A program made the position numbers and the translations under genes. This document shows positions 1 through 64,000 of a stretch of 64,000 nucleotides of DNA, piece after piece (the stretch's first letter is position 1; each line of letters begins with the position of its first letter). The notes beneath the pieces were generated by a model. The model was not told the origin of the DNA and searched no databases. It saw only the letters and a list, made by a program, of their open reading frames with translations. Source of the stretch: Pantanalinema sp. (GTDB lineage: Bacteria; Cyanobacteriota; Sericytochromatia; S15B-MN24; UBA4093); contig DATNQI010000062.1 of NCBI GenBank assembly GCA_036704125.1, positions 1-64,000 on the forward strand. Reading direction: 5' to 3'.

Positions 1-545
1 CCCGCGCGTGGTCCGACGTCTTCGGCCGCAAGGCCCCCCTTCACCTGGAGGTCGGCATGGGCTCGGGCCGCCACCTGGCCCACACGGCCCAGCGCGAGCC
101 CGAGACCAACCACGTGGGGCTCGAGAGCAAGTACTACCGCGTCCTGAAGGGGACCTGGTGGGCCAACGAGCTCTCCATCGACAACACGCGCTACCTGCTG
201 GGCGACGCCTACGAGATGGACCAGGCCTTCCGCGAGGCCGAGGTGGACTTCATCACCATGCTCTTCCCCGATCCCTGGCCCCGGGCCAAGGGCGATCGCT
301 TCCGGCTGACCAACCCGACCCTTGTCGAGCGCTACAAGCGCTGGCTCAAGCCGGGCGGAACCTTCCACTTCCGCAGCGACCACGAGCTCATGTTCACCTA
401 CTCGCTTGAGCGCTTCCGCCGCGCCGGCTTCGCGATCGAGGTCAGCATCCCCGTCGAGCGGGTGCAGTCGGACTTCGAGATGCGCTTCCTGGCCAAGGGG
501 CTGCCCATCTACGGCTTCGTCGCCCGTCGCCCCGCGGACGCCTGA
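1..545 (+). CDS. trmB: tRNA (guanine-N7-)-methyltransferase TrmB, 5'-truncated
   Basis: Uses SAM to methylate N7 of G46 in the tRNA variable loop. The reading frame is open from base 3, so the gene starts before the window. About 181 residues are visible against the usual 210-230, so roughly 30-40 N-terminal residues are missing. Visible family marks are the SAM-binding motif LEVGMGSGRH near the left edge, the hallmark FPDPWPRAKGDRFRLTNP, and a C-terminal KPGGTFHFRSD segment. An internal ATG at 57 lies inside the SAM motif and cannot be the start. A hairpin with a T-rich flank follows the stop. Confidence 0.93.
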   Translation, partial: RAWSDVFGRKAPLHLEVGMGSGRHLAHTAQREPETNHVGLESKYYRVLKGTWWANELSIDNTRYLLGDAYEMDQAFREAEVDFITMLFPDPWPRAKGDRFRLTNPTLVERYKRWLKPGGTFHFRSDHELMFTYSLERFRRAGFAIEVSIPVERVQSDFEMRFLAKGLPIYGFVARRPADA

Positions 546-572
546 GGACGAGCGCACCGGGGTCATCGACGC

Positions 573-602
573 TGCAGGCCCCCTGACCTCGGGGGGCCTG
601 CA
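573..602. repeat. GC-rich hairpin downstream of trmB
   Basis: An 11-bp perfect inverted repeat (573-583 with 592-602; arm TGCAGGCCCCC) just after the trmB stop. No T-tract follows. It may be the first half of a tandem terminator with the hairpin at 645-677. Confidence 0.5.
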
Positions 603-644
603 TGCCTGTACGCTCAAGAAAACAGGCAGAAGCCCGCATAATCG

Positions 645-685
645 TCGCCCCTGGACCGGATCTCGGTCCAGGGGCGATCTTGTTT
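645..685. terminator. Hairpin terminator between convergent trmB and HAD gene
   Basis: A 13-bp perfect stem (arm CGCCCCTGGACCG, 646-658 with 664-676; loop GATCT) followed on the + strand by a T-rich stretch at 680-685. It sits between convergent genes and could serve trmB. A minus-strand T-run is less clear. Confidence 0.7.
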
Positions 686-696
686 CATGAGAGGGC

Positions 697-1275
697 TCAG
701 CTCACCGGACGCGGCACACCGCTCCAGAGCGATCGCTCCTCGAGATAGCCCCTGATCTGGTCCCAGTGGGAGATGCGCACGATCTTCTCGTCCAGCTCCC
801 CGAACCGCACGTGACGGTTGTAGGGCTGCTCCATGAGGAAGGTGGTCACGCCGGCCTGGGCCAGGTCCTTGGCGTTGTGGGGGGCGTCGTCCACGAAGAA
901 GTCGAAGGTCCCCATCTGGCTCTTGGGCCCCCGGGTGAACACGATGTCGTCGTAGCGGATCCCATGATGCGCGAGCCAGCGCAGGGTGGTGCGCTCGGCC
1001 TCGCCCTCGTGGCGGTGGGTCACGATCGTCACCTTGCCGGGCAGGTCGTTGATCAGGTGGCAACCGGGCATCGGCGGCAGGTCGAAGGCCGTCTCCATGC
1101 AGCGGGCGAAGACGGCGTCCATGTACGCGCGCTCCACGATGCCGGCAAAGTAGAAGTCGGTCACGTCCTCGTGCCGGATCACCTTGCCCGTCATCTCGGT
1201 CACCACGTCGAGCATGGCGGGCAGGTGGTGCGCGAGCACCCCGTCCACGTCGATCCCAAAATGCAGCTTGCCCAT
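697..1275 (-). CDS. HAD-superfamily 5'(3')-deoxyribonucleotidase-like phosphatase (NT5C type)
   Basis: A 192-residue HAD hydrolase, probably removing phosphate from (deoxy)nucleotides. Motif I is FGIDVDGVL near the N terminus (two catalytic Asp). Motif II is the Thr in VTIVTHR. Motif III/IV is around RGPKSQMGTFDFFVDDAPHN (Lys and acidic pair). The start at 1275 is chosen over the upstream ATG at 1299 because AAAGGAGG lies just before it and motif I then begins six residues in, as is usual. It is convergent with trmB and separately transcribed. The exact substrate is not visible from sequence. Confidence 0.75.
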   Translation of the reverse strand: MGKLHFGIDVDGVLAHHLPAMLDVVTEMTGKVIRHEDVTDFYFAGIVERAYMDAVFARCMETAFDLPPMPGCHLINDLPGKVTIVTHRHEGEAERTTLRWLAHHGIRYDDIVFTRGPKSQMGTFDFFVDDAPHNAKDLAQAGVTTFLMEQPYNRHVRFGELDEKIVRISHWDQIRGYLEERSLWSGVPRPVS

Positions 1276-1364
1276 GGATCTCCTCCTTTGCCGCGCCATT
1301 CCCCGAGAGGGCCCGGAAGAGGTTCTATACCCGGCGTGATGTCCTTCTTACCGGGCGTAAGCGT

Positions 1365-3203
1365 CTACTTGATCTGCCCCGAGCGCAGGATGGAGAGCAG
1401 CAGCCAGAGGCCGAGCAGGCCGCCGCTCACGAACATGATGAAGCTGAGGGCGTGGAAGCCCCAGATCCGCGGGCCGCCCTGGACCGGCGAGAGCAGGGCC
1501 GCCCCGACGATGAAGGCCGCCGTAAGAAGGCTGAACGAGACCTTGTTGCCGATCACGGTCATGGTGCGCTCGAGGCGCTGGAGGTTACGGAACTCGTACT
1601 CGATCCGCAGCTGGCCCGAGTTGGCCGCCGCCAACAGGTCGTCGATCCGGCGCGGGGTGCGCAGCAGGATGTTCTTCCAGTCGAGGCCGACGCGCATCAG
1701 CTCCTGGCCGTTGAAGATGCTCGTGAACTGGCGCTGCATCAGGCTGATGATGAAGGGCTCCGCCACGTTGATGAGCATGTAGTCCTTGTCGAGCTGGCGG
1801 CAGATGCCCTCGGTCGTGACAAGCACGCGCGCGATCATGAGGAAGGAGGTCGGCATCCGCACCCGGTACTGGAGCATGAGCTCCATGACCTTGTTCAGGA
1901 GCAGGCCGATCTGAACCTCGCTGACGGGCCGGCCCAGAAACTCCCGCATGATGTGGTCCATCTCGATGGTCAGGCGGTGCTTGTCGATGAGCTGCTGGGG
2001 ATGGCCGTACTCGAGGATCCGGTCGGTGGCCCGCGCCGCGTCGAACTGGAGCATGGCGAGCAGGAAGTCGATCAGGATCTCGCGCGAGCGAGGGTCCAGC
2101 CGCCCCACCATGCCGAAGTCGATCAGGATCAGCTTGGGAAGGCCGTCGCCGCCGTCCTTGAACTGGAACATGACGTTGCCCGGGTGCGGGTCGCCGTGGA
2201 AGAAGCCGTCGACGAAGATCTGGCGCAGGAAAGCGACCGTCAGGGCCTGGTTGAGCTTCTGGCGCTGCTCGAGGGTGAGCTGGACCGGGGCGCTCTCGCC
2301 GTTGCGCTTGGGGAAGAGAGTCGAGATCTTCTGGCCGGTGACGAACTCGAGGGTCATCATCCGGCGCGAGGTGTACTGCCAGAACACCTCAGGCACCTTG
2401 ATCAGGGCGCCGTAGTCCCGCTTGAGGTTGCTGCCGATGATCTCGGTGTTGGAGCCCTCGAGGGTGAAGTCGGTCTCGTTGCGGATGATGGCCGAGAACT
2501 CCTCGGCCAGGCCCACCACGTTGTTCCAGCGACCCCAGTTGGTCCGCGCCTGCAGCAGGCGCGCGAAGTCGATCAAGACCGCGCTGTCCGACTCGATGGT
2601 GTTCTCGATGCCCGGCCGCAGCAGCTTGACGATCACCTGCTTGAGCTCGCCCGACTCGGTGCGGATCTTGGCCTTGTAGACCTGGCCCAACGAGCCTGCG
2701 GCCAGGGGGATGGTGTCGAACTCGGGGAAGACGTCGTAGACCGAGCGCGCCATGGGCTGGCCCGTCCCGTGGCGCAGGGTGTTGCACTCGCTCAGGAGCA
2801 CCTGCTCCATCTCGTGCCAGGGAGCTGGGGTCACCTGCTCCTGGAGCTTGGCGAGCTCGTCGATGTAGGACTGGGGCAGCAGGTCGGCGCGGGTCGACAT
2901 GACCTGGCCGAGCTTGACGAAGGTGGGGCCCAGCTCCTCGAGGATCTGACGCAGGACCGCGGGCAGGGGCAGCGCCAGATCGGCGTCCACCTCGGTCGAC
3001 TCGGCCTCCTGGCGCAGGAACGACGAGACCGCGAGCTTCTGCTTGAGGCCCGCGGGCAAGAAGTCAGCCAGGCTCAGGCGAAAGATGAGGGCGTCCCAGC
3101 CGTATTTAAGGAGGGTCGCGGCGATCTCGACGCGCCGCTGATGCGGGCTGGCAGGCGAGGCGCTCGCGCGATCGCGGCCCGAGAGGTTATCTGCGATGGA
3201 CAT
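1365..3203 (-). CDS. ABC1/UbiB-family atypical protein kinase-like protein
   Basis: A 612-residue UbiB/AarF/ADCK member. These proteins bind ATP and support isoprenoid quinone metabolism at membranes. Visible family marks are the KxGQ signature (KLGQ, residues 97-100, followed by MSTRADLLP), an Ala-rich nucleotide loop region (AAGSLGQVYKAKI), the catalytic GFFHGDPHPGNVMF segment and the metal-binding LIDFGMVGRL. Two hydrophobic helices close the C terminus, likely a membrane anchor. Length fits the family. The RBS upstream of 3203 is weak. Whether it serves menaquinone or another quinone cannot be told here. Confidence 0.88.
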   Translation of the reverse strand: MSIADNLSGRDRASASPASPHQRRVEIAATLLKYGWDALIFRLSLADFLPAGLKQKLAVSSFLRQEAESTEVDADLALPLPAVLRQILEELGPTFVKLGQVMSTRADLLPQSYIDELAKLQEQVTPAPWHEMEQVLLSECNTLRHGTGQPMARSVYDVFPEFDTIPLAAGSLGQVYKAKIRTESGELKQVIVKLLRPGIENTIESDSAVLIDFARLLQARTNWGRWNNVVGLAEEFSAIIRNETDFTLEGSNTEIIGSNLKRDYGALIKVPEVFWQYTSRRMMTLEFVTGQKISTLFPKRNGESAPVQLTLEQRQKLNQALTVAFLRQIFVDGFFHGDPHPGNVMFQFKDGGDGLPKLILIDFGMVGRLDPRSREILIDFLLAMLQFDAARATDRILEYGHPQQLIDKHRLTIEMDHIMREFLGRPVSEVQIGLLLNKVMELMLQYRVRMPTSFLMIARVLVTTEGICRQLDKDYMLINVAEPFIISLMQRQFTSIFNGQELMRVGLDWKNILLRTPRRIDDLLAAANSGQLRIEYEFRNLQRLERTMTVIGNKVSFSLLTAAFIVGAALLSPVQGGPRIWGFHALSFIMFVSGGLLGLWLLLSILRSGQIK

Positions 3204-3281
3204 GCAACGGCCTTCGTCTCGACGTGACAGACGATTTTCAGCATATCAGTCTTTGATCGGGGCGTCCATGCGGCACGGCGC

Positions 3282-4232
3282 CTAGTACGCGAGCAGATTG
3301 ACCGCAAACGCCTGGTTGTCCAGCACCTGGTGGTGGGCGATGCCGTCCGAGCCGGCCTCGTCGGTGAAGAGGCTGGTGTCCGAGAAGGCCACCAGAGAGC
3401 CGCGCCCCAGGGGGCCGGCCGCCGCAAGGACCTGCGCCCCGGTGCTCCACGCCTGGATCCGCACGCCGTCCGTTCCGGTGCGCAAGAGGGCGCGAGCGGG
3501 CTCCTTGACGTCCAGGGCCCCCGCGGTGAAGAGGCGGATCCCCTGCTTGAGGCCCGTGGCCAGGCTCGCGCTGTCGAAGCGATGGATCGTCAACCACTCG
3601 TTCGGCGTCCCCTCCCCCGCCCCGTAGACCCGCACCGCCGCGGGCACGAAGGAGATCCCGGCCTGGGAGGCGAGCGCGTTGCAGGCGGCGAAATCGACCC
3701 CGTCGTACCCGCCCCACTCCCCGAGCACCACCAGCTTGGCCCCTTGCCCGGCGAGGCGAAGGTAGCCCCGGTAGGCCTCCTGGGTGAACCACGCGGGCGT
3801 GGGCAGGACGTACACCTGCCGGCCCTCGGGCACGTCGCCCTGGCGCACGCGCTGGATGGAGAACCCCTGGCCCTGGAGGTGGGCGATCACCCCGTCCATG
3901 GCAGGGCTCTGCCAGCGCTCGTCCCAGACGACCGTGACGGGCTCGTCGCTCGGGGTGAGGACGACGGTCCCGCCAGCGCCCCGGTCCACCTGGCGCGCCT
4001 GGTACCGGACCTTGCGGGCCGTCACGGCGCCGCTCGCGTCGGAAAGGGTGAAGGTGCCGTCCTCGGCGCTGAGGGTCGCCGCGCGGTCCGAGGCGATCGC
4101 AACCCCTGAAAGCGGCTTGCCGCTCGGGTCCACCACCTTGCCGCTGAAGGCCGAGAAGCCCTGGATCCAGCCGCAGCCGGAAAGGGCGAGCACGGCCCCG
4201 AGGGCCCAGAGGAGCGCGCGCTCAATTGGCAT
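3282..4232 (-). CDS. Exported lipoprotein with carboxypeptidase-regulatory-like domain
   Basis: A 316-residue lipoprotein of unknown role. The start at 4232 gives a lipoprotein signal peptide ending in the lipobox LSGC (Cys20); GAAGGGGG upstream acts as RBS. Residues about 24-90 look like a carboxypeptidase-regulatory (beta-sandwich) domain (GKVVDPSGKPLSG, DGTFTL). The rest has Rossmann-like alternation (VTVVWDERW, KLVVLGEWGGYDG, GRGSLVAFSDTSLF), resembling glutamine-amidotransferase-like domains without an obvious catalytic Cys. It overlaps the end of the upstream subtilase gene by 11 bp, so the two are translationally coupled. A longer reading frame reaching 4376 lies inside the protease and is not used. 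Confidence 0.7.
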   Translation of the reverse strand: MPIERALLWALGAVLALSGCGWIQGFSAFSGKVVDPSGKPLSGVAIASDRAATLSAEDGTFTLSDASGAVTARKVRYQARQVDRGAGGTVVLTPSDEPVTVVWDERWQSPAMDGVIAHLQGQGFSIQRVRQGDVPEGRQVYVLPTPAWFTQEAYRGYLRLAGQGAKLVVLGEWGGYDGVDFAACNALASQAGISFVPAAVRVYGAGEGTPNEWLTIHRFDSASLATGLKQGIRLFTAGALDVKEPARALLRTGTDGVRIQAWSTGAQVLAAAGPLGRGSLVAFSDTSLFTDEAGSDGIAHHQVLDNQAFAVNLLAY

Positions 4233-5328
4233 CGTGCGCCCCCTTCTCGAGCACTCCCCCCACCGCGAGGCGGCCCACGCCGAAGTAGCCGTCGGGCCCC
4301 AGCGGGCCCAGGTCCTGGGTCCAGGTCTGGAGCCTGGCGCGGACCTGGCGCGCAGAGAGGGTCGGGTCGTGGGCAAAGAGCAGGGCCGCCGCCCCGGTGA
4401 CGTGCGGGGCGGCCATGGAGGTGCCGACCATGGTCCCGTGGGGGTGCGGGGAGCGCAGGCGCTTGGAATAGTCGCTCGCCGTCAGGTAGGTGGGCCAGGT
4501 CGAGGAGATCGAGGCGTCGGAGTCCCCTCCGGGCGCCGAGATCCCCACGGAGAGGCCCCGGTTGGAGTAATCGGCGATGCCGTCCTTGCGCGTGGTGGCC
4601 GAGACGGCGAGCGCCGTGGGGAGAGCCGCCGGGTAGTCCACGTCGCGGGTGCGGTTGCCCGCCGCCACCACCACCAACACGTCGCGGCTCGCGGCGTAGT
4701 CGAGGGCATCCTCGAGGGTGCGACTGGAGGTCTTTCCCCCGATCGACAGGTTGATGACCCTGACCCGGCGCTGGGGATCGGCGGGATCGCGCCAGTCCAC
4801 GGCCCGGCGGATGGCGCTCGAGATGGTGCCGTCGTCGCCCACCCCCGAGTTGCCGATGGCCTTGAGGGCGAGGATGGCGATCGGGTTGTTGGCGCCGACG
4901 GTCGAATGGACGATCCCGGCCACGTGGGTGCCGTGGCCGTTGCCGTCTCGGCCGGCGTAGTCCACGTTCATGCCGTCCTTGCGGTACCGGTCGCCCCCCA
5001 CCAGATCGATCATGGGAAGCAGCGCCCCCTTGAGCTCGGGGTGAGCCGGGTCGACCCCCGTGTCGATGACGGCCGCCACCACCTGCCGCGCTCCGGCAAG
5101 CTCTCGCACCGGCTCGGGGCTGACCCCGATCTGACGAAGGTTCCACGCCTCGGCGCCCCCCTCGCCCTCGCCGGCAAGGACCACGTAGTCCGCCTGGATC
5201 GAGAAGAGGGCGGCCGGGGCCCCGGCCGAGCCGGGAAACGCGCAGCCGGCGATCCCGTGGATCGACGCGAGCCAGAGGGCGCACGCGAGCAGGCGCTCTC
5301 GATTGGGGCGAGGGGTCTTGGTGGCCAT
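4222..5328 (-). CDS. Subtilisin-like serine protease (S8), lipoprotein
   Basis: A 368-residue exported protease. The signal peptide ends in lipobox GIAGC (Cys29), so it is probably membrane-anchored. The catalytic triad is complete: Asp89 in AAVIDTGVD, His132 in GHGTHVAG, Ser304 in GTSMAAPHV. The oxyanion Asn225 lies in VVAAGN. A short region between the lipobox and Asp89 may act as a small propeptide. A GGGAGG RBS precedes the ATG. It is first in a two-gene unit with the overlapping lipoprotein at 3282-4232. Confidence 0.9.
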   Translation of the reverse strand: MATKTPRPNRERLLACALWLASIHGIAGCAFPGSAGAPAALFSIQADYVVLAGEGEGGAEAWNLRQIGVSPEPVRELAGARQVVAAVIDTGVDPAHPELKGALLPMIDLVGGDRYRKDGMNVDYAGRDGNGHGTHVAGIVHSTVGANNPIAILALKAIGNSGVGDDGTISSAIRRAVDWRDPADPQRRVRVINLSIGGKTSSRTLEDALDYAASRDVLVVVAAGNRTRDVDYPAALPTALAVSATTRKDGIADYSNRGLSVGISAPGGDSDASISSTWPTYLTASDYSKRLRSPHPHGTMVGTSMAAPHVTGAAALLFAHDPTLSARQVRARLQTWTQDLGPLGPDGYFGVGRLAVGGVLEKGAHDAN

Positions 5329-5466
5329 GGCGGTCCTCCCGGTCCCACCCTACGCGCCCCGGGAAAAGCAAGCATCGGCCAGCATGGCCAAGATCCTCCG
5401 CTGTCCTCACCCGATCGTGAGGATAAGGTGATCCAGCGCACCGCCCCCCGTTACGAGGGAGCGTTA

Positions 5467-5495
5467 TTGTAATCACGTTCGAGAGGTGCTATATT
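5467..5495 (+). promoter_or_regulatory. Sigma70-type promoter for yggS-sepF-proC-ylmG
   Basis: TTGTAA (5467-5472), a 17-bp spacer and TATATT (5490-5495) lie in an AT-rich patch between the divergent protease and yggS. The expected transcript start is near 5502, giving a leader of about 26 nt. Confidence 0.6.
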
Positions 5496-5527
5496 CGTGG
5501 CCGTTGATACCTTGTTGACTTGTTGCC

Positions 5528-6244
5528 GTGCATCAGCCTGATCTGGCCCGAGCCCTCTCGATCGTTCGAGACGCCCTCGAGCACGCCGCCACCGAGGCGG
5601 ATCGCCCGCTCGACTCGCTGCGGCTCGTGGCCGTCACCAAGACGGTTCCGGCCGAGCGCCTGCGCGAGGCCTACGGCCTCGGGGTGCGCGTGGTCGGGGA
5701 GAACCGGGTCCAGGAGGCGCTCGAGAAGCAAGCGCAACTCTCGGACCTGGCGCTCGAGTGGCACCTGATCGGCCACCTGCAGACCAACAAGGTCAAGCAG
5801 GCGGTCGGAAGATTTTCGTTGATCCACTCGGTCGACAGCCTCCGGCTGCTCGAGGCGATCGACGCACAGGCGCGGGCCCTGGGCATCCGGCAGGACATCC
5901 TCCTGCAGGTGAACGTGGCGCGCGAAGGGACCAAGTCGGGTTTTTCGCCCGAGGAGGTCCCGGCGGCCCTGGAAGAGGCGCTTGCGCTTCGAGGGGTTGC
6001 GGTGCGGGGCTTCATGGCCATCGCACCGCGCGCGGCGGATCCCGAAGCGGTCCGACCGGTTTTCAGGCGGCTGCGCGACCTGCGCGATGCCTGTCAGGCC
6101 CTAGCGGGGGACCGGGCGGATCTGGTTGAACTTTCGATGGGGATGTCGGCGGACTTCCGAACAGCCGTCGCCGAGGGGGCGACGCTGGTCCGAATCGGCA
6201 CCGGGATATTTGGTCAGCGACCTGGAAACCCAGGGGCATTTTAG
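5528..6244 (+). CDS. yggS: YggS/PipY-family PLP homeostasis protein
   Basis: A 238-residue single-domain PLP-binding protein (COG0325, called PipY in cyanobacteria, YlmE in Bacillus) that helps keep vitamin B6 and amino-acid pools balanced. Visible motifs are LVAVTKTVP with the PLP-lysine, GENRVQEALEK, WHLIGHLQTNK, LLQVNVAREGTKSGF and the phosphate-binding LSMGMSADF. The GTG start at 5528 is the first in frame after the promoter; no clear Shine-Dalgarno precedes it. It heads a four-gene run with sepF, proC and ylmG. Confidence 0.92.
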   Translation: MHQPDLARALSIVRDALEHAATEADRPLDSLRLVAVTKTVPAERLREAYGLGVRVVGENRVQEALEKQAQLSDLALEWHLIGHLQTNKVKQAVGRFSLIHSVDSLRLLEAIDAQARALGIRQDILLQVNVAREGTKSGFSPEEVPAALEEALALRGVAVRGFMAIAPRAADPEAVRPVFRRLRDLRDACQALAGDRADLVELSMGMSADFRTAVAEGATLVRIGTGIFGQRPGNPGAF

Positions 6245-6252
6245 GAGGGCAC

Positions 6253-6717
6253 ATGAGCGCCGAGATCTGGAGCAAGGTCAAGAACTTCGTCGGACTTGAT
6301 CAGGAGTTCGAAGAAGTCATGGACGAAGAGGAGGCCACGGTGGATCCCAAGGTCACCAAGCAGCCCAAGGGCGGCAACCTGGTGGGCCTGCCCTCGGCGA
6401 GCCAGAGCGAGCTCGTCGTGCTCGAACCCCACTCGTTCGACGACGCCCTCGGCATCATCGAGAACCTCCGCTCGCGCCGCGCCGTCATCCTCAACCTCCA
6501 GGGCCTGACCGACATCCAGTCGCAGCGCCTGGTGGACTTCGTCTCCGGCGCCTGCCATGCCCTCGACGGTCACCAGGAGCGCATCGGGGAGGCGATCTTC
6601 CTCTTCACTCCCTCGAACGTCAAGATCAACGCCCTGACCAACGAGACCCAGTGGATGGTCTCGCAGACGCAGCCCCAGCAGACCCCCTCCAAGGACCTGT
6701 TCTGGCGCGTCCGCTAG
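6253..6717 (+). CDS. sepF: Cell division protein SepF
   Basis: A 154-residue FtsZ-ring component. SepF tethers FtsZ to the membrane in Gram-positives and Cyanobacteria. The N-terminal WSKVKNFVGL segment is the amphipathic membrane helix, then an acidic linker, then the globular domain (ELVVLEPHSFDDALGIIENL, RAVILNLQGL, VDFVSGACHAL, FLFTPSNVKI). A strong GGAGGGC RBS lies 5 nt before the ATG and only 8 nt separate it from yggS. Its presence beside yggS, proC and ylmG is a useful lineage marker. Confidence 0.93.
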   Translation: MSAEIWSKVKNFVGLDQEFEEVMDEEEATVDPKVTKQPKGGNLVGLPSASQSELVVLEPHSFDDALGIIENLRSRRAVILNLQGLTDIQSQRLVDFVSGACHALDGHQERIGEAIFLFTPSNVKINALTNETQWMVSQTQPQQTPSKDLFWRVR

Positions 6718-6734
6718 CCCCGTTTTCTCGTCGT

Positions 6735-6775
6735 GGTTGCCGCCGGTCCGCCTGATAGGCGGGCGGGCGGCAACC
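6735..6775. repeat. Long hairpin between sepF and proC
   Basis: A 10-bp outer stem (GGTTGCCGCC, 6735-6744, with 6766-6775) and a 6-bp inner stem (6748-6753 with 6757-6762). Few T residues follow, so it may attenuate or protect the mRNA rather than fully terminate. Confidence 0.55.
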
Positions 6776-6799
6776 GCGCTTTCACGTGAGGAAGCGCCC

Positions 6800-7621
6800 T
6801 TGAACACGTCCTCCACCCCGAGCCTCGCGGTCATCGGCGGCGGCACCATGGCCGAGGCCCTCGTCAAGGGGCTCCTCGGCAAGGGACTGCACGCCCCCGC
6901 GTCGATCCTGGTCAGCGACCCGCTCGAGGCGCGCCGCGACTACCTGCATGCGACCTACGGGGTGGCGACCACCGCCCGCAACGCCGAGTGCCTGCAGGCT
7001 CCTGCGATCGTGCTTGCCGTCAAGCCCGCCTCGGTCCAGGAGGTGCTCGGCGAGGTCGGCCCCTCCTGGCGCCCCGGGGCGCTCGCCATCTCCATCGTGG
7101 CGGGCTTCACCCTCGATCGGCTACACGAGCACCTCGGCCAGGCGCCCATCGTGCGGGCGATGCCCAACACCCCCTGCGTCATCGGCCAGGGAATCACCGC
7201 GATCGCGGGCAACGACCGGGCCGACGCGAATCACCTCGAGGTGGCCCGGGCCATCTTCGGGGCGGTCGGCGAGGTGCTCGAGCTGCCCGAGTCCTACTTC
7301 GACGCGGTCACGGGCCTCTCGGGCAGCGGCCCCGCCTACGTCACCCTGATCGTCGAGGCCCTGATCGACGCGGGGGTCCAGCAAGGCCTGCCGCGGCGCA
7401 TCGCCCGCGAACTGGTTTGCCAAACGGTCGTCGGCTCCGCTATGCTGGTGCAGCAATCGGGCAAGCATCCCGCCGAGCTCAAGGATCAGGTCGTCACCCC
7501 CGCGGGTACCACCGCGGCCGGCCTCCAGGTCCTCGAGGAGGCGGCGGTCCGCGCGACGCTGTGCCTGGCGGTCAAGGCGGCCACGCAGCGCTCCAAAGAG
7601 CTCGGGAAAGCGAGTCACTAG
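6800..7621 (+). CDS. proC: Pyrroline-5-carboxylate reductase
   Basis: The last step of proline synthesis: NAD(P)H reduction of pyrroline-5-carboxylate. The Rossmann fold starts at VIGGGTMAEALVKGL. Other marks are VLAVKP, VRAMPNTP, the ProC signature GLSGSGPAYV and TPAGTTAAGLQVLEE. A TTG at 6800 is preferred as start because GAGGAA lies 7 nt upstream and it gives 273 residues, the family norm; a TTG at 6737 falls inside the preceding hairpin. It is third in the yggS-sepF-proC-ylmG run. Confidence 0.92.
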   Translation: MNTSSTPSLAVIGGGTMAEALVKGLLGKGLHAPASILVSDPLEARRDYLHATYGVATTARNAECLQAPAIVLAVKPASVQEVLGEVGPSWRPGALAISIVAGFTLDRLHEHLGQAPIVRAMPNTPCVIGQGITAIAGNDRADANHLEVARAIFGAVGEVLELPESYFDAVTGLSGSGPAYVTLIVEALIDAGVQQGLPRRIARELVCQTVVGSAMLVQQSGKHPAELKDQVVTPAGTTAAGLQVLEEAAVRATLCLAVKAATQRSKELGKASH

Positions 7622-7623
7622 CC

Positions 7624-7887
7624 ATGTACCTCTTGGTCCAGGTCCTCTCCAACCTCTTCTCGATCTGGCAGATCCTGCTGTTCATCTGGGTGATCCTCTC
7701 GTGGATCCCGCAGGTGCCGCGCAACCACCCGGCCGTGGAGCTCATCAGCAGGGTGATCGAGCCGACGCTCGCCCCCTTCCGGCGCCTGATGCCCATGGGG
7801 GGGATCGACATCTCGCCGATCATCGCCTACTTCGTCTACAGCATCGCGCTGCGCGCCCTCATCTCCCTGCTGGGCAGCATCGGCTGA
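7624..7887 (+). CDS. ylmG: YggT/YlmG family membrane protein
   Basis: An 87-residue protein with two transmembrane segments (VQVLSNLFSIWQILLFIWVI and the C-terminal IAYFVYSIALRALISLL) separated by the family loop SWIPQVPRNHPAVELI and EPTLAPFRRLMP. YlmG/YCF19 proteins affect nucleoid and thylakoid organisation in cyanobacteria and plastids and sit beside sepF in many lineages. The ATG is 2 nt after the proC stop, so the genes are coupled. A 24-bp perfect hairpin follows. Confidence 0.9.
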   Translation: MYLLVQVLSNLFSIWQILLFIWVILSWIPQVPRNHPAVELISRVIEPTLAPFRRLMPMGGIDISPIIAYFVYSIALRALISLLGSIG

Positions 7888-7906
7888 GAACGGCCGGCAA
7901 GAACAT

Positions 7907-7969
7907 CCCCTCAAAGCCTCGCGGCGCCCCCTCTCGCTCGAGAGCGGGGCGCCGCGAGGCTTTGAGGGG
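7907..7969. terminator. 24-bp perfect hairpin ending the ylmG operon
   Basis: Perfect 24-bp arms (7907-7930 with 7946-7969; inner arm CTCGCGGCGCCCC) around a loop that itself can pair (CTCT/AGAG). No T-tract follows on either strand. It lies between ylmG and the rho promoter and most likely insulates them. Confidence 0.6.
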
Positions 7970-8019
7970 GAAGGGATCGCCCAGGTGGCTTGAGACGAAC
8001 CCTCGCTTGAGCATTATCG

Positions 8020-8048
8020 TTGACGAAGGCCAGGGGTGGTGCTATGAT
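8020..8048 (+). promoter_or_regulatory. Sigma70-type promoter for rho
   Basis: TTGACG (8020-8025), exactly 17 bp, then TATGAT (8043-8048). The expected start is near base 8055, which is a GTG codon opening a 21-codon reading frame. Confidence 0.75.
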
Positions 8049-8054
8049 TCCCCT

Positions 8055-8120
8055 GTGATTGAGGTCACAACCCCCACAACAATTCCATTGACGCTTCCAA
8101 CTCCCTCTGAAAGCGAGTGA
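8055..8120 (+). CDS. Possible leaderless leader peptide upstream of rho
   Basis: A 21-codon frame starting with GTG exactly seven bases after the -10 box and ending in TGA two codons before the rho start, in the same frame as rho. The product would be rich in Thr and Pro (VIEVTTPTTIPLTLPTPSES). Rho genes are known to be autoregulated by attenuation in other bacteria; a translated leader could contribute. This is inferred from position only. Confidence 0.3.
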   Translation: MIEVTTPTTIPLTLPTPSESE

Positions 8121-8126
8121 CTCTGT

Positions 8127-10241
8127 TTGGAAACCTCGGCTAAGCGCACAACTGCGCCCGATTCCGTTGGCCCTGCGGAAACCTCGGTTGCTTCCATGAT
8201 CGAAGACGCGCCGGCCACGTCCCGCCGTCGTCCGACCCGCGCCGCGCAAGCCCGCGCCGCCGCAGCAGCCGCCCAGACCGCCACCGCGGAGCCCGTTGCG
8301 ACCCCCGCCGCTTCCGCCGAAGCCGAAGCCGCCCCCGTCACGGCCCGCACCCGCCCCGCTCGCGAGCCCCGTACCCGCACCGCCCGATCGCGCGCCGCCA
8401 CGGCCCCCGAAGCCTCGATCGAGGTCGCCCCCAGCGCCCCTCAGCCCGAGGCCGCCATCGAGGCCGTCGTCGAACCCGCCCGCGCAGCCGCCGTCGCGTC
8501 GACCGAGACCGCCCCCGCGGTGCGCGAGCCCCGCCACGAGCGCCACGAGCGTCGTGACCGCCGCGATCGCCAGCCCCGCGAGCAGGGGGAGCGCCAGGAG
8601 CGCCAGCCCCGCGAGCAAGGCGAGCGTCACGAGCGCCAGCCCCGCGAGCAGGGCGAGCGTCACGAGCGCCAGCCCCGCGAGCAAGGCGAGCGTCAGGAGC
8701 GCCAGCCCCGCGAGCAAGGCGAGCGTCACGAGCGCCAGCCCCGCGAGCAGGGGCAGGATCGCCAGGCCTTCCGCGAGCGCGACCAGCGCCAGCGCGAGCA
8801 GCGCCACCGGGATCAGCGCGACCAGCAGCGCGGCCAGCGCGACCAGCAGCGCCGGGGCCCCCAGCAGGGCTTCATGCGCGAGGACAGCCGCGGAAACCGC
8901 GCCACCGAGCGCGAGATCCGCGAGATGCGCGAGGCCCGCGAGTTCCAGGAGGCCTTGATGGCCGAGCGGGGCCAGGAGCAGGGCGCCCTTCCCGAGGTCG
9001 ACGTCGCCGCCCTCGACACCATGGACATGGCGGACCTGTTCGAGCTCGCTCGCCAGTTCAACATCTTCAACTATCGCCGCCTGCGCCGGCACGAGCTGAT
9101 CTACCGGATCATGCAGACGCAGACCGACAAGACGGGCACCATCCACGCCAGGGGCGTGCTCGAGATCCAGCCCGAGGGGTACGGCTACCTGCGGGTCTCC
9201 CAGTACCTGCCCTCGCCGGACGACATCTTCGTCTCCCAGACCCAGATCCGCCGCTTCGACCTGTGGGCCGGCGACGTGATCGAGGCCCAGGTCCGCGCTC
9301 CCAAGGAGGGCGAGAAGTACTTCGCCCTGGTCAAGGTCGAGACCGTCAACGAGCAACCGGGGGACTCCAACTACCACCGGATCCCCTTCGAGAACCTGAC
9401 GCCCATCTACCCCTGCGAGCGCCTCAAGCTCGAGACCACCGGGACCAACCTGTCCATGCGCCTCATGGACCTGTTCAACCCGCTCGGCAAGGGCCAGCGC
9501 GCCCTGATCGTCTCGCCGCCCAAGGCCGGTAAGACCACCCTGCTCAAGCAGGTCGCCAACTCCATCTCCGAGAACCACCCCGAGGTCCACCTCATCGCCC
9601 TGCTGGTCGACGAGCGCCCCGAGGAGGTCACGGACATGCAGCGCTCGATCAACGGCGAGGTCGTGGCCTCGACCTTCGACGAGCTGCCCGAGAACCACAT
9701 CCGCGTCGCCGAGCTCGTCATGGAGAAGGCCAAGCGTCAGGTGGAGCAGGGCAAGGACGTGGTCATCCTGCTCGACTCGATCACCCGCCTGGCCCGCGCC
9801 TACAACTCGGCGATGCCGCCCTCGGGCCGCACCCTGTCGGGGGGTCTCGACCCCAACGCCATGCACAAGCCCAAGCGCTTCTTCGGCGCGGCGCGCAAGC
9901 TGGAGCGCTCGGGAAGCCTGACCATCATCGCCACCGCGCTGGTCGACACCGGCTCGCGCATGGACGAGGTCATCTACGAAGAGTTCAAGGGGACCGGCAA
10001 CTCGGAGCTCACGCTCGACCGCAGGCTCGCCGATCGCCGGATCTTCCCGGCCATCGACATCAAGCGCAGCAGCACCCGAAAGGAAGAGCTCCTGCTCACG
10101 CCCGAGGAGCTGCGAAAGCAGCGCATCCTGCGCAAGACGATGGACGCCGGGGACACCGCCGAGGTCACGGAGTTCCTGGCGGACCGGCTCAGCCGCACCA
10201 AGTCCAACGCGGAGTTCCTGATGGCCATCAGCGACTCCTAG
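8127..10241 (+). CDS. rho: Transcription termination factor Rho with long disordered N-terminal extension
   Basis: A hexameric RNA-dependent ATPase that ends transcription. At 704 residues it is about 280 longer than E. coli Rho. Residues 1-250 are an Ala/Pro- then Arg/Glu/Gln-rich low-complexity region holding five full 11-residue repeats ([11 protein letters not shown] type, about 149-211). Then come the Rho N domain ([18 protein letters not shown]), the RNA-binding fold ([14 protein letters not shown]), Walker [11 protein letters not shown] (about 465), Walker [18 protein letters not shown] and [17 protein letters not shown]. The TTG at 8127 is the first start after an in-frame stop; an ATG at 8196 is the alternative. 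Arg-rich extensions occur in Rho of other GC-rich bacteria and bind RNA. Confidence 0.93.
8571..8762 (+). repeat. 33-bp tandem coding repeats in rho
   Basis: Five complete 33-bp units (8571-8603, 8604-8636, 8637-8669, 8670-8702, 8703-8735) and a partial sixth, each starting CAGCCCCGCGAGCA. Each encodes QPREQGER(H/Q)ER. The units are in frame, so copy-number change would alter extension length without frameshift. Confidence 0.9.
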
Positions 10242-10245
10242 CCAG

Positions 10246-10277
10246 AGCCCCCGGCATCGCCGGGGGCTTAACTTTTG
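10246..10277 (+). terminator. Rho-gene terminator
   Basis: A 10-bp perfect stem AGCCCCCGGC / GCCGGGGGCT (10246-10255 with 10259-10268, loop ATC) followed by TTAACTTTTGG. It begins 4 nt after the rho stop. Confidence 0.85.
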
Positions 10278-10320
10278 GATACAAAGCAGCCTGGAGCATG
10301 TAACAAAACGATTCCTTCGA

Positions 10321-10375
10321 GCCGCCGGCAGCGGCCAAAACGCGAAAAATACCTGGTTTTGTTAGATGCTCTTTA
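10321..10375 (+). promoter_or_regulatory. Hairpin plus GTTTTGT/GCTCTT element, copy a
   Basis: A small hairpin (GCCGC/GCGGC, 10321-10335) is followed after about 20 nt by GTTTTGTTAGATGCTCTT (10356-10373). Very similar arrangements lie before cpaB (20699-20752) and at the start of the large lipoprotein (43695-43738). It lies in the presumed 5' leader of the LysM/M23 gene. Its function is unknown. Confidence 0.4.
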
Positions 10376-10394
10376 CATTCAAGAGGGGGTTCCC

Positions 10395-11885
10395 GTGCCG
10401 CAGCCAACGACGCAAGAACGTAACCAAGCCGAATCGCCCGAGATCTCGGCTTTCCGCTACACCGCGTCGTCAGAGAGCGAGCCCCTCACCCCGCTCAATC
10501 TCAACGGCCTGCGCTTCGCTACCACCCGCAAGACCCTCTCGGACAGGCTCCTGAGCGGCATCCGCTTCCTGGTGAGCGTGCCCCCCAGGCCCGTCGCGGA
10601 GCCCGAGCCCAGCGAGGCGCACAGCGGGGATCTAGGGGTCTTCCGCTACCAGATCCCCCTGGCCGAGTACCGGGATCGCCGCCGGGCGAGCGCTGCGATT
10701 GGCCGCCGCGTCGCCCTGGTGGGGGGCCTCGCCGTCTCCATCCCCCTGCTCGCCCTCATGGCCTGGAAGAACCTTCCCGCCCAGCACACCCCCGCGCCCC
10801 CGAAGGCCGCGATCGCCCCGGTGAGCGCAAGCATCCTCGGTCCCGAGCAGCCGCAGGCCGCGCAGGCCCCGGCCGGCACGCCCGAGAAGCCCGCCCGGGC
10901 GAACGTCGTGCCGGGCCCGGCGCGTGCTCAGGCGGCCTCCGTCCCCTCCGTCCCCATGGTCCTCGCGCCGACCACGACCTATCGCGTCGCCGCCGGCGAC
11001 ACGATCTCGGAGATCGCGAAGGCCCACCACATCACGCGCCGCGCGCTGCGCGACATCAACGGCCTCGGCAAGGAAAGCCACCTCAAGGTCGGCCAGGCGC
11101 TGCTCATCCCCTCGGCGCTCGACGCGGCCAAGCCTCAGGCCTCGGTCCTTTCGACCCAGGGCGAGCTGGCCCGGCACGAGGCCGGCGGCGCTCGCGCCGA
11201 GACGAAGGCCCCGGAGCAGCGCGCGGACCGAGCGCAGGCCGACGCCTCCGCGGACAAGCCTAGGAAGAAGCGCACTCGCCGCACCAGCCACGTCATCCAG
11301 GAGGGCGACACCCTCTCGGGGATCGCGGACAAGTACGATCTGCGGGTCTCGGACATCGTCGAGGCCAACGACATCGACTTCCACACCCGCCTCAAGATCG
11401 GCCGCAAGATCGTCATCCCGCCGACCCCCCAGGTGGAGGACGAGGGCCGCAGCTACCGTCAGCGCGACAAGCGCAAGGTGGCGAGCCGCGGCCTGCTGGG
11501 CGATCTCGGCCGCGCGATCGGCAAGCGCTATCTCTGGCCGACCGCCGGCCGCCTGTCGAGCGGCTTCGGCTACCGCGGCGACCACTTCCACTCCGGGCTG
11601 GACATCACCAACCACGTGGGCGCTCCCATCCAGGCCTCGAAGGCCGGTGTGGTCGTCTCGGCGGGCTGGGACGGCGCCTACGGCAAGACCGTGGACGTGC
11701 GCCACCCCAACGGGGTCGTCACCCGCTACGCCCACTGCTCCAAGATCATGGTGAACCCGGGCGATCGCGTCGAGCGCGGGGAGACCATCGCCCTGGTGGG
11801 CGAGACCGGCCGCGCCACCGGCCCGCACGTCCACTACGAGGTCCGGATCAACGGCCGTCCGGTGGACCCCAAGAAGTTCATTTGA
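10395..11885 (+). CDS. LysM-domain M23 metallopeptidase (cell wall hydrolase, NlpD/EnvC-like)
   Basis: A 496-residue membrane-attached peptidoglycan protein. After a cytosolic segment, one membrane helix (VALVGGLAVSIPLLALMAW, about residues 111-130) leads to a periplasmic Ala/Pro-rich linker, two LysM domains (YRVAAGDTISEIAKAHHI... and HVIQEGDTLSGIADKYDL...) and a C-terminal M23 domain. Zn/catalytic marks are HSGLDI, HPNGVVTRYAH and GRATGPHVHYEV, so it may be active rather than a degenerate activator. The GTG at 10395 is chosen because AGAGGGGG lies 5 nt upstream; the earlier TTG at 10275 lies in the rho terminator. Its 3' end overlaps the convergent histidine kinase by 8 bp. Confidence 0.88.
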   Translation: MPQPTTQERNQAESPEISAFRYTASSESEPLTPLNLNGLRFATTRKTLSDRLLSGIRFLVSVPPRPVAEPEPSEAHSGDLGVFRYQIPLAEYRDRRRASAAIGRRVALVGGLAVSIPLLALMAWKNLPAQHTPAPPKAAIAPVSASILGPEQPQAAQAPAGTPEKPARANVVPGPARAQAASVPSVPMVLAPTTTYRVAAGDTISEIAKAHHITRRALRDINGLGKESHLKVGQALLIPSALDAAKPQASVLSTQGELARHEAGGARAETKAPEQRADRAQADASADKPRKKRTRRTSHVIQEGDTLSGIADKYDLRVSDIVEANDIDFHTRLKIGRKIVIPPTPQVEDEGRSYRQRDKRKVASRGLLGDLGRAIGKRYLWPTAGRLSSGFGYRGDHFHSGLDITNHVGAPIQASKAGVVVSAGWDGAYGKTVDVRHPNGVVTRYAHCSKIMVNPGDRVERGETIALVGETGRATGPHVHYEVRINGRPVDPKKFI

Positions 11886-14220
11886 CCGAAGCCGCAAGGG
11901 GCGGCGCCGCAGGCGCCTGATCGGCGCTCAGGGGAAGCGTGAACCAGAACGTGCTCCCCTCCCCCACCTTGCTCAGGACGCCGATCGCGCCGCGATGGGC
12001 CTCGACGATGGCCTTTCCGATGCTGAGGCCGAGCCCGGCTCCCCCCTTGACGTTGCCCGCCTCCAGCTGGCCGAAGGGCCTGAACAGCTTGGGCAGGTCG
12101 TTCGCCGGGATCCCCCGCCCGCGGTCGATCACCTCGCAGCGCAGGCGATCCCCGTCGACCGAGGCGCGCAGGGTGATGTGCGCGCCGCGGGGACTGAACT
12201 TGATGGCGTTCTGCAGCAGGTTCAGGACGACGCGCTCGATCCGCCGGCAGTCCATGGGGACCAACAAGGAGGCGGGCACGACCTCGAGATCGAGCACCAG
12301 CTGGCCCTCCTCGGCCTGCGGCCTGAGGCTGCTCGCGACCTCTTGCAGCAGAGCGCCGAAATCCACCGGGGCGAGGTTGAGGCGGAAGGCCCCGGCCTCG
12401 ATGGTCGCGAAGTCGAGGAGATCGTCGACCAGCTGCTCGAGTCGCCGGGTTCCCCGCTGGATCTGGGCCAGGTACTCGCCCTGCGCCGGGTTGAGCGCAC
12501 CGGCGAGCCCGTCCTCCAGGAACTCGGCGAACCCCTTGATGGTGGACAGGGGGGTGCGCAGGTCGTGCGAGACGGCGTTGACGAAGCTGAGCTTGAGCCG
12601 CTCGGCCTCGATCCGCTCGGTCAGATCCGTCAGCGTCCCGATGTAGCCGACAGGCTCCTTGGCTTCCGGATCGAGCGGGGTCGCGTTACCGTAGACCCAG
12701 ACGAAGGAGCCGTCCGGGCGCAGGAAGCGGTACTCGCTCGAGAACTCCGCGCCCGCCGCCACTGCCGCCGCCCACTCGGCGAGGACCCGAGCGCGATCGA
12801 GCGGGTGCAGGGCGTCGCGCCATCCCGCCCCCAGCGCCTGGGCTTCGGAGATGCCCGTCAAGAAGCACCAGCGCTCGTTGACGAAGACGCACGCCCCGCC
12901 CGCGTCGGTCATGAAGATCCCCACCGGCACCCGCATGGCCACCGTCCGAAAGCGATGCTCGCTTTCTCTCAAGCGATCCTCCATCCGCTTGTGTTCCCGA
13001 AAGTCCCGAGCGACGCCGATCAGGCCGATGACCTCGCCCCGGGCGTCGCGCAGGGGGGCTGCGCTGTAGTCGATAGGAAGCAGGCTCCCGTCGCGCCGCT
13101 GCAGGGCGGCCTGGAGGGTGGCGTACCCCGCGTCGTAGACCTCCACGATCGCCGCGGCCACCCGGGGACGGTCCGCCTCCCTGAAGAAGCTCAGAGCCTG
13201 CCTGTTCTCGATCTCGGCGTCCGGGTAGGCGGATGTCTCCGCGAACTTGCGGTTCCAGCGGACCAGGCGGCCTGTGCGGTCGAGGATGACGACCATGTCC
13301 GGGATCTCCTGGAGGATGGTCTCGATGGTGGCGAGCGACTCCTTCAGGCCTCGTTCCGCCTGCTTCCGTCGCTCCTCGACCACCGCCAGCACGAGGGCGG
13401 TGAGCGACAGCACGACCACGTAGACCGCGAACAGCATCAGGGCCTCCTGGATCCCCCGACCCGCGAAGGGCCCCTGGCCCATGAGCGCCCCTGTCAGCGC
13501 GAAGGCGAAGACGAGGACGGTGGTCGAGACCGCCCCGCGAAGGCCGTGCGAGAGACTCAACCAGAGCACGAAGGGCAGCGGGAGGAAGGCGAGGGGCAAG
13601 GCGCGGGGGTTGAAGAAGACGAGGACCAGAACCAGCCCCAGCGGCAGGAAGCGAAGCAGAAGCGACCCCACGTACCTCGCGTCCACGCGCCCCCCCCACC
13701 AGGCGAGCAGGAAAGGGGTGGCGACGAGCACGCCGGTGACGTCCCCGAGCCACCACGTCAACCAGGTCCAGCCGTAGGCGGACCAAGGCGTCAGGCCCGC
13801 CGCACTCAGGACCGCGATCCCCACCGTCGCATTCAGGAGGCACGTCCCGAAGGCGAGCGGGCCGCCGAAGAGCAGGACGCTCCGGACGTCGTTGAAGATC
13901 CCGCCGAAGCGGCGCAGCCACCAGGCCCCCAGGAGCGCCTGGAGGGTCGCTCCCGAGGCGATCGCAGCCCCGATCAACACGGCAGGGACGAGCCCGCTGC
14001 CGGCGAGAACCCCGACGTTGAGCGCGAGCGAACCCAGCCAGACGCCCGGCCAGAGACTGGCCCCGCCGGCGTAGAGCGCCGCCAGGGCGATGCCGGCCGG
14101 CAACCACAGGAACGTCACGTTGCCAGGGGGGATCGCGACGAGCTGACCGAGCCTCCCGAAGGCGTAGAAGGCGATCGCGACCGCCACGATGCTGCGCAGG
14201 CAACCGAAGGTCGGCCTCAT
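11878..14220 (-). CDS. MASE1-PAS-PAS sensor histidine kinase
   Basis: A 780-residue hybrid-less two-component sensor. Residues 1-290 form a multi-helix MASE1 membrane sensor region (GNVTFLWLPAGIALA, WPGVWLGSLALN). Two PAS domains follow (about 300-415 and 420-540; RNRKFAET-type and FVNERWCFLTGIS). HisKA has VSHDLRTPLSTIKGF with the phospho-His near residue 556. The HATPase domain has the N box LLQNAIKFSPRG, G1 DRGRGIP and G2 GGAGLGLSI. No response regulator is next to it. A GAGGAGAGG RBS precedes the ATG. It is convergent with the M23 gene, sharing 8 bp. Confidence 0.9.
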   Translation of the reverse strand: MRPTFGCLRSIVAVAIAFYAFGRLGQLVAIPPGNVTFLWLPAGIALAALYAGGASLWPGVWLGSLALNVGVLAGSGLVPAVLIGAAIASGATLQALLGAWWLRRFGGIFNDVRSVLLFGGPLAFGTCLLNATVGIAVLSAAGLTPWSAYGWTWLTWWLGDVTGVLVATPFLLAWWGGRVDARYVGSLLLRFLPLGLVLVLVFFNPRALPLAFLPLPFVLWLSLSHGLRGAVSTTVLVFAFALTGALMGQGPFAGRGIQEALMLFAVYVVVLSLTALVLAVVEERRKQAERGLKESLATIETILQEIPDMVVILDRTGRLVRWNRKFAETSAYPDAEIENRQALSFFREADRPRVAAAIVEVYDAGYATLQAALQRRDGSLLPIDYSAAPLRDARGEVIGLIGVARDFREHKRMEDRLRESEHRFRTVAMRVPVGIFMTDAGGACVFVNERWCFLTGISEAQALGAGWRDALHPLDRARVLAEWAAAVAAGAEFSSEYRFLRPDGSFVWVYGNATPLDPEAKEPVGYIGTLTDLTERIEAERLKLSFVNAVSHDLRTPLSTIKGFAEFLEDGLAGALNPAQGEYLAQIQRGTRRLEQLVDDLLDFATIEAGAFRLNLAPVDFGALLQEVASSLRPQAEEGQLVLDLEVVPASLLVPMDCRRIERVVLNLLQNAIKFSPRGAHITLRASVDGDRLRCEVIDRGRGIPANDLPKLFRPFGQLEAGNVKGGAGLGLSIGKAIVEAHRGAIGVLSKVGEGSTFWFTLPLSADQAPAAPPLAASVK

Positions 14221-14356
14221 CCGCCTCTCCTCTTTGACACGCTTCGCCGGGGGTCATTCTACGCCGGGAACGCAAAGGAGACAGCAACAAGCGAAGCCAT
14301 GCCCGAAAGGAATCAGGGGCATGGCTCCGCGAGCGGCGGGGGATTCAGGTGAATTG

Positions 14357-15301
14357 CTAACGGCCGAGCGCTGCGGCGATGAGGTCCACGGCGAGCCTGG
14401 CGCTCTGGTTGCTCGCGTCGAGCAGCGGATCGACCTCGACCATGTCCAGGGATCGCACCAGGCCGGTGCGCGCGAGCTGGGCGAGGGCGAGGCGCGCCTC
14501 GCGGGCGGTCATCCCGTGCCGGGCGGGGCTCCCCACCCCGGGGGCCTCCTTCGGGTCCACGACGTCCATGTCGAAGCTGACGTGGATGCCGGCGGTGCCG
14601 TCCGAGGCGATCGCGATCGCCTCGTCCATCACCGCCTGGATCCCGCGCGCCTCGATCTCGGTCATGCGAAAGACCCTGACGCCCGCCTCGGCGATGAGCC
14701 GCTCCTCGGCCTCGTCCAGGTCCCGGGCGCCGATCAGGACGGCGTTGGCCGCCGGCACCTTGGGCGAGAAACCGCCCAGCCGGGTCAGCTCCGGTGTGCC
14801 GTGGCCCAGCGCGACGGCGAAGGGCATCCCGTGGATGTGGCCGCTGACGGTGGTGTCGGCGGTGTTGAAGTCACCGTGGGCGTCGAACCAGAGAAGGCCC
14901 AGGCGCTCTGCGCGCTCGGCGTGGACCGAGCTGACCCCGGCGATCGTGCCGATGGCGACCGAGTGGTCGCCGCCGAGAAAGACGCTGAAGGCACCTTCTC
15001 GGATCGCCTCGCGGGCGCCGTGGTAGGCGGCCTCGGCGGCCTCAGCGACCGCGGGCAGGTTCCGCAGGAGGTCCGAGTGGGGCACCGGGGAGTCGGGGAC
15101 CGGGACGTCGCCCAGGTCCTTCACCGCGACGCCGAGCCTCTCGAGGCGCCTGACGAGGCCGGCGTAGCGGATGGCCCGGGTGGCGAGGCCCGAGCCGCGG
15201 CGCGGCGCCCCGAGGTCGAAGGGAATTCCGACGATGGCGGCCGCGAGCGCGGCCTGGGAAGCAAGACGGTTTTCAAGCTGCGGTGACTGGTGGCCAGTCA
15301 T
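14357..15301 (-). CDS. rocF: Arginase/ureohydrolase family protein
   Basis: Hydrolyses arginine to ornithine and urea, using two Mn ions. The 314-residue length fits. Metal-binding motifs are all present: [11 protein letters not shown] (about residue 110), WFDAHGDFN (about 141) and SFDMDVVDP (about 243). [11 protein letters not shown] matches the substrate loop of true arginases, but agmatinase-like specificity cannot be excluded. GGAGAGGA upstream of 15301 is the RBS. It is transcribed alone and divergently from nadA. A role in nitrogen supply or polyamine routes is likely. Confidence 0.88.
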
Positions 15302-15533
15302 AAAATCCTCTCCAAGATCCTCATCATCGAGGCTTTGCTGGAATCATTCTAACCGCCATTGTACACCGAGCCCCCATGCCCTGTCTCGCCCGCCGCGCGC
15401 GATCCGCGCAGGGGGATGCGCCCGGACAGGCGCCGAGCGACCAAAAGCGCGGCTAAATGAGGTAGAATTCAAGATCGTAGCAATCGGGATCAAAGATCGG
15501 CGCGAACGCCGGCCCCCAGGAGAATCAAACGCC

Positions 15534-16490
15534 ATGCAGACGACCACCGCCCCCATCGATCCGAGGCTCGACCTCTTCGAGGCCATCGACGCCCTCAAGC
15601 GCGAGCGCAACGCCATCATCCTGGCCCACTACTATCAGGAGGCCGACATCCAGGACGTCGCCGACTTCCTGGGCGACAGCCTCGCGCTCGCCCAGGCCGC
15701 CGAGAAGACCGACGCGGCGGTGATCGTGTTCGCGGGCGTCCACTTCATGGCCGAGACCGCCAAGATCCTCAACCCGAACAAGACGGTCCTCTTGCCCGAT
15801 CTCGCCGCGGGGTGCAGCCTCGCCGAGAGCTGCCCGGCCGAGGGCCTCCAGGCGCTCAAGGACCGCCACCCCGACCACGTGGTCGTCTCGTACATCAACT
15901 GCACCGCCGAGGTCAAGGCGATCAGCGACTACATCGTGACCTCGAGCAACGCCCTCAAGATCATCCGCTCCATCCCCGAGGACCAGGGGATCATCTTCGC
16001 CCCCGACCGCAACCTGGGCCGCTACCTCGTCAAGGAGACCGGCCGCGACATGATCCTCTGGCAGGGCAGCTGCATCGTCCACGAGACCTTCTCGGCCCGC
16101 AAGATCCACGCCCTCAAGCTGGAGCACCCGGGCTCGTTGATCCTGGCGCACCCCGAGTGCGAGGACCCCGTCCTCGCCATCTCGGACGTGGTGGGCTCGA
16201 CCAGCGCCCTGCTCAACTACGTCAAGGACCACCCCGACGGCACCTACATCGTCGCCACCGAGCCGGGCATCATCCACCAGATGCAGAAGGCCTCTCCCCA
16301 GGCCACCCTGGTCCCGGCCCCTCCCGAGGAGGGCACCTGCGCCTGCAACGAGTGCCCCCACATGAAGCTCAACACCCTGGAGAAGCTCTACCTCTGCCTG
16401 CGCGACATGCAGCCCGAGATCACCATGGACGAGGCCCTGCGCGTCCAGGCCCTCAAGCCCATCAAGAAGATGCTCGAGCTCAGCAAGTAG
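15534..16490 (+). CDS. nadA: Quinolinate synthase A
   Basis: Condenses iminoaspartate and dihydroxyacetone phosphate to quinolinate in NAD synthesis. The 318-residue protein carries Cys residues expected to hold a [4Fe-4S] cluster: [20 protein letters not shown] and the C-terminal [21 protein letters not shown] region. [21 protein letters not shown] is the family N-terminal signature. The ATG at 15534 is preferred, with AGGAGA upstream; a longer frame from 15171 covers the intergenic and arginase start and is not real. nadB and nadC are not in this window. Confidence 0.95.
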
Positions 16491-16500
16491 GCTTGTTCAA

Positions 16501-16539
16501 GGCAGGCGCCCCCGCCGTTGCGGGGGCGCCTGCCTTTTG
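16501..16539 (+). terminator. nadA terminator
   Basis: A 15-bp perfect stem GGCAGGCGCCCCCGC (16501-16515) with 16520-16534, loop CGTT, followed by TTTTGCT. It is a classical intrinsic terminator placed 11 nt after the nadA stop and facing the convergent phosphatase gene. Confidence 0.92.
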
Positions 16540-16551
16540 CTGTGGGCGGGG

Positions 16552-17046
16552 CTAGAGGGACGTGAGGCGCAGGCCCTTCTCGGCGGCGATGTGCGCGAGC
16601 AAGCCCTTGCAGGCCTCTTCGACCAGGTCGTAGACGTGGTCGAAGCCCTCGGGGCCCCCGAAGTACGGATCCGGCACGTCGGAGAGGCCGCGCGCCGGGG
16701 CGAAGTCCATCATCCTCACGACCTGCGCGCGGGTCTTGCGCAGCGGATCCAGGTCGCGGATGTCGGTGAAGTTCCGGGTGTCCATGGCGACCACGTAGTC
16801 GTGGTCGTCCAGGTCCTCGATCTGGATCTGGCGGGCGCGCTGCAGCGAGATGTCGAGGCCGCGATCGCGCGCCACCCGCAAGGAGCCCTCGTGCGGCGGC
16901 TTTCCCACGTGCCAGTTGCCCGTCCCCGCCGAGTCGATTTCAAAGCGCTCGGAAAGACCGGCCTGGGTCACCAGGTGGCGGAAGATCCCCTCGCCCAGGG
17001 GCGAGCGGCAGATGTTCCCGAGACAGACGAAGATGACGTTGATCAT
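16552..17046 (-). CDS. Low-molecular-weight protein-tyrosine phosphatase
   Basis: A 164-residue LMW-PTP. The catalytic P-loop is VCLGNICRSPLGE (nucleophile Cys8, Arg14) and the general acid is Asp in DVPDPYFGG. Such enzymes reverse tyrosine phosphorylation in polysaccharide export or stress responses. The start at 17046 follows GGAGG and is preceded by an extended -10 (TGC-TATATT, minus strand of 17064-17072). A much longer reading frame reaching 17529 runs antisense to the globin gene and is rejected. No tyrosine kinase gene is adjacent. Confidence 0.92.
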   Translation of the reverse strand: MINVIFVCLGNICRSPLGEGIFRHLVTQAGLSERFEIDSAGTGNWHVGKPPHEGSLRVARDRGLDISLQRARQIQIEDLDDHDYVVAMDTRNFTDIRDLDPLRKTRAQVVRMMDFAPARGLSDVPDPYFGGPEGFDHVYDLVEEACKGLLAHIAAEKGLRLTSL

Positions 17047-17063
17047 GGCGACCTCCGCCCCCC

Positions 17064-17097
17064 AATATAGCAGGGCCGCATCTGGTAAACTGGGCCT
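17064..17097. promoter_or_regulatory. Back-to-back promoters of phosphatase and globin
   Basis: Minus strand: extended -10 TGC-TATATT ending at 17064, about 11 nt of leader with GGAGG before the phosphatase. Plus strand: TAAACT (17086-17091) preceded by TGG, only 6 nt before the globin ATG at 17098, suggesting a leaderless mRNA. The two promoters overlap within 50 bp. Confidence 0.5.
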
Positions 17098-17511
17098 ATG
17101 ATCACGAACCTGTACGAAGCCATCGGCGGCGACGAGACGATCCGGCGGCTGGTGAACGCCTTCTACCCGCGCGTGGCGGCCGATCCGGACCTTTCGCCCA
17201 TCTTCCCGGAGGACCTCACCGAGACCGTCGAGAAGCAGCGCCTCTTCCTGACGCAGTTCCTCGGGGGGCCGCCCCTCTACACCCAGACCCACGGCAACCC
17301 GCGCATGCGCGCGCGCCACCTGCCCTTCGAGATCACCCCGACCCGGCGCGAGGCGTGGCTGCGAACCATGGCGGCTGCCATGGACGAGATCGGCCTGGCA
17401 GGAGAGCCGCGCGAGGAGTTCTTCGAGCGCCTGAGGCTCACGGCCCACCACATGGAGAACTCCCCCGAGCCCACCTCCCCGCCCCCCGGTGGGGTGGGCT
17501 CGGGGGGATAA
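17098..17511 (+). CDS. Group II truncated hemoglobin (trHbO-like)
   Basis: A heme protein that binds O2 or NO, in a 137-residue chain. Marks of group II truncated globins are the start LYEAIGGDETIRRLV, Tyr23 at B10, GGPPLYTQTHG, proximal His74 in RARHLPF, and Trp87 (G8) in REAWLRTM. The globin fold ends near residue 121; the remaining PEPTSPPPGGVGSGG tail is encoded by a G/C-rich inverted repeat and is probably not part of the fold. No Shine-Dalgarno is seen; the -10-like TAAACT is 6 nt before the ATG. Confidence 0.9.
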   Translation: MITNLYEAIGGDETIRRLVNAFYPRVAADPDLSPIFPEDLTETVEKQRLFLTQFLGGPPLYTQTHGNPRMRARHLPFEITPTRREAWLRTMAAAMDEIGLAGEPREEFFERLRLTAHHMENSPEPTSPPPGGVGSGG

Positions 17512-17524
17512 AATCACGCTCCTT
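17462..17524. repeat. G-rich inverted repeat, copy 1
   Basis: An inverted repeat (CCCCCGAGCCCACC at 17462-17475 with its complement up to 17507) overlaps the globin 3' end and is followed by GGGGGGATAAAATCA. The last motif recurs at 57443-57457, and AGGGGTGGGGGGAT is shared between 57437-57450 and the minus strand of 17556-17569. It looks like a dispersed intergenic repeat that also serves as terminator. Confidence 0.55.
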
Positions 17525-17572
17525 GCCATCTTGGTGAGGGGCTCGGAGCGATCGAGATCCCCCCACCCCTAG

Positions 17573-17595
17573 CCCCGCCCCACCGGGGGGCGGGG
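17573..17595. terminator. Hairpin between convergent globin and esterase
   Basis: A 9-bp stem CCCCGCCCC (17573-17581) with 17587-17595 directly next to the esterase stop. There is no clear T-tract. It is part of the same G-rich repeat block. Confidence 0.5.
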
Positions 17596-17597
17596 GA

Positions 17598-18419
17598 TCA
17601 GATCAAATCCCCCCACAGGAAGCGCATGGCCGCCGGGAAGCGCGTGGCCCAGCAGGCCTCGCTGTGGGTCCCCTTGGGATCCACCAGCCAGTAGTAGTCG
17701 TGGCGGTCCTTCCAGCCCTGCTCGCGCAGGAAGGCGTCGAGGCGCTTGGCCTGGTTGGTGATGGGCCGGCTGCGCTCGACGCGGCCGACCTCGCGCCCCC
17801 CCACGTCCAGGTAGAGCCGCGCGCCCTCGGGCTTGGCCTGATCCTTGAGGTAGTCGAAGATCGCCGCGCGGGCGAAGTGCAGCGAGGGCGAGAAGGCCGC
17901 CGCCCGACCGAAGACCTCGGGCGCATGGTACAGCGCGTAGAGCGAGGTGAGCCCGCCCATCGAGGATCCCGCGACGGCGGTGAACTCGCGCTGGGGCCTC
18001 GTGCGAAGGGTGCGATCCACCATGGGCTTGACCACGTCGGTGACGAAGGACAGGAAGTCCGCCCCCTCGCCGCTGGACTTGAAGCGCGCGTCGGGCCACG
18101 GGCTCTGCTCGCTCAGGCGATGCTCGCCCCCGTTGTCGATGCCCACCACGATCATCGGCGGCAGCTCGCCAGCGGCCGTCAGCAGATCGAGCGAGGCCCC
18201 GACCCGCCACGCCCCCATGAAGGCGCGCTGGTGCTCGAAGAGGTTCTGGCCGTCCCACATGTACATGACGGGATAGCGGGTCAGACGCGAGCGCTCGTAG
18301 CCCAAAGGGAGATAGACGTCCACCCGGCGCGATCGCCCGAGCTTGGGAATGCTCAGCTCGCCGAGGGTGAAGAGGCGCTCGCTGGCCGGGAGGGTCGACA
18401 GTTGGATGGCGTATTGCAT
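17598..18419 (-). CDS. Alpha/beta-hydrolase, esterase D/Fes-like
   Basis: A 273-residue putative esterase of the COG2819/Fes type. The nucleophile elbow is AVAGSSMGGLTSLYAL. Earlier family marks are VDVYLPLGYERS, YPVMYMWDGQNLFE and PPMIVVGIDNGGE. Asp/His of the triad are probably in YLDVGG..E and DPKGTHSEACWATRFP near the C terminus. There is no signal peptide, so it acts in the cytoplasm. AAGGAGG lies before the ATG and a TATAAT -10 is on the minus strand at 18470-18475. The natural substrate is unknown; siderophore or carboxylester hydrolysis is possible. Confidence 0.82.
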   Translation of the reverse strand: MQYAIQLSTLPASERLFTLGELSIPKLGRSRRVDVYLPLGYERSRLTRYPVMYMWDGQNLFEHQRAFMGAWRVGASLDLLTAAGELPPMIVVGIDNGGEHRLSEQSPWPDARFKSSGEGADFLSFVTDVVKPMVDRTLRTRPQREFTAVAGSSMGGLTSLYALYHAPEVFGRAAAFSPSLHFARAAIFDYLKDQAKPEGARLYLDVGGREVGRVERSRPITNQAKRLDAFLREQGWKDRHDYYWLVDPKGTHSEACWATRFPAAMRFLWGDLI

Positions 18420-18546
18420 AGGCCCGCCTCCTTCGATGTGGTGCTGCGAATGCGATGGAACGGCCTCGTATTATAGCGGGACGATCGTCGCTGCTCATGT
18501 GCGAATTGCACGAAGCGGCTATGATGGAGGCCGAAACGCAGGAGCC

Positions 18547-19818
18547 ATGCAGAGAGGGGCGCACGTGGAACGGATCGTGGTGGTAGGGGGCGGCGCGGCG
18601 GGGATGATGGCCGCGATCGCCGCGGCGCAGGCCGGCGCGCGGGTGCTCTTGCTCGAGAAGACGGACCGGCTCGGCTTCAAGATCCAGATCTCGGGCGGCG
18701 GGCGATGCAACGTCACCAACGACCTGGACGACCCGCGCGAGCTGGTCAAGATGTACCCGGGCAACGGCCGCTTCCTCTCGGACGCCTTTCGCCGCTTCGG
18801 CAAGCACGACGTGCTCGCCCTGCTCGAGCGCCGGGGGGTCCGCACCAAGGTCGAGCCTCCCTACGACAAGGTCTTCCCCGTCAGCGACCGATCCCGCGAC
18901 GTGATCCTCGCCCTGACGGCCGAGATGAAGCAGCTCGGCGTCGAGGTCCGCTTCGCGACGCCCGTCGCGGGCCTTTCGGTCGAGGACGGCCGGGTCAAGG
19001 GGGTCCGCACCGCGGACGATCAGCTGATCGAGGCGGGTGCCGTGATCGTCTGCGTCGGGGGCCGCTCGCTACCCCGCTCGGGATCGACCGGCGACGGCTA
19101 CAAGCTGGCCGAAGCCGTCGGCCACCGGGTGGCCGACCTCTACCCCTCCCTGGTGCCCCTGCGGGTGAGCGGCACCAAGGAGCTCGCGGGCGTCTCGCTC
19201 AAGGACGTGGAGGGCACCGTCCTGGTGGACGGCAAGGTGGCCGACCGGCGCTGGCGCGGCGACATGCTCTTCACCCACTTCGGGCTCTCGGGCCCCGTCG
19301 TCCTGCAGCTGAGCCGGAGTGCCGCTGAGGGCCTGCACCGGGGCAGGGCCGTCGAGCTGCGCATCAACCTCAAGCCGGAAATGAGCGCGAGCGAGCTCGA
19401 GGCCGAGCTGCTCGCGCGCATCGAGGCCGCCCCTCGATCCCTGGTCGCCTCGCTGCTCAAGGACGACATGGCCCGCTCGGTGGTGGAGCCCTTCCTCGAA
19501 GCGAGCGGGGTGGACGGCGCCAAGAAGGTCGCCGAGCTCTCGCGCGGCGACCGAGCGCGCCTGGTCGAGACCCTCAGGGGCTGGCGCTTCCCGGTCACCG
19601 GCTGGCACTCGTTCGAGGTGGCCGAGGTGACCGCCGGCGGGGTGGACACCAAGGAGGTGGACCCCAGGACCTTCCAGTCCAAGCTGGTTTCGGGCCTGTA
19701 CTGGGCCGGCGAGGTCCTGGACGTGGACGGCTACGTGGGGGGCTTCAACTTCCAGGCCGCATGGTCGAGCGGCCATGCCGCCGGCACCGCCGCCGCGGCG
19801 TCGATTCTCGGCAAGTAA
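18547..19818 (+). CDS. HI0933/BaiN-family FAD-dependent oxidoreductase
   Basis: A 423-residue flavoprotein of COG2081. It begins with the dinucleotide-binding IVVVGGGAAGMMAAIAA and LLLEKTDRLGFKIQISGGGRCN, the hallmark of this family. Further marks are VIVCVGGRSLPRSGSTGDGY and the C-terminal SGLYWAGEVLDVDGYVGGFN with GGFNFQAAWSSGHAAG. Members reduce diverse substrates and the true role is rarely known. The ATG at 18547 has AGGAG very close; a GTG at 18565 with GAGAGGGG upstream would begin right at the FAD motif and is a good alternative. Confidence 0.85.
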   Translation: MQRGAHVERIVVVGGGAAGMMAAIAAAQAGARVLLLEKTDRLGFKIQISGGGRCNVTNDLDDPRELVKMYPGNGRFLSDAFRRFGKHDVLALLERRGVRTKVEPPYDKVFPVSDRSRDVILALTAEMKQLGVEVRFATPVAGLSVEDGRVKGVRTADDQLIEAGAVIVCVGGRSLPRSGSTGDGYKLAEAVGHRVADLYPSLVPLRVSGTKELAGVSLKDVEGTVLVDGKVADRRWRGDMLFTHFGLSGPVVLQLSRSAAEGLHRGRAVELRINLKPEMSASELEAELLARIEAAPRSLVASLLKDDMARSVVEPFLEASGVDGAKKVAELSRGDRARLVETLRGWRFPVTGWHSFEVAEVTAGGVDTKEVDPRTFQSKLVSGLYWAGEVLDVDGYVGGFNFQAAWSSGHAAGTAAAASILGK

Positions 19819-19861
19819 GCAACAAACGGCCCTTTCGGGCGTCATCGGAACACAACATTTC

Positions 19862-19890
19862 TCGCCCGGCGCCCTGCGCCGGGCGATTTC
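19862..19890 (+). terminator. Terminator after the HI0933 flavoprotein gene
   Basis: An 11-bp perfect stem TCGCCCGGCGC / GCGCCGGGCGA (19862-19872 with 19876-19886, loop CCT) followed by TTTCGCTT. It separates the flavoprotein from the pilus operon. Confidence 0.85.
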
Positions 19891-20021
19891 GCTTATCGGG
19901 ACCGATCCCAAAAACCCAGTGCCGGCGCCGCTCTTGGGCCCCTCGCTCGCCCGCTGAGCGATCGAGGGTTAATTCATGCGGGCGTAACTCGACTTTTACT
20001 TCGCCGTAAATGCCCGAGCCG

Positions 20022-20027
20022 TATGAT
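20022..20027 (+). promoter_or_regulatory. Possible -10 of the Tad/Flp pilus operon
   Basis: TATGAT in an AT-richer stretch 69 nt before the flp ATG. No convincing -35 hexamer is at the normal distance, so an activator may be needed. Weak evidence. Confidence 0.3.
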
Positions 20028-20095
20028 TTCAGCATCGAAGGGGGGCGAGCGTCCCCACCCCGCACCACCACTTGGCTTGAGAAAGGAACAACCAA

Positions 20096-20269
20096 ATGAA
20101 CCAGATGATGCGCGTGCTCAAGGAAGAAGAAGGCCAGGCCCTGACCGAGTACGGCCTCATCCTGGGCCTCATCGCGGTTGTGACCGTCGGCGCCCTCACC
20201 ATGATGGGCACCAACGTCAACAAGATGCTCTCGTCGATCGCCAACACCCTCAGCGCGACCGGCAAGTAG
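20096..20269 (+). CDS. flp: Flp-type pilin (type IVb prepilin)
   Basis: A 57-residue major pilin subunit of the Tad pilus. A short charged leader (MNQMMRVLKEEEG) ends at Gly13; the prepilin peptidase would cut there, leaving the Flp motif QALTEYGLI with Glu at +5 and the Glu-Tyr pair. A single hydrophobic helix (LILGLIAVVTVGALTMMG) follows. AAAGGA lies 8-10 nt before the ATG. It is first in the operon. No prepilin peptidase gene (tadV/cpaA) is seen in this window, so it must be elsewhere. Confidence 0.93.
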   Translation: MNQMMRVLKEEEGQALTEYGLILGLIAVVTVGALTMMGTNVNKMLSSIANTLSATGK

Positions 20270-20285
20270 AACGGGGGGGCGGAGA

Positions 20286-20672
20286 ATGCGTAACCGGAAC
20301 GAATCCGGGCAGGCGTTGGTCGAAACGGCGCTCGTCCTGCCCGTCATCCTGGCGATGATGCTCGGGATCTTCGGCTTCGGGCACCTCTTCAACGCCCAGC
20401 TCGTCATCACCAACGCCAGCCGAGAGGGCGCCCGGATCGGCGCCCTCGGGCGACCGGACACCAACATCAAGGCGGCCGTCGCCAAGTACCTGAGCGGCGC
20501 CGGCCTCAACGATCCCGGGACGGTGGTCACCATCTCCAAGGAGACGGTGGCCGACGGCCGCGACGTGAGCGTCAACGTGAGCTATCCCTTCAAGACGGCG
20601 CTGAACCTTCCGGGAGTCCCCAACCCCATCAACCTCAAGTCGACGGCCGTCATGCGCGTGGAGCAGGATTAG
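20286..20672 (+). CDS. tadE: TadE-like pseudopilin
   Basis: A 128-residue minor pilin-like protein. The N terminus RNRNESGQALVETALVLPVI has the TadE prepilin-type site (Gly before QALVE) and a hydrophobic helix, then NASREGARIGALG, the usual TadE box. The C-terminal half is a small periplasmic beta-rich domain. GGAG precedes the ATG. It lies 16 nt after flp and so is co-transcribed. Probably cleaved by the same prepilin peptidase and involved in pilus initiation. Confidence 0.85.
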   Translation: MRNRNESGQALVETALVLPVILAMMLGIFGFGHLFNAQLVITNASREGARIGALGRPDTNIKAAVAKYLSGAGLNDPGTVVTISKETVADGRDVSVNVSYPFKTALNLPGVPNPINLKSTAVMRVEQD

Positions 20673-20698
20673 AGTGCCGAACGAAACGACTCCACGAC

Positions 20699-20752
20699 CC
20701 GCCGCAAGGCGGCGGACACAGACAAATCAATCACGTTTTGTGAGGTGCTCTT
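20699..20752 (+). promoter_or_regulatory. Hairpin plus GTTTTGT/GCTCTT element, copy b
   Basis: A CCGCC-GCAA-GGCGG hairpin (GNRA tetraloop, 20699-20712) then GTTTTGTGAGGTGCTCTT (20735-20752), which contains the cpaB ribosome-binding site GAGGTG. It matches copy a (10321-10375) and copy c (43695-43738). It lies inside the operon, so it acts in RNA if real. Confidence 0.4.
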
Positions 20753-20753
20753 A

Positions 20754-21599
20754 ATGAAAAAGGCACAAAGGCTGCTGGTCGCGGTGGGCCTCGGGCTCGT
20801 CACCAGCGGCGGGATATTCGCCTACGTCTCGGGGCAAAACGAGCGCGCCAACGCCGGCGAGCCCCAGGGGCCGGTGCTGATCGTCAAGGCCCCCATCCCC
20901 CTGAGCGCCAAGATTTCCCCCGAGATGGTCGCGGTCGAGACCCGCCCCTCCAAGTTCATCCCCGAGGGGGCCCTCACGAGCCCCGAGGCGGCCGTCGGCC
21001 GCCTGGCGAGGATCGAGCTGAGCGCGGGCGAGGCCCTCGTGGAGAGCAAGCTCTTCGCGCCGGGCGAGGAGGCCCGCGCCGTCCTGCCCGTCCCCCCCGG
21101 CATGCGCGCCATCACCGTCGCGGTCGACGAGGTGGTGGGCGTGGCGGGCTTCGTCCAGCCCGGCATGAGCGTCGACGTGGTCAGCACCCTCGACGTGGAG
21201 GGGCAGACCGTCACCAAGTTCCTCCTGCAGCGCGTCAAGGTCCTCGCCTGCGCCCAGGAAGCCAAGCGAGAGGGCGACCCGGAGGCCAAGGTGGTCTCCT
21301 CGGCGACCCTCGCCGTCTCCCCGTCGGATGCCGAGAAGCTCATCCTCGCGGCCGACCGCGGCAAGATCCGCCTGGCGATGCGGGACCAGAACGAGAAGGG
21401 CGACGCCAAGACCGCGGGGGCCACCCCCGAGTCGCTGATCGGCGTCAAGCGCCCCGAGCCCGCCCCGGTCAAGGTGGCCGCCAAGCCCCGGCCTCAGGCC
21501 CCCCGGATCGTGAAGGTCATCGTGCCGGCCAAGACCCCCGCCGAGAAGCCCTCGATCATGATCATCCGGGGCACCTCGACCGAGTACGTCAACCGCTGA
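20754..21599 (+). CDS. cpaB: Flp pilus assembly protein CpaB/RcpC
   Basis: A 281-residue periplasmic protein anchored by an N-terminal helix (LLVAVGLGLVTSGGIFAYVSG). It carries a SAF-like domain (VLIVKAPIPLSAKISPEMV, VGRLARIELSAGEALVE) and the RcpC domain (GMRAITVAVDEVVGVAGFVQPGMSVDV), typical of CpaB, which works with the secretin. The ATG at 20754 is chosen because GAGGTG lies 7 nt upstream. The C terminus ends in a Pro/Lys-rich tail. It is third in the pilus operon. Confidence 0.9.
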   Translation: MKKAQRLLVAVGLGLVTSGGIFAYVSGQNERANAGEPQGPVLIVKAPIPLSAKISPEMVAVETRPSKFIPEGALTSPEAAVGRLARIELSAGEALVESKLFAPGEEARAVLPVPPGMRAITVAVDEVVGVAGFVQPGMSVDVVSTLDVEGQTVTKFLLQRVKVLACAQEAKREGDPEAKVVSSATLAVSPSDAEKLILAADRGKIRLAMRDQNEKGDAKTAGATPESLIGVKRPEPAPVKVAAKPRPQAPRIVKVIVPAKTPAEKPSIMIIRGTSTEYVNR

Positions 21600-21631
21600 G
21601 CCCCAGCTATTAAAGGAAGCGAGTTCCCCCG

Positions 21632-22864
21632 ATGAAGTCTCTGCGTTGGATTCTGGCCGCGTCGCTGGTCGTGGCGCCCGCAACCGCAGCCCTCGCCCTG
21701 GCGGACGAAACGCTGCCGGTCTCGGTCGGCAAGTCGGAGGTCGTCTCGGTCGGCGGCGAGGTCACCAAGGTGTCGGTCACCGACCCGCAGATCGCCGACG
21801 TGGCGGTCCTCTCGAAGAAGGACGTGCTGATCAACGGCAAGAAGCCCGGCACCACCAACCTGATCGTCTGGACCAAGAGCAAGCGCCTGACCTACGACGT
21901 GGTGGTGCGGGTGGACGCCGGCCTGCTCAAGGCCACCATCCGCAAGGCCACCGGGGCCAAGGACCTGCAGGTCGAGGTCGTCAACGACGCGGTGCTGCTC
22001 TACGGCAAGGTGGACCGCACCAGCCAGATCCAGATGGCCGAGAAGCTCGCCTCGGGCTTCGCCCCGCGCGTCGTCAACCTGCTCTCGGCCGACGCGGTTC
22101 AGCAGGTACAGGTGGACGTGGAGGTGGTCGAGCTCTCCAAGAACGGCGCAGGGGAGCTGGGCGTCAAGTGGGGCCAGATGAAGCGAACCTCGAGCGGCGA
22201 GGACGTCTTCGACCCCGACGTGGCCAACGTGATCCAGGGTGACGCGCGCAACCCCCGCAACGGCCAGGCCTTCTCGAACCTGGTCTCGGGCGGCGGCACC
22301 GCCTTCGGCCTCTACGAGCGCATCAACGCCAAGCTCAACCTGATGGTGCAGAACGGCTCGGCCAGGATCCTCGCCAAGCCCAACCTGGTCGCCGTCAGCG
22401 GCGGCAAGGCCGAGTTCCTCGCCGGCGGCGAGATCCCGGTGCCCACCGCCCAGCAACAGGGGCAGATCTCGTACGAGTGGAAGCCCTACGGCATCAAGCT
22501 CTCCATCGAGCCGACCGTGCTCGAGGACGGCCGCATCTCGATGAAGGTCGCCCCAGAGGTCAGCCAGCTCGACTACAACAACGCCGTGCGCCTCGCCAAC
22601 TTCGTGGTGCCCGCCGTGACCAGCCGGCGCGCCGAGACCCAGCTGGTGCTCGGCCAGGGCCAGGGCCTCGCCATCGGCGGCCTCTTGCAGAACAGCGAGT
22701 CCAAGGTCGTCGAGCAAGTTCCCATCCTTGGCAGCATCCCCATCCTCGGCGAGCTCTTCAAGTCCACCAAGTACCAGAAGAACGAGACGGAGCTTGCGAT
22801 CCTCGTGACCCCCAGGCTGGTGAGCCCCGAGTCTAAACCCCAGACGACCACCCCCACGAAGTAG
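21632..22864 (+). CDS. cpaC: Tad secretin CpaC/RcpA
   Basis: The outer-membrane secretin through which the Flp pilus passes. The 410-residue chain has a Sec signal peptide (ending near ALALA), an N-terminal pilus-assembly domain (GKSEVVSVGGEVTKVSVTDP, NLIVWTKSKRLTYDVVV), a BON-like region and a C-terminal secretin domain (GGEIPVPTAQQQGQISYEWK, KVAPEVSQLD, GLAIGGLLQN, VPILGSIPILGELFKS, ILVTPRLV). AAAGGAAG is the RBS. Its presence shows a diderm envelope. Confidence 0.94.
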   Translation: MKSLRWILAASLVVAPATAALALADETLPVSVGKSEVVSVGGEVTKVSVTDPQIADVAVLSKKDVLINGKKPGTTNLIVWTKSKRLTYDVVVRVDAGLLKATIRKATGAKDLQVEVVNDAVLLYGKVDRTSQIQMAEKLASGFAPRVVNLLSADAVQQVQVDVEVVELSKNGAGELGVKWGQMKRTSSGEDVFDPDVANVIQGDARNPRNGQAFSNLVSGGGTAFGLYERINAKLNLMVQNGSARILAKPNLVAVSGGKAEFLAGGEIPVPTAQQQGQISYEWKPYGIKLSIEPTVLEDGRISMKVAPEVSQLDYNNAVRLANFVVPAVTSRRAETQLVLGQGQGLAIGGLLQNSESKVVEQVPILGSIPILGELFKSTKYQKNETELAILVTPRLVSPESKPQTTTPTK

Positions 22865-22880
22865 AGAGGAGGCCCCCCTC

Positions 22881-23870
22881 ATGGTCACCCGGCGCAAGCA
22901 ACTTCCTGGAAAAGACCGCTCGCACGAGCGAGGCGCGACCCTCGTCACCACCGCCATCTTCGCCACCGGTCTGGTGGTCGTGGCCGGGCTGGTGGCCGAC
23001 ACCGGGGCCATGATGTACGAGCGAACCCGCATGCAGGTGGCATGCGACGCTGCGGCGCTGGCCGGGGCCAAGGGCCTCCTCAACGGACGCACCTACGCCG
23101 TCCAGCAGGCCAAGGCGGTCGCCGCCAAGAACGGCTACCAGCTCGCGGACGCCGGCATCACCATCCACCAGGGCAGCCGCATGTCGGTGGCCATGCAAAA
23201 CCCGAGCAAGTCGGTGGTGGCCCGGGTCGTCGAGGCGATGCAGGGCAGCGGCGACCCCGGTGCGGCCAAGGACCTCTCGGTGGGCGCCAAGGCCACCGCG
23301 GACCTCCACTGCGTCGAGCAGACCGCAGGGCCTCGCCCCTTCGGCATCCCCGAGTGCGACTTCGTGCCCGGCGCCGAGTACGTCCTCAAGCAGGGCCCGA
23401 GCAACCAGATCAAGGGCAACTTCCAGGCGCTCGGCATCGACGGCACCGGCGCGACCATCTACCGCCAGTCGATCCTCAACGGGGTCCGGCGCACCCTGAG
23501 GGTCGAGGACATGGTCCAGACCGAGCCCGGCAACATGGCGGGCCCGACCGTGACGGCCATCAACCAGCTCCTTGGCAACGACCAGACCAGCTATGCCGCC
23601 GCGGTCAAGGGCGCCCGCACCCCGCGCGTCATCACCGTGCCCCTCCTGTACTGGGACCAGTACCTCTCCTCGATGGGGCGCAGCAACGTGGTCGTCAAGG
23701 GTTTCGCCCGCTTCTACATCACCTACACGACCAGCCGCAGCGAGGTCTACGGCCGGTTCATCGACAGGATCGACACCAACGCGGCGAAGGGAACCGCCCT
23801 GGAGTACGCGGTGCGCCTCTCGGACGACTCGAGCGCCGCTCCTCCTCCCGTGAACCCCACCACCTTGTGA
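22881..23870 (+). CDS. tadG: TadG-like pilus-associated protein
   Basis: A 329-residue protein with the TadE/G N-terminal box HERGATLVTTAIFATGLVVVAG followed by the typical DTGAMMYERTRMQVACDAAALAGA, here used to anchor the protein by a single helix. The rest is a long periplasmic domain with two Cys in a short span (LHCVEQTAG, PECDFVPG) that may form a disulfide. It lies 16 nt after cpaC with GAGGAGG as RBS. TadG proteins link pilus and peptidoglycan in other bacteria. Confidence 0.82.
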   Translation: MVTRRKQLPGKDRSHERGATLVTTAIFATGLVVVAGLVADTGAMMYERTRMQVACDAAALAGAKGLLNGRTYAVQQAKAVAAKNGYQLADAGITIHQGSRMSVAMQNPSKSVVARVVEAMQGSGDPGAAKDLSVGAKATADLHCVEQTAGPRPFGIPECDFVPGAEYVLKQGPSNQIKGNFQALGIDGTGATIYRQSILNGVRRTLRVEDMVQTEPGNMAGPTVTAINQLLGNDQTSYAAAVKGARTPRVITVPLLYWDQYLSSMGRSNVVVKGFARFYITYTTSRSEVYGRFIDRIDTNAAKGTALEYAVRLSDDSSAAPPPVNPTTL

Positions 23871-23893
23871 TCCCCGTCTAGCAAGGAGCGATC

Positions 23894-25120
23894 ATGGCCC
23901 CCCTTCGTACCCTGCTGCTCGGCATCGACGCCCAGCGCGATCCGCTACGCCCCGCCCTCAAGGACCCGCAGCTCGCCGATCTCGTCGGCGAGGCCCCGAC
24001 CCTCGCCGAGGGGGTCGGGGCGGCGATCGCGCTGAAACCGGACCTGGTGGTGATCGCCTACATGGGCGACCTGGAGGCGACCATCCGCGGGGTCGACGGG
24101 ATCCTGGCGGCCAATCCGCTCGCCACCACGATCCTGGTGGGCGCCGTGCTCGACGCGCGCGAGCTGGGTCTCGCGATGCAGGCGGGCATCCGGGAGGTCG
24201 TCCCCGACCCCGGAGGCCTCGCCGAGGCCGTCCAGCGCGCCCACGTCTTCCTCTCTCGCCTCAGAGGCGCCCGCACCGCGAGCGAGAGCGCCCGCGCCAG
24301 GGTCGGCAAGATCATCGTCGTCCACTCGCCCAAGGGCGGCGCCGGCAAGTCCACGCTTGCGGCCAACCTCTCGCTGACGCTCGCCATGGAGGCCGCCGAC
24401 GAGGTGGCGCTGGTGGATCTCGCCCCCCAGTTCGGCGAGGTGGACCTGCTCTTCAACCTCAAGCCCCAGGCCCACTTCTCGGACATCGCGCGGCTCGGAG
24501 GCCGCGCCGAGCCCGAGACGATCGCCCAGGCCCTGATGAGCCACGCGAGCGGGCTCAAGGTGCTCGCGAGCGCCCCCACCCCCGAGGACGGAGAGCTGAT
24601 CGACCGCGCGGCGGTCGACGGGGTGCTCGGCAGGCTCAAGGAGCGCTTCGCCTTCACGGTGGTGGACACCGCCCCGGTCCTCTCCGAGCCCATCGTGCGG
24701 GCGCTCGAGCTCGCCGACCGGATCGTCGTGCCCTTCTTCCCCGATCTGGCCAGCCTGCGCCACGTGCAGCAGAGCCTCAAGCTGTGGCTCGATCTGGGCA
24801 TCGACCTGGACAAGGTGGAGCTGGTCGGTTGGAGCCAGAAGAGCGAGGTGGACGCCGAGGCGATCGCCCGCGTCCTGCGCCGGCAGCTTGCCAGCCAGTT
24901 GCCCTACGTGCCCGACGAGGCGCTCTGCGCCGTCAACGCAGGCACCCCCATGGTGGCGCTCGCGCCGAAGGGGGCCTTCGCCAAGGCCATGAAGGTCTTC
25001 GCCGCGCGCTACCTGGACAGGCCGCAGACGGCCCTGGTCGAGGTAAAGCCCGCAAGCAAGCTGAGCGAGCTCTTCGCCCGTATCCGGAGGATGATCGATG
25101 TTCCTGCGCAACCGACTTAA
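23894..25120 (+). CDS. cpaE: Pilus localisation ATPase CpaE/TadZ
   Basis: A 408-residue ParA/MinD-like protein placing the Tad machinery at the pole. Residues 1-125 resemble a receiver-like domain without clear phosphorylation site. The ATPase has a canonical deviant Walker A, SPKGGAGKSTLAANLSL (about 147), and VALVDLAPQFGEVDLLF and VVVDTAPVLSEP-type motifs. The RBS AAGGAG precedes the ATG. The 3' end overlaps cpaF by 23 bp, so the two are coupled. A paralogue with altered Walker A lies at 49044-50225. Confidence 0.9.
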   Translation: MAPLRTLLLGIDAQRDPLRPALKDPQLADLVGEAPTLAEGVGAAIALKPDLVVIAYMGDLEATIRGVDGILAANPLATTILVGAVLDARELGLAMQAGIREVVPDPGGLAEAVQRAHVFLSRLRGARTASESARARVGKIIVVHSPKGGAGKSTLAANLSLTLAMEAADEVALVDLAPQFGEVDLLFNLKPQAHFSDIARLGGRAEPETIAQALMSHASGLKVLASAPTPEDGELIDRAAVDGVLGRLKERFAFTVVDTAPVLSEPIVRALELADRIVVPFFPDLASLRHVQQSLKLWLDLGIDLDKVELVGWSQKSEVDAEAIARVLRRQLASQLPYVPDEALCAVNAGTPMVALAPKGAFAKAMKVFAARYLDRPQTALVEVKPASKLSELFARIRRMIDVPAQPT

Positions 25121-26501
25121 CCCCACGGACGCCCCGGCCGCCCTTGAGGCCCCGGCGAGCGCCCCCAAGCCGCTCGCGGCGCCCAAGAGCGTCGAGATCG
25201 CCGTGCGACCTGTGGATCCCCTCGCCGACCTCAAGAGCCGGGTGCACCGCATGCTCGTCGAGAACATGCGCCAGCAGGCCCTCGACGAGACCTCGAGCCC
25301 CGAGCGGATCAAGGAGGCCATCCGCGAGCTGCTGGAGACGGCCCTGGCCTCGCCCGAGGGGGCCGGCGCGCACCGCCTCCTGGCCCGCAGCGAGCGCGAT
25401 CGCCTCGTCGAGGAGATCTTCAACGACATGCTGGGGCTGGGGCCCCTGGAGCCCCTGCTGGGCGACGACTCCATCTCGGAGATCATGGTCAACAACCCGC
25501 GCAGGGTCTACGTGGAGCGCAGCGGCCGCATCACCAAGATCGACGTGGCCTTCTCGGACGACGCCCACCTGCTGCGCGTGATCGACCGCATCGTCTCGAA
25601 GGTGGGCCGCCGCATCGACGAGAGCTCGCCCATGTGCGACGCGCGCCTGCCGGACGGCTCTCGCGTCAACGCCATCATCCCGCCTCTGGCCATCGACGGC
25701 CCCTGCCTGACCATCCGCAAGTTCCGCAAGGACCCCCTCAAGGTCGACGCCCTGATCGACTACGGCAGCCTCACCCCCGCCATGGCCGAGTTCCTCAAGG
25801 GCTGCGTCGAGGCCCGCCTCAACGTCCTCATCTCGGGCGGGACCGGCTCGGGCAAGACGACGCTTCTCAACGTGCTCTCGGCCTTCATCCCCTACCACGA
25901 GCGCCTGATCACCATCGAGGACGCCGCCGAGCTCCAGCTCCAGCAGGACCACGTGATCCGGCTGGAGACCCGCCCGGCGAACGTGGAGGGGGCAGGCAGG
26001 GTGGACCAGTCGGAGCTGGTGAAGAACTCCTTGCGCATGCGCCCCGACCGGATCATCCTGGGCGAGGTCCGCGGCGGCGAGGCCCTCTCGATGCTGCAGG
26101 CCATGAACACCGGCCACGAGGGGTCCCTGGCCACCATCCACGCCAACTCGGCCCGCGACGCCCTCTCGCGCCTCGAGACCATGGTCCTGATGGCAGGGAT
26201 GGACCTGCCCCTGCGCGCCATCCGCGAGCAGATCGCGAGCGCCATCAACCTGATCGTCCAGATCGGCCGCGCCAGCGACGGCAGCCGCCGGGTGCTCGGG
26301 ATCTCGGAGCTGGTCGGCATGGAGGGCGACACCCTCCAGATGCAGGAGATCTACCAGTTCGCCCGCACCGGGGTGGACGAGGAGGGCCGCGTCGTCGGCG
26401 GCCACCGGCCCACGGGCATCCGCCCCAAGTGCGCCGACGCGCTCAAGCTCAAGGGCATCCCCCTGCCCGTGGAGCTCTTTCAGACGGGGAGCTGGAGCTA
26501 G
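25098..26501 (+). CDS. cpaF: Tad pilus assembly ATPase CpaF/TadA
   Basis: The hexameric secretion ATPase driving Flp pilus assembly (467 residues). Family marks are MLGLGPLEPLLGDDSISEIMVN, Walker A SGGTGSGKTTLLNVL (about 246), TIEDAAELQLQ, Walker B RMRPDRIILGEVRGGEAL and the His box GHEGSLATIHANSARDAL. It overlaps cpaE and is followed after 2 nt by tadB. It is the only such ATPase in the window, although two sets of TadB/TadC-like membrane proteins exist. Confidence 0.95.
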   Translation: MFLRNRLNPTDAPAALEAPASAPKPLAAPKSVEIAVRPVDPLADLKSRVHRMLVENMRQQALDETSSPERIKEAIRELLETALASPEGAGAHRLLARSERDRLVEEIFNDMLGLGPLEPLLGDDSISEIMVNNPRRVYVERSGRITKIDVAFSDDAHLLRVIDRIVSKVGRRIDESSPMCDARLPDGSRVNAIIPPLAIDGPCLTIRKFRKDPLKVDALIDYGSLTPAMAEFLKGCVEARLNVLISGGTGSGKTTLLNVLSAFIPYHERLITIEDAAELQLQQDHVIRLETRPANVEGAGRVDQSELVKNSLRMRPDRIILGEVRGGEALSMLQAMNTGHEGSLATIHANSARDALSRLETMVLMAGMDLPLRAIREQIASAINLIVQIGRASDGSRRVLGISELVGMEGDTLQMQEIYQFARTGVDEEGRVVGGHRPTGIRPKCADALKLKGIPLPVELFQTGSWS

Positions 26502-26503
26502 CC

Positions 26504-27439
26504 ATGATCATCTTCCTGCTCATCTTCAGCGGCGTGACCGTCGCGGCCTTCGCCTTCTCGGGGGCGCTAGCGCCGGCAGGCGAGGGGGTCGGCGCCCGCG
26601 TCGCCGAGCTCGAGGGGGCGCGCGCTCAAAGGCAGCGCGGCGGCATCCTGCGTCACCTGGGAGCGCTCGTCGAGCCCATGGTCAAGGGGCTCTCGATCAC
26701 GCGGAAGCTGGACCGGCAGCTCTACCAGGTGGGCTGGGCCTGGACCCCCAGCGAGTTCCTGAGCGCCTGCGGCCTGCTCGCGCTGGCCACCGGCGCCATC
26801 GCGGGGGTCGTCTTCGGGCAGCCGCTCGCCGCTTTGGCCGCCGGTGCCGTCGGCGCGGGGGTGCCCTTCCTCCAGCTCGCGCAGAAGCGCGGCAAGGTCA
26901 TGAAGGCGCTCAACGAGCAGCTGCCGGACGCCCTGATGCTGGTCATCAACGGCCTGCGGGCGGGCAACTCGTTCATCCAGGCGCTGCAGATCGTCTCCAA
27001 GCAGATGTCGGGCCCCATCGCCCAGGAGTTCGCCACCACCGTCTCCGAGATCAACTGGGGCCTGAGCGTCGAGACGGCCCTGTCGAACCTGGCCGAGCGC
27101 ATCGGCACGGTCGACATCGAGCTGACGGTGGCCGCCATGATCGTCCAGCGCGAGACGGGCGGCAACCTGAGCGAGATCCTCAACAACATCCACGACACCG
27201 TCCGCGATCGCATCAAGATCTCGGGCGAGGTCCAGGCCATGACCGCCCAGGGCCGCATGTCGGGCATCGTCCTGACCTGCCTGCCCGCGGGCATCGCGGC
27301 CCTGTTCTACCTGATCAGCCCCGGCTACATCAGCTCGCTGTTCACCGACCCGCGCGGCCACATGCTCATCGGGGGGGCGATCGTCTCGCAGCTCCTGGGC
27401 GTGTACTTCATCCGCAAGATCGTCGACATAAAGTATTAA
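26504..27439 (+). CDS. tadB: Tad inner-membrane protein TadB
   Basis: A 311-residue T2SSF-family platform protein. Hydrophobic segments lie at the N terminus, around residues 85-125 and at the C terminus. The central T2SSF domain has LPDALMLVINGLRAGNSFIQALQIV and VQRETGGNLSEILNNI, typical of TadB. The ATG at 26504 lies 2 nt after the cpaF stop; longer upstream frame antisense-like translation in the cpaF gene is ignored. Confidence 0.92.
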   Translation: MIIFLLIFSGVTVAAFAFSGALAPAGEGVGARVAELEGARAQRQRGGILRHLGALVEPMVKGLSITRKLDRQLYQVGWAWTPSEFLSACGLLALATGAIAGVVFGQPLAALAAGAVGAGVPFLQLAQKRGKVMKALNEQLPDALMLVINGLRAGNSFIQALQIVSKQMSGPIAQEFATTVSEINWGLSVETALSNLAERIGTVDIELTVAAMIVQRETGGNLSEILNNIHDTVRDRIKISGEVQAMTAQGRMSGIVLTCLPAGIAALFYLISPGYISSLFTDPRGHMLIGGAIVSQLLGVYFIRKIVDIKY

Positions 27440-27471
27440 CTTTACGTCAAGTACTGAAGAGGGACTTTCCC

Positions 27472-28410
27472 ATGGCTCAACCCGTCTGGACCGCCGCCGT
27501 CTCCTTTCTCGCCGTCACCGCGGCGACGCTGGTCGGCCTCTCCCTGGCCACCCCGCGCGAGCGCGCCACCCTGCGCCGGATCGACGCGATCGCGGACGCT
27601 CCCGGCGCCCCGGGGCTGCCCCGCGCGCAGCTGCTCGATCAGCCGTTCTTCAAGCGGGCGGTGCTGCCCGGCCTCGGCGCCTTCGCCGAGCTCGGATCGC
27701 GATTGACCCCCAAGAGCCAGCGCGAGCGCCTGGTCCAGCGTCTCCAGCAGGCGGGCCTCTACGGCCCCTACGCCATCCAGGCGCTCCTGGCCTTCAAGGC
27801 CTTCTTCCTGGCGGTGGCGGCGATCGCCTTCTGGCTCTTGAGCGGCTTCAACTCGGGGGCGGCGATGATGGCGGGGGCCATCATCGCCCTGGTGGGGGCC
27901 ATGGGGCCGGACCAGTGGATCACCGGCCGGATCAAGCAGCGCAAGGACGCGCTGGTGCGCTCGCTGCCCGACACCCTCGACCTGGTCACCTCCAGCGTGG
28001 AGGCGGGGTTGAGCTTCGACGGCTCGGTGCTGCGGATCGTCGGCAGGCAATCCCAGCACGGTCACGAGATCCGCGAGGAGCTCGGGCGCTACATGACCGA
28101 CGTGCGGATGGGCCGCACCCGTCCCGAGGCCCTCAACGACCTCTCGCGCCGCTGCGGGGTGAACGACCTGGAAGGGGTCGTCGCCGCCCTGATCCAGGCC
28201 GACCACCTGGGCGTGGGCGTCGGCCAGGTGCTGCGCACCCAGAGCCTCCACCTGCGCAACAAGCGCCGGCAGCGCGCCCAGGAGACCGCCATGAAGGCGC
28301 CCATCAAGATGCTCTTCCCCCTGGTGTTCTTCATCTTCCCGGCCATGTTCATCGTCACCCTGGGGCCGGCCATCCTGCGCATCATGGACACCTTCAAGAA
28401 CATGCACTGA
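27472..28410 (+). CDS. tadC: Tad inner-membrane protein TadC
   Basis: A 312-residue T2SSF platform protein paired with TadB. Helices at the N terminus, around residues 105-150 and at the C terminus (LFPLVFFIFPAMFIVTLGPA). The T2SSF core carries LPDTLDLVTSSVEAGLSFD and LIQADHLGVGVGQVLRTQS. AGAGGG is the RBS. It is the last gene of the operon and its stop is only 13 nt from the end of the convergent gene at 28424-29284; a weak 7-bp hairpin lies between. Confidence 0.92.
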   Translation: MAQPVWTAAVSFLAVTAATLVGLSLATPRERATLRRIDAIADAPGAPGLPRAQLLDQPFFKRAVLPGLGAFAELGSRLTPKSQRERLVQRLQQAGLYGPYAIQALLAFKAFFLAVAAIAFWLLSGFNSGAAMMAGAIIALVGAMGPDQWITGRIKQRKDALVRSLPDTLDLVTSSVEAGLSFDGSVLRIVGRQSQHGHEIREELGRYMTDVRMGRTRPEALNDLSRRCGVNDLEGVVAALIQADHLGVGVGQVLRTQSLHLRNKRRQRAQETAMKAPIKMLFPLVFFIFPAMFIVTLGPAILRIMDTFKNMH

Positions 28411-28418
28411 GGCATGCG

Positions 28419-28436
28419 CCCCCTCAGTCGAGGGGG
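28419..28436. terminator. Short hairpin at tadC end
   Basis: CCCCCTC/GAGGGGG (28419-28425 with 28430-28436) between tadC and the convergent paralogue gene, overlapping its stop codon. The stem is short and has no T-tract, so termination of the pilus operon here is uncertain. Confidence 0.35.
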
Positions 28437-29284
28437 GGAAGGTTAGGGGCGCCGTTCATCGCTCCGTAGGGCGAAAAATCGGACTCCCTCCTTGGCCAGG
28501 TCAGGTTCGGGTCGAGGTTGACTCCGACCGCGAAGAGTTCCTTCATCTTGGCCACCAGGTTTTCCCGGGTGATCGCCATGGAGTAGGACTGGCCCGAGGC
28601 ATCGTACTTGCCCCTCTTGGCCAGCACCTCGCCCATCAGGGTGGAAACGGGGAACGGGATTCCCAGATCGATCGACTCGATGATCCGCGCCAGGCGGCTC
28701 ACCTCCGCGAACGTGGAGGCGGTGATGGGTCGCGACCGCTTGTAAGCGTTGTACTGGTAATGGCCCTTGGCGTAGATGAGCTCCATGGTCTTGCGCTTGT
28801 CATCGTACCCCCCTTGCCAAACTGCCCCAAAGTGCTTGTCGATCAGCTCGAACTCGACCGGTTGCGTGTCAATCGTGATCGGAGAAGTGCCGTTTGGGAT
28901 GGTGATGCCGTAAATGGCCTTCGGGTTATTCCGGTTGGCGGAAAGGGCCTGGTGAAGGGCCCGGATCGCCGCCAGGCCTTGATCGCTGGTCATCTCGCCT
29001 CGATGGACCCGCTGGATGAGGCGGTCCAGGGCCTCGAAGGAGGTCTCGACCTTGAAGAGCTCCTTGTAGACCTTCAAGAGCTCCTCGCGCCAAGGGTCGT
29101 AGCGATAGGTGTACTCCTCGTACTCAACCCAGTAGCCCTTCTGGCCCTGGTTCACGGCCGGGATCTGGCGGCGCTCGCTCTCGATGCGCTTGCTCACGGG
29201 GGCCGCGGCCAGCGCGGGGAAGGATCCTGCCAGCGTAAGGCCCGCAAGGGCCGCGATCAGCCGGATGTCTCGACGATGACGCAT
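28424..29284 (-). CDS. Exported paralogue-family protein P1, N-terminal region only
   Basis: A 286-residue Sec-exported protein of unknown function. Signal peptide ends at ALA near residue 27. It matches the N-terminal half of P2 (32663-34009): the box GQKGYWVEYEEYTYRYD corresponds to GMKGAVHEYVEYTYTYV, IDKHFGAVWQGGYDDKRK to IDKYLGPVWNDDGGNDKRK, and STFAEVSRLARI..GIPFPVSTL to SSFIEVSRLANL..GYPFPVATI. It stops exactly where the other paralogues begin their C-terminal calcium-loop module, so that module is absent. AAAGGAGG precedes the ATG. It faces tadC. Confidence 0.75.
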   Translation of the reverse strand: MRHRRDIRLIAALAGLTLAGSFPALAAAPVSKRIESERRQIPAVNQGQKGYWVEYEEYTYRYDPWREELLKVYKELFKVETSFEALDRLIQRVHRGEMTSDQGLAAIRALHQALSANRNNPKAIYGITIPNGTSPITIDTQPVEFELIDKHFGAVWQGGYDDKRKTMELIYAKGHYQYNAYKRSRPITASTFAEVSRLARIIESIDLGIPFPVSTLMGEVLAKRGKYDASGQSYSMAITRENLVAKMKELFAVGVNLDPNLTWPRRESDFSPYGAMNGAPNLPPLD

Positions 29285-29348
29285 GGATGCCTCCTTTGCT
29301 GCATGGCGAGGAAGGATCGGACATACATGTCATTCCCTGTTTTTGATA

Positions 29349-29376
29349 TTTTTATGTTTATTGATATTTAAGTCAA
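29349..29376 (-). promoter_or_regulatory. Promoter candidate for P1 in an AT-rich patch
   Basis: On the minus strand TTGACT (29376-29371), 16 bp, TAAAAA (29354-29349). The patch 29336-29380 is markedly AT-rich for this genome and also resembles the conserved box upstream of P2/P3 (TGTTTTTGATAT and TTTAAGTC on the + strand). Confidence 0.45.
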
Positions 29377-29430
29377 CAAACCCCGTGGGCAAGCCATCCA
29401 CAAATCCGCCCCACGCCTGCTTTTCCTTGC

Positions 29431-29443
29431 TATGATGGTTGCC
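29431..29443 (+). promoter_or_regulatory. -10-like element immediately before the regulator gene
   Basis: TATGAT (29431-29436) stands 7 nt before the ATG at 29444. No Shine-Dalgarno is seen, so a leaderless transcript is likely. No clear -35. Confidence 0.4.
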
Positions 29444-31939
29444 ATGGAAAGCCTCACGTCCCCCTCTACCGGCCAGTCCATCCTGCTGAGCGCCGGGCCG
29501 CGCGCCGGCAAGACGACGCTGCTCAGACGCTGGCGCGACGGCGCGACGGGGCCCGCCCAGTACCTCAAGATCACGGCCGAGGACCGGGTCTCGGGGTTCC
29601 TGGTCCGGCGTTTCCTCTCGGCCTGGCCCGAGATCGGCGCCCGGTACCGGGGCCTGCGCGAGGCGCTGCCCGAGACCACCTGGGGCGGTCTGCTGGGGCT
29701 TGCGATCGCCGAGACCCACCCCGACTTCTCGCTCTTCCTGGACGACTTTCACCTCGCGGAGGCCATGCCGGACGCGGCCGACTGGACGGCGCTCATCCGG
29801 CACTTTCCCGAGGGCGGTACCCTCGTGGTGGCCTCTCGCCACCTGTTGCCCGAGTTCGGGCGCCCGTCCTGCGAGCGGGTGGGCGCCGACGACCCGCGCT
29901 GGCACGAGGCCCCCGATCGATCCGACCTGATGTCGCTGCCGCCGGGAACATGCAACCGTCTGCTCGCGCTGCATGCGATCGGGGAAGGGACGCCCTGCGT
30001 CGAGGATGACGAGCTCGTCCGTCGCAACCTCGCCGTCAGGGAAGAGAGCGGGATGGTGCGCCTGCGCGAGGCCTGGCGGCCGATCGCCCGGGAGGCGCTC
30101 GCCTTCTGCGACGTGGCACCCGAGGTCTGGCGCTCGCTCGAGGGCGAGCTACGGGCCTTCCGGCTGCGCCACTGCGGCAGCCGCCACGAGGAAAACCTCC
30201 CGGACATCCTGGAGCGAATCCCGAGCGCCGTGCGCCGCGAGCGATCCGCGCTGATGGCCCTCGAGGGCCTGCTGTGCCAGCGCGCGCACCGCTTCGAGCA
30301 GGCCCGGGCCTGCCACCAGCGGGCCCTGGCCCTCGCCGAGACCCTCGAGGAGCGCCAGGAAGCCCTCCTCGGCCTGATGGACGCCGCCGCCCGCCTCAGG
30401 GACGAGGAAGCCTTCGCGGCCCTCCACGCCACGCTCCGGCGCGAGGCCCCCCCGGACGACCATGCCCTCGAGGCCCGGATGCTGTACAGCCTGGGGCGGT
30501 TCCACTGGTTCGGCGGCTGCGCGAACGAGGCGGCCGAGGCCATGAAGGCCATCCTGACCTGCCCGACCGAGGGCAACCGGCAAACCATCCATGCCCACGC
30601 GCAGGCCCTCGCCCACCTGGCGATCCACCAGCTCGAGTTCCAGCACGTCGCGCGCGCGCCCGGGTACGCCGAGCGCTACATCCACCTCTGCGAGGCCTAC
30701 GGCTTCGACCGGAATCTGCTCCACGCCTACGGCCTCCCGCTGCTCGACATGATGCTGGACGAGGCGAACCCTCCTTCCCTCGGTAAGATCGTGGCCATGC
30801 CCCTCAAGGCCTTCCAGACCGCCCAGCCCGACGCCCTGTGCAGCTACCTGCTCATGTTCGGCATCCGCTCCCTCTCCACCGGGCGATACCATGCCGCCAA
30901 GCGCAACTTCGAGCTGGTCCTCACCTTCGCCGACTCGCGTCGCCGGGACGAGGCGCCCCTCGTCGCGCGCTACTGGCTCATGCTGGCCCACGGGGCGCTG
31001 AAGGAGACCGATCGGGTCCGCGATCACTACGAGGCCCTGTGCGCCGCACGGGGCCGAACCCACTTCATGGAGAACGTCCAGCTCGCCTGGATCAGGTCCC
31101 GGATCGGCGCGCTCGAGCTGGACGAGGCGGCGCGCCTGCTTGCGACGTTCCCATGGACCATCCCGGACAACCAGCGCCGAGCCGCCCTCTACCGGCACTG
31201 GATCGCTCACCGGCGCGGGCTCCCGGATGCCGCCGAGGCCGCCCTGGCGGTGGTGCAGAGCGAGGGCGGGGCCTTTCTCTGGCACAACGAGGCCCACCTG
31301 CTCCAGGAGCTCGGCCTGCGCGCCACCTCGCCCCTTTTCCACCTCTCGACCTTCGGGGAGACCACCTTCGGGCGCGCGGGGGCCGGCGATCTCCGCTGGC
31401 CGCGCAAGAAGGCGCTCTCGCTGCTGGCCCACCTGGCCCTCGCGCCGGACGGCATCGAACAACCCGACCTGATCGAGCGGCTGTACGAGGGATCCAGCAC
31501 CTACGACCCCGCCTCGGCGCTCAACAAGCTGACCTACGACCTGCGCAAGGTCCTCGGCTCCGTCGAGGCCGACACCCTGCTGAGCATCAATCGCCGGACC
31601 TATCGCCTGGACTGGGATCGGGTCGCCCACTGCGACCTCCACGCCTTCGACGCCCTCGGCGCGAAAGGGGCGGCGCTCGAGGCCAGCGACCTCCACGAGC
31701 TGGCGGGCATCTTCTACTGGATGGCCCTCCAGGAGGCTCCCGGCGCCCTCTTCGAGGACCTGGATGACCCCGCCTTCGACGCGCCGCGCCGGGAATACGA
31801 CGCGCGCCGCTCGCGCATGAATACCTTCGTGGAGGCCTACGTGTCGCCGCTGATCCCCCAGGCTCTCCTGGTCAACGCGCTCACCTTCGTCAACGGCCTA
31901 TTCGCGGCCCTGGCTCCCGTGAGCACCTTGGCCGCGTGA
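29444..31939 (+). CDS. Large transcriptional regulator: P-loop ATPase, TPR region, C-terminal SARP/BTAD-type DNA-binding domain
   Basis: An 831-residue regulator built like MalT/AfsR proteins. The N-terminal NTPase has Walker A SAGPRAGKTTLLRRW (about 20-32) and Walker B FSLFLDDFHL (about 100). Residues 240-620 look like helical TPR repeats. The C-terminal region starts with HLSTFGETTFGRAG then RWPRKKALSLLAHLALAP, ALNKLTYDLRKVLG and LLSINRRTYRLD, the winged helix plus BTAD arrangement of SARP-type regulators (not LuxR). The ATG at 29432 is also possible. It sits between P1 and the rest of the paralogue array and is the obvious local regulator candidate; its ligand is unknown. Confidence 0.8.
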   Translation: MESLTSPSTGQSILLSAGPRAGKTTLLRRWRDGATGPAQYLKITAEDRVSGFLVRRFLSAWPEIGARYRGLREALPETTWGGLLGLAIAETHPDFSLFLDDFHLAEAMPDAADWTALIRHFPEGGTLVVASRHLLPEFGRPSCERVGADDPRWHEAPDRSDLMSLPPGTCNRLLALHAIGEGTPCVEDDELVRRNLAVREESGMVRLREAWRPIAREALAFCDVAPEVWRSLEGELRAFRLRHCGSRHEENLPDILERIPSAVRRERSALMALEGLLCQRAHRFEQARACHQRALALAETLEERQEALLGLMDAAARLRDEEAFAALHATLRREAPPDDHALEARMLYSLGRFHWFGGCANEAAEAMKAILTCPTEGNRQTIHAHAQALAHLAIHQLEFQHVARAPGYAERYIHLCEAYGFDRNLLHAYGLPLLDMMLDEANPPSLGKIVAMPLKAFQTAQPDALCSYLLMFGIRSLSTGRYHAAKRNFELVLTFADSRRRDEAPLVARYWLMLAHGALKETDRVRDHYEALCAARGRTHFMENVQLAWIRSRIGALELDEAARLLATFPWTIPDNQRRAALYRHWIAHRRGLPDAAEAALAVVQSEGGAFLWHNEAHLLQELGLRATSPLFHLSTFGETTFGRAGAGDLRWPRKKALSLLAHLALAPDGIEQPDLIERLYEGSSTYDPASALNKLTYDLRKVLGSVEADTLLSINRRTYRLDWDRVAHCDLHAFDALGAKGAALEASDLHELAGIFYWMALQEAPGALFEDLDDPAFDAPRREYDARRSRMNTFVEAYVSPLIPQALLVNALTFVNGLFAALAPVSTLAA

Positions 31940-31952
31940 GGCGAGCGATCGA

Positions 31953-32543
31953 TCAGTGGTCGCAGCGCCTCGGCATCTTGGCCGACCAGGTCAGGGTGAT
32001 CGCCGGCCCTGAGACCTGACCCATGCGCGTGGTCGCAAGGTAGCTCCCCGTCAGCGACAGGCGGTGGTTCTCCCCCAGGTCGAGCCCCAGGCTGACTCGC
32101 GGCTCGCCCGCGAAGAAGGCCCCGAAGTTCGAGAAGGCGAGCGTCGGGCTGGCGGTGACGATGCAGCCTCCGCCCAGGAGAACGCCGAGCCCGAGGCTGA
32201 AAGATCCCATGCCGAACTCCTTGCCGAACAAGAAGCCCCCCAGGGTCGTGGCATCCACGTTGCTCTGATCGCCGAGGTTCATGCCGCGGGCCATGGCGAA
32301 GCCGCCGCTCCAGCCGTCGTCGTTCACCTTTCGCATCTCGAGGCCCAGCATGGTGTAGACGCTGCCGTTCCCCCCCTGGTTGGCGAAGGCTCGAGCCGAG
32401 AGGCCCCACTGCTTCGTGAAAGGCTGCATCCGACAGGCCTCGCCGCCTCCTCCGCCGCCCATGTGATCGTGGGCGAGCGCGGGCAAGGCCGTCACCCCCA
32501 GCACCATCGTGCCGATCGCCAGGACTGAAGCATGCTTGATCAT
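31953..32543 (-). CDS. Exported outer-membrane beta-barrel-like protein
   Basis: A 196-residue protein with a signal peptide (SVLAIGTMVLGVTALPALA). After a His/Gly stretch (HDHMGGGGGG) come alternating hydrophobic strands rich in Gly and aromatic residues (WGLSARAFANQ, SGGFAMARGM, FGMGSFSLGLGVLLGG, PRVSLGLDLGENHRLSLTGSYL), as expected of a small beta-barrel. Three Cys are present. The start at 32543 follows AAGGAGG. It is convergent with the regulator gene and downstream of P2, from which it is separated by a 19-bp hairpin. Confidence 0.6.
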   Translation of the reverse strand: MIKHASVLAIGTMVLGVTALPALAHDHMGGGGGGEACRMQPFTKQWGLSARAFANQGGNGSVYTMLGLEMRKVNDDGWSGGFAMARGMNLGDQSNVDATTLGGFLFGKEFGMGSFSLGLGVLLGGGCIVTASPTLAFSNFGAFFAGEPRVSLGLDLGENHRLSLTGSYLATTRMGQVSGPAITLTWSAKMPRRCDH

Positions 32544-32610
32544 CTTGGCCTCCTTCGTGCGAGGGTTCCCTCCCCCAGGTTCTAGCGCGCCCCCACCCCG
32601 TGAAACAAGC

Positions 32611-32652
32611 GCCAAGCGGCCCCCGGAGCATGAGCTCCGGGGGCCGCTTGGC
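32611..32652. terminator. 19-bp perfect hairpin after P2
   Basis: Perfect 19-bp arms (32611-32629 with 32634-32652; arm starts GCCAAGCGGCCCCCGG, loop ATGA) placed 10 nt after the P2 stop. There is no T-tract. It separates P2 from the beta-barrel gene. Confidence 0.7.
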
Positions 32653-32662
32653 GTAGGGATGA

Positions 32663-34009
32663 CTAGCGCTGCTTCGGGGAAGCCTTCCTGGCAGGCTCGA
32701 TGGCGAACCAGACGTCCTCCGCGTACCGGCGTTCGCCGTTCTGGATGAAGTGGCTGACGATGAGGGTCTCACCGTCCTGGTTCTGAACCGCTTTGGGCTT
32801 GAGGCCGATCTCGGTGATGCCGAGGGAGGCCAGGGTTCGCAGCTCCTGCGGCTGCACGAGCGCATCGCGGTTGCCGTCGATCCAAACCTTGAGATCCTTG
32901 AGCTCGTCGCCCTTGGCGGTCTCGCGCTCGAAGGCCTCGGCCGGGATCCCCCCGAGGCCGGCGCTCGCTGACTGGATGCCCACGGTGTGGCGCACCAGCT
33001 TCTCGTAGCCGTGTTCGTAGCCGATCGCATCGCCGAACAGCTTGCGGCCGTCGATCGCGCCGCTGGCCTGGGCGGCCTTGGTCACCTCGCCGTTGCGGTC
33101 GTAGACGAGGAAGCCATCCCCGTCGCCGTTGAGCCACTCGAAGCGTTCGCGCGTGCCCACGGCACGCAGGTCGAAGAGGACCGATCCGGCCTCGACGAAC
33201 GTGTTCTTGGCATTGCGGACCACGGCCGAGCTCTTGCCCGTGACGCCGATCCTGCCGTCGTGGTTCAGATCGAGCACGATGGGCGAGGAGGTATCGACCC
33301 CCAGGGCGTAGACCTTCTTGAGCTGGGCCCAGATGGCGTCCTTGGTCGCCGGAATCGTGTAGGCGTGCGACGTCCCCAGGGCGAGGTGGTTACCCGTGAT
33401 CGTCGCGACGGGGAAGGGATAGCCCTTGGAGGCCAGGTCGTAGAGGTTCGCCAGGCGGCTGACCTCGATGAAGGACGAGGTCGTGTTCGGGAGGGGGTTG
33501 CCCGGGAACATCACGGAGTCGGGCGGCGAGTAGATGGCCTTGTCGAGGCGATCGGCCAGCCACTTGCGCTTGTCGTTGCCGCCGTCGTCGTTCCAGACGG
33601 GGCCGAGGTACTTGTCGATCATCTTGGAGTCGATGTACTTGGGGCGCGAGGTGTAGCCGGGCGACTGATACCAGTTGTTGTCGTCGAGCAAGTCCTTCAT
33701 CTTCTCCAGGTCGGCCTTGACCTGGGCGATGGTCAGCTCACCCTTGTTGAGCTTGTCGATGATGGCCGAGAAGTCGCCCGGCATGCCGCCGAAGAGGTCC
33801 TTGTAGAGGTTCTGGAACTGCTCGGCGAGCTCCACGTAGGTGTAGGTGTACTCGACGTACTCGTGCACGGCACCCTTCATCCCGTCCCGGACCTCGGGGG
33901 TCCTCGTGGTCGGGCCGGTCATGGTCTTGGTGGCGGCAGATACGGGGCCGGCCAGCAGGGTGACGCTCAGGGCCAGAGACAGGGCGGATACCAACCTGTT
34001 GAGTCTCAT
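32663..34009 (-). CDS. Exported paralogue-family protein P2 with C-terminal EF-hand-like module
   Basis: A 448-residue Sec-exported protein. Signal peptide ends at VSAA near residue 26, followed by the family leader KTMTGPTTRTPEVRDGMKG and VHEYVEYTYTYV. The central region is shared with P1. The C-terminal module starts near 241 with SPIVLDLNHDGRIGV, then GDGDGFLVYDRNG, KLFGDAIG, and VWIDGNRDALVQPQELRTL (about 374) and SLGITEIGLK. The Asp/Asn/Gly spacing fits calcium-binding EF-hand loops as found in RTX-associated proteins, though the third loop is partly degenerate. The start at 34009 follows AAAGGAGA. Confidence 0.75.
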   Translation of the reverse strand: MRLNRLVSALSLALSVTLLAGPVSAATKTMTGPTTRTPEVRDGMKGAVHEYVEYTYTYVELAEQFQNLYKDLFGGMPGDFSAIIDKLNKGELTIAQVKADLEKMKDLLDDNNWYQSPGYTSRPKYIDSKMIDKYLGPVWNDDGGNDKRKWLADRLDKAIYSPPDSVMFPGNPLPNTTSSFIEVSRLANLYDLASKGYPFPVATITGNHLALGTSHAYTIPATKDAIWAQLKKVYALGVDTSSPIVLDLNHDGRIGVTGKSSAVVRNAKNTFVEAGSVLFDLRAVGTRERFEWLNGDGDGFLVYDRNGEVTKAAQASGAIDGRKLFGDAIGYEHGYEKLVRHTVGIQSASAGLGGIPAEAFERETAKGDELKDLKVWIDGNRDALVQPQELRTLASLGITEIGLKPKAVQNQDGETLIVSHFIQNGERRYAEDVWFAIEPARKASPKQR

Positions 34010-34090
34010 ACGGTCTCCTTTGTCATGGAAGTTACCAACAAGCAATAGTTAGTAGAATTATTCCCGGCATCGCGGGGAATGGGCAGCCCG

Positions 34091-34140
34091 TTATGTTTTG
34101 GATATGTTTCAGGAGCACCAAATCTTCTTTAAGTCCATCC
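34091..34140. promoter_or_regulatory. Conserved upstream box, copy A
   Basis: TGTTTTGGATATG ... CACCAAATCTTC ... TTTAAGTCCATCC, read on the + strand, upstream of P2. Near-identical to copy B (35851-35900) and related to copy C (38731-38775). The following stretch 34141-34220 shows only GC-rich sequence without a recognisable feature. Confidence 0.5.
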
Positions 34141-34220
34141 CCTGATCATCGCAAGGCACATCACCGGCGATGGGGCGTCCCCGGAGGGCGGCGTCACCTA
34201 CCGCACCGAGATCTTCACGT

Positions 34221-34254
34221 CCCGGGCCCCGGCACCTGAGTGCCGGGGCCCGGG
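34221..34254. terminator. 15-bp perfect hairpin after P3
   Basis: CCCGGGCCCCGGCAC (34221-34235) pairs with 34240-34254, loop CTGA, 20 nt after the P3 stop. No T-tract. Confidence 0.65.
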
Positions 34255-34273
34255 AGCGAGGAGCTGGCGAGAG

Positions 34274-35764
34274 CTACTTCTTTTCCTTCTCGTCCGTGTC
34301 GACGGCGAACCAGACGTCCTCGGCGAGCTTTCGCTTGCCGTCCTGGAGGTAGCTGGACTGGATGAGGGTCTCGCCCATGGCGTTCTTGACCTTCTTGGGG
34401 AAGACCTCGACCTCGGTGATGCCCAGCGAGGAGAGGGTCAACAGCTCGCCTGGCTGCACCTTGGCGTCGCGGTTGCGGTCCACCCATGCCTTGAGGCCCT
34501 CCAGCGAGGAGCCGCGAAGCGCCGTCTGGAAGACGGGCTTTTCCTTGCCGGCCGAGGCGAAGCGATTGTGCTCCATCAGGATCATGGCGAGCTTGATGTA
34601 GCCGTTCTCGAAGCCGCCCGCGTTGCCGAAGAGGAGCTTGCCGGTGATGACCCCGTCGCCCTGAGCCGCCTTGGTGACCTCGCCCTTGCGGTCGTCGACC
34701 AACAGGGCGTCGTTCTCCTGGTTCATCCACTCGGTCCGGATCTGCCGGCCGTCGGCCAGGAGGTCGAACAGCACCGAGCCCTCGCGGATGAAGGTGTTGA
34801 GGTCGTGGCGGACCTGGGCCGTCGAGCGGCCGGTGGTGCCGATGTGGTTGTTGCCGCTGAGGTCCAGGGCGATGGGAGAGGCCGTCGAGGCGGCCGTCTT
34901 GTAGATCGCCTGGGCCGCCGCACGCAGCTGGGCCGAGGTGACGTCCTTCATGTCGATCTTGTAGGCCTGCCCCCAGACCTCGGAGTACCACTCGTAGATG
35001 GCTCGCTGCGTCTGGTCGGCGTTGGACCCCGCCTTGACCAGGCTCAGGATGTCGGACCAGCTCCCGCCGGCGGCGTTGCGATCGCGATCGGTGAGGGGTG
35101 CGAAGTAGGGCGAGGTGTAGCTCGCCATGTTGGGGTTCATGTAGTGGGTGAAGACGCCCTGGATGTCGAAGCGGCCGCTCGGCAGGATGCCCATGTCCAT
35201 CAGCTCGGAGAGACGCAGCAGGCGCGAGGCCTGGCCCATAATGGAGAGGCCGTCGCCACCTTGGCCCTCAACGTTCTGGGCGGGCACCCCGGCGTTGATC
35301 CAGGCCTGATAAAGCGTGGCCTTGTCCGCAGTCCCGGAAACCCCGTCAATCCAGCCGCCAGAGAGGCCGAATGCCGCTCGCAGCTTATCCGGCTCGATGT
35401 CGCGCGAGTGCCACTCCTTGGCCCAGTCGGGGTTGCTGGCAAGCAAGCCCTTGGACTCGCGCAGCATGGCGGTGACCTGGTCGAAGGTCAGCTGGCCGCC
35501 CTGGATCTTGGGGATCAGAGCGCTGAAAGCCTCGTTGCTCCAGTCGCCGCCGAGCTCCTTGGTGTAGAGATCCTTGAGGCGGTCGGCGATGCTCTCGTAG
35601 GTGTACTCGACGTACTCGTGCCAGCTGCCCTTGACCCCGTCGCGCGTCTCCGGGGTCTTCGTGGCCGGGCCCGTCATGACCTTGGTGGCAGCCGAGGCGG
35701 GGCCGGCAAGCACGGCGACGCTCAGGGCCAGGGAGAGGGCGGGAACCAACCGGTTGAGATGCAT
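34274..35764 (-). CDS. Exported paralogue-family protein P3, degenerate calcium loops
   Basis: A 496-residue exported protein, the longest member. Signal peptide ends at ASAA; then KVMTGPATKTPETRDGVKG and HEYVEYTYESIADRLKDLY. The middle differs from P2. The C-terminal module starts near 296 with SPIALDLSGNNHIGTTGRS and WMNQENDALLVDDRKGEV, and ends with AWVDRNRDAKVQPGELLTL and SSLGITEVEVFPK. Several Gly and Asp of the loops seen in P4-P7 are replaced, so metal binding may be reduced. AAAAGGAGA precedes the ATG. It runs divergently from P4. Confidence 0.73.
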   Translation of the reverse strand: MHLNRLVPALSLALSVAVLAGPASAATKVMTGPATKTPETRDGVKGSWHEYVEYTYESIADRLKDLYTKELGGDWSNEAFSALIPKIQGGQLTFDQVTAMLRESKGLLASNPDWAKEWHSRDIEPDKLRAAFGLSGGWIDGVSGTADKATLYQAWINAGVPAQNVEGQGGDGLSIMGQASRLLRLSELMDMGILPSGRFDIQGVFTHYMNPNMASYTSPYFAPLTDRDRNAAGGSWSDILSLVKAGSNADQTQRAIYEWYSEVWGQAYKIDMKDVTSAQLRAAAQAIYKTAASTASPIALDLSGNNHIGTTGRSTAQVRHDLNTFIREGSVLFDLLADGRQIRTEWMNQENDALLVDDRKGEVTKAAQGDGVITGKLLFGNAGGFENGYIKLAMILMEHNRFASAGKEKPVFQTALRGSSLEGLKAWVDRNRDAKVQPGELLTLSSLGITEVEVFPKKVKNAMGETLIQSSYLQDGKRKLAEDVWFAVDTDEKEKK

Positions 35765-35850
35765 AGGGGGATCTCCTTTTCTTCGAAGGAAGTTACCAGC
35801 AAGTGAGACTTACCCGAGTCATTCCCTGAAATCGGGCGTTATTCGAGCCA

Positions 35851-35927
35851 TTTTGTTTCGGAATTATTTCGAAACCGCCAAATCTTCTTAAAGTCCATCC
35901 ACGAACCGTCGCTCGCTGGGTACATTG
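35851..35927. promoter_or_regulatory. Conserved upstream box, copy B, between divergent P3 and P4
   Basis: TTTGTTTCGGAAT ... CCGCCAAATCTTCTTAAAG ... TCCATCC, then TGGGTACATTG (35917-35927). Parallel elements stand at 34091-34140 and 38731-38805. TACATT could be a -10 for P4. Located where it could control both genes. Confidence 0.5.
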
Positions 35928-35992
35928 CCGAGCAGGGGGAGTCTCTCGACATCCTCATCGACCCACCTGCGCCGCATCGAAAAGGAGCAGCT

Positions 35993-37237
35993 ATGAAGAC
36001 CACATGGCTTACCCGGGCCCTCACCCTCGGGCTCACCGCTGGCATTCTCACCGCCCCCACCCTCGCCCTGGCGGCGACCAAGACCATGAACGGCCCCACG
36101 ACCAAGAGCCCCGAGGCCCGGGACGGGGTCAAGGGCAACGTCTTCGAGTACGTCGAGTACACCTACGAGGACGTGGCCTCGCGGGTCAACGCCCTCGCCG
36201 CCGGCTCGGGCCTCACGGCCGCCGATATCCAGGCCGTCACCCTGCTCGTCTCCCAGAACCCCGGCATGACCGACGCGCAGATCCAGGCCGAGATCAACCG
36301 GATCAAGGCGAGCAAGAGCGTCGATGGCATCATCAGCCAGTTCGTCTCCCAGTACCTCGGCCAGATGAGGAGCGTCAGCACCTACAGCCAGGCGGGTGCG
36401 CTCTCCTTCATGCTCGCCCAGAAACTCGTGGCCACGGGCGCCTTCTCGGGAGGCAACATGTACTTCGATGGCGGGTGGTGGTACGGTTCCGCTCACAACT
36501 GGGCCACCACCACCGGCAGGGGCTGGCCGCTCGAGGCTGCCATGATCCACAGCCCCGAATTCGCCGCCGCCGGCACGAGCCTCAACGCGCAGGCCCTCCT
36601 CAAGGCATGGGACATTGTCACCGCCTACACCGGCACGAGCCTCGGAGACCCGCTGGTCCTCGACCTGAACGGCAACGGCACGATCGAGGTCACCGGCAAG
36701 AGCGCCGCCAAGTTCCGCAACAAGGACAACATGACCTTCGTCCCCCAGGGGGCGGTCATGTTCGACCTCTACGGCACCGGCAAGCCGGTGCTCTCCGAGT
36801 GGGTCAAGGGCGGCGACGGCATCCTGGTCGACAACCGCAAGGGCAAGGCCCTCGACCTGGTCAAGCAGGGCAAGCCCCTCTCCATCGCGAACCTGTTCGG
36901 CGACGACGGCGGCAACTTCAGCGGCTTCGTCAAGCTCGCCCGCGAGTTCGACCCCAACGCCAAGCTGGCCTCGACCACCGGCGGGATCTCGGCCAACCTG
37001 GGCACCCTCAAGGGCAAGACCCTCGACGACATGCTCGTCTGGATCGACGACGGCGACGGCAAGGCGACCGCCAAGGAGCTTCACAAGCTCTCGGCGCTCG
37101 GCATCACCGAGATCAAGCTGCCCGCGCACTTCGTCCAGAACGAGGCGAACGAGTACCTGGAGCGCGCGACCTTCACCCGCAAGGGCAAGGAGTTCGGCAT
37201 CCAGGAGGTCTGGTTCGCTACCGAAAAGAGCAAGTAG
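35993..37237 (+). CDS. Exported paralogue-family protein P4 with C-terminal EF-hand-like module
   Basis: A 414-residue exported protein. Signal peptide ends at ALAA; then KTMNGPTTKSPEARDGVKG and FEYVEYTYEDVASRVNAL. The middle has a conserved RGWPLEAAMIH motif and TAYTGTSLGDP. The module from about 219 has DPLVLDLNGNGTIEVTGKS, WVKGGDGILVDNRKGKA, IANLFGDDGGNFSGF, LAREFDPNAKL and VWIDDGDGKATAKELHKL (about 349) with ALGITEIKL. Loops have full EF-hand-like D-x-[ND]-G-[DN]-G spacing. AAAAGGAG is the RBS and a classical terminator follows. Confidence 0.77.
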   Translation: MKTTWLTRALTLGLTAGILTAPTLALAATKTMNGPTTKSPEARDGVKGNVFEYVEYTYEDVASRVNALAAGSGLTAADIQAVTLLVSQNPGMTDAQIQAEINRIKASKSVDGIISQFVSQYLGQMRSVSTYSQAGALSFMLAQKLVATGAFSGGNMYFDGGWWYGSAHNWATTTGRGWPLEAAMIHSPEFAAAGTSLNAQALLKAWDIVTAYTGTSLGDPLVLDLNGNGTIEVTGKSAAKFRNKDNMTFVPQGAVMFDLYGTGKPVLSEWVKGGDGILVDNRKGKALDLVKQGKPLSIANLFGDDGGNFSGFVKLAREFDPNAKLASTTGGISANLGTLKGKTLDDMLVWIDDGDGKATAKELHKLSALGITEIKLPAHFVQNEANEYLERATFTRKGKEFGIQEVWFATEKSK

Positions 37238-37254
37238 GCCCGTCGCTCGCTCTT

Positions 37255-37289
37255 GCCCGCCCCGGTTCCACCGGGGCGGGCGTTTTTTT
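37255..37289 (+). terminator. P4 terminator
   Basis: GCCCGCCCCGGT / ACCGGGGCGGGC (37255-37266 with 37270-37281, loop TCC) followed by GTTTTTTT. One of the clearest intrinsic terminators here. Confidence 0.95.
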
Positions 37290-37444
37290 CGGCCGAAGCC
37301 CGGTTTGTGGATGAACTGTCCAGGTAAGGAGCGAAGCAGGCAGGGAACGGTTGGCGTAGGCAGCTTTCGAAGCCGCCTGCGCCGCCGCTCCGGACGTTCC
37401 GGGGGAACGGAATGGCTGTAGGCGGGCGTTGGAAAGGACGTACC

Positions 37445-38680
37445 ATGCAAAACAGATGGATGACGCGCGCACTCACCCTCAGCCTGACGGTTGGTATCCT
37501 CACGGCCCCCACCCTCGCCCTGGCGGCGACCAAGACCATGACCGGCCCCACCACCAAGAGCCCCGAGACCCGTGACGGGATCAAGGGCAGCGTTCACGAG
37601 TTCGTCGAGTACACCTACCAGAGCATCGCCGACCGGATCGCGAACCTCCCCGGCGCCTCCCAGCTCTCGCCCGCGGACCTCCAGGCCCTGGCCGATCGCT
37701 TCAAGGGCCAGAACCCGACCGACGCGCAGTTGCAGGCGGCCATCAACGACATCCTCGCCCAGAAGGCGCTCGCCGCGCTTTCCGGTCGCCTCGACGCGGT
37801 CTGGAGCGCCATGGGGGGCGGCGGCTGGGGCGTCAGCAAGGCAGCGGTGCTCGAGTTCCTGAAGAGCAACCCGAACGCCACCGACCAGCAGATCCGCAAC
37901 GTCATCACCACCATGCGCGACTGGGAGTACAGCTACGACAACCGCACCTCGTGGCCGCCCGGCTACCAGTCGACCCTGGCCAACGACCTGGCCCCCAGGC
38001 TCGCCTCCGCCCTCGGCATAAGCACCAACCAGGCGGCTTACAACGCGGCCTACTCGGTCTTCGCCAACCGGGGCTTCAACTACAACGACCCGCTGGTGCT
38101 CGATCTCAACGACAACGGCAAGATCGACGTCACGGGCAAGAGCTCGGCCAAGTACCGCAGCAAGGAGAACATGGCCTTCGTCCCCGACGGCGCGGTCAAG
38201 TTCGACATCCGCGGCGCCGGCACGCCGATCCTCACCGAGTGGGTCAAGGGCGGGGACGGCATCCTGGTCGACAACCGCAAGAACGCGGCCCGCGAGCTGC
38301 TCAAGCAGGGCAAGAGCTTCACCGTCGCCAACCTGTTCGGCGACGACGGAGGCAACTTCAGCGGGTTCCAGAAGCTCGCCCGCGTCATCGACCGCGAGGC
38401 CCAGTTCGCGAGCGGCGACGGCCCGAGCCGCCTCAAGGGCCAGAGCCTGATCTCGGGAGCCGAGCTGGACGATCTGCTCGTCTGGGTCGACAACGGCGAC
38501 GGCGTGGCCAAGGACGGCGAGCTCTTCACCCTCCAGTCGCTCGGCATCACCGAGCTCAAGCTGCCCGCGCGCGTCGTCCAGAACGAGGCGAGCGAGTACC
38601 TGGAGCAGGCGACCTTCACCCGCAAGGGCAAGCAGGCGCTCATGCAGGAAGTCTGGTTCGCCGGCGACGACCAGAAGTAG
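37445..38680 (+). CDS. Exported paralogue-family protein P5 with C-terminal EF-hand-like module
   Basis: A 411-residue exported protein. Signal peptide ends at ALAA; then KTMTGPTTKSPETRDGIKG and HEFVEYTYQSIADRIANL. Its middle part is the most divergent of the plus-strand set and lacks the GWP-AA-IH motif. The module from about 215 has DPLVLDLNDNGKIDVTGKS, WVKGGDGILVDNRKNAA, NLFGDDGGNFSGF and VWVDNGDGVAKDGELFTL (about 346) with SLGITELKLP. The ATG at 37445 (AAAGGA upstream) is chosen over 37412. It is its own transcription unit, after the P4 terminator. Confidence 0.76.
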   Translation: MQNRWMTRALTLSLTVGILTAPTLALAATKTMTGPTTKSPETRDGIKGSVHEFVEYTYQSIADRIANLPGASQLSPADLQALADRFKGQNPTDAQLQAAINDILAQKALAALSGRLDAVWSAMGGGGWGVSKAAVLEFLKSNPNATDQQIRNVITTMRDWEYSYDNRTSWPPGYQSTLANDLAPRLASALGISTNQAAYNAAYSVFANRGFNYNDPLVLDLNDNGKIDVTGKSSAKYRSKENMAFVPDGAVKFDIRGAGTPILTEWVKGGDGILVDNRKNAARELLKQGKSFTVANLFGDDGGNFSGFQKLARVIDREAQFASGDGPSRLKGQSLISGAELDDLLVWVDNGDGVAKDGELFTLQSLGITELKLPARVVQNEASEYLEQATFTRKGKQALMQEVWFAGDDQK

Positions 38681-38690
38681 CCCTCGCCCT

Positions 38691-38737
38691 CGCCCCTCCC
38701 GCCGGCCCATCCGCCCCCGGGAGGGGCGATTGTTTTG
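38691..38737 (+). terminator. P5 terminator
   Basis: CGCCCCTCCCG (38691-38701) with 38718-38728, loop of 16 nt, followed by ATTGTTTTGG. The last T-rich bases are also the start of conserved box C. Confidence 0.7.
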
Positions 38738-38805
38738 GATTTGTTAGAAGTCCACGAAATCTTTGGTAAGTCTCGCCGAAACCCTAGGTTGATGGGTACA
38801 TTGGG
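38731..38805 (+). promoter_or_regulatory. Conserved upstream box, copy C, before P6
   Basis: TGTTTTGGATTTG ... CACGAAATCTTTGG ... TAAGTC, then TGGGTACATTG (near 38795-38805), aligned with copy B. Lies upstream of P6. Confidence 0.5.
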
Positions 38806-38914
38806 AGGGGCAACACGCCCCGACGCACTTTGATAAAGAGGGATCTGTTCCCTTGTCATAAACAGGTGTTTTGGCACAACACGTAGGCGAGTCACCCTCG
38901 CAAAAGGAGCACCT

Positions 38915-40150
38915 ATGAAGACAAAATGGTTGAACCGAGCCCTCACGCTCGGACTTTCCGTTGGTATTCTCACCGCCCCCACCCTCGCGCAGGCAGCGCA
39001 GCAGAAGGTCGTTAACGGCCCCACCACCTTCGAGCGCGGCGTCCAGAACGGACAGTCGGGCACCTTCGTCAAGTACATCGAGTACACCTACGAGAGCCTC
39101 GCCGACCGCCTCGCGGTCCTCGGCGCGGGCTCGGGCCTGAGCGCGGCGGACTTCGACGCGATCGCGGCCGGCTTCGGCACCACCGCCAACGTCTCGGACG
39201 CCGAGCTGCTCGCCAAGATCAACCAGGTCAAGGCCAGCCGCGACGTCAATGCGGTCACCGCCGCCTGGTACTCCCAGTACGCCAGCCAAATCCGGGGCGT
39301 CAGCACCTACAGCCAGGCGGGCGCCGTAGCCCTCGCGCTGGCCAAGGCCCTGGTCGCCACCGGCCAGTTCGGCGCCCCGATGATCAACGTCAACGACGGC
39401 GCCGCCTACCAGGCCTGGGGCGCCGCCCAGCGCGGCTGGCCCCTCCAGGCCGCGGCCATCCACGGCCCCGAGTACGTCGGCAACACCGGCAACATCAGCC
39501 AGGCGGCCCTGCTCAAGGCCTGGGACACGGTCATGTCCTACACCGGGACGAGCCTCGGCGACCCGCTGGTCCTCGACCTGAACGGCAACGGCAAGATCGA
39601 GGTCACCGGCAAGAGCGCCGCCAAGTTCCGCGCCAAGACCAACATGGCCTTCGTCCCCCAGGGCGCGGTCAAGTTCGACCTCTACGGCACCGGCAAGCCG
39701 GTGCTCTCCGAGTGGGTCAAGGGCGGCGACGGCATCCTGGTCGACAACCGCAAGGGCAAGGCCCTCGGCCTGGTCAACAAGGGCAAGCCCCTCACCATCG
39801 CGAACCTGTTCGGCGACGACGGCGGCCACTTCAGCGGCTTCATGAAGCTCGCCCGCGAGTTCGATCCCAACGCCAAGCTGGCCTCGGCCACCGGCGGGAT
39901 CTCGGCCAACCTGGGCATCCTCAAGGGCAAGACCCTCGACGACATGCTCGTCTGGATCGACAACGGCGACGGCAAGGCGACCGCCAAGGAGCTTCACAAG
40001 CTCTCGGCCCTCGGCATCACCGAGATCAGGCTGCCCGCGCGCTTCGTCCAGAACGAGGCGGGCGAGTACCTGGAGCGCGCGACCTTCACCCGCAAGGGCC
40101 AGGAGTTCGGCATCCAGGAGGTCTGGTTCGCCACCGAAAAGAACAAGTAG
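38915..40150 (+). CDS. Exported paralogue-family protein P6 with C-terminal EF-hand-like module
   Basis: A 411-residue exported protein. Signal peptide ends near AQAA; the N-terminal box is QKVVNGPTTFERGVQNGQSG and VKYIEYTYESLADRLAVL, a variant closer to P1. Middle: RGWPLQAAAIHGPEY and SYTGTSLGDP. The module from about 217 (DPLVLDLNGNGKIEVTGKS, GGDGILVDNRKGKALGL, NLFGDDGGHFSGF, VWIDNGDGKATAKELHKL near 346, ALGITEIRLPARF) is almost identical to those of P4 and P7, suggesting recent duplication or gene conversion. AAAAGGAG is the RBS. P7 follows after 75 nt. Confidence 0.77.
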   Translation: MKTKWLNRALTLGLSVGILTAPTLAQAAQQKVVNGPTTFERGVQNGQSGTFVKYIEYTYESLADRLAVLGAGSGLSAADFDAIAAGFGTTANVSDAELLAKINQVKASRDVNAVTAAWYSQYASQIRGVSTYSQAGAVALALAKALVATGQFGAPMINVNDGAAYQAWGAAQRGWPLQAAAIHGPEYVGNTGNISQAALLKAWDTVMSYTGTSLGDPLVLDLNGNGKIEVTGKSAAKFRAKTNMAFVPQGAVKFDLYGTGKPVLSEWVKGGDGILVDNRKGKALGLVNKGKPLTIANLFGDDGGHFSGFMKLAREFDPNAKLASATGGISANLGILKGKTLDDMLVWIDNGDGKATAKELHKLSALGITEIRLPARFVQNEAGEYLERATFTRKGQEFGIQEVWFATEKNK

Positions 40151-40177
40151 CCGCACTATTCGGCTGTTCCACCCTCG

Positions 40178-40204
40178 GCCTGCCCCCCTGCTGCGGGGGC
40201 AGGC
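40178..40204 (+). repeat. Hairpin between P6 and P7
   Basis: GCCTGCCCCC (40178-40187) pairs with 40195-40204. There is no T-tract, so partial read-through into P7 is likely. Confidence 0.5.
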
Positions 40205-40225
40205 AATGGAACGAAGGAGCTAGAG

Positions 40226-41485
40226 ATGAATCAGAAATGGCTGTTGAGAGTCGTCGCCGGGAGCACCCTGGCCTCGACCTTGCTGGTAGCGCCCCTCTCG
40301 GCACTCGCGGCGGTCCCCGACCGCGTCGAATTCAACCAGACCATGACCCGCACCACCGAAGGCGGCCGCACCGGCTACCGCGTCGACATCACCGACCGGG
40401 TCTTCCGCTGGGTGCCCCACACCTCCGAGCGAGTCAGCGCGATCGGCTCGGGCTCGGGCCTGTCGGCGGCTGACCTGGATGCGATCACCGCCTGGTTCAA
40501 GAGCCAGGGCATCGACCCCACCGACGACCAGATCCGCGCCAAGATCGCAGAGGTCAAGCAGCAGAAGTCGATCGACGGCATCCTCGCCAACTGGCAGAAC
40601 ACCACCGGCACCTCGCGCATCAGCACCTACAGCCAGGCGGGCGCCACCGCGCTGGCCCTGGCCGAGGCCCTGATGAAGACCGGCCAGTTCGGCGCCCCGA
40701 ACGTCAACGTCGGCAACCACGACGAGTTCATGAACTACGCCTACAACGTCGCCAACCGCGGCTGGCCCATGCAAGCGGCGGCCATCCACAGCAACGAGTA
40801 CGCCGGCGGCAACCGCACCGTCAGCCAGGCCGCCTTCAACCGGGCCTGGGACCTGGTCATGAGCAACGCAGCCGCCCATGGCTGGAGCCTCAGTGACCCG
40901 CTGGTGCTGGACCTGAACGGCAACGGCAAGATCGACGTCACCGGCAAGAGCGCCGCCAAGTTCCGCTCCAAGGACAACCAGACCTTCGTGGCCAACGGCT
41001 CGGTCATGTTCGACCTCAAGGGCACCGGCAAGGAGATCCGCACCGAGTGGATCGGCAAGGGCGACGGCATCCTGGTCGACAACCGCAAGGGCAAGGCCCT
41101 CGGCCTGGTCAACAAGGGCAAGAACCTCACCATCGCGAACCTGTTCGGCGACGACGGCGGCCACTTCAGCGGCTTCGTCAAGCTCGCCCGCGAGTTCGAC
41201 CCCAACGCCAAGCTGGCCTCGGCCACCGGCGCGGTCCCGGCGGACCTGGGCGTCCTCAAGGGGAAGGCCCTCGACGACATGCTCGTCTGGATCGACGACG
41301 GCGACGGCAAGGCGACCGCCAAGGAGCTTCACAAGCTCTCGGCCCTCGGCATCACCGAGGTCAAGCTGCCCGCGCGCTTCGTCCAGAACGAGGCGGGCGA
41401 GTACCTCGAGCGCGCGACCTTCACGCGGAACGGCAAGGAATTCGGCGTCCAGGAAGTCTGGTTCGCCACCGAGGAAAACAAGTAG
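40226..41485 (+). CDS. Exported paralogue-family protein P7 with C-terminal EF-hand-like module
   Basis: A 419-residue exported protein. Signal peptide ends at ALAA. Its N-terminal box differs most (TTEGGRTGYRVDITDRVFRW replaces the YxEYTY box), but SGSGLSAADLDAIT, STYSQAGATALALAEALM, RGWPMQAAAIHSNEY and the C-terminal module align closely with P6. The module starts near 223 (DPLVLDLNGNGKIDVTGKS) and ends with VWIDDGDGKATAKELHKL (about 353) and ALGITEVKLPARFVQ. GAAGGAGC is the RBS. It is followed 54 nt later by the unrelated exported protein P8. Confidence 0.77.
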   Translation: MNQKWLLRVVAGSTLASTLLVAPLSALAAVPDRVEFNQTMTRTTEGGRTGYRVDITDRVFRWVPHTSERVSAIGSGSGLSAADLDAITAWFKSQGIDPTDDQIRAKIAEVKQQKSIDGILANWQNTTGTSRISTYSQAGATALALAEALMKTGQFGAPNVNVGNHDEFMNYAYNVANRGWPMQAAAIHSNEYAGGNRTVSQAAFNRAWDLVMSNAAAHGWSLSDPLVLDLNGNGKIDVTGKSAAKFRSKDNQTFVANGSVMFDLKGTGKEIRTEWIGKGDGILVDNRKGKALGLVNKGKNLTIANLFGDDGGHFSGFVKLAREFDPNAKLASATGAVPADLGVLKGKALDDMLVWIDDGDGKATAKELHKLSALGITEVKLPARFVQNEAGEYLERATFTRNGKEFGVQEVWFATEENK

Positions 41486-41539
41486 CCTTGCCGCCGGCCT
41501 CGCCGGAGCGCAGCTGAAGATTGAGAGGAGTCCATCATC

Positions 41540-43027
41540 ATGAGAATGAATAAGCTCTACAAGGCGATGTTCGCGCTCGCGGCCACCGGCACCCTGTTGC
41601 CGGTCGCCCCGGCGCTCGCCGCCGCCCCCGATCCCGGCCCCGGCTGGGTTCTCACGAGCCAGAAGACCGTTCGCAACTGGGTGCCCGAGGCCGGCGCCGG
41701 CTGGGTGCTGGTCGGCCAGCGCCCGGTGACCGAGTTCGTCCCCGATCCCGTCTCGTCCCCCCTGCCCGCGGGAGCCAACGGCGCCGGCCACTGGGAGATG
41801 CTCTCGTTCCGGGACCGCAACTACTTCGTGGCCGACTCGGCCATCACCCGCAAGCTGGTAGCGTCCAACACCGCCGAGCAGTACGTCAGCGCGGGCACCC
41901 AGCGCTTCGACGCCGAGCGCCAGGTGGTCTCGAAGACTCCCCGCGAGGTCCGCACCGACCTCAAGAACCCCTCGAAGGAGACCCTCAACAACGGCATCTA
42001 CGAGGTCTTCAAGCTGGTCAAGATCGACACCTGGAACGATGTCCAGTACCAGAGCCCCGTCTTCAACATGAAGCAGAAGCAGTACCAGATCAGCAACTTC
42101 TACCAGTTCCAGTGGTCGGACGGCATCTACGGAACCCTGATGAGCGAGGCGGACCCCAAGGTCGACGTCGGCCCCTGGACCAACACCGGCGCCACCGAGC
42201 GGAACGGCCTGGCCCGCTACGACCTCTGGGATCAGCTGGTCAAGGAGAACTCCGCCACCGTCTCGAAGGACCTCTTGCTCGCCCGCGTTCCCCTCTCGCT
42301 GGCCTCCAACGAGGCGGCCAAGGCCAAGAGCGCGACCTTCCTCTCGGATAGCGGCAGTGGCGGCAGCGCCACCTCGGTGGCCGGCTCGCAGAAGCGCGCC
42401 GCCTTCAAGGCGGACGAGGCCGTCGTCTCGGAGATCAAGCAACCCACCTCCGCAGGCACCAGCGGCCACGATCTCAACCTGCCCGGCTCGAGCAACGCCA
42501 ACGCGCTGCCCAAGGCCACCCCGGCCCCGGCCATCCCGGAGCCGACCCCGATCCGCGTCGTCGTCCCGACCCCGACCCCTGTCATCCTCGCGACCCCTGC
42601 CCCTGTCGTCGCCAACGACAACAACAAGGACAAGGACAAGGACAAGGACAAGGACAAGGACAAGGACAAGTTCTCGATGGAGGACTGGATCGGCACCTGG
42701 AAGAGCAAGGGCCAGACCGGCAACCCCTACGACTACCAGGTCGTCGTCCAGAAGTACAACAGCAAGAACATCAAGTACACCTTCGACAGCTGGTTCAGGG
42801 CGGACGCCTTCGACAACCTGCCCCCGACGGACTTCTCGACGAACGGCGCCTTCGCCGACGACAAGAAGACCGCGTACCAGGACTCCGAGGGTACGGTCAA
42901 CTGCAACCTGAAGCTGATCCGCGAAAACGGGCAGCTCAAGATGACCGGCACGGTCACGCTGCGCCAGATTGACTGGTGGGGCAGGGTGACCAAGTCCAAG
43001 ACCTACAACGTCAACCTGACCAAGTAA
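41540..43027 (+). CDS. Exported multidomain protein P8 with Lys-Asp tract
   Basis: A 495-residue protein of unknown function with a Sec signal peptide (FALAATGTLLPVAPALAAA). It opens with two similar segments, GPGWVLTSQKTVRNWVPE and GAGWVLVGQRPVTEFVPD. A long central domain follows, then a Pro/Thr-rich linker (PTPIRVVVPTPTPVILATP), a 15-residue Lys-Asp tract (42626-42670) and a C-terminal beta-rich domain (WIGTWKSKGQTGNPYDYQV, CNLKLIRENGQLKMTGTV). It lacks the EF-hand-like module of P2-P7 but is 54 nt from P7 and probably co-transcribed. GAGAGGAG is the RBS. Confidence 0.6.
   Translation: MRMNKLYKAMFALAATGTLLPVAPALAAAPDPGPGWVLTSQKTVRNWVPEAGAGWVLVGQRPVTEFVPDPVSSPLPAGANGAGHWEMLSFRDRNYFVADSAITRKLVASNTAEQYVSAGTQRFDAERQVVSKTPREVRTDLKNPSKETLNNGIYEVFKLVKIDTWNDVQYQSPVFNMKQKQYQISNFYQFQWSDGIYGTLMSEADPKVDVGPWTNTGATERNGLARYDLWDQLVKENSATVSKDLLLARVPLSLASNEAAKAKSATFLSDSGSGGSATSVAGSQKRAAFKADEAVVSEIKQPTSAGTSGHDLNLPGSSNANALPKATPAPAIPEPTPIRVVVPTPTPVILATPAPVVANDNNKDKDKDKDKDKDKDKFSMEDWIGTWKSKGQTGNPYDYQVVVQKYNSKNIKYTFDSWFRADAFDNLPPTDFSTNGAFADDKKTAYQDSEGTVNCNLKLIRENGQLKMTGTVTLRQIDWWGRVTKSKTYNVNLTK
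42626..42670 (+). repeat. AAGGAC hexanucleotide repeat
   Basis: Seven AAGGAC units plus AAG encode alternating Lys-Asp. The unit is two codons, so slippage would change tract length without frameshift. Confidence 0.95.
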
Positions 43028-43030
43028 CAC

Positions 43031-43080
43031 CGCATAAAGCAAGAGGGGCACCCGGATGGGTGCCCCTCTTGCTTTATGCG
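43031..43080. terminator. 23-bp perfect bidirectional hairpin between P8 and dCMP deaminase
   Basis: Perfect 23-bp arms (43031-43053 with 43058-43080, loop GGAT; arm core AAGCAAGAGGGGCACCC). The right arm has CTTGCTTTATG and the left arm the mirror image. It overlaps the deaminase stop codon and stands 4 nt after the P8 stop. Confidence 0.85.
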
Positions 43081-43541
43081 GACGGCGGCGCGAAGTGGAT
43101 CGCCTCGATCCCCGCGCGCGCCAGGTAGGCCAGACCCCGCTTGTCGCGGTAAGCGGCCTCGCCGTAGTAGACCTTGCGGATGCCGCCCTTGTTGACGATG
43201 CGCTTGGCGCACATCAGGCAGGGCTCGATGGTCACGAACAGGACCTTTGGCCCTTCGTAGTTGCAGAAGAGCAGGGCGTTCTCCTCGGCGTGGAGGTGCT
43301 CGCAGGCTCCGGGGACCTTGCCCTCGTGGGCGCAGCCGTTGTCGCCCATCCCGACGCCGCCGCCGTTGTAGCCGTGGCCGACGGTGCGGCGCAGGTCGTC
43401 GGTGGTGACCACCGCCCCGACCCGGGCGCGCGAGCAGGTGGAATGCTCGGCCCACATGAAGGCGAGGCGCATGTAGGTGGCTTCGGGAGTCGGGCGCCCG
43501 TCGGGCCGGGTCCAGGCTGCTGGCTTGCTTGAATTCGTCAT
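43074..43541 (-). CDS. dCMP deaminase (ComEB-like)
   Basis: A 155-residue zinc-dependent deaminase converting dCMP to dUMP for dTTP synthesis. The catalytic site is LHAEENALLF (His84, Glu86) with PCLMCAKR (Cys108, Cys111). TCSRARVGAVV and GYNGGGVGMGDNGCAHEGK are typical of the dCMP group. No Shine-Dalgarno; an extended -10 (TGC-TAGAAT, minus strand of 43548-43556) lies 6 nt before the ATG, indicating a leaderless mRNA. Its stop lies in the shared bidirectional hairpin. Confidence 0.9.
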   Translation of the reverse strand: MTNSSKPAAWTRPDGRPTPEATYMRLAFMWAEHSTCSRARVGAVVTTDDLRRTVGHGYNGGGVGMGDNGCAHEGKVPGACEHLHAEENALLFCNYEGPKVLFVTIEPCLMCAKRIVNKGGIRKVYYGEAAYRDKRGLAYLARAGIEAIHFAPPSA

Positions 43542-43547
43542 GTCTCG

Positions 43548-43556
43548 ATTCTAGCA
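43548..43556 (-). promoter_or_regulatory. Extended -10 of the dCMP deaminase gene
   Basis: On the minus strand TGC-TAGAAT followed by 6 nt and the ATG. The initiating A of ATG is the seventh base after the hexamer, the usual start position. Confidence 0.6.
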
Positions 43557-43646
43557 CCCTCACGTTGCTCACGGATGTCGAGGCCCCGAGAGGGGTATAA
43601 GCAGGTAAGCTAGCCCCGTCACCGCTGCCGCCCCACCGAGGTCCAA

Positions 43647-45866
43647 ATGGCGCCCGTCCGGCTTCGCCTCATCTCGAGGCATTTTACGACCGATGGCCGC
43701 CTAGAGCGGCCTAACGGAACTGTTTTGTTGGGCGCTCTTGCCTCCCTCTGCGCGCTCATCGTGACGGGCTGCGGGCTGGAGCTCATCTCGACGGTGGGGC
43801 GGCTCGGCTCGAGCGGCGCCGCGGGCGCCCTGCCCAGCTGGCCCGTGGAGATGAAGGTCGGCCTCGGCGAGGCGAGCCTCGCGGTTTCGAAGCTGGCCGA
43901 GTCGTCCGCGGACCTGCCCCTGACCGAGGAGGCGGACCACACCTACTCCCTGCGCCCGGATCCCAAGGAGATCCCCGCCTTCCGGATCGCGGAATCGCTG
44001 ACGGTGCCGGCCACCTCCTCGGTGCTCCCCGACACCTCGGCCCCCATGCCCTCGCTCGATCCCGGCCCCCTGGCGGGGCCCGGGCTGAGCCTGGCGAGCC
44101 TCAACCTGCCGATCGCCTACGGGCCGGAGGAGCCCGACCTGGCCCTGCCCGTGGACCAGGCCTTCACCCCGAAGGACCAGAGCGAGGCGGTGAGCCTGGG
44201 CGACCTGCGGGGCGGCAAGCTCGACGCGGGCTCGAGCGTCACCCTCGCGGTCACGAGCGACCTCGGCGGAGCCGACCGGGACAAGGTCGAGCTCGCGCTG
44301 CACGACCTCACGATCGCAAGCGAGGGGGTCGTCCTCAACCGGACATGGCGCGCCGCCAACCCGAGCGCGTCCCTGGGCCACGGCGCCACCATCGTCGTGC
44401 AGCTCGACGAGGGAAAGGTGATCAGGAACTCCCTGACGATCTCCTTCGGGTCGAGAGGAACCCTCAGGGCGGGCCTGCGCATCCGGGAGCTGGACGATTC
44501 CCAGCACCTCGCGACCACCCTTCGCTCCACTCTCAAGATCAAGGAGATCTCGCTGCCGGCCCAGGCGCTCCCCAGCTCGACCCAGAGCATCGGGGCCCTG
44601 AGGGTCCCGGAGAGCCCGGAGCTTCACTCCATCTCGGACGTCACGATCGCGAGCGGCTCGCTCGCCCTGACGGTGACCAACGGCTTCGGCCTGAACGCGC
44701 GCCTGAACCTCGACATGACGGGCATCAAGGACGCGCAGGGGCTCCCCCTGGCCTTCACGGCCGAGATCCCGGCGGGCCCGCCCTCGCAGAGCCGGCACGT
44801 CATCCCCCTCGCCGGCGCGAGCCTGACGGGTGAGCCTCTTTCCGTGAGCGTGTCGGGCTTCACCTACGACACGGAGGCCGGCGTGGATCGCCTGCCTGTC
44901 GGCCTCGGGCCCCTCCCGGGAGGGATGGCGCCGTTCAGCGCCGCACCGACCATGGGGGCGCGGGTCGAGGTGAGCGAGCTTGTGATCGACAGCGTCAAGG
45001 CGGTCGTCAAGAAGACCCTCACCGTGGCCACCTCCTCCACCCCCGTCGCGCTGCCGGAAGGGTTCACGCGCGCGGGGATCGCCCTGAAGCGCGTCAGCCT
45101 CGCGCTCAGCCTCGACAACCGCAGCCACCTCTCGGGGGCCATCACTCCCACCATCAGCGCCGTGCTCAAGGACGGCTCCACCCGCGCGCTCGACTACCGG
45201 GGCGATCGCTCCTTTGCCCCTTCCGAGACGCGCGGCATCACCCGCACCACGGTCCTCGACATCAACGAGGGCAACTCCAACCTGGCGGATCTCCTGAACG
45301 CCGGGGTCACTTCCTTGATCTCCGGGGCCGAGGTCGCCATCGACACCCGGGGGGTGGCGGTCCCCCTGACCCGCGACGACCAGGTCTCGGGCAAGGTTTC
45401 GATCGCCGTTCCCCTGAGCCTGGTCTTCAAGGAGATGGGACCGGGCAAGGCGAATCCCGCCTACGACATCACGCCCGCCACCCCCCTGACCCTGGACGCG
45501 GGAACCAAGGAGCGCCTCGCCCAGGGCCAGATCGAGCGGCTTGCGATCGCCGCCGAGGTGGACAACGGCCTGCGCATCCCGCTCGACATCAACTTGCTGT
45601 TCAGCAAACAAGATGACCCCTTCAACGACCCGGCCCCGCTGGTCCGCACCCTGTCGCTGGGGGACGGCACCGCGACGGCGCGCTCGCTCATCGACTTCTC
45701 GACCGCCGACATCCCCTTCTTCAAGGACGCCAGGACGGTGGGGCTGAGGCTGACCTCGCCGGGCACCAACGGCCAGCCGGTTGCGATGAAGAGCACCGAC
45801 GCGCTGCGCGTGCGCCTGGTCGCCATGATCAAGGCGCGGGTCTCCGCCAAGGCCTTCGGGCAGTAG
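43647..45866 (+). CDS. Large exported lipoprotein of unknown function
   Basis: A 739-residue protein not recognised as a known family. A hydrophobic segment ends in a lipobox-like LIVTGCG (Cys42 from this start), giving a rather long N-region with many Arg; a TTG near 43725 would give a shorter signal. The rest is rich in beta-prone segments, with Ser/Thr/Pro-rich linkers, repeating phrases such as VTIASGSLALTVTNGFGL and GVAVPLTRDDQVSGKVSIAVP and RIPLDINLLF. The composition suggests several beta-sandwich domains outside the membrane. The conserved hairpin/GTTTTGT element c lies inside its 5' end, which makes the true start uncertain. Confidence 0.6.
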   Translation: MAPVRLRLISRHFTTDGRLERPNGTVLLGALASLCALIVTGCGLELISTVGRLGSSGAAGALPSWPVEMKVGLGEASLAVSKLAESSADLPLTEEADHTYSLRPDPKEIPAFRIAESLTVPATSSVLPDTSAPMPSLDPGPLAGPGLSLASLNLPIAYGPEEPDLALPVDQAFTPKDQSEAVSLGDLRGGKLDAGSSVTLAVTSDLGGADRDKVELALHDLTIASEGVVLNRTWRAANPSASLGHGATIVVQLDEGKVIRNSLTISFGSRGTLRAGLRIRELDDSQHLATTLRSTLKIKEISLPAQALPSSTQSIGALRVPESPELHSISDVTIASGSLALTVTNGFGLNARLNLDMTGIKDAQGLPLAFTAEIPAGPPSQSRHVIPLAGASLTGEPLSVSVSGFTYDTEAGVDRLPVGLGPLPGGMAPFSAAPTMGARVEVSELVIDSVKAVVKKTLTVATSSTPVALPEGFTRAGIALKRVSLALSLDNRSHLSGAITPTISAVLKDGSTRALDYRGDRSFAPSETRGITRTTVLDINEGNSNLADLLNAGVTSLISGAEVAIDTRGVAVPLTRDDQVSGKVSIAVPLSLVFKEMGPGKANPAYDITPATPLTLDAGTKERLAQGQIERLAIAAEVDNGLRIPLDINLLFSKQDDPFNDPAPLVRTLSLGDGTATARSLIDFSTADIPFFKDARTVGLRLTSPGTNGQPVAMKSTDALRVRLVAMIKARVSAKAFGQ
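43695..43738 (+). promoter_or_regulatory. Hairpin plus GTTTTGT/GCTCTT element, copy c
   Basis: GGCCGC-CTAGA-GCGGCC hairpin (43695-43711) then GTTTTGTTGGGCGCTCTT (43722-43739). Matches copies a (10321-10375) and b (20699-20752). Confidence 0.35.
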
Positions 45867-45898
45867 GCGCCAAAGAGCACCCGACAAAACCAGGCATG

Positions 45899-47101
45899 TT
45901 ACGGCACGTTGAAGCGCCTCACCACGTGGTTGTCCCGCTCGGCCACGAAGAGGCCCTCGGAGGGCGTGTAGGCCAGGCCGAAGGGGGTGCGCATGGCGGC
46001 AAGGAAAGGGCTGTACCCGTCTCCCGAGTAGCCTGTCTCGCCCGTGCCCGCAAGAGTGGCGATGGTGCCGTCGGCCTTGATGGCCCGGACCCGGTGGTTG
46101 CCGCTGTCGGCGATGAAGACGCTGCCCTGGTTGTTCGCCGCGACCCCGCTCGGGAAGCTCAGCCAGGCCTCCTCGGAGGGGCCGCCGTCGCCGCCGAAGC
46201 CCGGGAGTCCGACCCCGGCGAGAGTGGTGACGATGCCGTCCGGGGCGATCTTGCGGATGCGGTGGTTGCCCATGTCGGCCACGTAGATGTTGTCCTGGGC
46301 GTCGATCGCGATGTCGCTCGGCTTGTTGAAGCGGGCCTGGAGGCGAGGCCCGTTGTCGCCCCCGAAGGCGGCCTGGCCGGTGCCCGCGTAGACCGAGACC
46401 TGCCAGCTGTGGTTGCCGTCCAGCTTGAGGATACGGTTGGCGTCCATCTCCGCCACGAAGAGGTTGCCCTGCGAGTCGATGGCCATGCCGGCGGGCCCGT
46501 CGAGCCGGGCGTCCAGGCCGGGGATGGCCTCGGCGCCGGTGACCAGCGGCTCTCTGCCGCGCCCCACGATGGTGATGAGGAAGTTGTTGATGTCGATGCA
46601 GCGGATCGCGCCGTTGCCCCGGTCCGAGAAGAAGATCAGGCCCGTGGCGTCGTCCGAGACGATCTTGTAGGGCGCGTCGAGCTGCAGGTCGCTCAGGTTG
46701 CGCCCGTCCCCGTTGAAGCCGGGCTCGCCCGTCCCCACGAAGGTGAAGAGCTGCCCGTCGTAGGTGAGCTTGCGGATGCGGTTGTTACCCGAATCCGCGA
46801 TGAGCAGGTCTCCGCGGTTGATGGCGAGGCCCGTGGGGGCGTGGAGCATGGAATCGGCCGGCACCTGGGGGTTCTCGGAGAAACCCGCCTCGCCCGTGCC
46901 GACCACGGTCTGGATGGCAAGGTCCCGATCGCCCGCGAGCGGGGTCGGCGTGGGGGCCGGGGTCGCGCCCGGCCGCAGGGTGGGGGAAGCGACGAGGGGT
47001 TGCCTGGCGAGCGGCCGCGCCGGGCTCGCGGGGCCGCTCGCCGAGCAGGCCGCGAGGGCGAAGGCGAGAAGAGGCAGCAGGCGTCTTGTGTCGCCGAGCA
47101 C
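45899..47101 (-). CDS. NHL-repeat lipoprotein, second copy
   Basis: A 400-residue exported beta-propeller-like lipoprotein. The signal peptide ends in ALAAC; a Pro/Thr-rich spacer (PTLRPGATPAPTPTPLAG) follows. Repeats of about 55 residues carry the NHL pattern, for example GLAINRGDLLIADSGNNRIRK, PSDIAIDAQDNIYVADMGNHRIRK, SGVAANNQGSVFIADSGNHRVR and FGLAYTPSEGLFVAERDNHVVR, alternating with VVGTGEAGF-type strands. The GTG at 47101 is preferred because GAGGTG lies 6 nt upstream; a GTG at 47110 overlaps the upstream stop. It is the second gene of a two-gene unit. Substrate or partner is unknown. Confidence 0.8.
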   Translation of the reverse strand: MLGDTRRLLPLLAFALAACSASGPASPARPLARQPLVASPTLRPGATPAPTPTPLAGDRDLAIQTVVGTGEAGFSENPQVPADSMLHAPTGLAINRGDLLIADSGNNRIRKLTYDGQLFTFVGTGEPGFNGDGRNLSDLQLDAPYKIVSDDATGLIFFSDRGNGAIRCIDINNFLITIVGRGREPLVTGAEAIPGLDARLDGPAGMAIDSQGNLFVAEMDANRILKLDGNHSWQVSVYAGTGQAAFGGDNGPRLQARFNKPSDIAIDAQDNIYVADMGNHRIRKIAPDGIVTTLAGVGLPGFGGDGGPSEEAWLSFPSGVAANNQGSVFIADSGNHRVRAIKADGTIATLAGTGETGYSGDGYSPFLAAMRTPFGLAYTPSEGLFVAERDNHVVRRFNVP

Positions 47102-47106
47102 GGGGC

Positions 47107-48231
47107 TCACCTCAGGATGCGAATGCGCGCGTTGTCGATGTCCGCGACGACGATGGCGCCGTCGGGAGAAAGCGCGATGTCTCCCGGGCGCCGGAACTGG
47201 ACGGCCCCCGTGCCGTCGGCGAAGCCGGGCCAGTTGTTGCCCGCCACGGTGCGGATGCGGCCGTCCTGGCCGATCTCGCGGACCGAGTGGTTGTAGGTGT
47301 CGGCGACGAGCACCCGGCCCGACGCGTCGGCCGCGAGGCCCATGGGGAAGTTGAGGCGCGAGTGGGCCGCGTCGCCGTCGGTGTAGCCCAGGATCCCGTT
47401 GCCCGCGATGGTCTTGACCGTCCGATCCGGGGCGATCCTCCTGATGCGCAGGTTCCCGAAGTCGGCCACGTAGAGGTTGCCCGCCCCGTCGAAGGCGAGC
47501 TTGCGCGGCAGGTTGAAGTAGGCCCGGGTGCCCGGGCCGTCGGCGAAGCCCCGGCCCTCGTTGCCCGCGTAGCGCGTCACGACGCCCTGGGGGGTCACCC
47601 TGTCGATCCAGTAGGTGCTGGACAGGTAGAGGTTGGAGGAGGCGTCGATCGCGATGCCGAAGAGCTCGACGGGATCGTAGGGGCTGCCGTCGGGGTTCCT
47701 GAGCGAGAGGGTCGAGACCTGGCCGGCGGGCGAGACCCTGCGCACGGCGTCGAAGTCGGCGACGTACAGGTCGCCGTTCGGGGCGATCGCGGCGTCCTTG
47801 GGGCCCATGAACTGGGCCTGCCTTCCCAGCCCGTCGGCACGCCCCGGCTGATCGCTCAGGCCCCCCGCCAGGGTCGAGACCTGGCCGCCGGGGGTGATCT
47901 TGCGGATCCGGTAGGCGTAGGGCTCCGTCACGTAGAGGGTGCCGTCCGAGGCCACGCACAGCCCTTCCGGGGCCGCGAAGGTGGCGCCGGCGCCCGCCCC
48001 GTCCTCTCCCCCCTGCACCCCGGTGCCGGCGAGGGTCGAGGCCACGACGTTGGCGCGGGCCTGCTCGATGGAGGGCGCGGCCGAGACCTCGCCGGGGGTG
48101 TACTCGGCGGTCACCTCGTGGGGGATGTCGTCGGGCCCGGGGCCGGTGGTGCCCGCGGGGCCCCCGCCGCCGCAAGCGGCCAGGGCAAGGGCCATGCTGC
48201 CGGCCAGGGCCGTGCGGATCCAGGTCTTCAT
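47107..48231 (-). CDS. NHL-repeat lipoprotein, first copy
   Basis: A 374-residue beta-propeller-like lipoprotein. Signal peptide ends in lipobox ALAAC followed by a GGGG linker. NHL repeats include EGLCVASDGTLYVTEPYAYRIRK, KDAAIAPNGDLYVADFDAVRR, RKLAFDGAGNLYVADFGNLRIRR, MGLAADASGRVLVADTYNHSVRE and GDIALSPDGAIVVADIDNARIR. Its stop codon is within a few bases of the next gene's start, so they are co-translated. The two proteins are paralogues. AGGAGGGACGGC just before the ATG provides the RBS. Confidence 0.82.
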   Translation of the reverse strand: MKTWIRTALAGSMALALAACGGGGPAGTTGPGPDDIPHEVTAEYTPGEVSAAPSIEQARANVVASTLAGTGVQGGEDGAGAGATFAAPEGLCVASDGTLYVTEPYAYRIRKITPGGQVSTLAGGLSDQPGRADGLGRQAQFMGPKDAAIAPNGDLYVADFDAVRRVSPAGQVSTLSLRNPDGSPYDPVELFGIAIDASSNLYLSSTYWIDRVTPQGVVTRYAGNEGRGFADGPGTRAYFNLPRKLAFDGAGNLYVADFGNLRIRRIAPDRTVKTIAGNGILGYTDGDAAHSRLNFPMGLAADASGRVLVADTYNHSVREIGQDGRIRTVAGNNWPGFADGTGAVQFRRPGDIALSPDGAIVVADIDNARIRILR

Positions 48232-48465
48232 GCCGTCCCTCCTGAAGTCGAGCGCTCAAGGGTCGCTCCGGATCGTACGGCGCGCGGATGGCCCGCAGGT
48301 GACCCGACGGTTACGGCGGGATGAAGAAAGCCTCGCTCGTATTTTTCTTTGACTCCGGGCGTCGGAAAAAAGGGCTCAAGCCTTCGTTCATTCGAACGTA
48401 ACGCAAGGGCCACCTCGGCGCAAGACAGGGGGGGTATGGTGCCGGGGATACAGGAGGTTCCGGCC

Positions 48466-49047
48466 ATGGGCATGACCCCTTTCAGATTCGCGATCGCTGT
48501 TTGCTGCGGCTTGGCCGCATCGAGCGTGCTGTACGTCTCGCAGAAGGCGGACGGCAGCACCCTCGCCGAGGTCGCACCCGCAAGCATCCAGACATCCAGC
48601 CCCAGCGCGGGCGTCGCGGCGGCCCCACCCCATCCGGCCCTCGCGGCGAGCGCCTCGCTCGCCAGCACCCCCCCGCTCACCGCGAGCGTCTCGGCGGTGC
48701 CAAAGCCTGCTCCTCAGCCCCCGGCGACCCGCTCGGCCGCCGTCAGGCCGCTGCCTGCCGCGAGCGCGAGCCACCCCGCTCCCCCCAATCCCACCGCCGC
48801 CGCGAAGCCCCCCCTCGGCCCGAAGGCCGTACCCGCAAAGGCACCGACCGCCGCACTCGCCCCACCCGAGGCCACCACCCGGCAAGCGGCGAAGCACGCG
48901 CCTGGCAAGCAAGCCGAGCCGGTGCCCAAGCGCATCATCATCCGTCACTCGCAGCCCGGGGACGTGGTCTTCACCATGCAAGGCGAGGAGCTCCAGGTCG
49001 AGTTCCGCCAGGCCCCGTCGCCCAAACGCCAAGGAGGCCGCTCATGA
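48466..49047 (+). CDS. Small membrane-anchored Ala/Pro-rich protein heading the second Tad set
   Basis: A 193-residue protein with one N-terminal helix (FRFAIAVCCGLAASSVLYVS), a 110-residue Ala/Pro linker and a conserved-looking basic C terminus (KRIIIRHSQPGDVVFTMQG, EELQVEFRQ). It occupies the position cpaB has in the first operon and has a similar topology, but no SAF domain is visible, so it is not called CpaB. ATG 48466 has AGGAGG 8 nt upstream. Its stop overlaps the next start (ATGA), showing co-translation with the TadZ-like gene. Confidence 0.6.
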   Translation: MGMTPFRFAIAVCCGLAASSVLYVSQKADGSTLAEVAPASIQTSSPSAGVAAAPPHPALAASASLASTPPLTASVSAVPKPAPQPPATRSAAVRPLPAASASHPAPPNPTAAAKPPLGPKAVPAKAPTAALAPPEATTRQAAKHAPGKQAEPVPKRIIIRHSQPGDVVFTMQGEELQVEFRQAPSPKRQGGRS

Positions 49048-50225
49048 CCAAGCCCCTGCGCACGCTGCTCATCGCCGACGACGGCACCCGGGACCGCCAC
49101 CGGACGGACATCCGCGGCCTCGAGGGCTGCGACCTGATCGGCGAGGTCCACGAGGGCGAGGCGGGGATCCACTTCGCCTCGCTGTGCCAGCCCGACCTGG
49201 TCCTGGTCGGAATGAGCGACCAGACCCTCGACACCGCGCGCAGGCTCCAGGCGGTCGCGCCCTGGGCCCGGCTGGTGGCCCTCGGCACCCCCGAGGACGA
49301 GGGGGGCCGGCTCGCCCTGATGCAGGCCGGGGTGAGCGACTTCGTGAGCACGAGCGAGCGCGCCTCGCTCATCCAGCTCCTCGAGCGGCTCGCCGCCCCC
49401 GACACCGTCCCCGATGGGCTGAACGACGGTGCGACCCCGGGCAAGATCATCACCTGCTACGGCCCCAAGGGGGGCGCGGGCCGCTCGACCCTCGCGGTCA
49501 ACCTCGCGATCGCCCTCTTCCGCACCACCGGCCGCGAGACCCTCCTGGTGGACGGCGCCCTCCACCACGGCGACCTGGACCTCTTCCTCAACCTCCAGCC
49601 CCAGCAGGGGATCGCCTCGGTGCTCGCGGGCAGCCGCCTCGAGGGGGCGCTCTGCCCCCATCCGAGCGGCATCAAGCTGCTGGGGTGGACCAAGGGCGAT
49701 CACGACCAATCCCCCGACAAGCTGCGCAGCCTCCTGCACCTGCTGCGCCAGCGCGACGCCTGGGTGGTGGTGGATACCCACCCGGCCCTGCGCGAGGTCA
49801 ACCGCACCATCCTCGAGCTGAGCGATCGCGTCTACCTGCCCATGTTCCTCGACATCGCGCACATCCGCAGCATCCAGCGGGATCTGGCCCTGTGGCGCGA
49901 GGAGCGCCTCGACACCGCCCGCTTCGAGCTGGTCGCCTGGGGCGAGAAGAGCGACGTGAGCCGCCAGGAAGCCGGCAAGATCCTGCGGCGCGGCATCGAC
50001 CTTGCGCTCCACGCCGACCCCGTGAGCGCCCGCAGCGCCATCAACCAGGGCGTCCCCGTGCTCCAGGCCGATCCGCGCGGCGCGCTGGCCCGGGACCTGG
50101 ATCGCATGATCACCGCCTTCACCGAGCCGCAGACGCGGGCGCTGGTCCAGCTCAAGCCCGCCAACCCCTTCGAGCAGTTCGTCGCCTGGTTCAAGAAGGG
50201 CCCCGCCACCGGTTTCGGGGCCTAG
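49044..50225 (+). CDS. TadZ/CpaE-like ATPase with Arg in the Walker A motif
   Basis: A 393-residue paralogue of the CpaE at 23894-25120. An N-terminal receiver-like domain (LRTLLIADDGTRDRHRTDI) is followed by the ParA/MinD-like domain. The Walker A reads YGPKGGAGRSTLAVNLAIA (about 141): the P-loop Lys next to Ser is Arg, while the signature Lys is kept. VVVDTHPALREVN and PMFLDIAHIRSIQRDL match the CpaE counterpart. Such changes are known among TadZ proteins and may mean weak or no ATP hydrolysis. Start overlaps the preceding stop. Confidence 0.8.
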   Translation: MTKPLRTLLIADDGTRDRHRTDIRGLEGCDLIGEVHEGEAGIHFASLCQPDLVLVGMSDQTLDTARRLQAVAPWARLVALGTPEDEGGRLALMQAGVSDFVSTSERASLIQLLERLAAPDTVPDGLNDGATPGKIITCYGPKGGAGRSTLAVNLAIALFRTTGRETLLVDGALHHGDLDLFLNLQPQQGIASVLAGSRLEGALCPHPSGIKLLGWTKGDHDQSPDKLRSLLHLLRQRDAWVVVDTHPALREVNRTILELSDRVYLPMFLDIAHIRSIQRDLALWREERLDTARFELVAWGEKSDVSRQEAGKILRRGIDLALHADPVSARSAINQGVPVLQADPRGALARDLDRMITAFTEPQTRALVQLKPANPFEQFVAWFKKGPATGFGA

Positions 50226-50228
50226 CCC

Positions 50229-51113
50229 ATGCGGTACCTCCTCGCCTTCTTCGGCGCCACGATCCTCTCGCTCATCGCTCTCTGGTTCGTGCCCCACCGC
50301 GGCGCGCTCCTGGTCCGCTCGCGGCTGGGGGCCCTCGAGGCGACGGGGCCGGGCCTGGTCCCCCTCGACTCGCCCCAGACCCGCAAGGTGCAGGAGCGGC
50401 GGCGCGCCAAGGCGAAGCGCAAAGAGCGCCTGCGCATGCGCACCCGCTACCTGCGCCTCGGCGTGCCGGTGCTCGCCCTCGTCGGCGCCCTGGGCGTCTC
50501 GGCCTGGGCATGGGGCTCGCTGCGTGCGTTCGCCGCTGGCGCCCTGGTCTTGGCCTGGATGCTGGGAGCCGGCTGGCTCAGGCGCCGGATGCGCCTGAGC
50601 CAGGTCGCGCGCCAGATGCCCGCCGCCCTCTGGATCATGGCGACCCACCTGCGCGACACCAACTCCTTCTTCGGGGCCATCGAGGCCGTCTCGCAGCAGG
50701 CCCCGCGCGGCATCGCCCGGGAGTTCGCCGGGATCCACGCGGCGATCGCGAGCGGCGAGACCGAAGAGCGGGCCTTCTCCCGCTTCGCCCGGCGCAACCC
50801 GGTGCCCGAGGCCGAGATGGTCGCCTCGAGCCTCTCGGTCCCCCAGGAGCGCGGGCAGCGCCTCGCCGTGGCGCTCTTCAACGTCCACGAGGTGCTGGCG
50901 AACCGCCACCGGACCCGGCTGGCGGCCGGGCGAGTCGAGCGATCGGTGCGCCTGTTGGCCTGGGTCCTGGTGGTGCCGGTGGCGGTGGTCGCCCTCGAGC
51001 CCCTGGCGCGGCCCGATGGGTTCACCCTCCTGAAGGTCGTGATCCTCGGCCTGTTCTGCGCGGGGACTCTCGCCATCAACCGCGTGTGCGTCGGCCTCGG
51101 GCAGGGCGGGTAA
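50229..51113 (+). CDS. TadB-like T2SSF inner-membrane protein, second set
   Basis: A 294-residue platform-type protein. N-terminal helix (LLAFFGATILSLIALWFV), two helices around residues 75-115, and a T2SSF-like region (MPAALWIMATHLRDTNSFFGAIEAVSQQ, SLSVPQERGQRLAVALFNVHE) then two C-terminal helices. It is weaker in match than TadB of the first operon. The start is 3 nt after the TadZ-like stop, no clear RBS. Confidence 0.72.
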   Translation: MRYLLAFFGATILSLIALWFVPHRGALLVRSRLGALEATGPGLVPLDSPQTRKVQERRRAKAKRKERLRMRTRYLRLGVPVLALVGALGVSAWAWGSLRAFAAGALVLAWMLGAGWLRRRMRLSQVARQMPAALWIMATHLRDTNSFFGAIEAVSQQAPRGIAREFAGIHAAIASGETEERAFSRFARRNPVPEAEMVASSLSVPQERGQRLAVALFNVHEVLANRHRTRLAAGRVERSVRLLAWVLVVPVAVVALEPLARPDGFTLLKVVILGLFCAGTLAINRVCVGLGQGG

Positions 51114-51117
51114 GACC

Positions 51118-51963
51118 ATGGAGGTGCAAGCCATGCTGGCCATCGTGCTCACGGTCCTCTCGCTGGCAGGAGGCGGCGCGGCGCTCGCCTTCGAGCGCGC
51201 CCTGCGTCGCCGGCGCGTGGTCGCCAGGCGCCTGGGGCTCCTGGAGGAAGACGCCGATCTCGCCGGGCGCACCGGGCGCCTGACGCTCATCGTCGGCTGG
51301 CTCTCGGAGACCTTCGAGCCACGCAAGATCTGGCGCGGCATGGCGCGGACCGCGCGCCGCTCGCTGGGGGTCACCCTCCTGATGGCCGCCCTGGCCGCCA
51401 CCCTCGGGATCGGCTACGGCTGGTGGCTCACGGACCGCTCAGGCACCACCTGGGGCGTGGTCGGCGGCGCCTCGCTGGCGCTTCTGGGCTGGTACCTCCT
51501 GGGCGGCTACCTGGAGGGGCGCAGCCAGCGCCGCAAGGAGTCCATCGCCTGGTCGGTGCCCGCCCTCCTTGACCGGATCGCGTGCCTGGTGGAGGTCGGC
51601 GTCGGCTTCGAGTCGGCCCTGGGCACCGTGGTGCGCGACAAGGGCCCGGGCCATCGCATCCTCAAGACCGAGCTGTTCCGTTACCTGCAGGAGACCCGCC
51701 TCGGCCACAGCCGACAAGAGGCGCTGGTGGCGCTCGCCCAGCGCTGCGACGTGAGCGAGCTTCACCGGATGGTCGGGGCCGTGCTCGCCTCGCGCGACGA
51801 TGCGGCCGCCCTGCGCGCGCAGCTTCGCGAGTGCGCCCTCGCGCTCCAGGCCGAGTGGCTCGAGAAGAAGCGCGCGCGCGCCAGGCGCGCCATCACCCTC
51901 ATGCTCGGGATCATCGTGACGTGCTTCGGCCCGCTGATGGCGATCGCCCTGGGAGCCAGGTGA
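51118..51963 (+). CDS. TadC-like T2SSF inner-membrane protein, second set
   Basis: A 281-residue platform-type protein. Helices at the N terminus (AIVLTVLSLAGGGAALAF), around residues 75-120, and at the C terminus (ITLMLGIIVTCFGPLMAIAL). The T2SSF core has VPALLDRIACLVEVGVGFESAL and LYLQETRLGHSRQEAL-like sequence and AVLASRDDAAALRAQLRECA, paralleling TadC (LPDTLDLVTSSVEAGLSFDGSV). It is last in the set; no secretion ATPase, secretin or pilin gene is near. Confidence 0.75.
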   Translation: MEVQAMLAIVLTVLSLAGGGAALAFERALRRRRVVARRLGLLEEDADLAGRTGRLTLIVGWLSETFEPRKIWRGMARTARRSLGVTLLMAALAATLGIGYGWWLTDRSGTTWGVVGGASLALLGWYLLGGYLEGRSQRRKESIAWSVPALLDRIACLVEVGVGFESALGTVVRDKGPGHRILKTELFRYLQETRLGHSRQEALVALAQRCDVSELHRMVGAVLASRDDAAALRAQLRECALALQAEWLEKKRARARRAITLMLGIIVTCFGPLMAIALGAR

Positions 51964-52092
51964 GCCTTCCGGGGGGATGGGCCCGGAGATAGAATAGCCG
52001 GCACTTCGAACGCACCTCGAATCAAGGCGCGAAGCGCACCAGGCCCTTGGCGCGGCCGCTCCGGCAAACGTCATGCCAGTATTGGGGGTAGC

Positions 52093-52335
52093 ATGCAAAT
52101 CGATCGCGTGATCATCGAGCGGGAGGACCGAACGAGCTTCTGCGGGGTGCTGAGCTACCTCCACGCGGACAGGCACCAGATGCTCACGTGGAGCTTCGAG
52201 CGCACGCCCGACAACAAGGTCGTCCTGCTGCTGTTCCCGTCGAGCTCCAGCGGCCACTACCCCGAGGTCCAGACCCACTACCGCGAGCTGGCCGACGCCA
52301 TCCTCGACGCCATCCTGCACGCCGCCTCGAGGTGA
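52093..52335 (+). CDS. Small hypothetical protein
   Basis: An 80-residue soluble acidic protein not recognised. It begins MQIDRVIIEREDRTSFCGVL and has a beta-rich middle (HQMLTWSFERTPDNKVVLLL) and a helical end (THYRELADAILDAILHAA). A GGGGGT stretch before the ATG at 52093 may act as RBS. It is convergent with the MshEN-like gene; only 4 nt separate the stops. Its codon use resembles neighbouring real genes. Confidence 0.6.
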   Translation: MQIDRVIIEREDRTSFCGVLSYLHADRHQMLTWSFERTPDNKVVLLLFPSSSSGHYPEVQTHYRELADAILDAILHAASR

Positions 52336-52339
52336 CGCC

Positions 52340-52777
52340 CTACTTCCCTTCCTGGGCCGAGAGCGCGCGGTAGATCTGCGCCTCGGTGCAGGCCCCCAGA
52401 TCGATCAGCACCGGGGCGAGGCGATCGCCCGTGCGCTCCTGGGTCTCGAGCGCCGTCCCGATCTGCTCGATGGACACCAGCCCGAGCTTCATCAGGGTGT
52501 CGCACAGCTTGACGTCCTGGTACTGGTCCTCGAGCGTGCCCTTCAGCTGCGGGAAGGAGATGAAGCCCAGGCCGAGCAGGATCTCGCCGATCCTGAGGTA
52601 GGGGCTCGTCGCCTGGAGGCTGAGGGCCTCGTCGAGCTGGCGGGCGTCGATGATCCGCCGGGCGATGAGCAGGGCGCCGAAGTGAAGGGTCTCGATCGGC
52701 AAGCGCCGCCGCAGCGGCGACACCGGCACGACGGCATGCTCGGTGGCCGGGACGGATGGGCTCGACGGGTTGTTCAC
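52340..52777 (-). CDS. Protein with two MshEN/GspE-N-like helical repeats
   Basis: A 145-residue soluble protein. It contains two similar halves: FGALLIARRIIDARQLDEAL...RIGEILLGLGFISFPQL and CDTLMKLGLVSIEQIGTAL...RLAPVLIDLGACTEAQIYRAL. This L-x-x-x-G-x-I/L-D-x-x-Q-L pattern is that of the N-terminal domain of GspE/PilB/MshE ATPases, which can bind c-di-GMP. Here no ATPase part follows. The GTG at 52777 follows GGAGG; an earlier ATG at 52834 is poor. A TATAAT -10 is on the minus strand at 52823-52828. It lies beside the ATPase-less Tad set, which may not be chance. Confidence 0.62.
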   Translation of the reverse strand: MNNPSSPSVPATEHAVVPVSPLRRRLPIETLHFGALLIARRIIDARQLDEALSLQATSPYLRIGEILLGLGFISFPQLKGTLEDQYQDVKLCDTLMKLGLVSIEQIGTALETQERTGDRLAPVLIDLGACTEAQIYRALSAQEGK

Positions 52778-52822
52778 GGGGCCTCCTCGACGCAGGGTCC
52801 GAATACGATCAGATCGCTGGCT

Positions 52823-52828
52823 ATTATA
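52823..52828 (-). promoter_or_regulatory. -10 of the MshEN-like gene
   Basis: TATAAT on the minus strand, 46 nt before the GTG start. No convincing -35. Confidence 0.45.
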
Positions 52829-52833
52829 CGGCA

Positions 52834-52860
52834 AGTGGCGGCGCTTTTGGCGCCGCCACT
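52834..52860. terminator. Terminator of the Mla/MCE operon
   Basis: AGTGGCGGCGC (52834-52844) with 52850-52860, loop TTTTG, 29 nt beyond the MlaD stop on the minus strand. No strong T-tract. Confidence 0.6.
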
Positions 52861-52889
52861 CACATTCGAGGCGTGATCCCGGTCAATTG

Positions 52890-53918
52890 CTAGAAGAGGC
52901 GCGCCTTGACCTTGAGCGAGCCGTCCTTCTCGACGAGCTCGCGGCCCTTCGTCTGGTCCAGGATCGGATCGAGCTTGCCCAGGGTCGCGTCGAGGCGAGT
53001 GACGAGCTTGTCCAGGGTGTCCAGGGTCCTGGGCAGGCGGCTGAGCGAGGGCTCTAGGCCGTCCAGGGTCTTGGGAAGGCGGCTGAGGGTCGGGTCCAGC
53101 GCGACCAGGGTCTGGTCGGCGTGGTTCACGAGCGCCGGGCCCTTCTTGCCGAGGGCGGTCACGGTGGGGGCCAGCTCGGCGCTCGCGCGGTCCAGGCGGG
53201 CCAGGAGATCGGGACCGCGCTTGCCCAGCGCCTTGGTGGCGGGCTCCAGGTCGCTCGTCATGCGATCGAGGCGGTTGATGAGGCTCGGCGCGGCGTCGGC
53301 CGTCCGGTCCAGGCTGTCAATCATGTGGGCGAGCTTGTCCTCGTTCCGGGTCAGGATCCGGTCGAGGGTGGCGAGGGTGGTGCCCGCGGTGTCGAGGGTC
53401 TTGCCCATGGCCTCGCCGCGGCCGCCGACGGCGGTCGCCAGGCCGTGGACGAGAGAGGAGACGTCCTTGGGGTCCACGTCCTTGAGGACCGGGCCCACGT
53501 ACTTCATGAGCTCGTCCACCTCGACCGGCACGTCGGTCTGCGAGATGGCGTCGCCGTCCGCGAGCAAAGGCGCGCTCTCGGACTGGGGCAGAAGCTCGAC
53601 GTACTTCTCGCCCAGGAGGCTCTTCATGCGGATGGCCGCCTTCACGTCCCGGCGGATGTCGGCGTCGGTCTTGAGGCGCAGCTTCACGAGGGCCTTGTCG
53701 TGGGCGACCGAGAGGGACTCGACCGAGCCCACGTTCACCCCGGCGATCATGACCGCGCCGTCCTTGACGAGGCCCGCGGCGTTGTCGAACTTGGCCGTGA
53801 CCATGATCGCCTTGCCGAGCTTGAGCCCGCCCACCGCCACCGACATGTAGGCCAAGAGGGCGAGGGCCGCGAGGATGAAGGCCCCGAGGGCGACGTCGTT
53901 CCAGAGCTTGCGTTCCAT
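52890..53918 (-). CDS. mlaD: MCE-domain substrate-binding protein MlaD-like
   Basis: A 342-residue periplasmic lipid-binding protein of the Mla/MCE transporter, anchored by one helix (ALGAFILAALALLAYMSVAVGG). The MCE domain is about residues 35-115 (VTAKFDNAAGLVKDGAVMIAGVNVGSV, IRMKSLLGEKYVELLP). The C-terminal 200 residues are helical, with heptad-like repeats of L-x-R-L-x-x-T-L (LSRLPKTLDGLEPSLSRLPRT), probably a coiled-coil or barrel extension. AGGAG precedes the ATG. It is the last gene in permease-permease-ATPase-MlaD order. Confidence 0.88.
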   Translation of the reverse strand: MERKLWNDVALGAFILAALALLAYMSVAVGGLKLGKAIMVTAKFDNAAGLVKDGAVMIAGVNVGSVESLSVAHDKALVKLRLKTDADIRRDVKAAIRMKSLLGEKYVELLPQSESAPLLADGDAISQTDVPVEVDELMKYVGPVLKDVDPKDVSSLVHGLATAVGGRGEAMGKTLDTAGTTLATLDRILTRNEDKLAHMIDSLDRTADAAPSLINRLDRMTSDLEPATKALGKRGPDLLARLDRASAELAPTVTALGKKGPALVNHADQTLVALDPTLSRLPKTLDGLEPSLSRLPRTLDTLDKLVTRLDATLGKLDPILDQTKGRELVEKDGSLKVKARLF

Positions 53919-53934
53919 TTGACTCCTACCTAAA

Positions 53935-54738
53935 CTACACGACTTGGATGGGGCCGTCCGCGCTGCGGTCGAAGAACTGCCTCAGGATGGGGTTTTCCGA
54001 CTCCTTGAGGGTGTCGGCCGCGCCGTAGGCGATGAGCTTGCTCTTGTAGAGCATGGCGATCCGATCGGCGATCTGGAAGGTGCCGGGGATGTCGTGGCTG
54101 ATCACGATGAAGGTAAGGCCCAGCTCGTGCTGCATGCGCAGGATCAGCTTATCGATCGCATCCGACATGACCGGGTCCAGGCCCGAGTTGGGCTCGTCGA
54201 ACAGCACGATCTCGGGCTCGAGGGCGATCGCCCGGGCGATGCCCACCCGCTTGCGCATGCCGCCCGAGAGCTCCGCCGGGAACTTGTGCTCGACGCCGGG
54301 CAGGCCCACCTGGGCGAGCTTTGCAGCGACGATCGAACGGATCTCCTTCTCGCTCTTCCTGGTGTGCTGGCGCAGGGGGAAGGCCACGTTGTCGCCCACG
54401 TTCATGGAGTCGAAGAGGGCCCCGTCCTGGAAGAGCATCCCGAACTTCTTGCGGACCTCGTAAAGGTCCTTCTCCTTGAGGCGGGTCAGGTCCTGGCCGT
54501 CCACCAGGATCCCGCCCTGGTCCGGCCTGAGCAGGCCGACCAGGAGCTTGATGAAGACCGACTTGCCCGTGCCCGAGGGGCCGATGATGACGGTCGTCTT
54601 GCCGCGCTCGATGCGCAGGGAGACGTCATCCAGCACCTTCTGCTTGCCGAAGGCCTTGTGGACGTTGCGGAACTCGACGATGCTGTCTTGCGGCAGCGGC
54701 CCGGATCCCGTGATGGCGCTTGGATGTTCGATGGCCAT
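53935..54738 (-). CDS. mlaF: MlaF-like ABC transporter ATPase
   Basis: The 267-residue ATPase of the phospholipid transporter. Walker A IIGPSGTGKSVFIKLLVGL, Q-loop FGMLFQDGALFDSMNV, signature LSGGMRKRVGIARA, Walker B EIVLFDEPNSGLDPV and switch His FIVISHD are all visible, and DGALFDSM is typical of MlaF. AAGGAAGG precedes the ATG. It sits between the second permease and mlaD with 16 and 9 nt gaps. Confidence 0.93.
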   Translation of the reverse strand: MAIEHPSAITGSGPLPQDSIVEFRNVHKAFGKQKVLDDVSLRIERGKTTVIIGPSGTGKSVFIKLLVGLLRPDQGGILVDGQDLTRLKEKDLYEVRKKFGMLFQDGALFDSMNVGDNVAFPLRQHTRKSEKEIRSIVAAKLAQVGLPGVEHKFPAELSGGMRKRVGIARAIALEPEIVLFDEPNSGLDPVMSDAIDKLILRMQHELGLTFIVISHDIPGTFQIADRIAMLYKSKLIAYGAADTLKESENPILRQFFDRSADGPIQVV

Positions 54739-54747
54739 GGCCCTTCC

Positions 54748-55509
54748 TTACCCGAACAAGGCTTCCGACAGGAAGTAGTTGACGATGACGATCAGGGTGG
54801 CGACGACCACCACCGTCCGGTTGATGGCGCGGCTGACCCCCTGAGGCCCGGGCGCCGAGGTGAAGCCGTAGTAGCAGGCCACCAGGCAGGTCAGGGTGGC
54901 GAAGATGACCCCCTTGAGCATGGCGCACCACAGGTCCGTCACGGTCAGGTAGCGCGTGAGGTCCGCGACGAAGGTGCCGCTGTTGACGCCAAGCTGGAAG
55001 ACGGCGACCCCGTAGCCCGCCGCGATCGCCGCGATCGAGGCGAAGGCGATCAGGCACGGCGCGACCAGGATGAAGGCGATGAAGCGCGGGACCATCAGGA
55101 ACCAGAAGGGGTTGACCGACATGACCTCGAGGGCGTCGATCTGCTCGCGGATGCGCATGGTGGCGATGGTCGCCGTCATGTCGGTGCCGGGCTTGGCCGC
55201 CATCATGGCCCCCACGATGATGGGTGCGAACTCGCGCAGGGACATCAGGCCGGAGTAGGCCCCCACCATGTCCTGGCCGCCGAAGCGCTGGAAGGCGTAG
55301 TAGCCGACCAGCACGATGTTGGATCCGACGAAGGCGCAGATGGCCATGATGACCGGGAAGCTCTCGAGGCCGATCTTCACCATCTGCTCGATGACAAGCG
55401 AGGGGCTGGGCGCCCGCCGGACTCCCGCCTTGAGCACCTGGCCCAGGAAGCGCACGATGGCCCCGACCTCGGCCAGGACCCCCACCCCCCTGGAAAGCAG
55501 GCTAGCCAT
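54748..55509 (-). CDS. mlaE: MlaE/YrbE-family permease, second copy
   Basis: A 253-residue inner-membrane permease with several helices. MlaE marks include VGSNIVLVGYYAFQRFGG, REFAPIIVGAMMAAKPGTDMTA and EIDALEVMSVNP-like MRIREQIDALEVMSVNPFWF, ending in VVVVATLIVIVNYFLSEALFG. Its ATG shares one base with the stop of the first permease (TGATG), so both are co-translated. A longer frame reaching 56133 runs inside the upstream gene and is rejected. Two different permeases recall the YrbEA/YrbEB pair of mycobacterial MCE systems. Confidence 0.9.
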   Translation of the reverse strand: MASLLSRGVGVLAEVGAIVRFLGQVLKAGVRRAPSPSLVIEQMVKIGLESFPVIMAICAFVGSNIVLVGYYAFQRFGGQDMVGAYSGLMSLREFAPIIVGAMMAAKPGTDMTATIATMRIREQIDALEVMSVNPFWFLMVPRFIAFILVAPCLIAFASIAAIAAGYGVAVFQLGVNSGTFVADLTRYLTVTDLWCAMLKGVIFATLTCLVACYYGFTSAPGPQGVSRAINRTVVVVATLIVIVNYFLSEALFG

Positions 55510-56258
55510 CAGCCGATCACCTTGAGCAGGAACGTGGTGATGAAGTAGTTGGAGATGGCGATGGCGACGATCGCATGCACCACCGTCTTGTTGGAGGCCT
55601 TGCCCACGCCCTGGGCGCCGCCCGTGACGTTGTAGCCGTAGTAGCATGCGATAAGCCCGATCAGCGCGCCGAAGACCACGCTCTTGAGCAGACCGCCCAG
55701 CACGACGTTCATGTGGACGAACTCGAGCAGGTTGCCGACGAAGACCCCCTTGGTGACGCCCTTGAGGCCGACGGCCACCATGTAGCCGCCCAGCATTCCC
55801 GCCAATGAGCCGAAGAGGCTGATGACCGGGCAAGCGACGACCAGGGCGATCAGGCGCGGGACGACGACGAACTTGACGGGGGGAACGGCCATCACGCCGA
55901 GGGCGTCGATCTCCTCCTTGACGCGCATGGTGCCGATCTCGCCGGCGATCGCCGTCCCCGCCTGGGCCGCGATCATGATGGCGCCGAGGCTCGGGGCCAT
56001 CTCGCGCAGGATCGACTCGGCCAAGAGGCTGGAGAGGACGTGGTCGGCCCCGAAGATCCGGATGACGGCGAGACCCTGGAGCGCCCCGATCATCCCGACG
56101 GCCGTCATGATGGCCAGCACCGGGATCAGGCACTGAAAGGCGACCGCGTGCAGGGCACGGCGGGTTTCAGCGAAGAAGAAGGGGGGCGTGGCGATCGCGA
56201 CGGCAATCTCGCCGAGAAAGCGGCCCATCCCGCCGAGGACGGCCAAGAAGTTGCGCAT
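55509..56258 (-). CDS. mlaE: MlaE/YrbE-family permease, first copy
   Basis: A 249-residue permease, first gene of the MCE operon. Marks are PVLAIMTAVGMIGALQGLAV, REMAPSLGAIMIAAQAGTAIAG, GTMRVKEEIDALGVMAVPPV and SNKTVVHAIVAIAISNYFIT. It is only moderately similar to the second permease, so they may form a heterodimer. TAGGATGG precedes the ATG. A hairpin upstream separates it from the Gly/Thr-rich lipoprotein gene. Confidence 0.9.
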   Translation of the reverse strand: MRNFLAVLGGMGRFLGEIAVAIATPPFFFAETRRALHAVAFQCLIPVLAIMTAVGMIGALQGLAVIRIFGADHVLSSLLAESILREMAPSLGAIMIAAQAGTAIAGEIGTMRVKEEIDALGVMAVPPVKFVVVPRLIALVVACPVISLFGSLAGMLGGYMVAVGLKGVTKGVFVGNLLEFVHMNVVLGGLLKSVVFGALIGLIACYYGYNVTGGAQGVGKASNKTVVHAIVAIAISNYFITTFLLKVIG

Positions 56259-56310
56259 GGGCCCATCCTACCATCATCGCGTGGGCCGCAACAAGGGCCC
56301 GTTACGCGTG

Positions 56311-56344
56311 CAGCAAGGCCCGGGCGGTTGCCCGGGCCTTGCTG
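56311..56344. terminator. 15-bp perfect hairpin between lipoprotein and MCE operon
   Basis: CAGCAAGGCCCGGGC (56311-56325) with 56330-56344, loop GGTT. On the minus strand it lies after the 56379-56963 gene and before the MCE operon. No T-tract. Confidence 0.65.
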
Positions 56345-56378
56345 AAGAGCGGTTGGGTTGGAGAGGAGCGAAGCGGGT

Positions 56379-56963
56379 CTAGTAGTAGCCGTTGCCGGTG
56401 CCGGTACCGGTACCGTTGCCGTAGCCGGTGCCCGCGTTCTGGTCGGCGATGACCGAGACCGTGAAGTCGTCGACCGTCTCCTTCGGGGTCAGATTGACGG
56501 TGGTCGTCTGGCCGGCTGCGACGTTGAAGGGGATCTCCTGGGTCTCCTTCTGCTCGCCCTTCCAGGAGAGCGAGACCGTGAGCTTGCCCGACGCGGCGGT
56601 GGTGCCGGGGTTCTGGACGGTGATGGTCGCAGTCTTGATCTTCTTCGAGAGCCAGAGGAAGCCGCCGGCGACCATCTGCTTGTTGCCGGGGGTGGCGATG
56701 ACCTGCGAGGCGGCGGGGTAGCCGCCGGTGCCGGTGCCGGGGTTGTAGATGCCGCTGCCGGTGCCGGTGCCGGTGCCGGTGCCGGTGCCGGGGTTGTAGG
56801 TGCTGCCGCCGCCGGTGCCGGGATCGTAGATGCTGGTGTCGTCGCCGGTGTTGGTGCCGGTGCCGTCGTCGACGCCGGTCGGGGTGCGGCCGCAGCCGGT
56901 GGCCATGCTGAAGGCCAGGGTGCCGACAACCAAGAGGATGGCGTGCTTGCGGAACGTGCTCAT
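56379..56963 (-). CDS. Gly/Thr-repeat lipoprotein with a beta-sandwich-like domain
   Basis: A 194-residue putative lipoprotein. The signal peptide ends in SMATGC (Cys24). Residues 25-80 are Gly/Thr/Asn/Pro repeats, TGTGTGTG-like, encoded by a GGTGCC/GGTGCCG tandem repeat (about 56726-56815). Then a domain with alternating strands (KTATITVQNPGTTAASGKL, SLSWKGEQKETQEIPFNVA, TVNLTPKETVDDFTVSVIA) resembling a FixG/CARDB-like fold, then a Gly/Thr/Tyr tail. Function unknown. Low-complexity DNA here may vary in length. Confidence 0.65.
   Translation of the reverse strand: MSTFRKHAILLVVGTLAFSMATGCGRTPTGVDDGTGTNTGDDTSIYDPGTGGGSTYNPGTGTGTGTGTGSGIYNPGTGTGGYPAASQVIATPGNKQMVAGGFLWLSKKIKTATITVQNPGTTAASGKLTVSLSWKGEQKETQEIPFNVAAGQTTTVNLTPKETVDDFTVSVIADQNAGTGYGNGTGTGTGNGYY
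56726..56815. repeat. CCGGTG(CCG) low-complexity tandem repeat
   Basis: A run of CCGGTG hexamers (for example GTGCCGGTGCCGGTGCCG, 56755-56790) coding the Gly-Thr stretch of the lipoprotein on the minus strand. Confidence 0.8.
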
Positions 56964-57172
56964 TGGTAACCTCCCGTGAAACCCAAACTCACTTGCTCTT
57001 AACAGTATTTGGACTGTTTGGCGGGAGATCTTGCGGCCATGAAGTTAAGTCCTAGTTAACTCTCATCTAACATTAGCCAAAGAGGATGGACGCAATCTCC
57101 TTGAAACCGCATGGATACTTGCTTTCAACCGAATCCGACCAGAATGGAAAGCACCCGAGAGGAGGTGTCACC

Positions 57173-57316
57173 ATGTTCGCTCAACTGGGCGGGTGGCTGG
57201 ATCAGGTGATCCGCGCGACTCCGCCGCTGGTACAAGACAACGCCTTTGCGATCGCCTGGACCTGCGTGGCCCTTTACGCCGTGCGGACCTTCATGCGCTG
57301 GGGAATGCCCTATTAA
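57173..57316 (+). CDS. 47-residue single-helix protein
   Basis: Unrecognised small protein (MFAQLGGWLDQVIRATPPLV start) with one possible membrane helix (FAIAWTCVALYAVRTF). It is supported by a near-perfect RBS, AGGAGGTG 5 nt before the ATG, and by a strong hairpin right after the stop. It sits alone between the lipoprotein and the helicase gene. The upstream 56964-57172 stretch holds an AT-rich patch with no recognised gene. Confidence 0.6.
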   Translation: MFAQLGGWLDQVIRATPPLVQDNAFAIAWTCVALYAVRTFMRWGMPY

Positions 57317-57317
57317 T

Positions 57318-57351
57318 CATCCCCCGAGCCCTTGGCAGGGCTCGGGGGATG
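57318..57351. terminator. Terminator after the 47-residue protein gene
   Basis: CATCCCCCGAGCCCT (57318-57332) with 57337-57351, loop TGGC, 1 nt after the stop, then TTCCG. The T-tract is weak. Confidence 0.7.
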
Positions 57352-57436
57352 TTCCGCTAACCCTGCCCCCTGGTGGACTTGCGCACGGATGCGCTGATGC
57401 CGCGAAGGGCAGGGATGCCCGAGAGCGGCTCGGGGC

Positions 57437-57466
57437 AGGGGTGGGGGGATAAAATCAGGTTCCTTA
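57437..57466. repeat. G-rich repeat, copy 2
   Basis: AGGGGTGGGGGGAT followed by AAAATCAGGTTCCTTA at the helicase 3' end. It recurs in the globin/esterase intergenic region (17500-17524 and minus strand of 17556-17569). It contains the helicase stop codon. Confidence 0.55.
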
Positions 57467-60136
57467 GAACACTTCCTTCACGATGTCGCGGTCCAAGAGC
57501 TCCGCCGCCTCGCGCGCTCGCGCCCGGAACGTCTCGCCCAGCCCCGGGATCTCGCGGAACTGCTGGAGCATGTCGATCACCTGGCGAAGGTGCCGCACCA
57601 GCTGCCCCTCGTCGATCCCCGAGGCCTCGACGATCGGCGCCCACTCCATCCCCTCGGCCCAGGCCTGGGTCAGCCCCACGTAGTCGGGCACCAGGTAGAT
57701 CGGCTGCTCGATCTCGGACTCGAGCATCCTCTTGCCGAGGCGCTTGGCATCCTTGGCCAGCCGCTCGAAGAGCAGGTGAAGCCCCGGATCGAACTTGAGC
57801 CCGCGCCAGGCTTGCCGCCCGCGCACGGGTTCGGCGACCAGCGCGCTGGTCGCCGCCGCGAGCTTCACGGGCTCGAGCCCCTCGAGCATCCCCGAGGCGA
57901 GGGCCTCGGCCACCACCAGCTCGTTGGTCGTTCGCACGCTCGCAAGCGCCTGGCCCCGGGCCAGCAGCTCCCGCCCGCGCAGGAAGCCCGTCTCCTCCAG
58001 GAACCTCGAGAGCTTCAGGAAGCCCCGCCAGTGGTTGGAGTGGAGGACGTCGATCTCCTTGGCGAAGCGCCCGAGCTCCTGACCCAGGACGCGGCGATCG
58101 CGCACCGCCTCCTGGCAGGCCTTGCGCACCTTGCAGCTGGTGCATGGGAAGCGCTCGAGCTCCTGGTTGATCTCCTTGAGCTTCGCCTTGGCCTTGAGGA
58201 TCTCGGGCGGCTCGGTGATCGGCTTGACCATCGCCTCCAGGTCCAGGCCGCTGCGGGCGATCCACTCGTGCCATGTCGGCCGGTAATCCCCGGGGGTGTG
58301 CTGCTGCATGTAGCTGATGCGGCCGGCCTTGACCACCACCTCCTCGGGGATGGTCGTCACGGGCTCGGCGGGCAGCACCATGACCAGGTGACGGCCCCCC
58401 AGGCGAGTGATCGAGGGGGTCTCGAGCAGCACCGAGTAGTGCACGTCGCCGCTCTTGACCGGCTGAACGTCGAGCAGCACCCCGAGCTCGGGGCCCGCGG
58501 CCCCCGGCGGGTGGACCAGAAGCCAAGCGCCGAAGGGAGCCTTGACGAGCTGCGAGACGGCCGACTGGCGCGACACGTACTGCCTGGAGCTCTCCATGCC
58601 CGCCATGCGCTTGCGCAGGCTCTCGCGGTCGTTGCGCAAGAGCTTGAGCCGCTCGAGCAGCTCCATGCGCTCCTTGGTCTCGTCGAAGGGGCAGCGAGAG
58701 TCGAGGGCATCGAGGCGCTCCTGGGTCCTGCGCTGGCGGTCGAACAGGCTCGAGACCGCCCCCGAGCTCTGGAACTGGGCGAAGCTCTGCTCGACGATCT
58801 TGCGCGCCTGGTCCGGCTCGTAGCGCTGGGTCAGGTTCGCCACCATGTTGAAGTTGAGGGTGAAGCGGCTCTTGAGGGGCTCGGCCTGGCTCGTCGCCAG
58901 GTGCGCCACCTCCATGGGCGAGTAGCGGTGGCTCGACACCACGACCCCGTAGCCCACCTCGTCCATGCCGCGGCGCCCGGCGCGGCCCGTCATCTGCTGG
59001 AACTCGGAGACCGTGAGCACCCGGTGGCCCTCGTCGGTGCGCTTGATGATGCTCGAGATCACCACCGTCTTGGCCGGCATGTTGATGCCCGCCGCCAGGG
59101 TCTCGGTCGCGAACACCACCTTGATGAGCGCCCGCTGGAACAATCGCTCGATCAGGTACTTGAGCGGCGGCAAGAGGCCCGCGTGGTGCGGCGCGACCCC
59201 GTAAGGCAGCAGATCCAGCCACTTCTTGGTGGCATGGGAGGCGAGCATCCCGGGAGTCTGGCGGACCGCCGCCTCGACCATGTGTATGATCCGCTGGCGC
59301 TCCTCGGGCGTCGTCAGGGCAAGATCCGCGTTGATCACGTCGCGGGCCTGCTCCTCGCAGCCCATGCGGCTGAAGATGAAGTAGATCGCAGGCAGCATCT
59401 CCTTGTTCTGGAGATCCTTGACCACGTCCACCGGCTCGGGAGGGGCCACCCAGCCCTCGTCGTCGCCGAAGCGCTTGACGGCGAGCTTGCCGCTGGACGA
59501 GAAGAGCTTCTTGACGTTGGGGGAGGCCACGTAGCTCTCGAGCGGGACCGGCCGCTCGGCGTGGTACACCACCTTCATGGGCTTGTGGACCGTGCCGACC
59601 CAGGTGGCCAGCTCCTCGGCGTTGGGGATGGTCGCCGAGAGGGCCGTGACCGAGGTGTGCTTGTTGAGGAAGACGATCGTCTCCTCCCACACCGTCCCGC
59701 GCCCCTCGCTGCCGAGGTAGTGGGCCTCGTCCAGGACCACGTGCGACACGTCCGCCACCCGCGCGGGATCCGCGTGCAGGATGTTCCGCAAAATTTCGGT
59801 GGTCATCACCAGCACCGGGGCCTCGGGCTCGAGGACCACGTCGCCCGTGATCAGGCCGACCTGGCCGGGCAGGGCGGCCTTGAGGTCGCGGTACTTCTGA
59901 TTGGAGAGGGCCTTGAGCGGCGTGGTGTAGATGCAGCGCGTCTTGGACTCGAGGGCGAGGTAGACGGCGAACTCGGCCACCACGGTCTTGCCCGAGCCGG
60001 TGGGGGCCGAGACCAGCACGGATCGCCCGCTCGCGAGGGCCTCCATCGCCTCGACCTGGAAGGGGTCGAGGGGGAACTTCTGGGTCCTGGCGAAGGCGGC
60101 GACGAGCGCCTTGGGGTCCGTAGCGGGCATGGTCAT
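57464..60136 (-). CDS. Ski2/Mtr4-like DEAD/DEAH-box helicase with DSHCT domain
   Basis: A 890-residue superfamily 2 helicase, like HelY of actinobacteria and its cyanobacterial relatives. Walker A VSAPTGSGKTVVAEFAVYL (about 45), Walker B VVLDEAHYLG, SATIPNAEEL, motif VI QMTGRAGRRGMDEVGYGVV, a central beta-barrel/KOW-like segment and the C-terminal DSHCT region (ELVVAEALASGMLEGLEPVK..., FLKLSRFLEETGFL, PIVEASGIDEGQLVRHLRQ). CTSCKVRKAC may bind zinc. ATG 60136 with GAAAGG is chosen; the frame to 60613 overlaps RNase HII antisense. Probably acts on RNA. Confidence 0.9.
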   Translation of the reverse strand: MTMPATDPKALVAAFARTQKFPLDPFQVEAMEALASGRSVLVSAPTGSGKTVVAEFAVYLALESKTRCIYTTPLKALSNQKYRDLKAALPGQVGLITGDVVLEPEAPVLVMTTEILRNILHADPARVADVSHVVLDEAHYLGSEGRGTVWEETIVFLNKHTSVTALSATIPNAEELATWVGTVHKPMKVVYHAERPVPLESYVASPNVKKLFSSSGKLAVKRFGDDEGWVAPPEPVDVVKDLQNKEMLPAIYFIFSRMGCEEQARDVINADLALTTPEERQRIIHMVEAAVRQTPGMLASHATKKWLDLLPYGVAPHHAGLLPPLKYLIERLFQRALIKVVFATETLAAGINMPAKTVVISSIIKRTDEGHRVLTVSEFQQMTGRAGRRGMDEVGYGVVVSSHRYSPMEVAHLATSQAEPLKSRFTLNFNMVANLTQRYEPDQARKIVEQSFAQFQSSGAVSSLFDRQRRTQERLDALDSRCPFDETKERMELLERLKLLRNDRESLRKRMAGMESSRQYVSRQSAVSQLVKAPFGAWLLVHPPGAAGPELGVLLDVQPVKSGDVHYSVLLETPSITRLGGRHLVMVLPAEPVTTIPEEVVVKAGRISYMQQHTPGDYRPTWHEWIARSGLDLEAMVKPITEPPEILKAKAKLKEINQELERFPCTSCKVRKACQEAVRDRRVLGQELGRFAKEIDVLHSNHWRGFLKLSRFLEETGFLRGRELLARGQALASVRTTNELVVAEALASGMLEGLEPVKLAAATSALVAEPVRGRQAWRGLKFDPGLHLLFERLAKDAKRLGKRMLESEIEQPIYLVPDYVGLTQAWAEGMEWAPIVEASGIDEGQLVRHLRQVIDMLQQFREIPGLGETFRARAREAAELLDRDIVKEVF

Positions 60137-60213
60137 GGGCGCGCCTTTCTCGAGTTTTTGCGCAGTGTAGCACGCGCTCTCCCGCACGCCAAGCCATCTT
60201 TCGGGCAATACGC

Positions 60214-60219
60214 TAAAAT
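60214..60219 (+). promoter_or_regulatory. -10-like element before RNase HII
   Basis: TAAAAT 7 nt before the ATG at 60227, fitting a leaderless transcript. No Shine-Dalgarno. Confidence 0.4.
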
Positions 60220-60226
60220 GGCCGCT

Positions 60227-60886
60227 ATGCGCGACGACATGTGGAGCATCGAGCAGAGTTTCTGGGCGAGGGGCGATCGCCACCTGGCCGGGCTGGACGA
60301 GGTGGGGCGCGGCCCCCTGGTGGGGGCGGTGGTGGCCGCCTGCGTGGTGCTTCCCGGGCCCGACCATCCCGCCTTCGAACAGAGCAGGCTGCGCCTGACG
60401 GGCCTCACCGATTCCAAGAAGCTGAGCAAAGCGCGGCGCGACCACTTCGCCTCGGTGGTCAAGGAGGTCGCCCTCGCCTGGGCGATCGCCGAGTGCTCCG
60501 CCGAGGAGATCGACCGCCTCAACATCCTGAAGGCCTCGCACGAAGCCATGGCCCGCGCCCTGCGCCGGGTCCGAAAGACCCTCAAGCCCGAGCGGCTCCT
60601 GGTGGACGGGCACCTGAAGATCAAGGGGATCCGGGCCAAGCAGGAGGCCCTGGTCAAGGGGGATTCACGGTCCATGTCGATCGCGGCCGCCTCGGTGATC
60701 GCCAAGGTCCACCGCGACGCCCAGATGGTCGCGCTTCACGCGAAGTACCCCGTCTACGGCTTCGACCGGCACAAGGGGTACCCGACAGCGGAGCACCTGG
60801 ACGCGATCGCCGCGCACGGCCTCACGCCTCACCACCGCCAGAGCTTCGGCCCCTGCCGAACGCTCTCGGAATCGCGCGAAGGCTAA
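60227..60886 (+). CDS. rnhB: Ribonuclease HII
   Basis: Removes RNA from RNA-DNA hybrids and single ribonucleotides. The 219-residue protein has the motif HLAGLDEVGRGPLVGAVVAA with two acidic residues, TGLTDSKKLSK, LLVDGHLKIKG and SMSIAAASVIAKVHRD; all catalytic Asp/Glu positions are present. Three in-frame ATGs exist at 60218, 60227 and 60239; 60227 fits the -10-like TAAAAT and is preferred. It is convergent with the C39-like gene, sharing 4 bp. Confidence 0.93.
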   Translation: MRDDMWSIEQSFWARGDRHLAGLDEVGRGPLVGAVVAACVVLPGPDHPAFEQSRLRLTGLTDSKKLSKARRDHFASVVKEVALAWAIAECSAEEIDRLNILKASHEAMARALRRVRKTLKPERLLVDGHLKIKGIRAKQEALVKGDSRSMSIAAASVIAKVHRDAQMVALHAKYPVYGFDRHKGYPTAEHLDAIAAHGLTPHHRQSFGPCRTLSESREG

Positions 60887-61779
60887 GCCCCGAGCGAGAT
60901 CAGGCCGTAGGCGCCGCGCTGGGCCTGGGCCTTGGTGAACTGCGCCACCGTGATCGACATGGGCCCCTTCGGGTTCGCCGGATCGTGCATGTAGACGCGG
61001 CCGTTCTCCACCTTGGTGACGACCGTGTAGTGCCCCGAGGTCGAATTCGGGAAGAGGTAGCTCGGGCGCAGATGGGCGATGACCAGGCGGCCCTTGGCCA
61101 GCTCGGCCTTGAGCTTTTCCAGGCCCCCGTAGAGCACGGCGGAATCGAGGCCGTAGCTCTTGGCGCCCTTGACGAGCTGGTCGTAGCTCGTGCCGTTGTA
61201 CTCGCTGGCGTTGCTGGTGCCGGCCCCCATGCGGCGGCGGGTGTCCTCGATGGCCGAATTGGCGTTGCCTGGCGTGACACTACGCTTGCCGAAAGCTTCG
61301 GCGACGATCGTCAGGCTCGCCGGGCCGCAGTTGCCGTTGGCGCGCGACGCGTCCTCGCCCGTGTTCGAGGCGCTGCGGTACTGGGAGACGAAGGTGCCGC
61401 CGCCGACGTTCGGCTTGGCGGCCGCCTTCGGGGCGGGCTTCGGCAGCTCGGGAGGCTTGGGCTGGGCCGCAGGCTTGGGCTCGGGCTTCGGCTGGGCCGC
61501 AGGCTTTTTCTCGGGCACGGGCTTCGGCTTCACGACCTGGCCCAGGCGATCGACCAGCGTATCGAGTTTCTCGAACAGCTGCTTCAGGCCCGCCGACGGC
61601 TGAATGACCGCCGCCTGATTCACGGCCGGGCTCGGCTGGACAGCCGCCTGGTGCAGGTGAAGCCGATCGAGCAAGGCATCGTAGCCGGCCGCCGAGGGGG
61701 CCCCGGCGGCAGGCGCGGGAGCGGCGGTGAAAGCGGCATGCCGCCTTGCGGTCTGTGAAAAGGCTTGGATGGTCGACAT
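60883..61779 (-). CDS. C39-like (papain-fold) peptidase with Pro/Lys-rich linker
   Basis: A 298-residue protein. The first 125 residues are Ala/Pro/Lys-rich (PKPVPEKKPAAQPKPEPKPA), with no typical hydrophobic signal peptide. The C-terminal domain has the C39-like triad: Cys in ANGNCGPASLTIVAEAFG (about 151), His in STSGHYTVVTKV (about 248) and Asp in VYMHDPANPKGP (about 265). Such domains cut leader or cell-envelope peptides. How it is exported, if at all, is unclear. It is convergent with rnhB. Confidence 0.75.
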   Translation of the reverse strand: MSTIQAFSQTARRHAAFTAAPAPAAGAPSAAGYDALLDRLHLHQAAVQPSPAVNQAAVIQPSAGLKQLFEKLDTLVDRLGQVVKPKPVPEKKPAAQPKPEPKPAAQPKPPELPKPAPKAAAKPNVGGGTFVSQYRSASNTGEDASRANGNCGPASLTIVAEAFGKRSVTPGNANSAIEDTRRRMGAGTSNASEYNGTSYDQLVKGAKSYGLDSAVLYGGLEKLKAELAKGRLVIAHLRPSYLFPNSTSGHYTVVTKVENGRVYMHDPANPKGPMSITVAQFTKAQAQRGAYGLISLGA

Positions 61780-61885
61780 GGCTTCCCCCCAGGAGTCGGC
61801 TTCCTCGAATTATCGGGGGGGAGGACGCAGAATCGGTAATCCATCGATTAAGCTTCGGCTATCTTTCGACGAATTTCCACCGCTC

Positions 61886-61930
61886 CCCGCAAAAAGGCCC
61901 CGCAGCGCTGCTGCGGGGCCTTTTTGCGGG
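61886..61930. terminator. 21-bp perfect bidirectional terminator between kbl and the C39-like gene
   Basis: CCCGCAAAAAGGCCCCGCAGC (61886-61906, given as arm) with 61910-61930, loop GCT. Each arm carries five A or T next to the GC core, so it works in both directions. 18 nt from the kbl stop. Confidence 0.9.
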
Positions 61931-61947
61931 ATGTAATCGGAACGCGG

Positions 61948-63150
61948 CTAGCGCGCGCCGACCTGGGAGATGATGCCCATCTCGGTGCCGACCTGCTCGA
62001 ACACGGAAAGCGCCCGGTCCAGCTCCTCGCGGGTGTGGGCGGCGGTGACGATGGTGCGCACGCGGCTCTTGTCGTTGGCGACCGTCGGGAAGCCGATCCC
62101 CTGCGCGAAGACGCCGTTGGCGAAGAGGCGATCCGAGAACTGCATCGCGCGCGCCCCGTCGCCCACGATGACCGGGGTGATGGGCGTCTCGGAGCCCGCG
62201 GTGTCGAAGCCCAGGCGCTCGAGACCCGCCTTGAAGTAGCGGGTGTTGTCCCAGAGGCGCTCCATGAGGGTGGGGTCCTCCTGCAGGAGGTCGAAGGCCG
62301 CCAGGGCCGCCGCCGTGACGGCGGGCGGGTGGGAGGTCGAGAAGAGGAAGGGGCGCGCCTTGAGGATCAGGTACTCGATCAGCGTGCGCGAGCCCGCCAC
62401 GTAGCCGCCGAGGCAGCCGATGGCCTTGGAGAGGGTCCCCACCTGGATGTGGACCCGGCCGTGAAGCCCGAAGTGATCGACCGTGCCGCGGCCCTGGTGG
62501 CCCAGCACGCCCGACGAGTGGGCGTCATCGACCATGATGATGGCCTTGTGCTGCTCGGCGACCTCGACGATGTCCGCCAGGGGGGCGATGTCGCCGTCCA
62601 TCGAGAAGACGCCATCGGTGATGACCAGGGTGCGGCGGTAGTTGCCCTCGACCTCAGCCAGCACCCGGCGCAGGTCCGCCACGTCCTTGTGCTTGAAGAC
62701 GGCGATCTTGGCGCGGCTCAGGCGGCAACCGTCGATGATGCTCGCGTGGTTGAGCTCGTCGGAGACGATCACGTCCTCCTTGCCGAGCACCGCCGACACG
62801 GTTCCCGAGTTGGCGGTGAAGCCCGACTGGAAGACCAGGGCCGCCTCCGTGTGCTTGAAGGCCGCGATCTTGGCCTCGAGCTCCACGTGCTGGCTCATGG
62901 TGCCCGCGATGGTGCGCACCGATCCCGAGCCCGCGCCGAAGCGGTCGATGGCCTCGTGGGCCGCCTTCATCAGCTTGGGGTGGGTGGTCAGGCCCAGGTA
63001 GTTGTTGGAGCTGAGGTTGACGACCTCCTGGTGATCGAAGCAGGCCTCCGCCTGCTGCATGCCCTCGAGCACGCGGGGCATCCGGTACAGGCCCCGGTCC
63101 TTGAGGTCTTGCAGCTCGTCGGCCAGGTAGCCGAAGGGATCGTAGCTCAT
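61948..63150 (-). CDS. kbl: 2-amino-3-ketobutyrate CoA ligase (glycine C-acetyltransferase)
   Basis: A PLP enzyme converting 2-amino-3-ketobutyrate and CoA to glycine and acetyl-CoA (400 residues). Family marks: [46 protein letters not shown], and the PLP-Lys in [14 protein letters not shown] (about 240). It is of the alpha-oxoamine synthase group (like BioF); the neighbouring tdh supports the Kbl role. AGGAGAAA precedes the ATG, 30 nt after tdh. Confidence 0.9.
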
Positions 63151-63180
63151 CGTTTCTCCTATTAGTGGAACGGCCGCGCT

Positions 63181-64000
63181 CTAGGGGGTCAGGACGATCT
63201 TGCCGCAGTTGCCCGAGACCATCAGCGCCATGGCCTCGTCGATCTGCGAAAGGGACATGCGGTGGGTGATCATGGGGCTCAGGTCGATCCGGCGCGCGTT
63301 GAGGAAGTTGGCGACCTGGTACCAGGTGTCCATCATCTTGCGGCCCGTGATGCCCTGCACCGTGACCCCGCGCATGACGATGTCGTTGGCCACGTCGAGG
63401 GTGACGGGCTTGCCGGGCAGGCCCAGGATCGAGTAGCGGCCGCCGGCGCGGATCATCTTGAAGGCGTCGTTCATGGCCCGCTCGTTGCCCGACATCTCGC
63501 AGACCACGTCCACGCCGCCCGGCACCTCCGCCAGCACCCGGGCGATCGCATCCTCCTCGTCGGCCTTGATGGCGAGGGTCGCCCCCATCTTGAGCGCGAG
63601 GTCCAGCCGGTAGGCGTTGAGGTCGATGGCGATGACGGCGCCCGCCCCGGCGGCCCTGGCCACGGCGCAGGCGAGGATCCCCGTGGGACCGCAGCCGCTC
63701 ACGACCACCGTGCGGCCCGCCACGTCGCCCGCGAGCACCGTGTGGACGGCGTTGCCCAGGGGCTCCTGCACCGGCGCCCACTCCAGGGGCAGGTCGGGCG
63801 AGTTGAACCAGAGGTTCGCCTCGGGCACGACCACGTACTCGGCGAAGCAGCCCTGGATGTCCACCCCCAGGATGGTGGTGTTGGCGCAGACGTGCGCCAG
63901 GCCTGTCCGGCATTGGTAGCAGTGGCCGCAGACCACGTGGGTCTCGGCCGAGACGAAGTCGCCGACCTTGGCGGTCTTGACCTGCTCGCCCACGGCGACG
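63181..64000 (-). CDS. tdh: L-threonine 3-dehydrogenase, 5'-truncated by window end
   Basis: Zn-dependent oxidation of threonine to 2-amino-3-ketobutyrate, the substrate of Kbl. The frame is open to the right edge; about 272 C-terminal residues are visible of the usual 340. Marks are VGDFVSAETHVVCGHCYQCRTG with a structural-zinc Cys cluster, QEPLGNAVHTVL, the NAD fold VVVSGCGPTGILACAVA and VVCEMSGNERAM, GGRYSILGLPG, and VQGITGRKMMDTWYQ. It forms an operon with kbl. Confidence 0.9.
   Translation of the reverse strand, partial: VAVGEQVKTAKVGDFVSAETHVVCGHCYQCRTGLAHVCANTTILGVDIQGCFAEYVVVPEANLWFNSPDLPLEWAPVQEPLGNAVHTVLAGDVAGRTVVVSGCGPTGILACAVARAAGAGAVIAIDLNAYRLDLALKMGATLAIKADEEDAIARVLAEVPGGVDVVCEMSGNERAMNDAFKMIRAGGRYSILGLPGKPVTLDVANDIVMRGVTVQGITGRKMMDTWYQVANFLNARRIDLSPMITHRMSLSQIDEAMALMVSGNCGKIVLTP

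Follow-up and report, generated by a model that had tools for sequence, protein, structure and literature searches.

Gene organisation at the locus

The window, by which we mean the whole stretch of 64,000 nucleotides analysed, is contig C62 of a 3.5-Mb assembly in 102 contigs (G000) from an uncultured relative of cyanobacteria of the class Sericytochromatia. Four tightly packed genes in the order small-TadZ-TadB-TadC occupy positions 48466-51963 of the forward strand. The first (48466..49047, +), which has the Shine-Dalgarno sequence AGGAGG, encodes a small single-pass membrane protein of 193 aa and shares a 4-base ATGA overlap with the gene for the TadZ-like protein TadZ2 (49044..50225, +; 393 aa). 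A gap of 3 nt separates TadZ2 from the TadB-like TadB2 (50229..51113, +; 294 aa), and a gap of 4 nt separates TadB2 from the TadC-like TadC2 (51118..51963, +; 281 aa). Both platform-type proteins score above the curated Pfam cut-off for T2SSF (PF00482, 25.2 bits), TadB2 with 29.6 bits and TadC2 with 37.1 bits; TadZ2 exceeds the cut-off for AAA_31 (30.3 bits, cut-off 27) and stays below that for TadZ_N (20.5 bits, cut-off 26.4). Pfam, the trees and the structural model place TadZ and the paired TadB/TadC platform proteins of the Tad system in the set. The open reading frames and Pfam thus bear out the sequence-only reading, which had described TadZ-, TadB- and TadC-like genes following a small Ala/Pro-rich membrane protein with overlapping or nearly touching ends.

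The small protein has one transmembrane helix (residues 6-24) at its N-terminus, followed by a variable Ala/Pro-rich linker (17% Pro and 22% Ala for the whole protein) and a conserved C-terminal motif, RIIIRHSQPGDVVFTMQGEELQVEF. A profile of the C-terminal part (A8) matches the window genome, G001 and G007 with E values no worse than about 1e-22. It finds nothing convincing outside these three in 386 genomes of the phylum, and the weak matches elsewhere (E 3e-4 to 6e-3) are taken as chance. The small protein occurs only together with the set, and by these searches it is a new gene specific to it. The idea that it is a shrunken CpaB draws on an N-terminal similarity to CpaB that beats shuffles in most comparisons; the window copy reaches 38, as compared to 37 and 36 for unrelated signal-peptide-like N-termini of the window, and the G001 copy reaches 47.

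On the downstream side, an orphan MshEN-type protein resembling c-di-GMP-binding proteins (52340..52834, −; NF053729, 88.8 bits) is convergent to the set and not part of it. It had been put forward as a possible regulator or adaptor. Its best relatives are located away from the set, on other contigs (G001:C24 and G002:C101), and such orphan MshEN-type proteins belong to a large family of paralogues spread across the class, with 11 further matches in the window genome. The adaptor role was therefore rejected and a regulatory one is not supported. Two NHL-repeat (beta-propeller) proteins (45899-48231) are divergent to the set, and the same arrangement is found in G001. Further upstream, between operon 1 of the tad genes and the set, an array at 32663-43027 encodes six to seven related secreted proteins, each about 410-500 aa long; their N-terminus is like MKTTWLTRALTLGLTAG, followed by TKTMNGPTTKSPEARDG, and the array has no match on the syntenic stretch of G001.

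Location of the motor, pilin and secretin genes

Neither CpaF nor a secretin, Flp or TadE is found near the four genes, as had been claimed, and profile searches confirm the absence of the first three. On the contig of the window, matches to PF00437, PF00263 and Flp are confined to a complete tad operon (operon 1; 20117..28410, +) about 20 kb upstream of the set. This operon encodes Flp (20117-20248), TadE (20286-20672), CpaB (20754-21599), CpaC (21632-22864), Tad/TadG (22881-23870), TadZ1 (23894-25120), CpaF (25098-26501), TadB1 (26504-27439) and TadC1 (27472-28410), all on the forward strand. A search of the whole genome with PF00437 locates the CpaF/TadA motor ATPase in operon 1 and on contig C72 only, and none within the locus of the set. 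The second CpaF (C72:42-1304) lies inside another tad operon, so operon 1 is not the sole possible source of a CpaF partner for the set. Because the contig ends within the C72 operon, TadB and TadC of that operon are outside the visible sequence. Five tandem Flp-type pilin genes (L089, C72 8888-14408) adjoin this second CpaF/TadZ/CpaC/CpaB operon; PF04964 matches in the genome are limited to 20117-20248 and C72, and none falls in the locus of the set. The secretin CpaC/RcpA is likewise missing from the locus, with PF00263 matches elsewhere in G000, G001 and G007. No CpaF is found beside the set in G001, nor along the set-bearing 10-kb stretch of G007:C140.

Occurrence in related genomes

A search of related genomes for the same reduced cluster, proposed as a check by the sequence-only reading, recovers it in three genomes from two families of the order, all many-contig assemblies: the window genome, G001 (Ca. 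Sericytochromatia bacterium S15B-MN24 CBMW_12, same family) and G007 (another family). The gene order and the overlapping or nearly touching ends are common to the recurring sets. In G001 a complete operon 1 and the orthologous reduced set are located on one contig, about 17 kb apart, and the set adjoins orthologous NHL-repeat genes as in the window. In G007 the set lies on contig C140 and has no neighbours in common with the other loci; the contig end cuts the small gene, leaving its C-terminal part only, TadZ2 lacks the N-terminal domain, and TadB2 and TadC2 are fused into one 462-aa open reading frame with the Pfam T2SSF match in the TadC half. This fusion suggests that TadB2 and TadC2 act together. 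No additional gene is common to all three loci.

A complete second tad operon in this place in close relatives would have marked the set as a remnant. None is found in the relatives that carry the set; the nearest ones carry the same reduced form. Profile and BLAST searches did not find the set in other members of the class (18 genomes in all, some fragmentary), and a scan of GTDB 220 for TadZ2 returned a true orthologue in CBMW_12 only. Other TadB/TadC loci of the class without CpaF in the examined stretch (e.g., L053, L057, and L058) were rejected as orthologues, their best matches being TadB and TadC of canonical operons. Tad operons with a CpaF of their own are likewise present in every set-bearing genome. 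Since tad genes occur in every member of the order examined, the co-occurrence of the set with a Tad pilus is uninformative.

TadB2 and TadC2

Conserved positions were counted in a single MAFFT alignment for each family, containing 26-29 canonical rows, mostly from this class and Chloroflexota. At least 75% of these positions are retained in intact canonical rows (one canonical row with a broken TadB is lower). TadB2 keeps 10-14 of 34 (12 in the window copy) and TadC2 12-20 of 41 (20 in the window copy). The hallmark platform residues of Tad systems are lost. The GGN motif of TadB is replaced by GQ[RA] in all three TadB2 proteins, the second glycine having become glutamine (GQR in the window), and the region preceding the C-terminal transmembrane helices of TadB is also lost. 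The window and G001 have lost the K/P/FP/P motif of the C-terminal transmembrane helix of TadC, with one phenylalanine kept in the window; G007 has mostly lost it and keeps two prolines. TadB2 of G001 ends ahead of the last two transmembrane helices, and as these are not found in another frame, a deletion seems to explain the shortening better than a frameshift would. A model of the Caulobacter machine has the C-terminal helices of both platform proteins as the shaft that holds the pilus (PMC12019362).

In quick trees with long branches for TadB2 and TadC2, the path between the window genome and G001 is about five times longer for TadB2 than for TadB1 (2.79 versus 0.51) and about 2.4 times longer for TadC2 than for TadC1 (1.59 versus 0.67). 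The structural models derive from shallow alignments and have mean pLDDT values of 65-71, and therefore only their cytoplasmic domains were used. The AF2 model of TadB2 matches the cytoplasmic domain of EpsF/OutF (prob 1.00, TMt about 0.75); as modelled, the cytoplasmic six-helix T2SSF fold is kept in TadB2. The model of TadC2 is all-helical (mean pLDDT 71).

TadZ2 and selection on the set

TadZ2 consists of a receiver-like N-terminal region and a ParA/MinD-type domain. It keeps 19-20 of 21 conserved TadZ positions across the three genomes (19 in the window copy). In the TadZ tree the three TadZ2 proteins form one clade (SH-aLRT 99) within the operon-1-type TadZ of this lineage (94), and the path between the window genome and G001 is 1.12 for both TadZ2 and TadZ1. 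By these measures TadZ2 is as constrained as TadZ1. From the position of the clade inside operon-1-type TadZ, duplication of such an operon is the probable origin of the set.

The P-loop of the window TadZ2 reads PKGGAGRS, with the P-loop lysine changed to arginine and the signature lysine kept. The P-loop lysine is absent in all three TadZ2 proteins (GR, GR, and GC). An argument for a pseudo-ATPase was dropped, because the same loss is ordinary in the family: only 12 of 79 TadZ-like loci across phyla, mostly from Chloroflexota, keep the lysine, and CpaF is nearby in 67 of 80. In the loci L092-L170, mainly from Chloroflexota and mostly CpaF-bearing, the lysine is usually replaced by cysteine or threonine (KGGTGCT). 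CBMW_12 shows complementary P-loop losses (L040 9829-11100, L039 8973-10112): the signature lysine is missing from TadZ1 (PRGGCGKS) and the P-loop lysine from TadZ2 (AKGGSGRS).

Between the window and G001, pN is lower than pS in all four genes (0.37-0.43 versus 0.54-0.61), at amino acid identities of 41-45%. The pN/pS ratio is 0.69 for TadZ2 and 0.65 for TadZ1, and 0.71-0.73 for TadB2/TadC2 as compared to 0.50-0.51 for TadB1/TadC1; with synonymous sites near saturation, these ratios are rough, and they support constraint that would be weaker on the platform genes. The open reading frames are intact, with no frameshifts or stops; TadB2 of G001, however, is truncated.

Discussion

The set resembles the Tad/type IVc pilus of Caulobacter (Cpa) and Aggregatibacter (Tad) in its TadZ, TadB and TadC homologues in operon order and in the cytoplasmic T2SSF fold. 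It differs in having no CpaF ATPase, secretin, Flp, TadE or CpaB with SAF/RcpC domains and in the loss of the platform hallmarks. The likely minimal machinery has been given as CpaF, TadB and TadC (PMC11300603). Split tad clusters are reported to be rare; the examples are Kil clusters 1 and 2 of Myxococcus (PMC8460266) and flp-2 with Locus 3 of Sinorhizobium meliloti (PMC10934763), where Tad parts are likewise spread over more than one locus per genome. In those genomes each locus supplies parts that the other lacks; here operon 1 already holds the full gene content, and the second set only duplicates TadZ, TadB and TadC. In the open-licence literature we found no description of a conserved TadZ-TadB-TadC set accompanying a complete operon. 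Denise et al. (PMC6668835) attribute TadB and TadC to a fission; the G007 fusion restores a protein with two T2SSF domains, as in GspF/PilC, joined here in the order TadB-TadC.

The set gives the impression of an old pilus component adapted to a different task, and not of a second pilus, working or decaying. Lacking a motor, pilin, secretin and the shaft motifs, it probably builds no pilus itself. We suggest, tentatively and as the leading candidate among several, that it is a motor-less membrane module derived from a Tad system, a partial tad operon copy that has diverged and is maintained by selection, which has no pilus of its own; its most likely role is to position or modulate the complete Tad machine of the same cell. 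We prefer this role because TadZ proteins serve to position Tad machines and because a complete Tad system is both the source of the set and its companion in the genome. Both the assembly of the four products into a single complex and its action on the resident Tad pilus are inferred. TadB2 and TadC2 would provide a platform-like core, to which TadZ2 would bind as the cytoplasmic positioning protein; the small protein would cross the inner membrane, its conserved C-terminal strand reaching into the periplasm. Such a complex, lacking a motor, a pilin and an outer-membrane channel, might compete for TadZ1, CpaF or pilins, or dock them. The fast evolution of the set and the truncated TadB2 of G001 count against this reading, as they would also fit slow decay.

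That the set is instead an alternative platform, borrowing CpaF (from operon 1 or C72), Flp and secretin to make a second kind of pilus or to switch the direction of the motor, seems doubtful to us and less likely than a motor-less module. The fold retained in the TadB2 model and the presence of two CpaF genes would suit borrowing, and part-sharing between split tad clusters is known from Myxococcus Kil (PMC8460266) and has been proposed for Sinorhizobium (PMC10934763). However, the GGN motif, the region before the C-terminal helices of TadB and the K/P/FP/P motif of TadC are lost, G001 TadB2 has none of the C-terminal helices at all, and operon 1 needs no completion of the kind seen in known split clusters. 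Of the two options raised by the sequence-only reading, a different membrane machine fits better than the sharing of the operon 1 CpaF, which is possible but weaker, because TadB2 and TadC2 have lost residues that canonical platforms keep.

We also consider improbable an independent machine with no connection to pili, such as a polar scaffold or a transport-coupled device, either ATP-independent or driven by an unknown partner. The strong divergence of the platform proteins beside a conserved TadZ2 and the dedicated new single-pass protein speak for it. SpoIIIAB is a solo T2SSF-like protein with a role outside pili and offers a precedent, matching the fold of TadB2 (E 0.09, prob 1.00). Its gene context differs, with no sporulation genes seen at the set; moreover, the three loci share no further gene and nothing points to a substrate. 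Still less probable is a slowly decaying remnant of a duplicated tad operon: the missing core genes, the fast-evolving TadB2 and TadC2, the truncated TadB2 in G001, the lost N-terminal domain of TadZ2 in G007 and the failure to find the set in other members of the order would agree with decay, but the intact, tightly coupled reading frames with pN below pS at such low identity, a TadZ2 as constrained as TadZ1 and a set-specific gene with a conserved motif argue against it.

Returning to the motor-less module, a more specific version, in which it represents an undescribed class that controls the resident Tad pilus, possibly via TadZ1-TadZ2 heterodimers, we regard as unlikely; the heterodimer idea draws on the complementary P-loop lysine losses in CBMW_12. 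A single ATPase serves both the extension and the retraction of Tad pili, and what switches direction or positions the machine is still open; one account leaves room for an unknown regulatory element (PMC12019362). A conserved motor-less set of paralogous platform proteins and TadZ is a concrete candidate for a Tad regulator. If the set is unrelated to pili, it would be a case of platform proteins reused without a motor.
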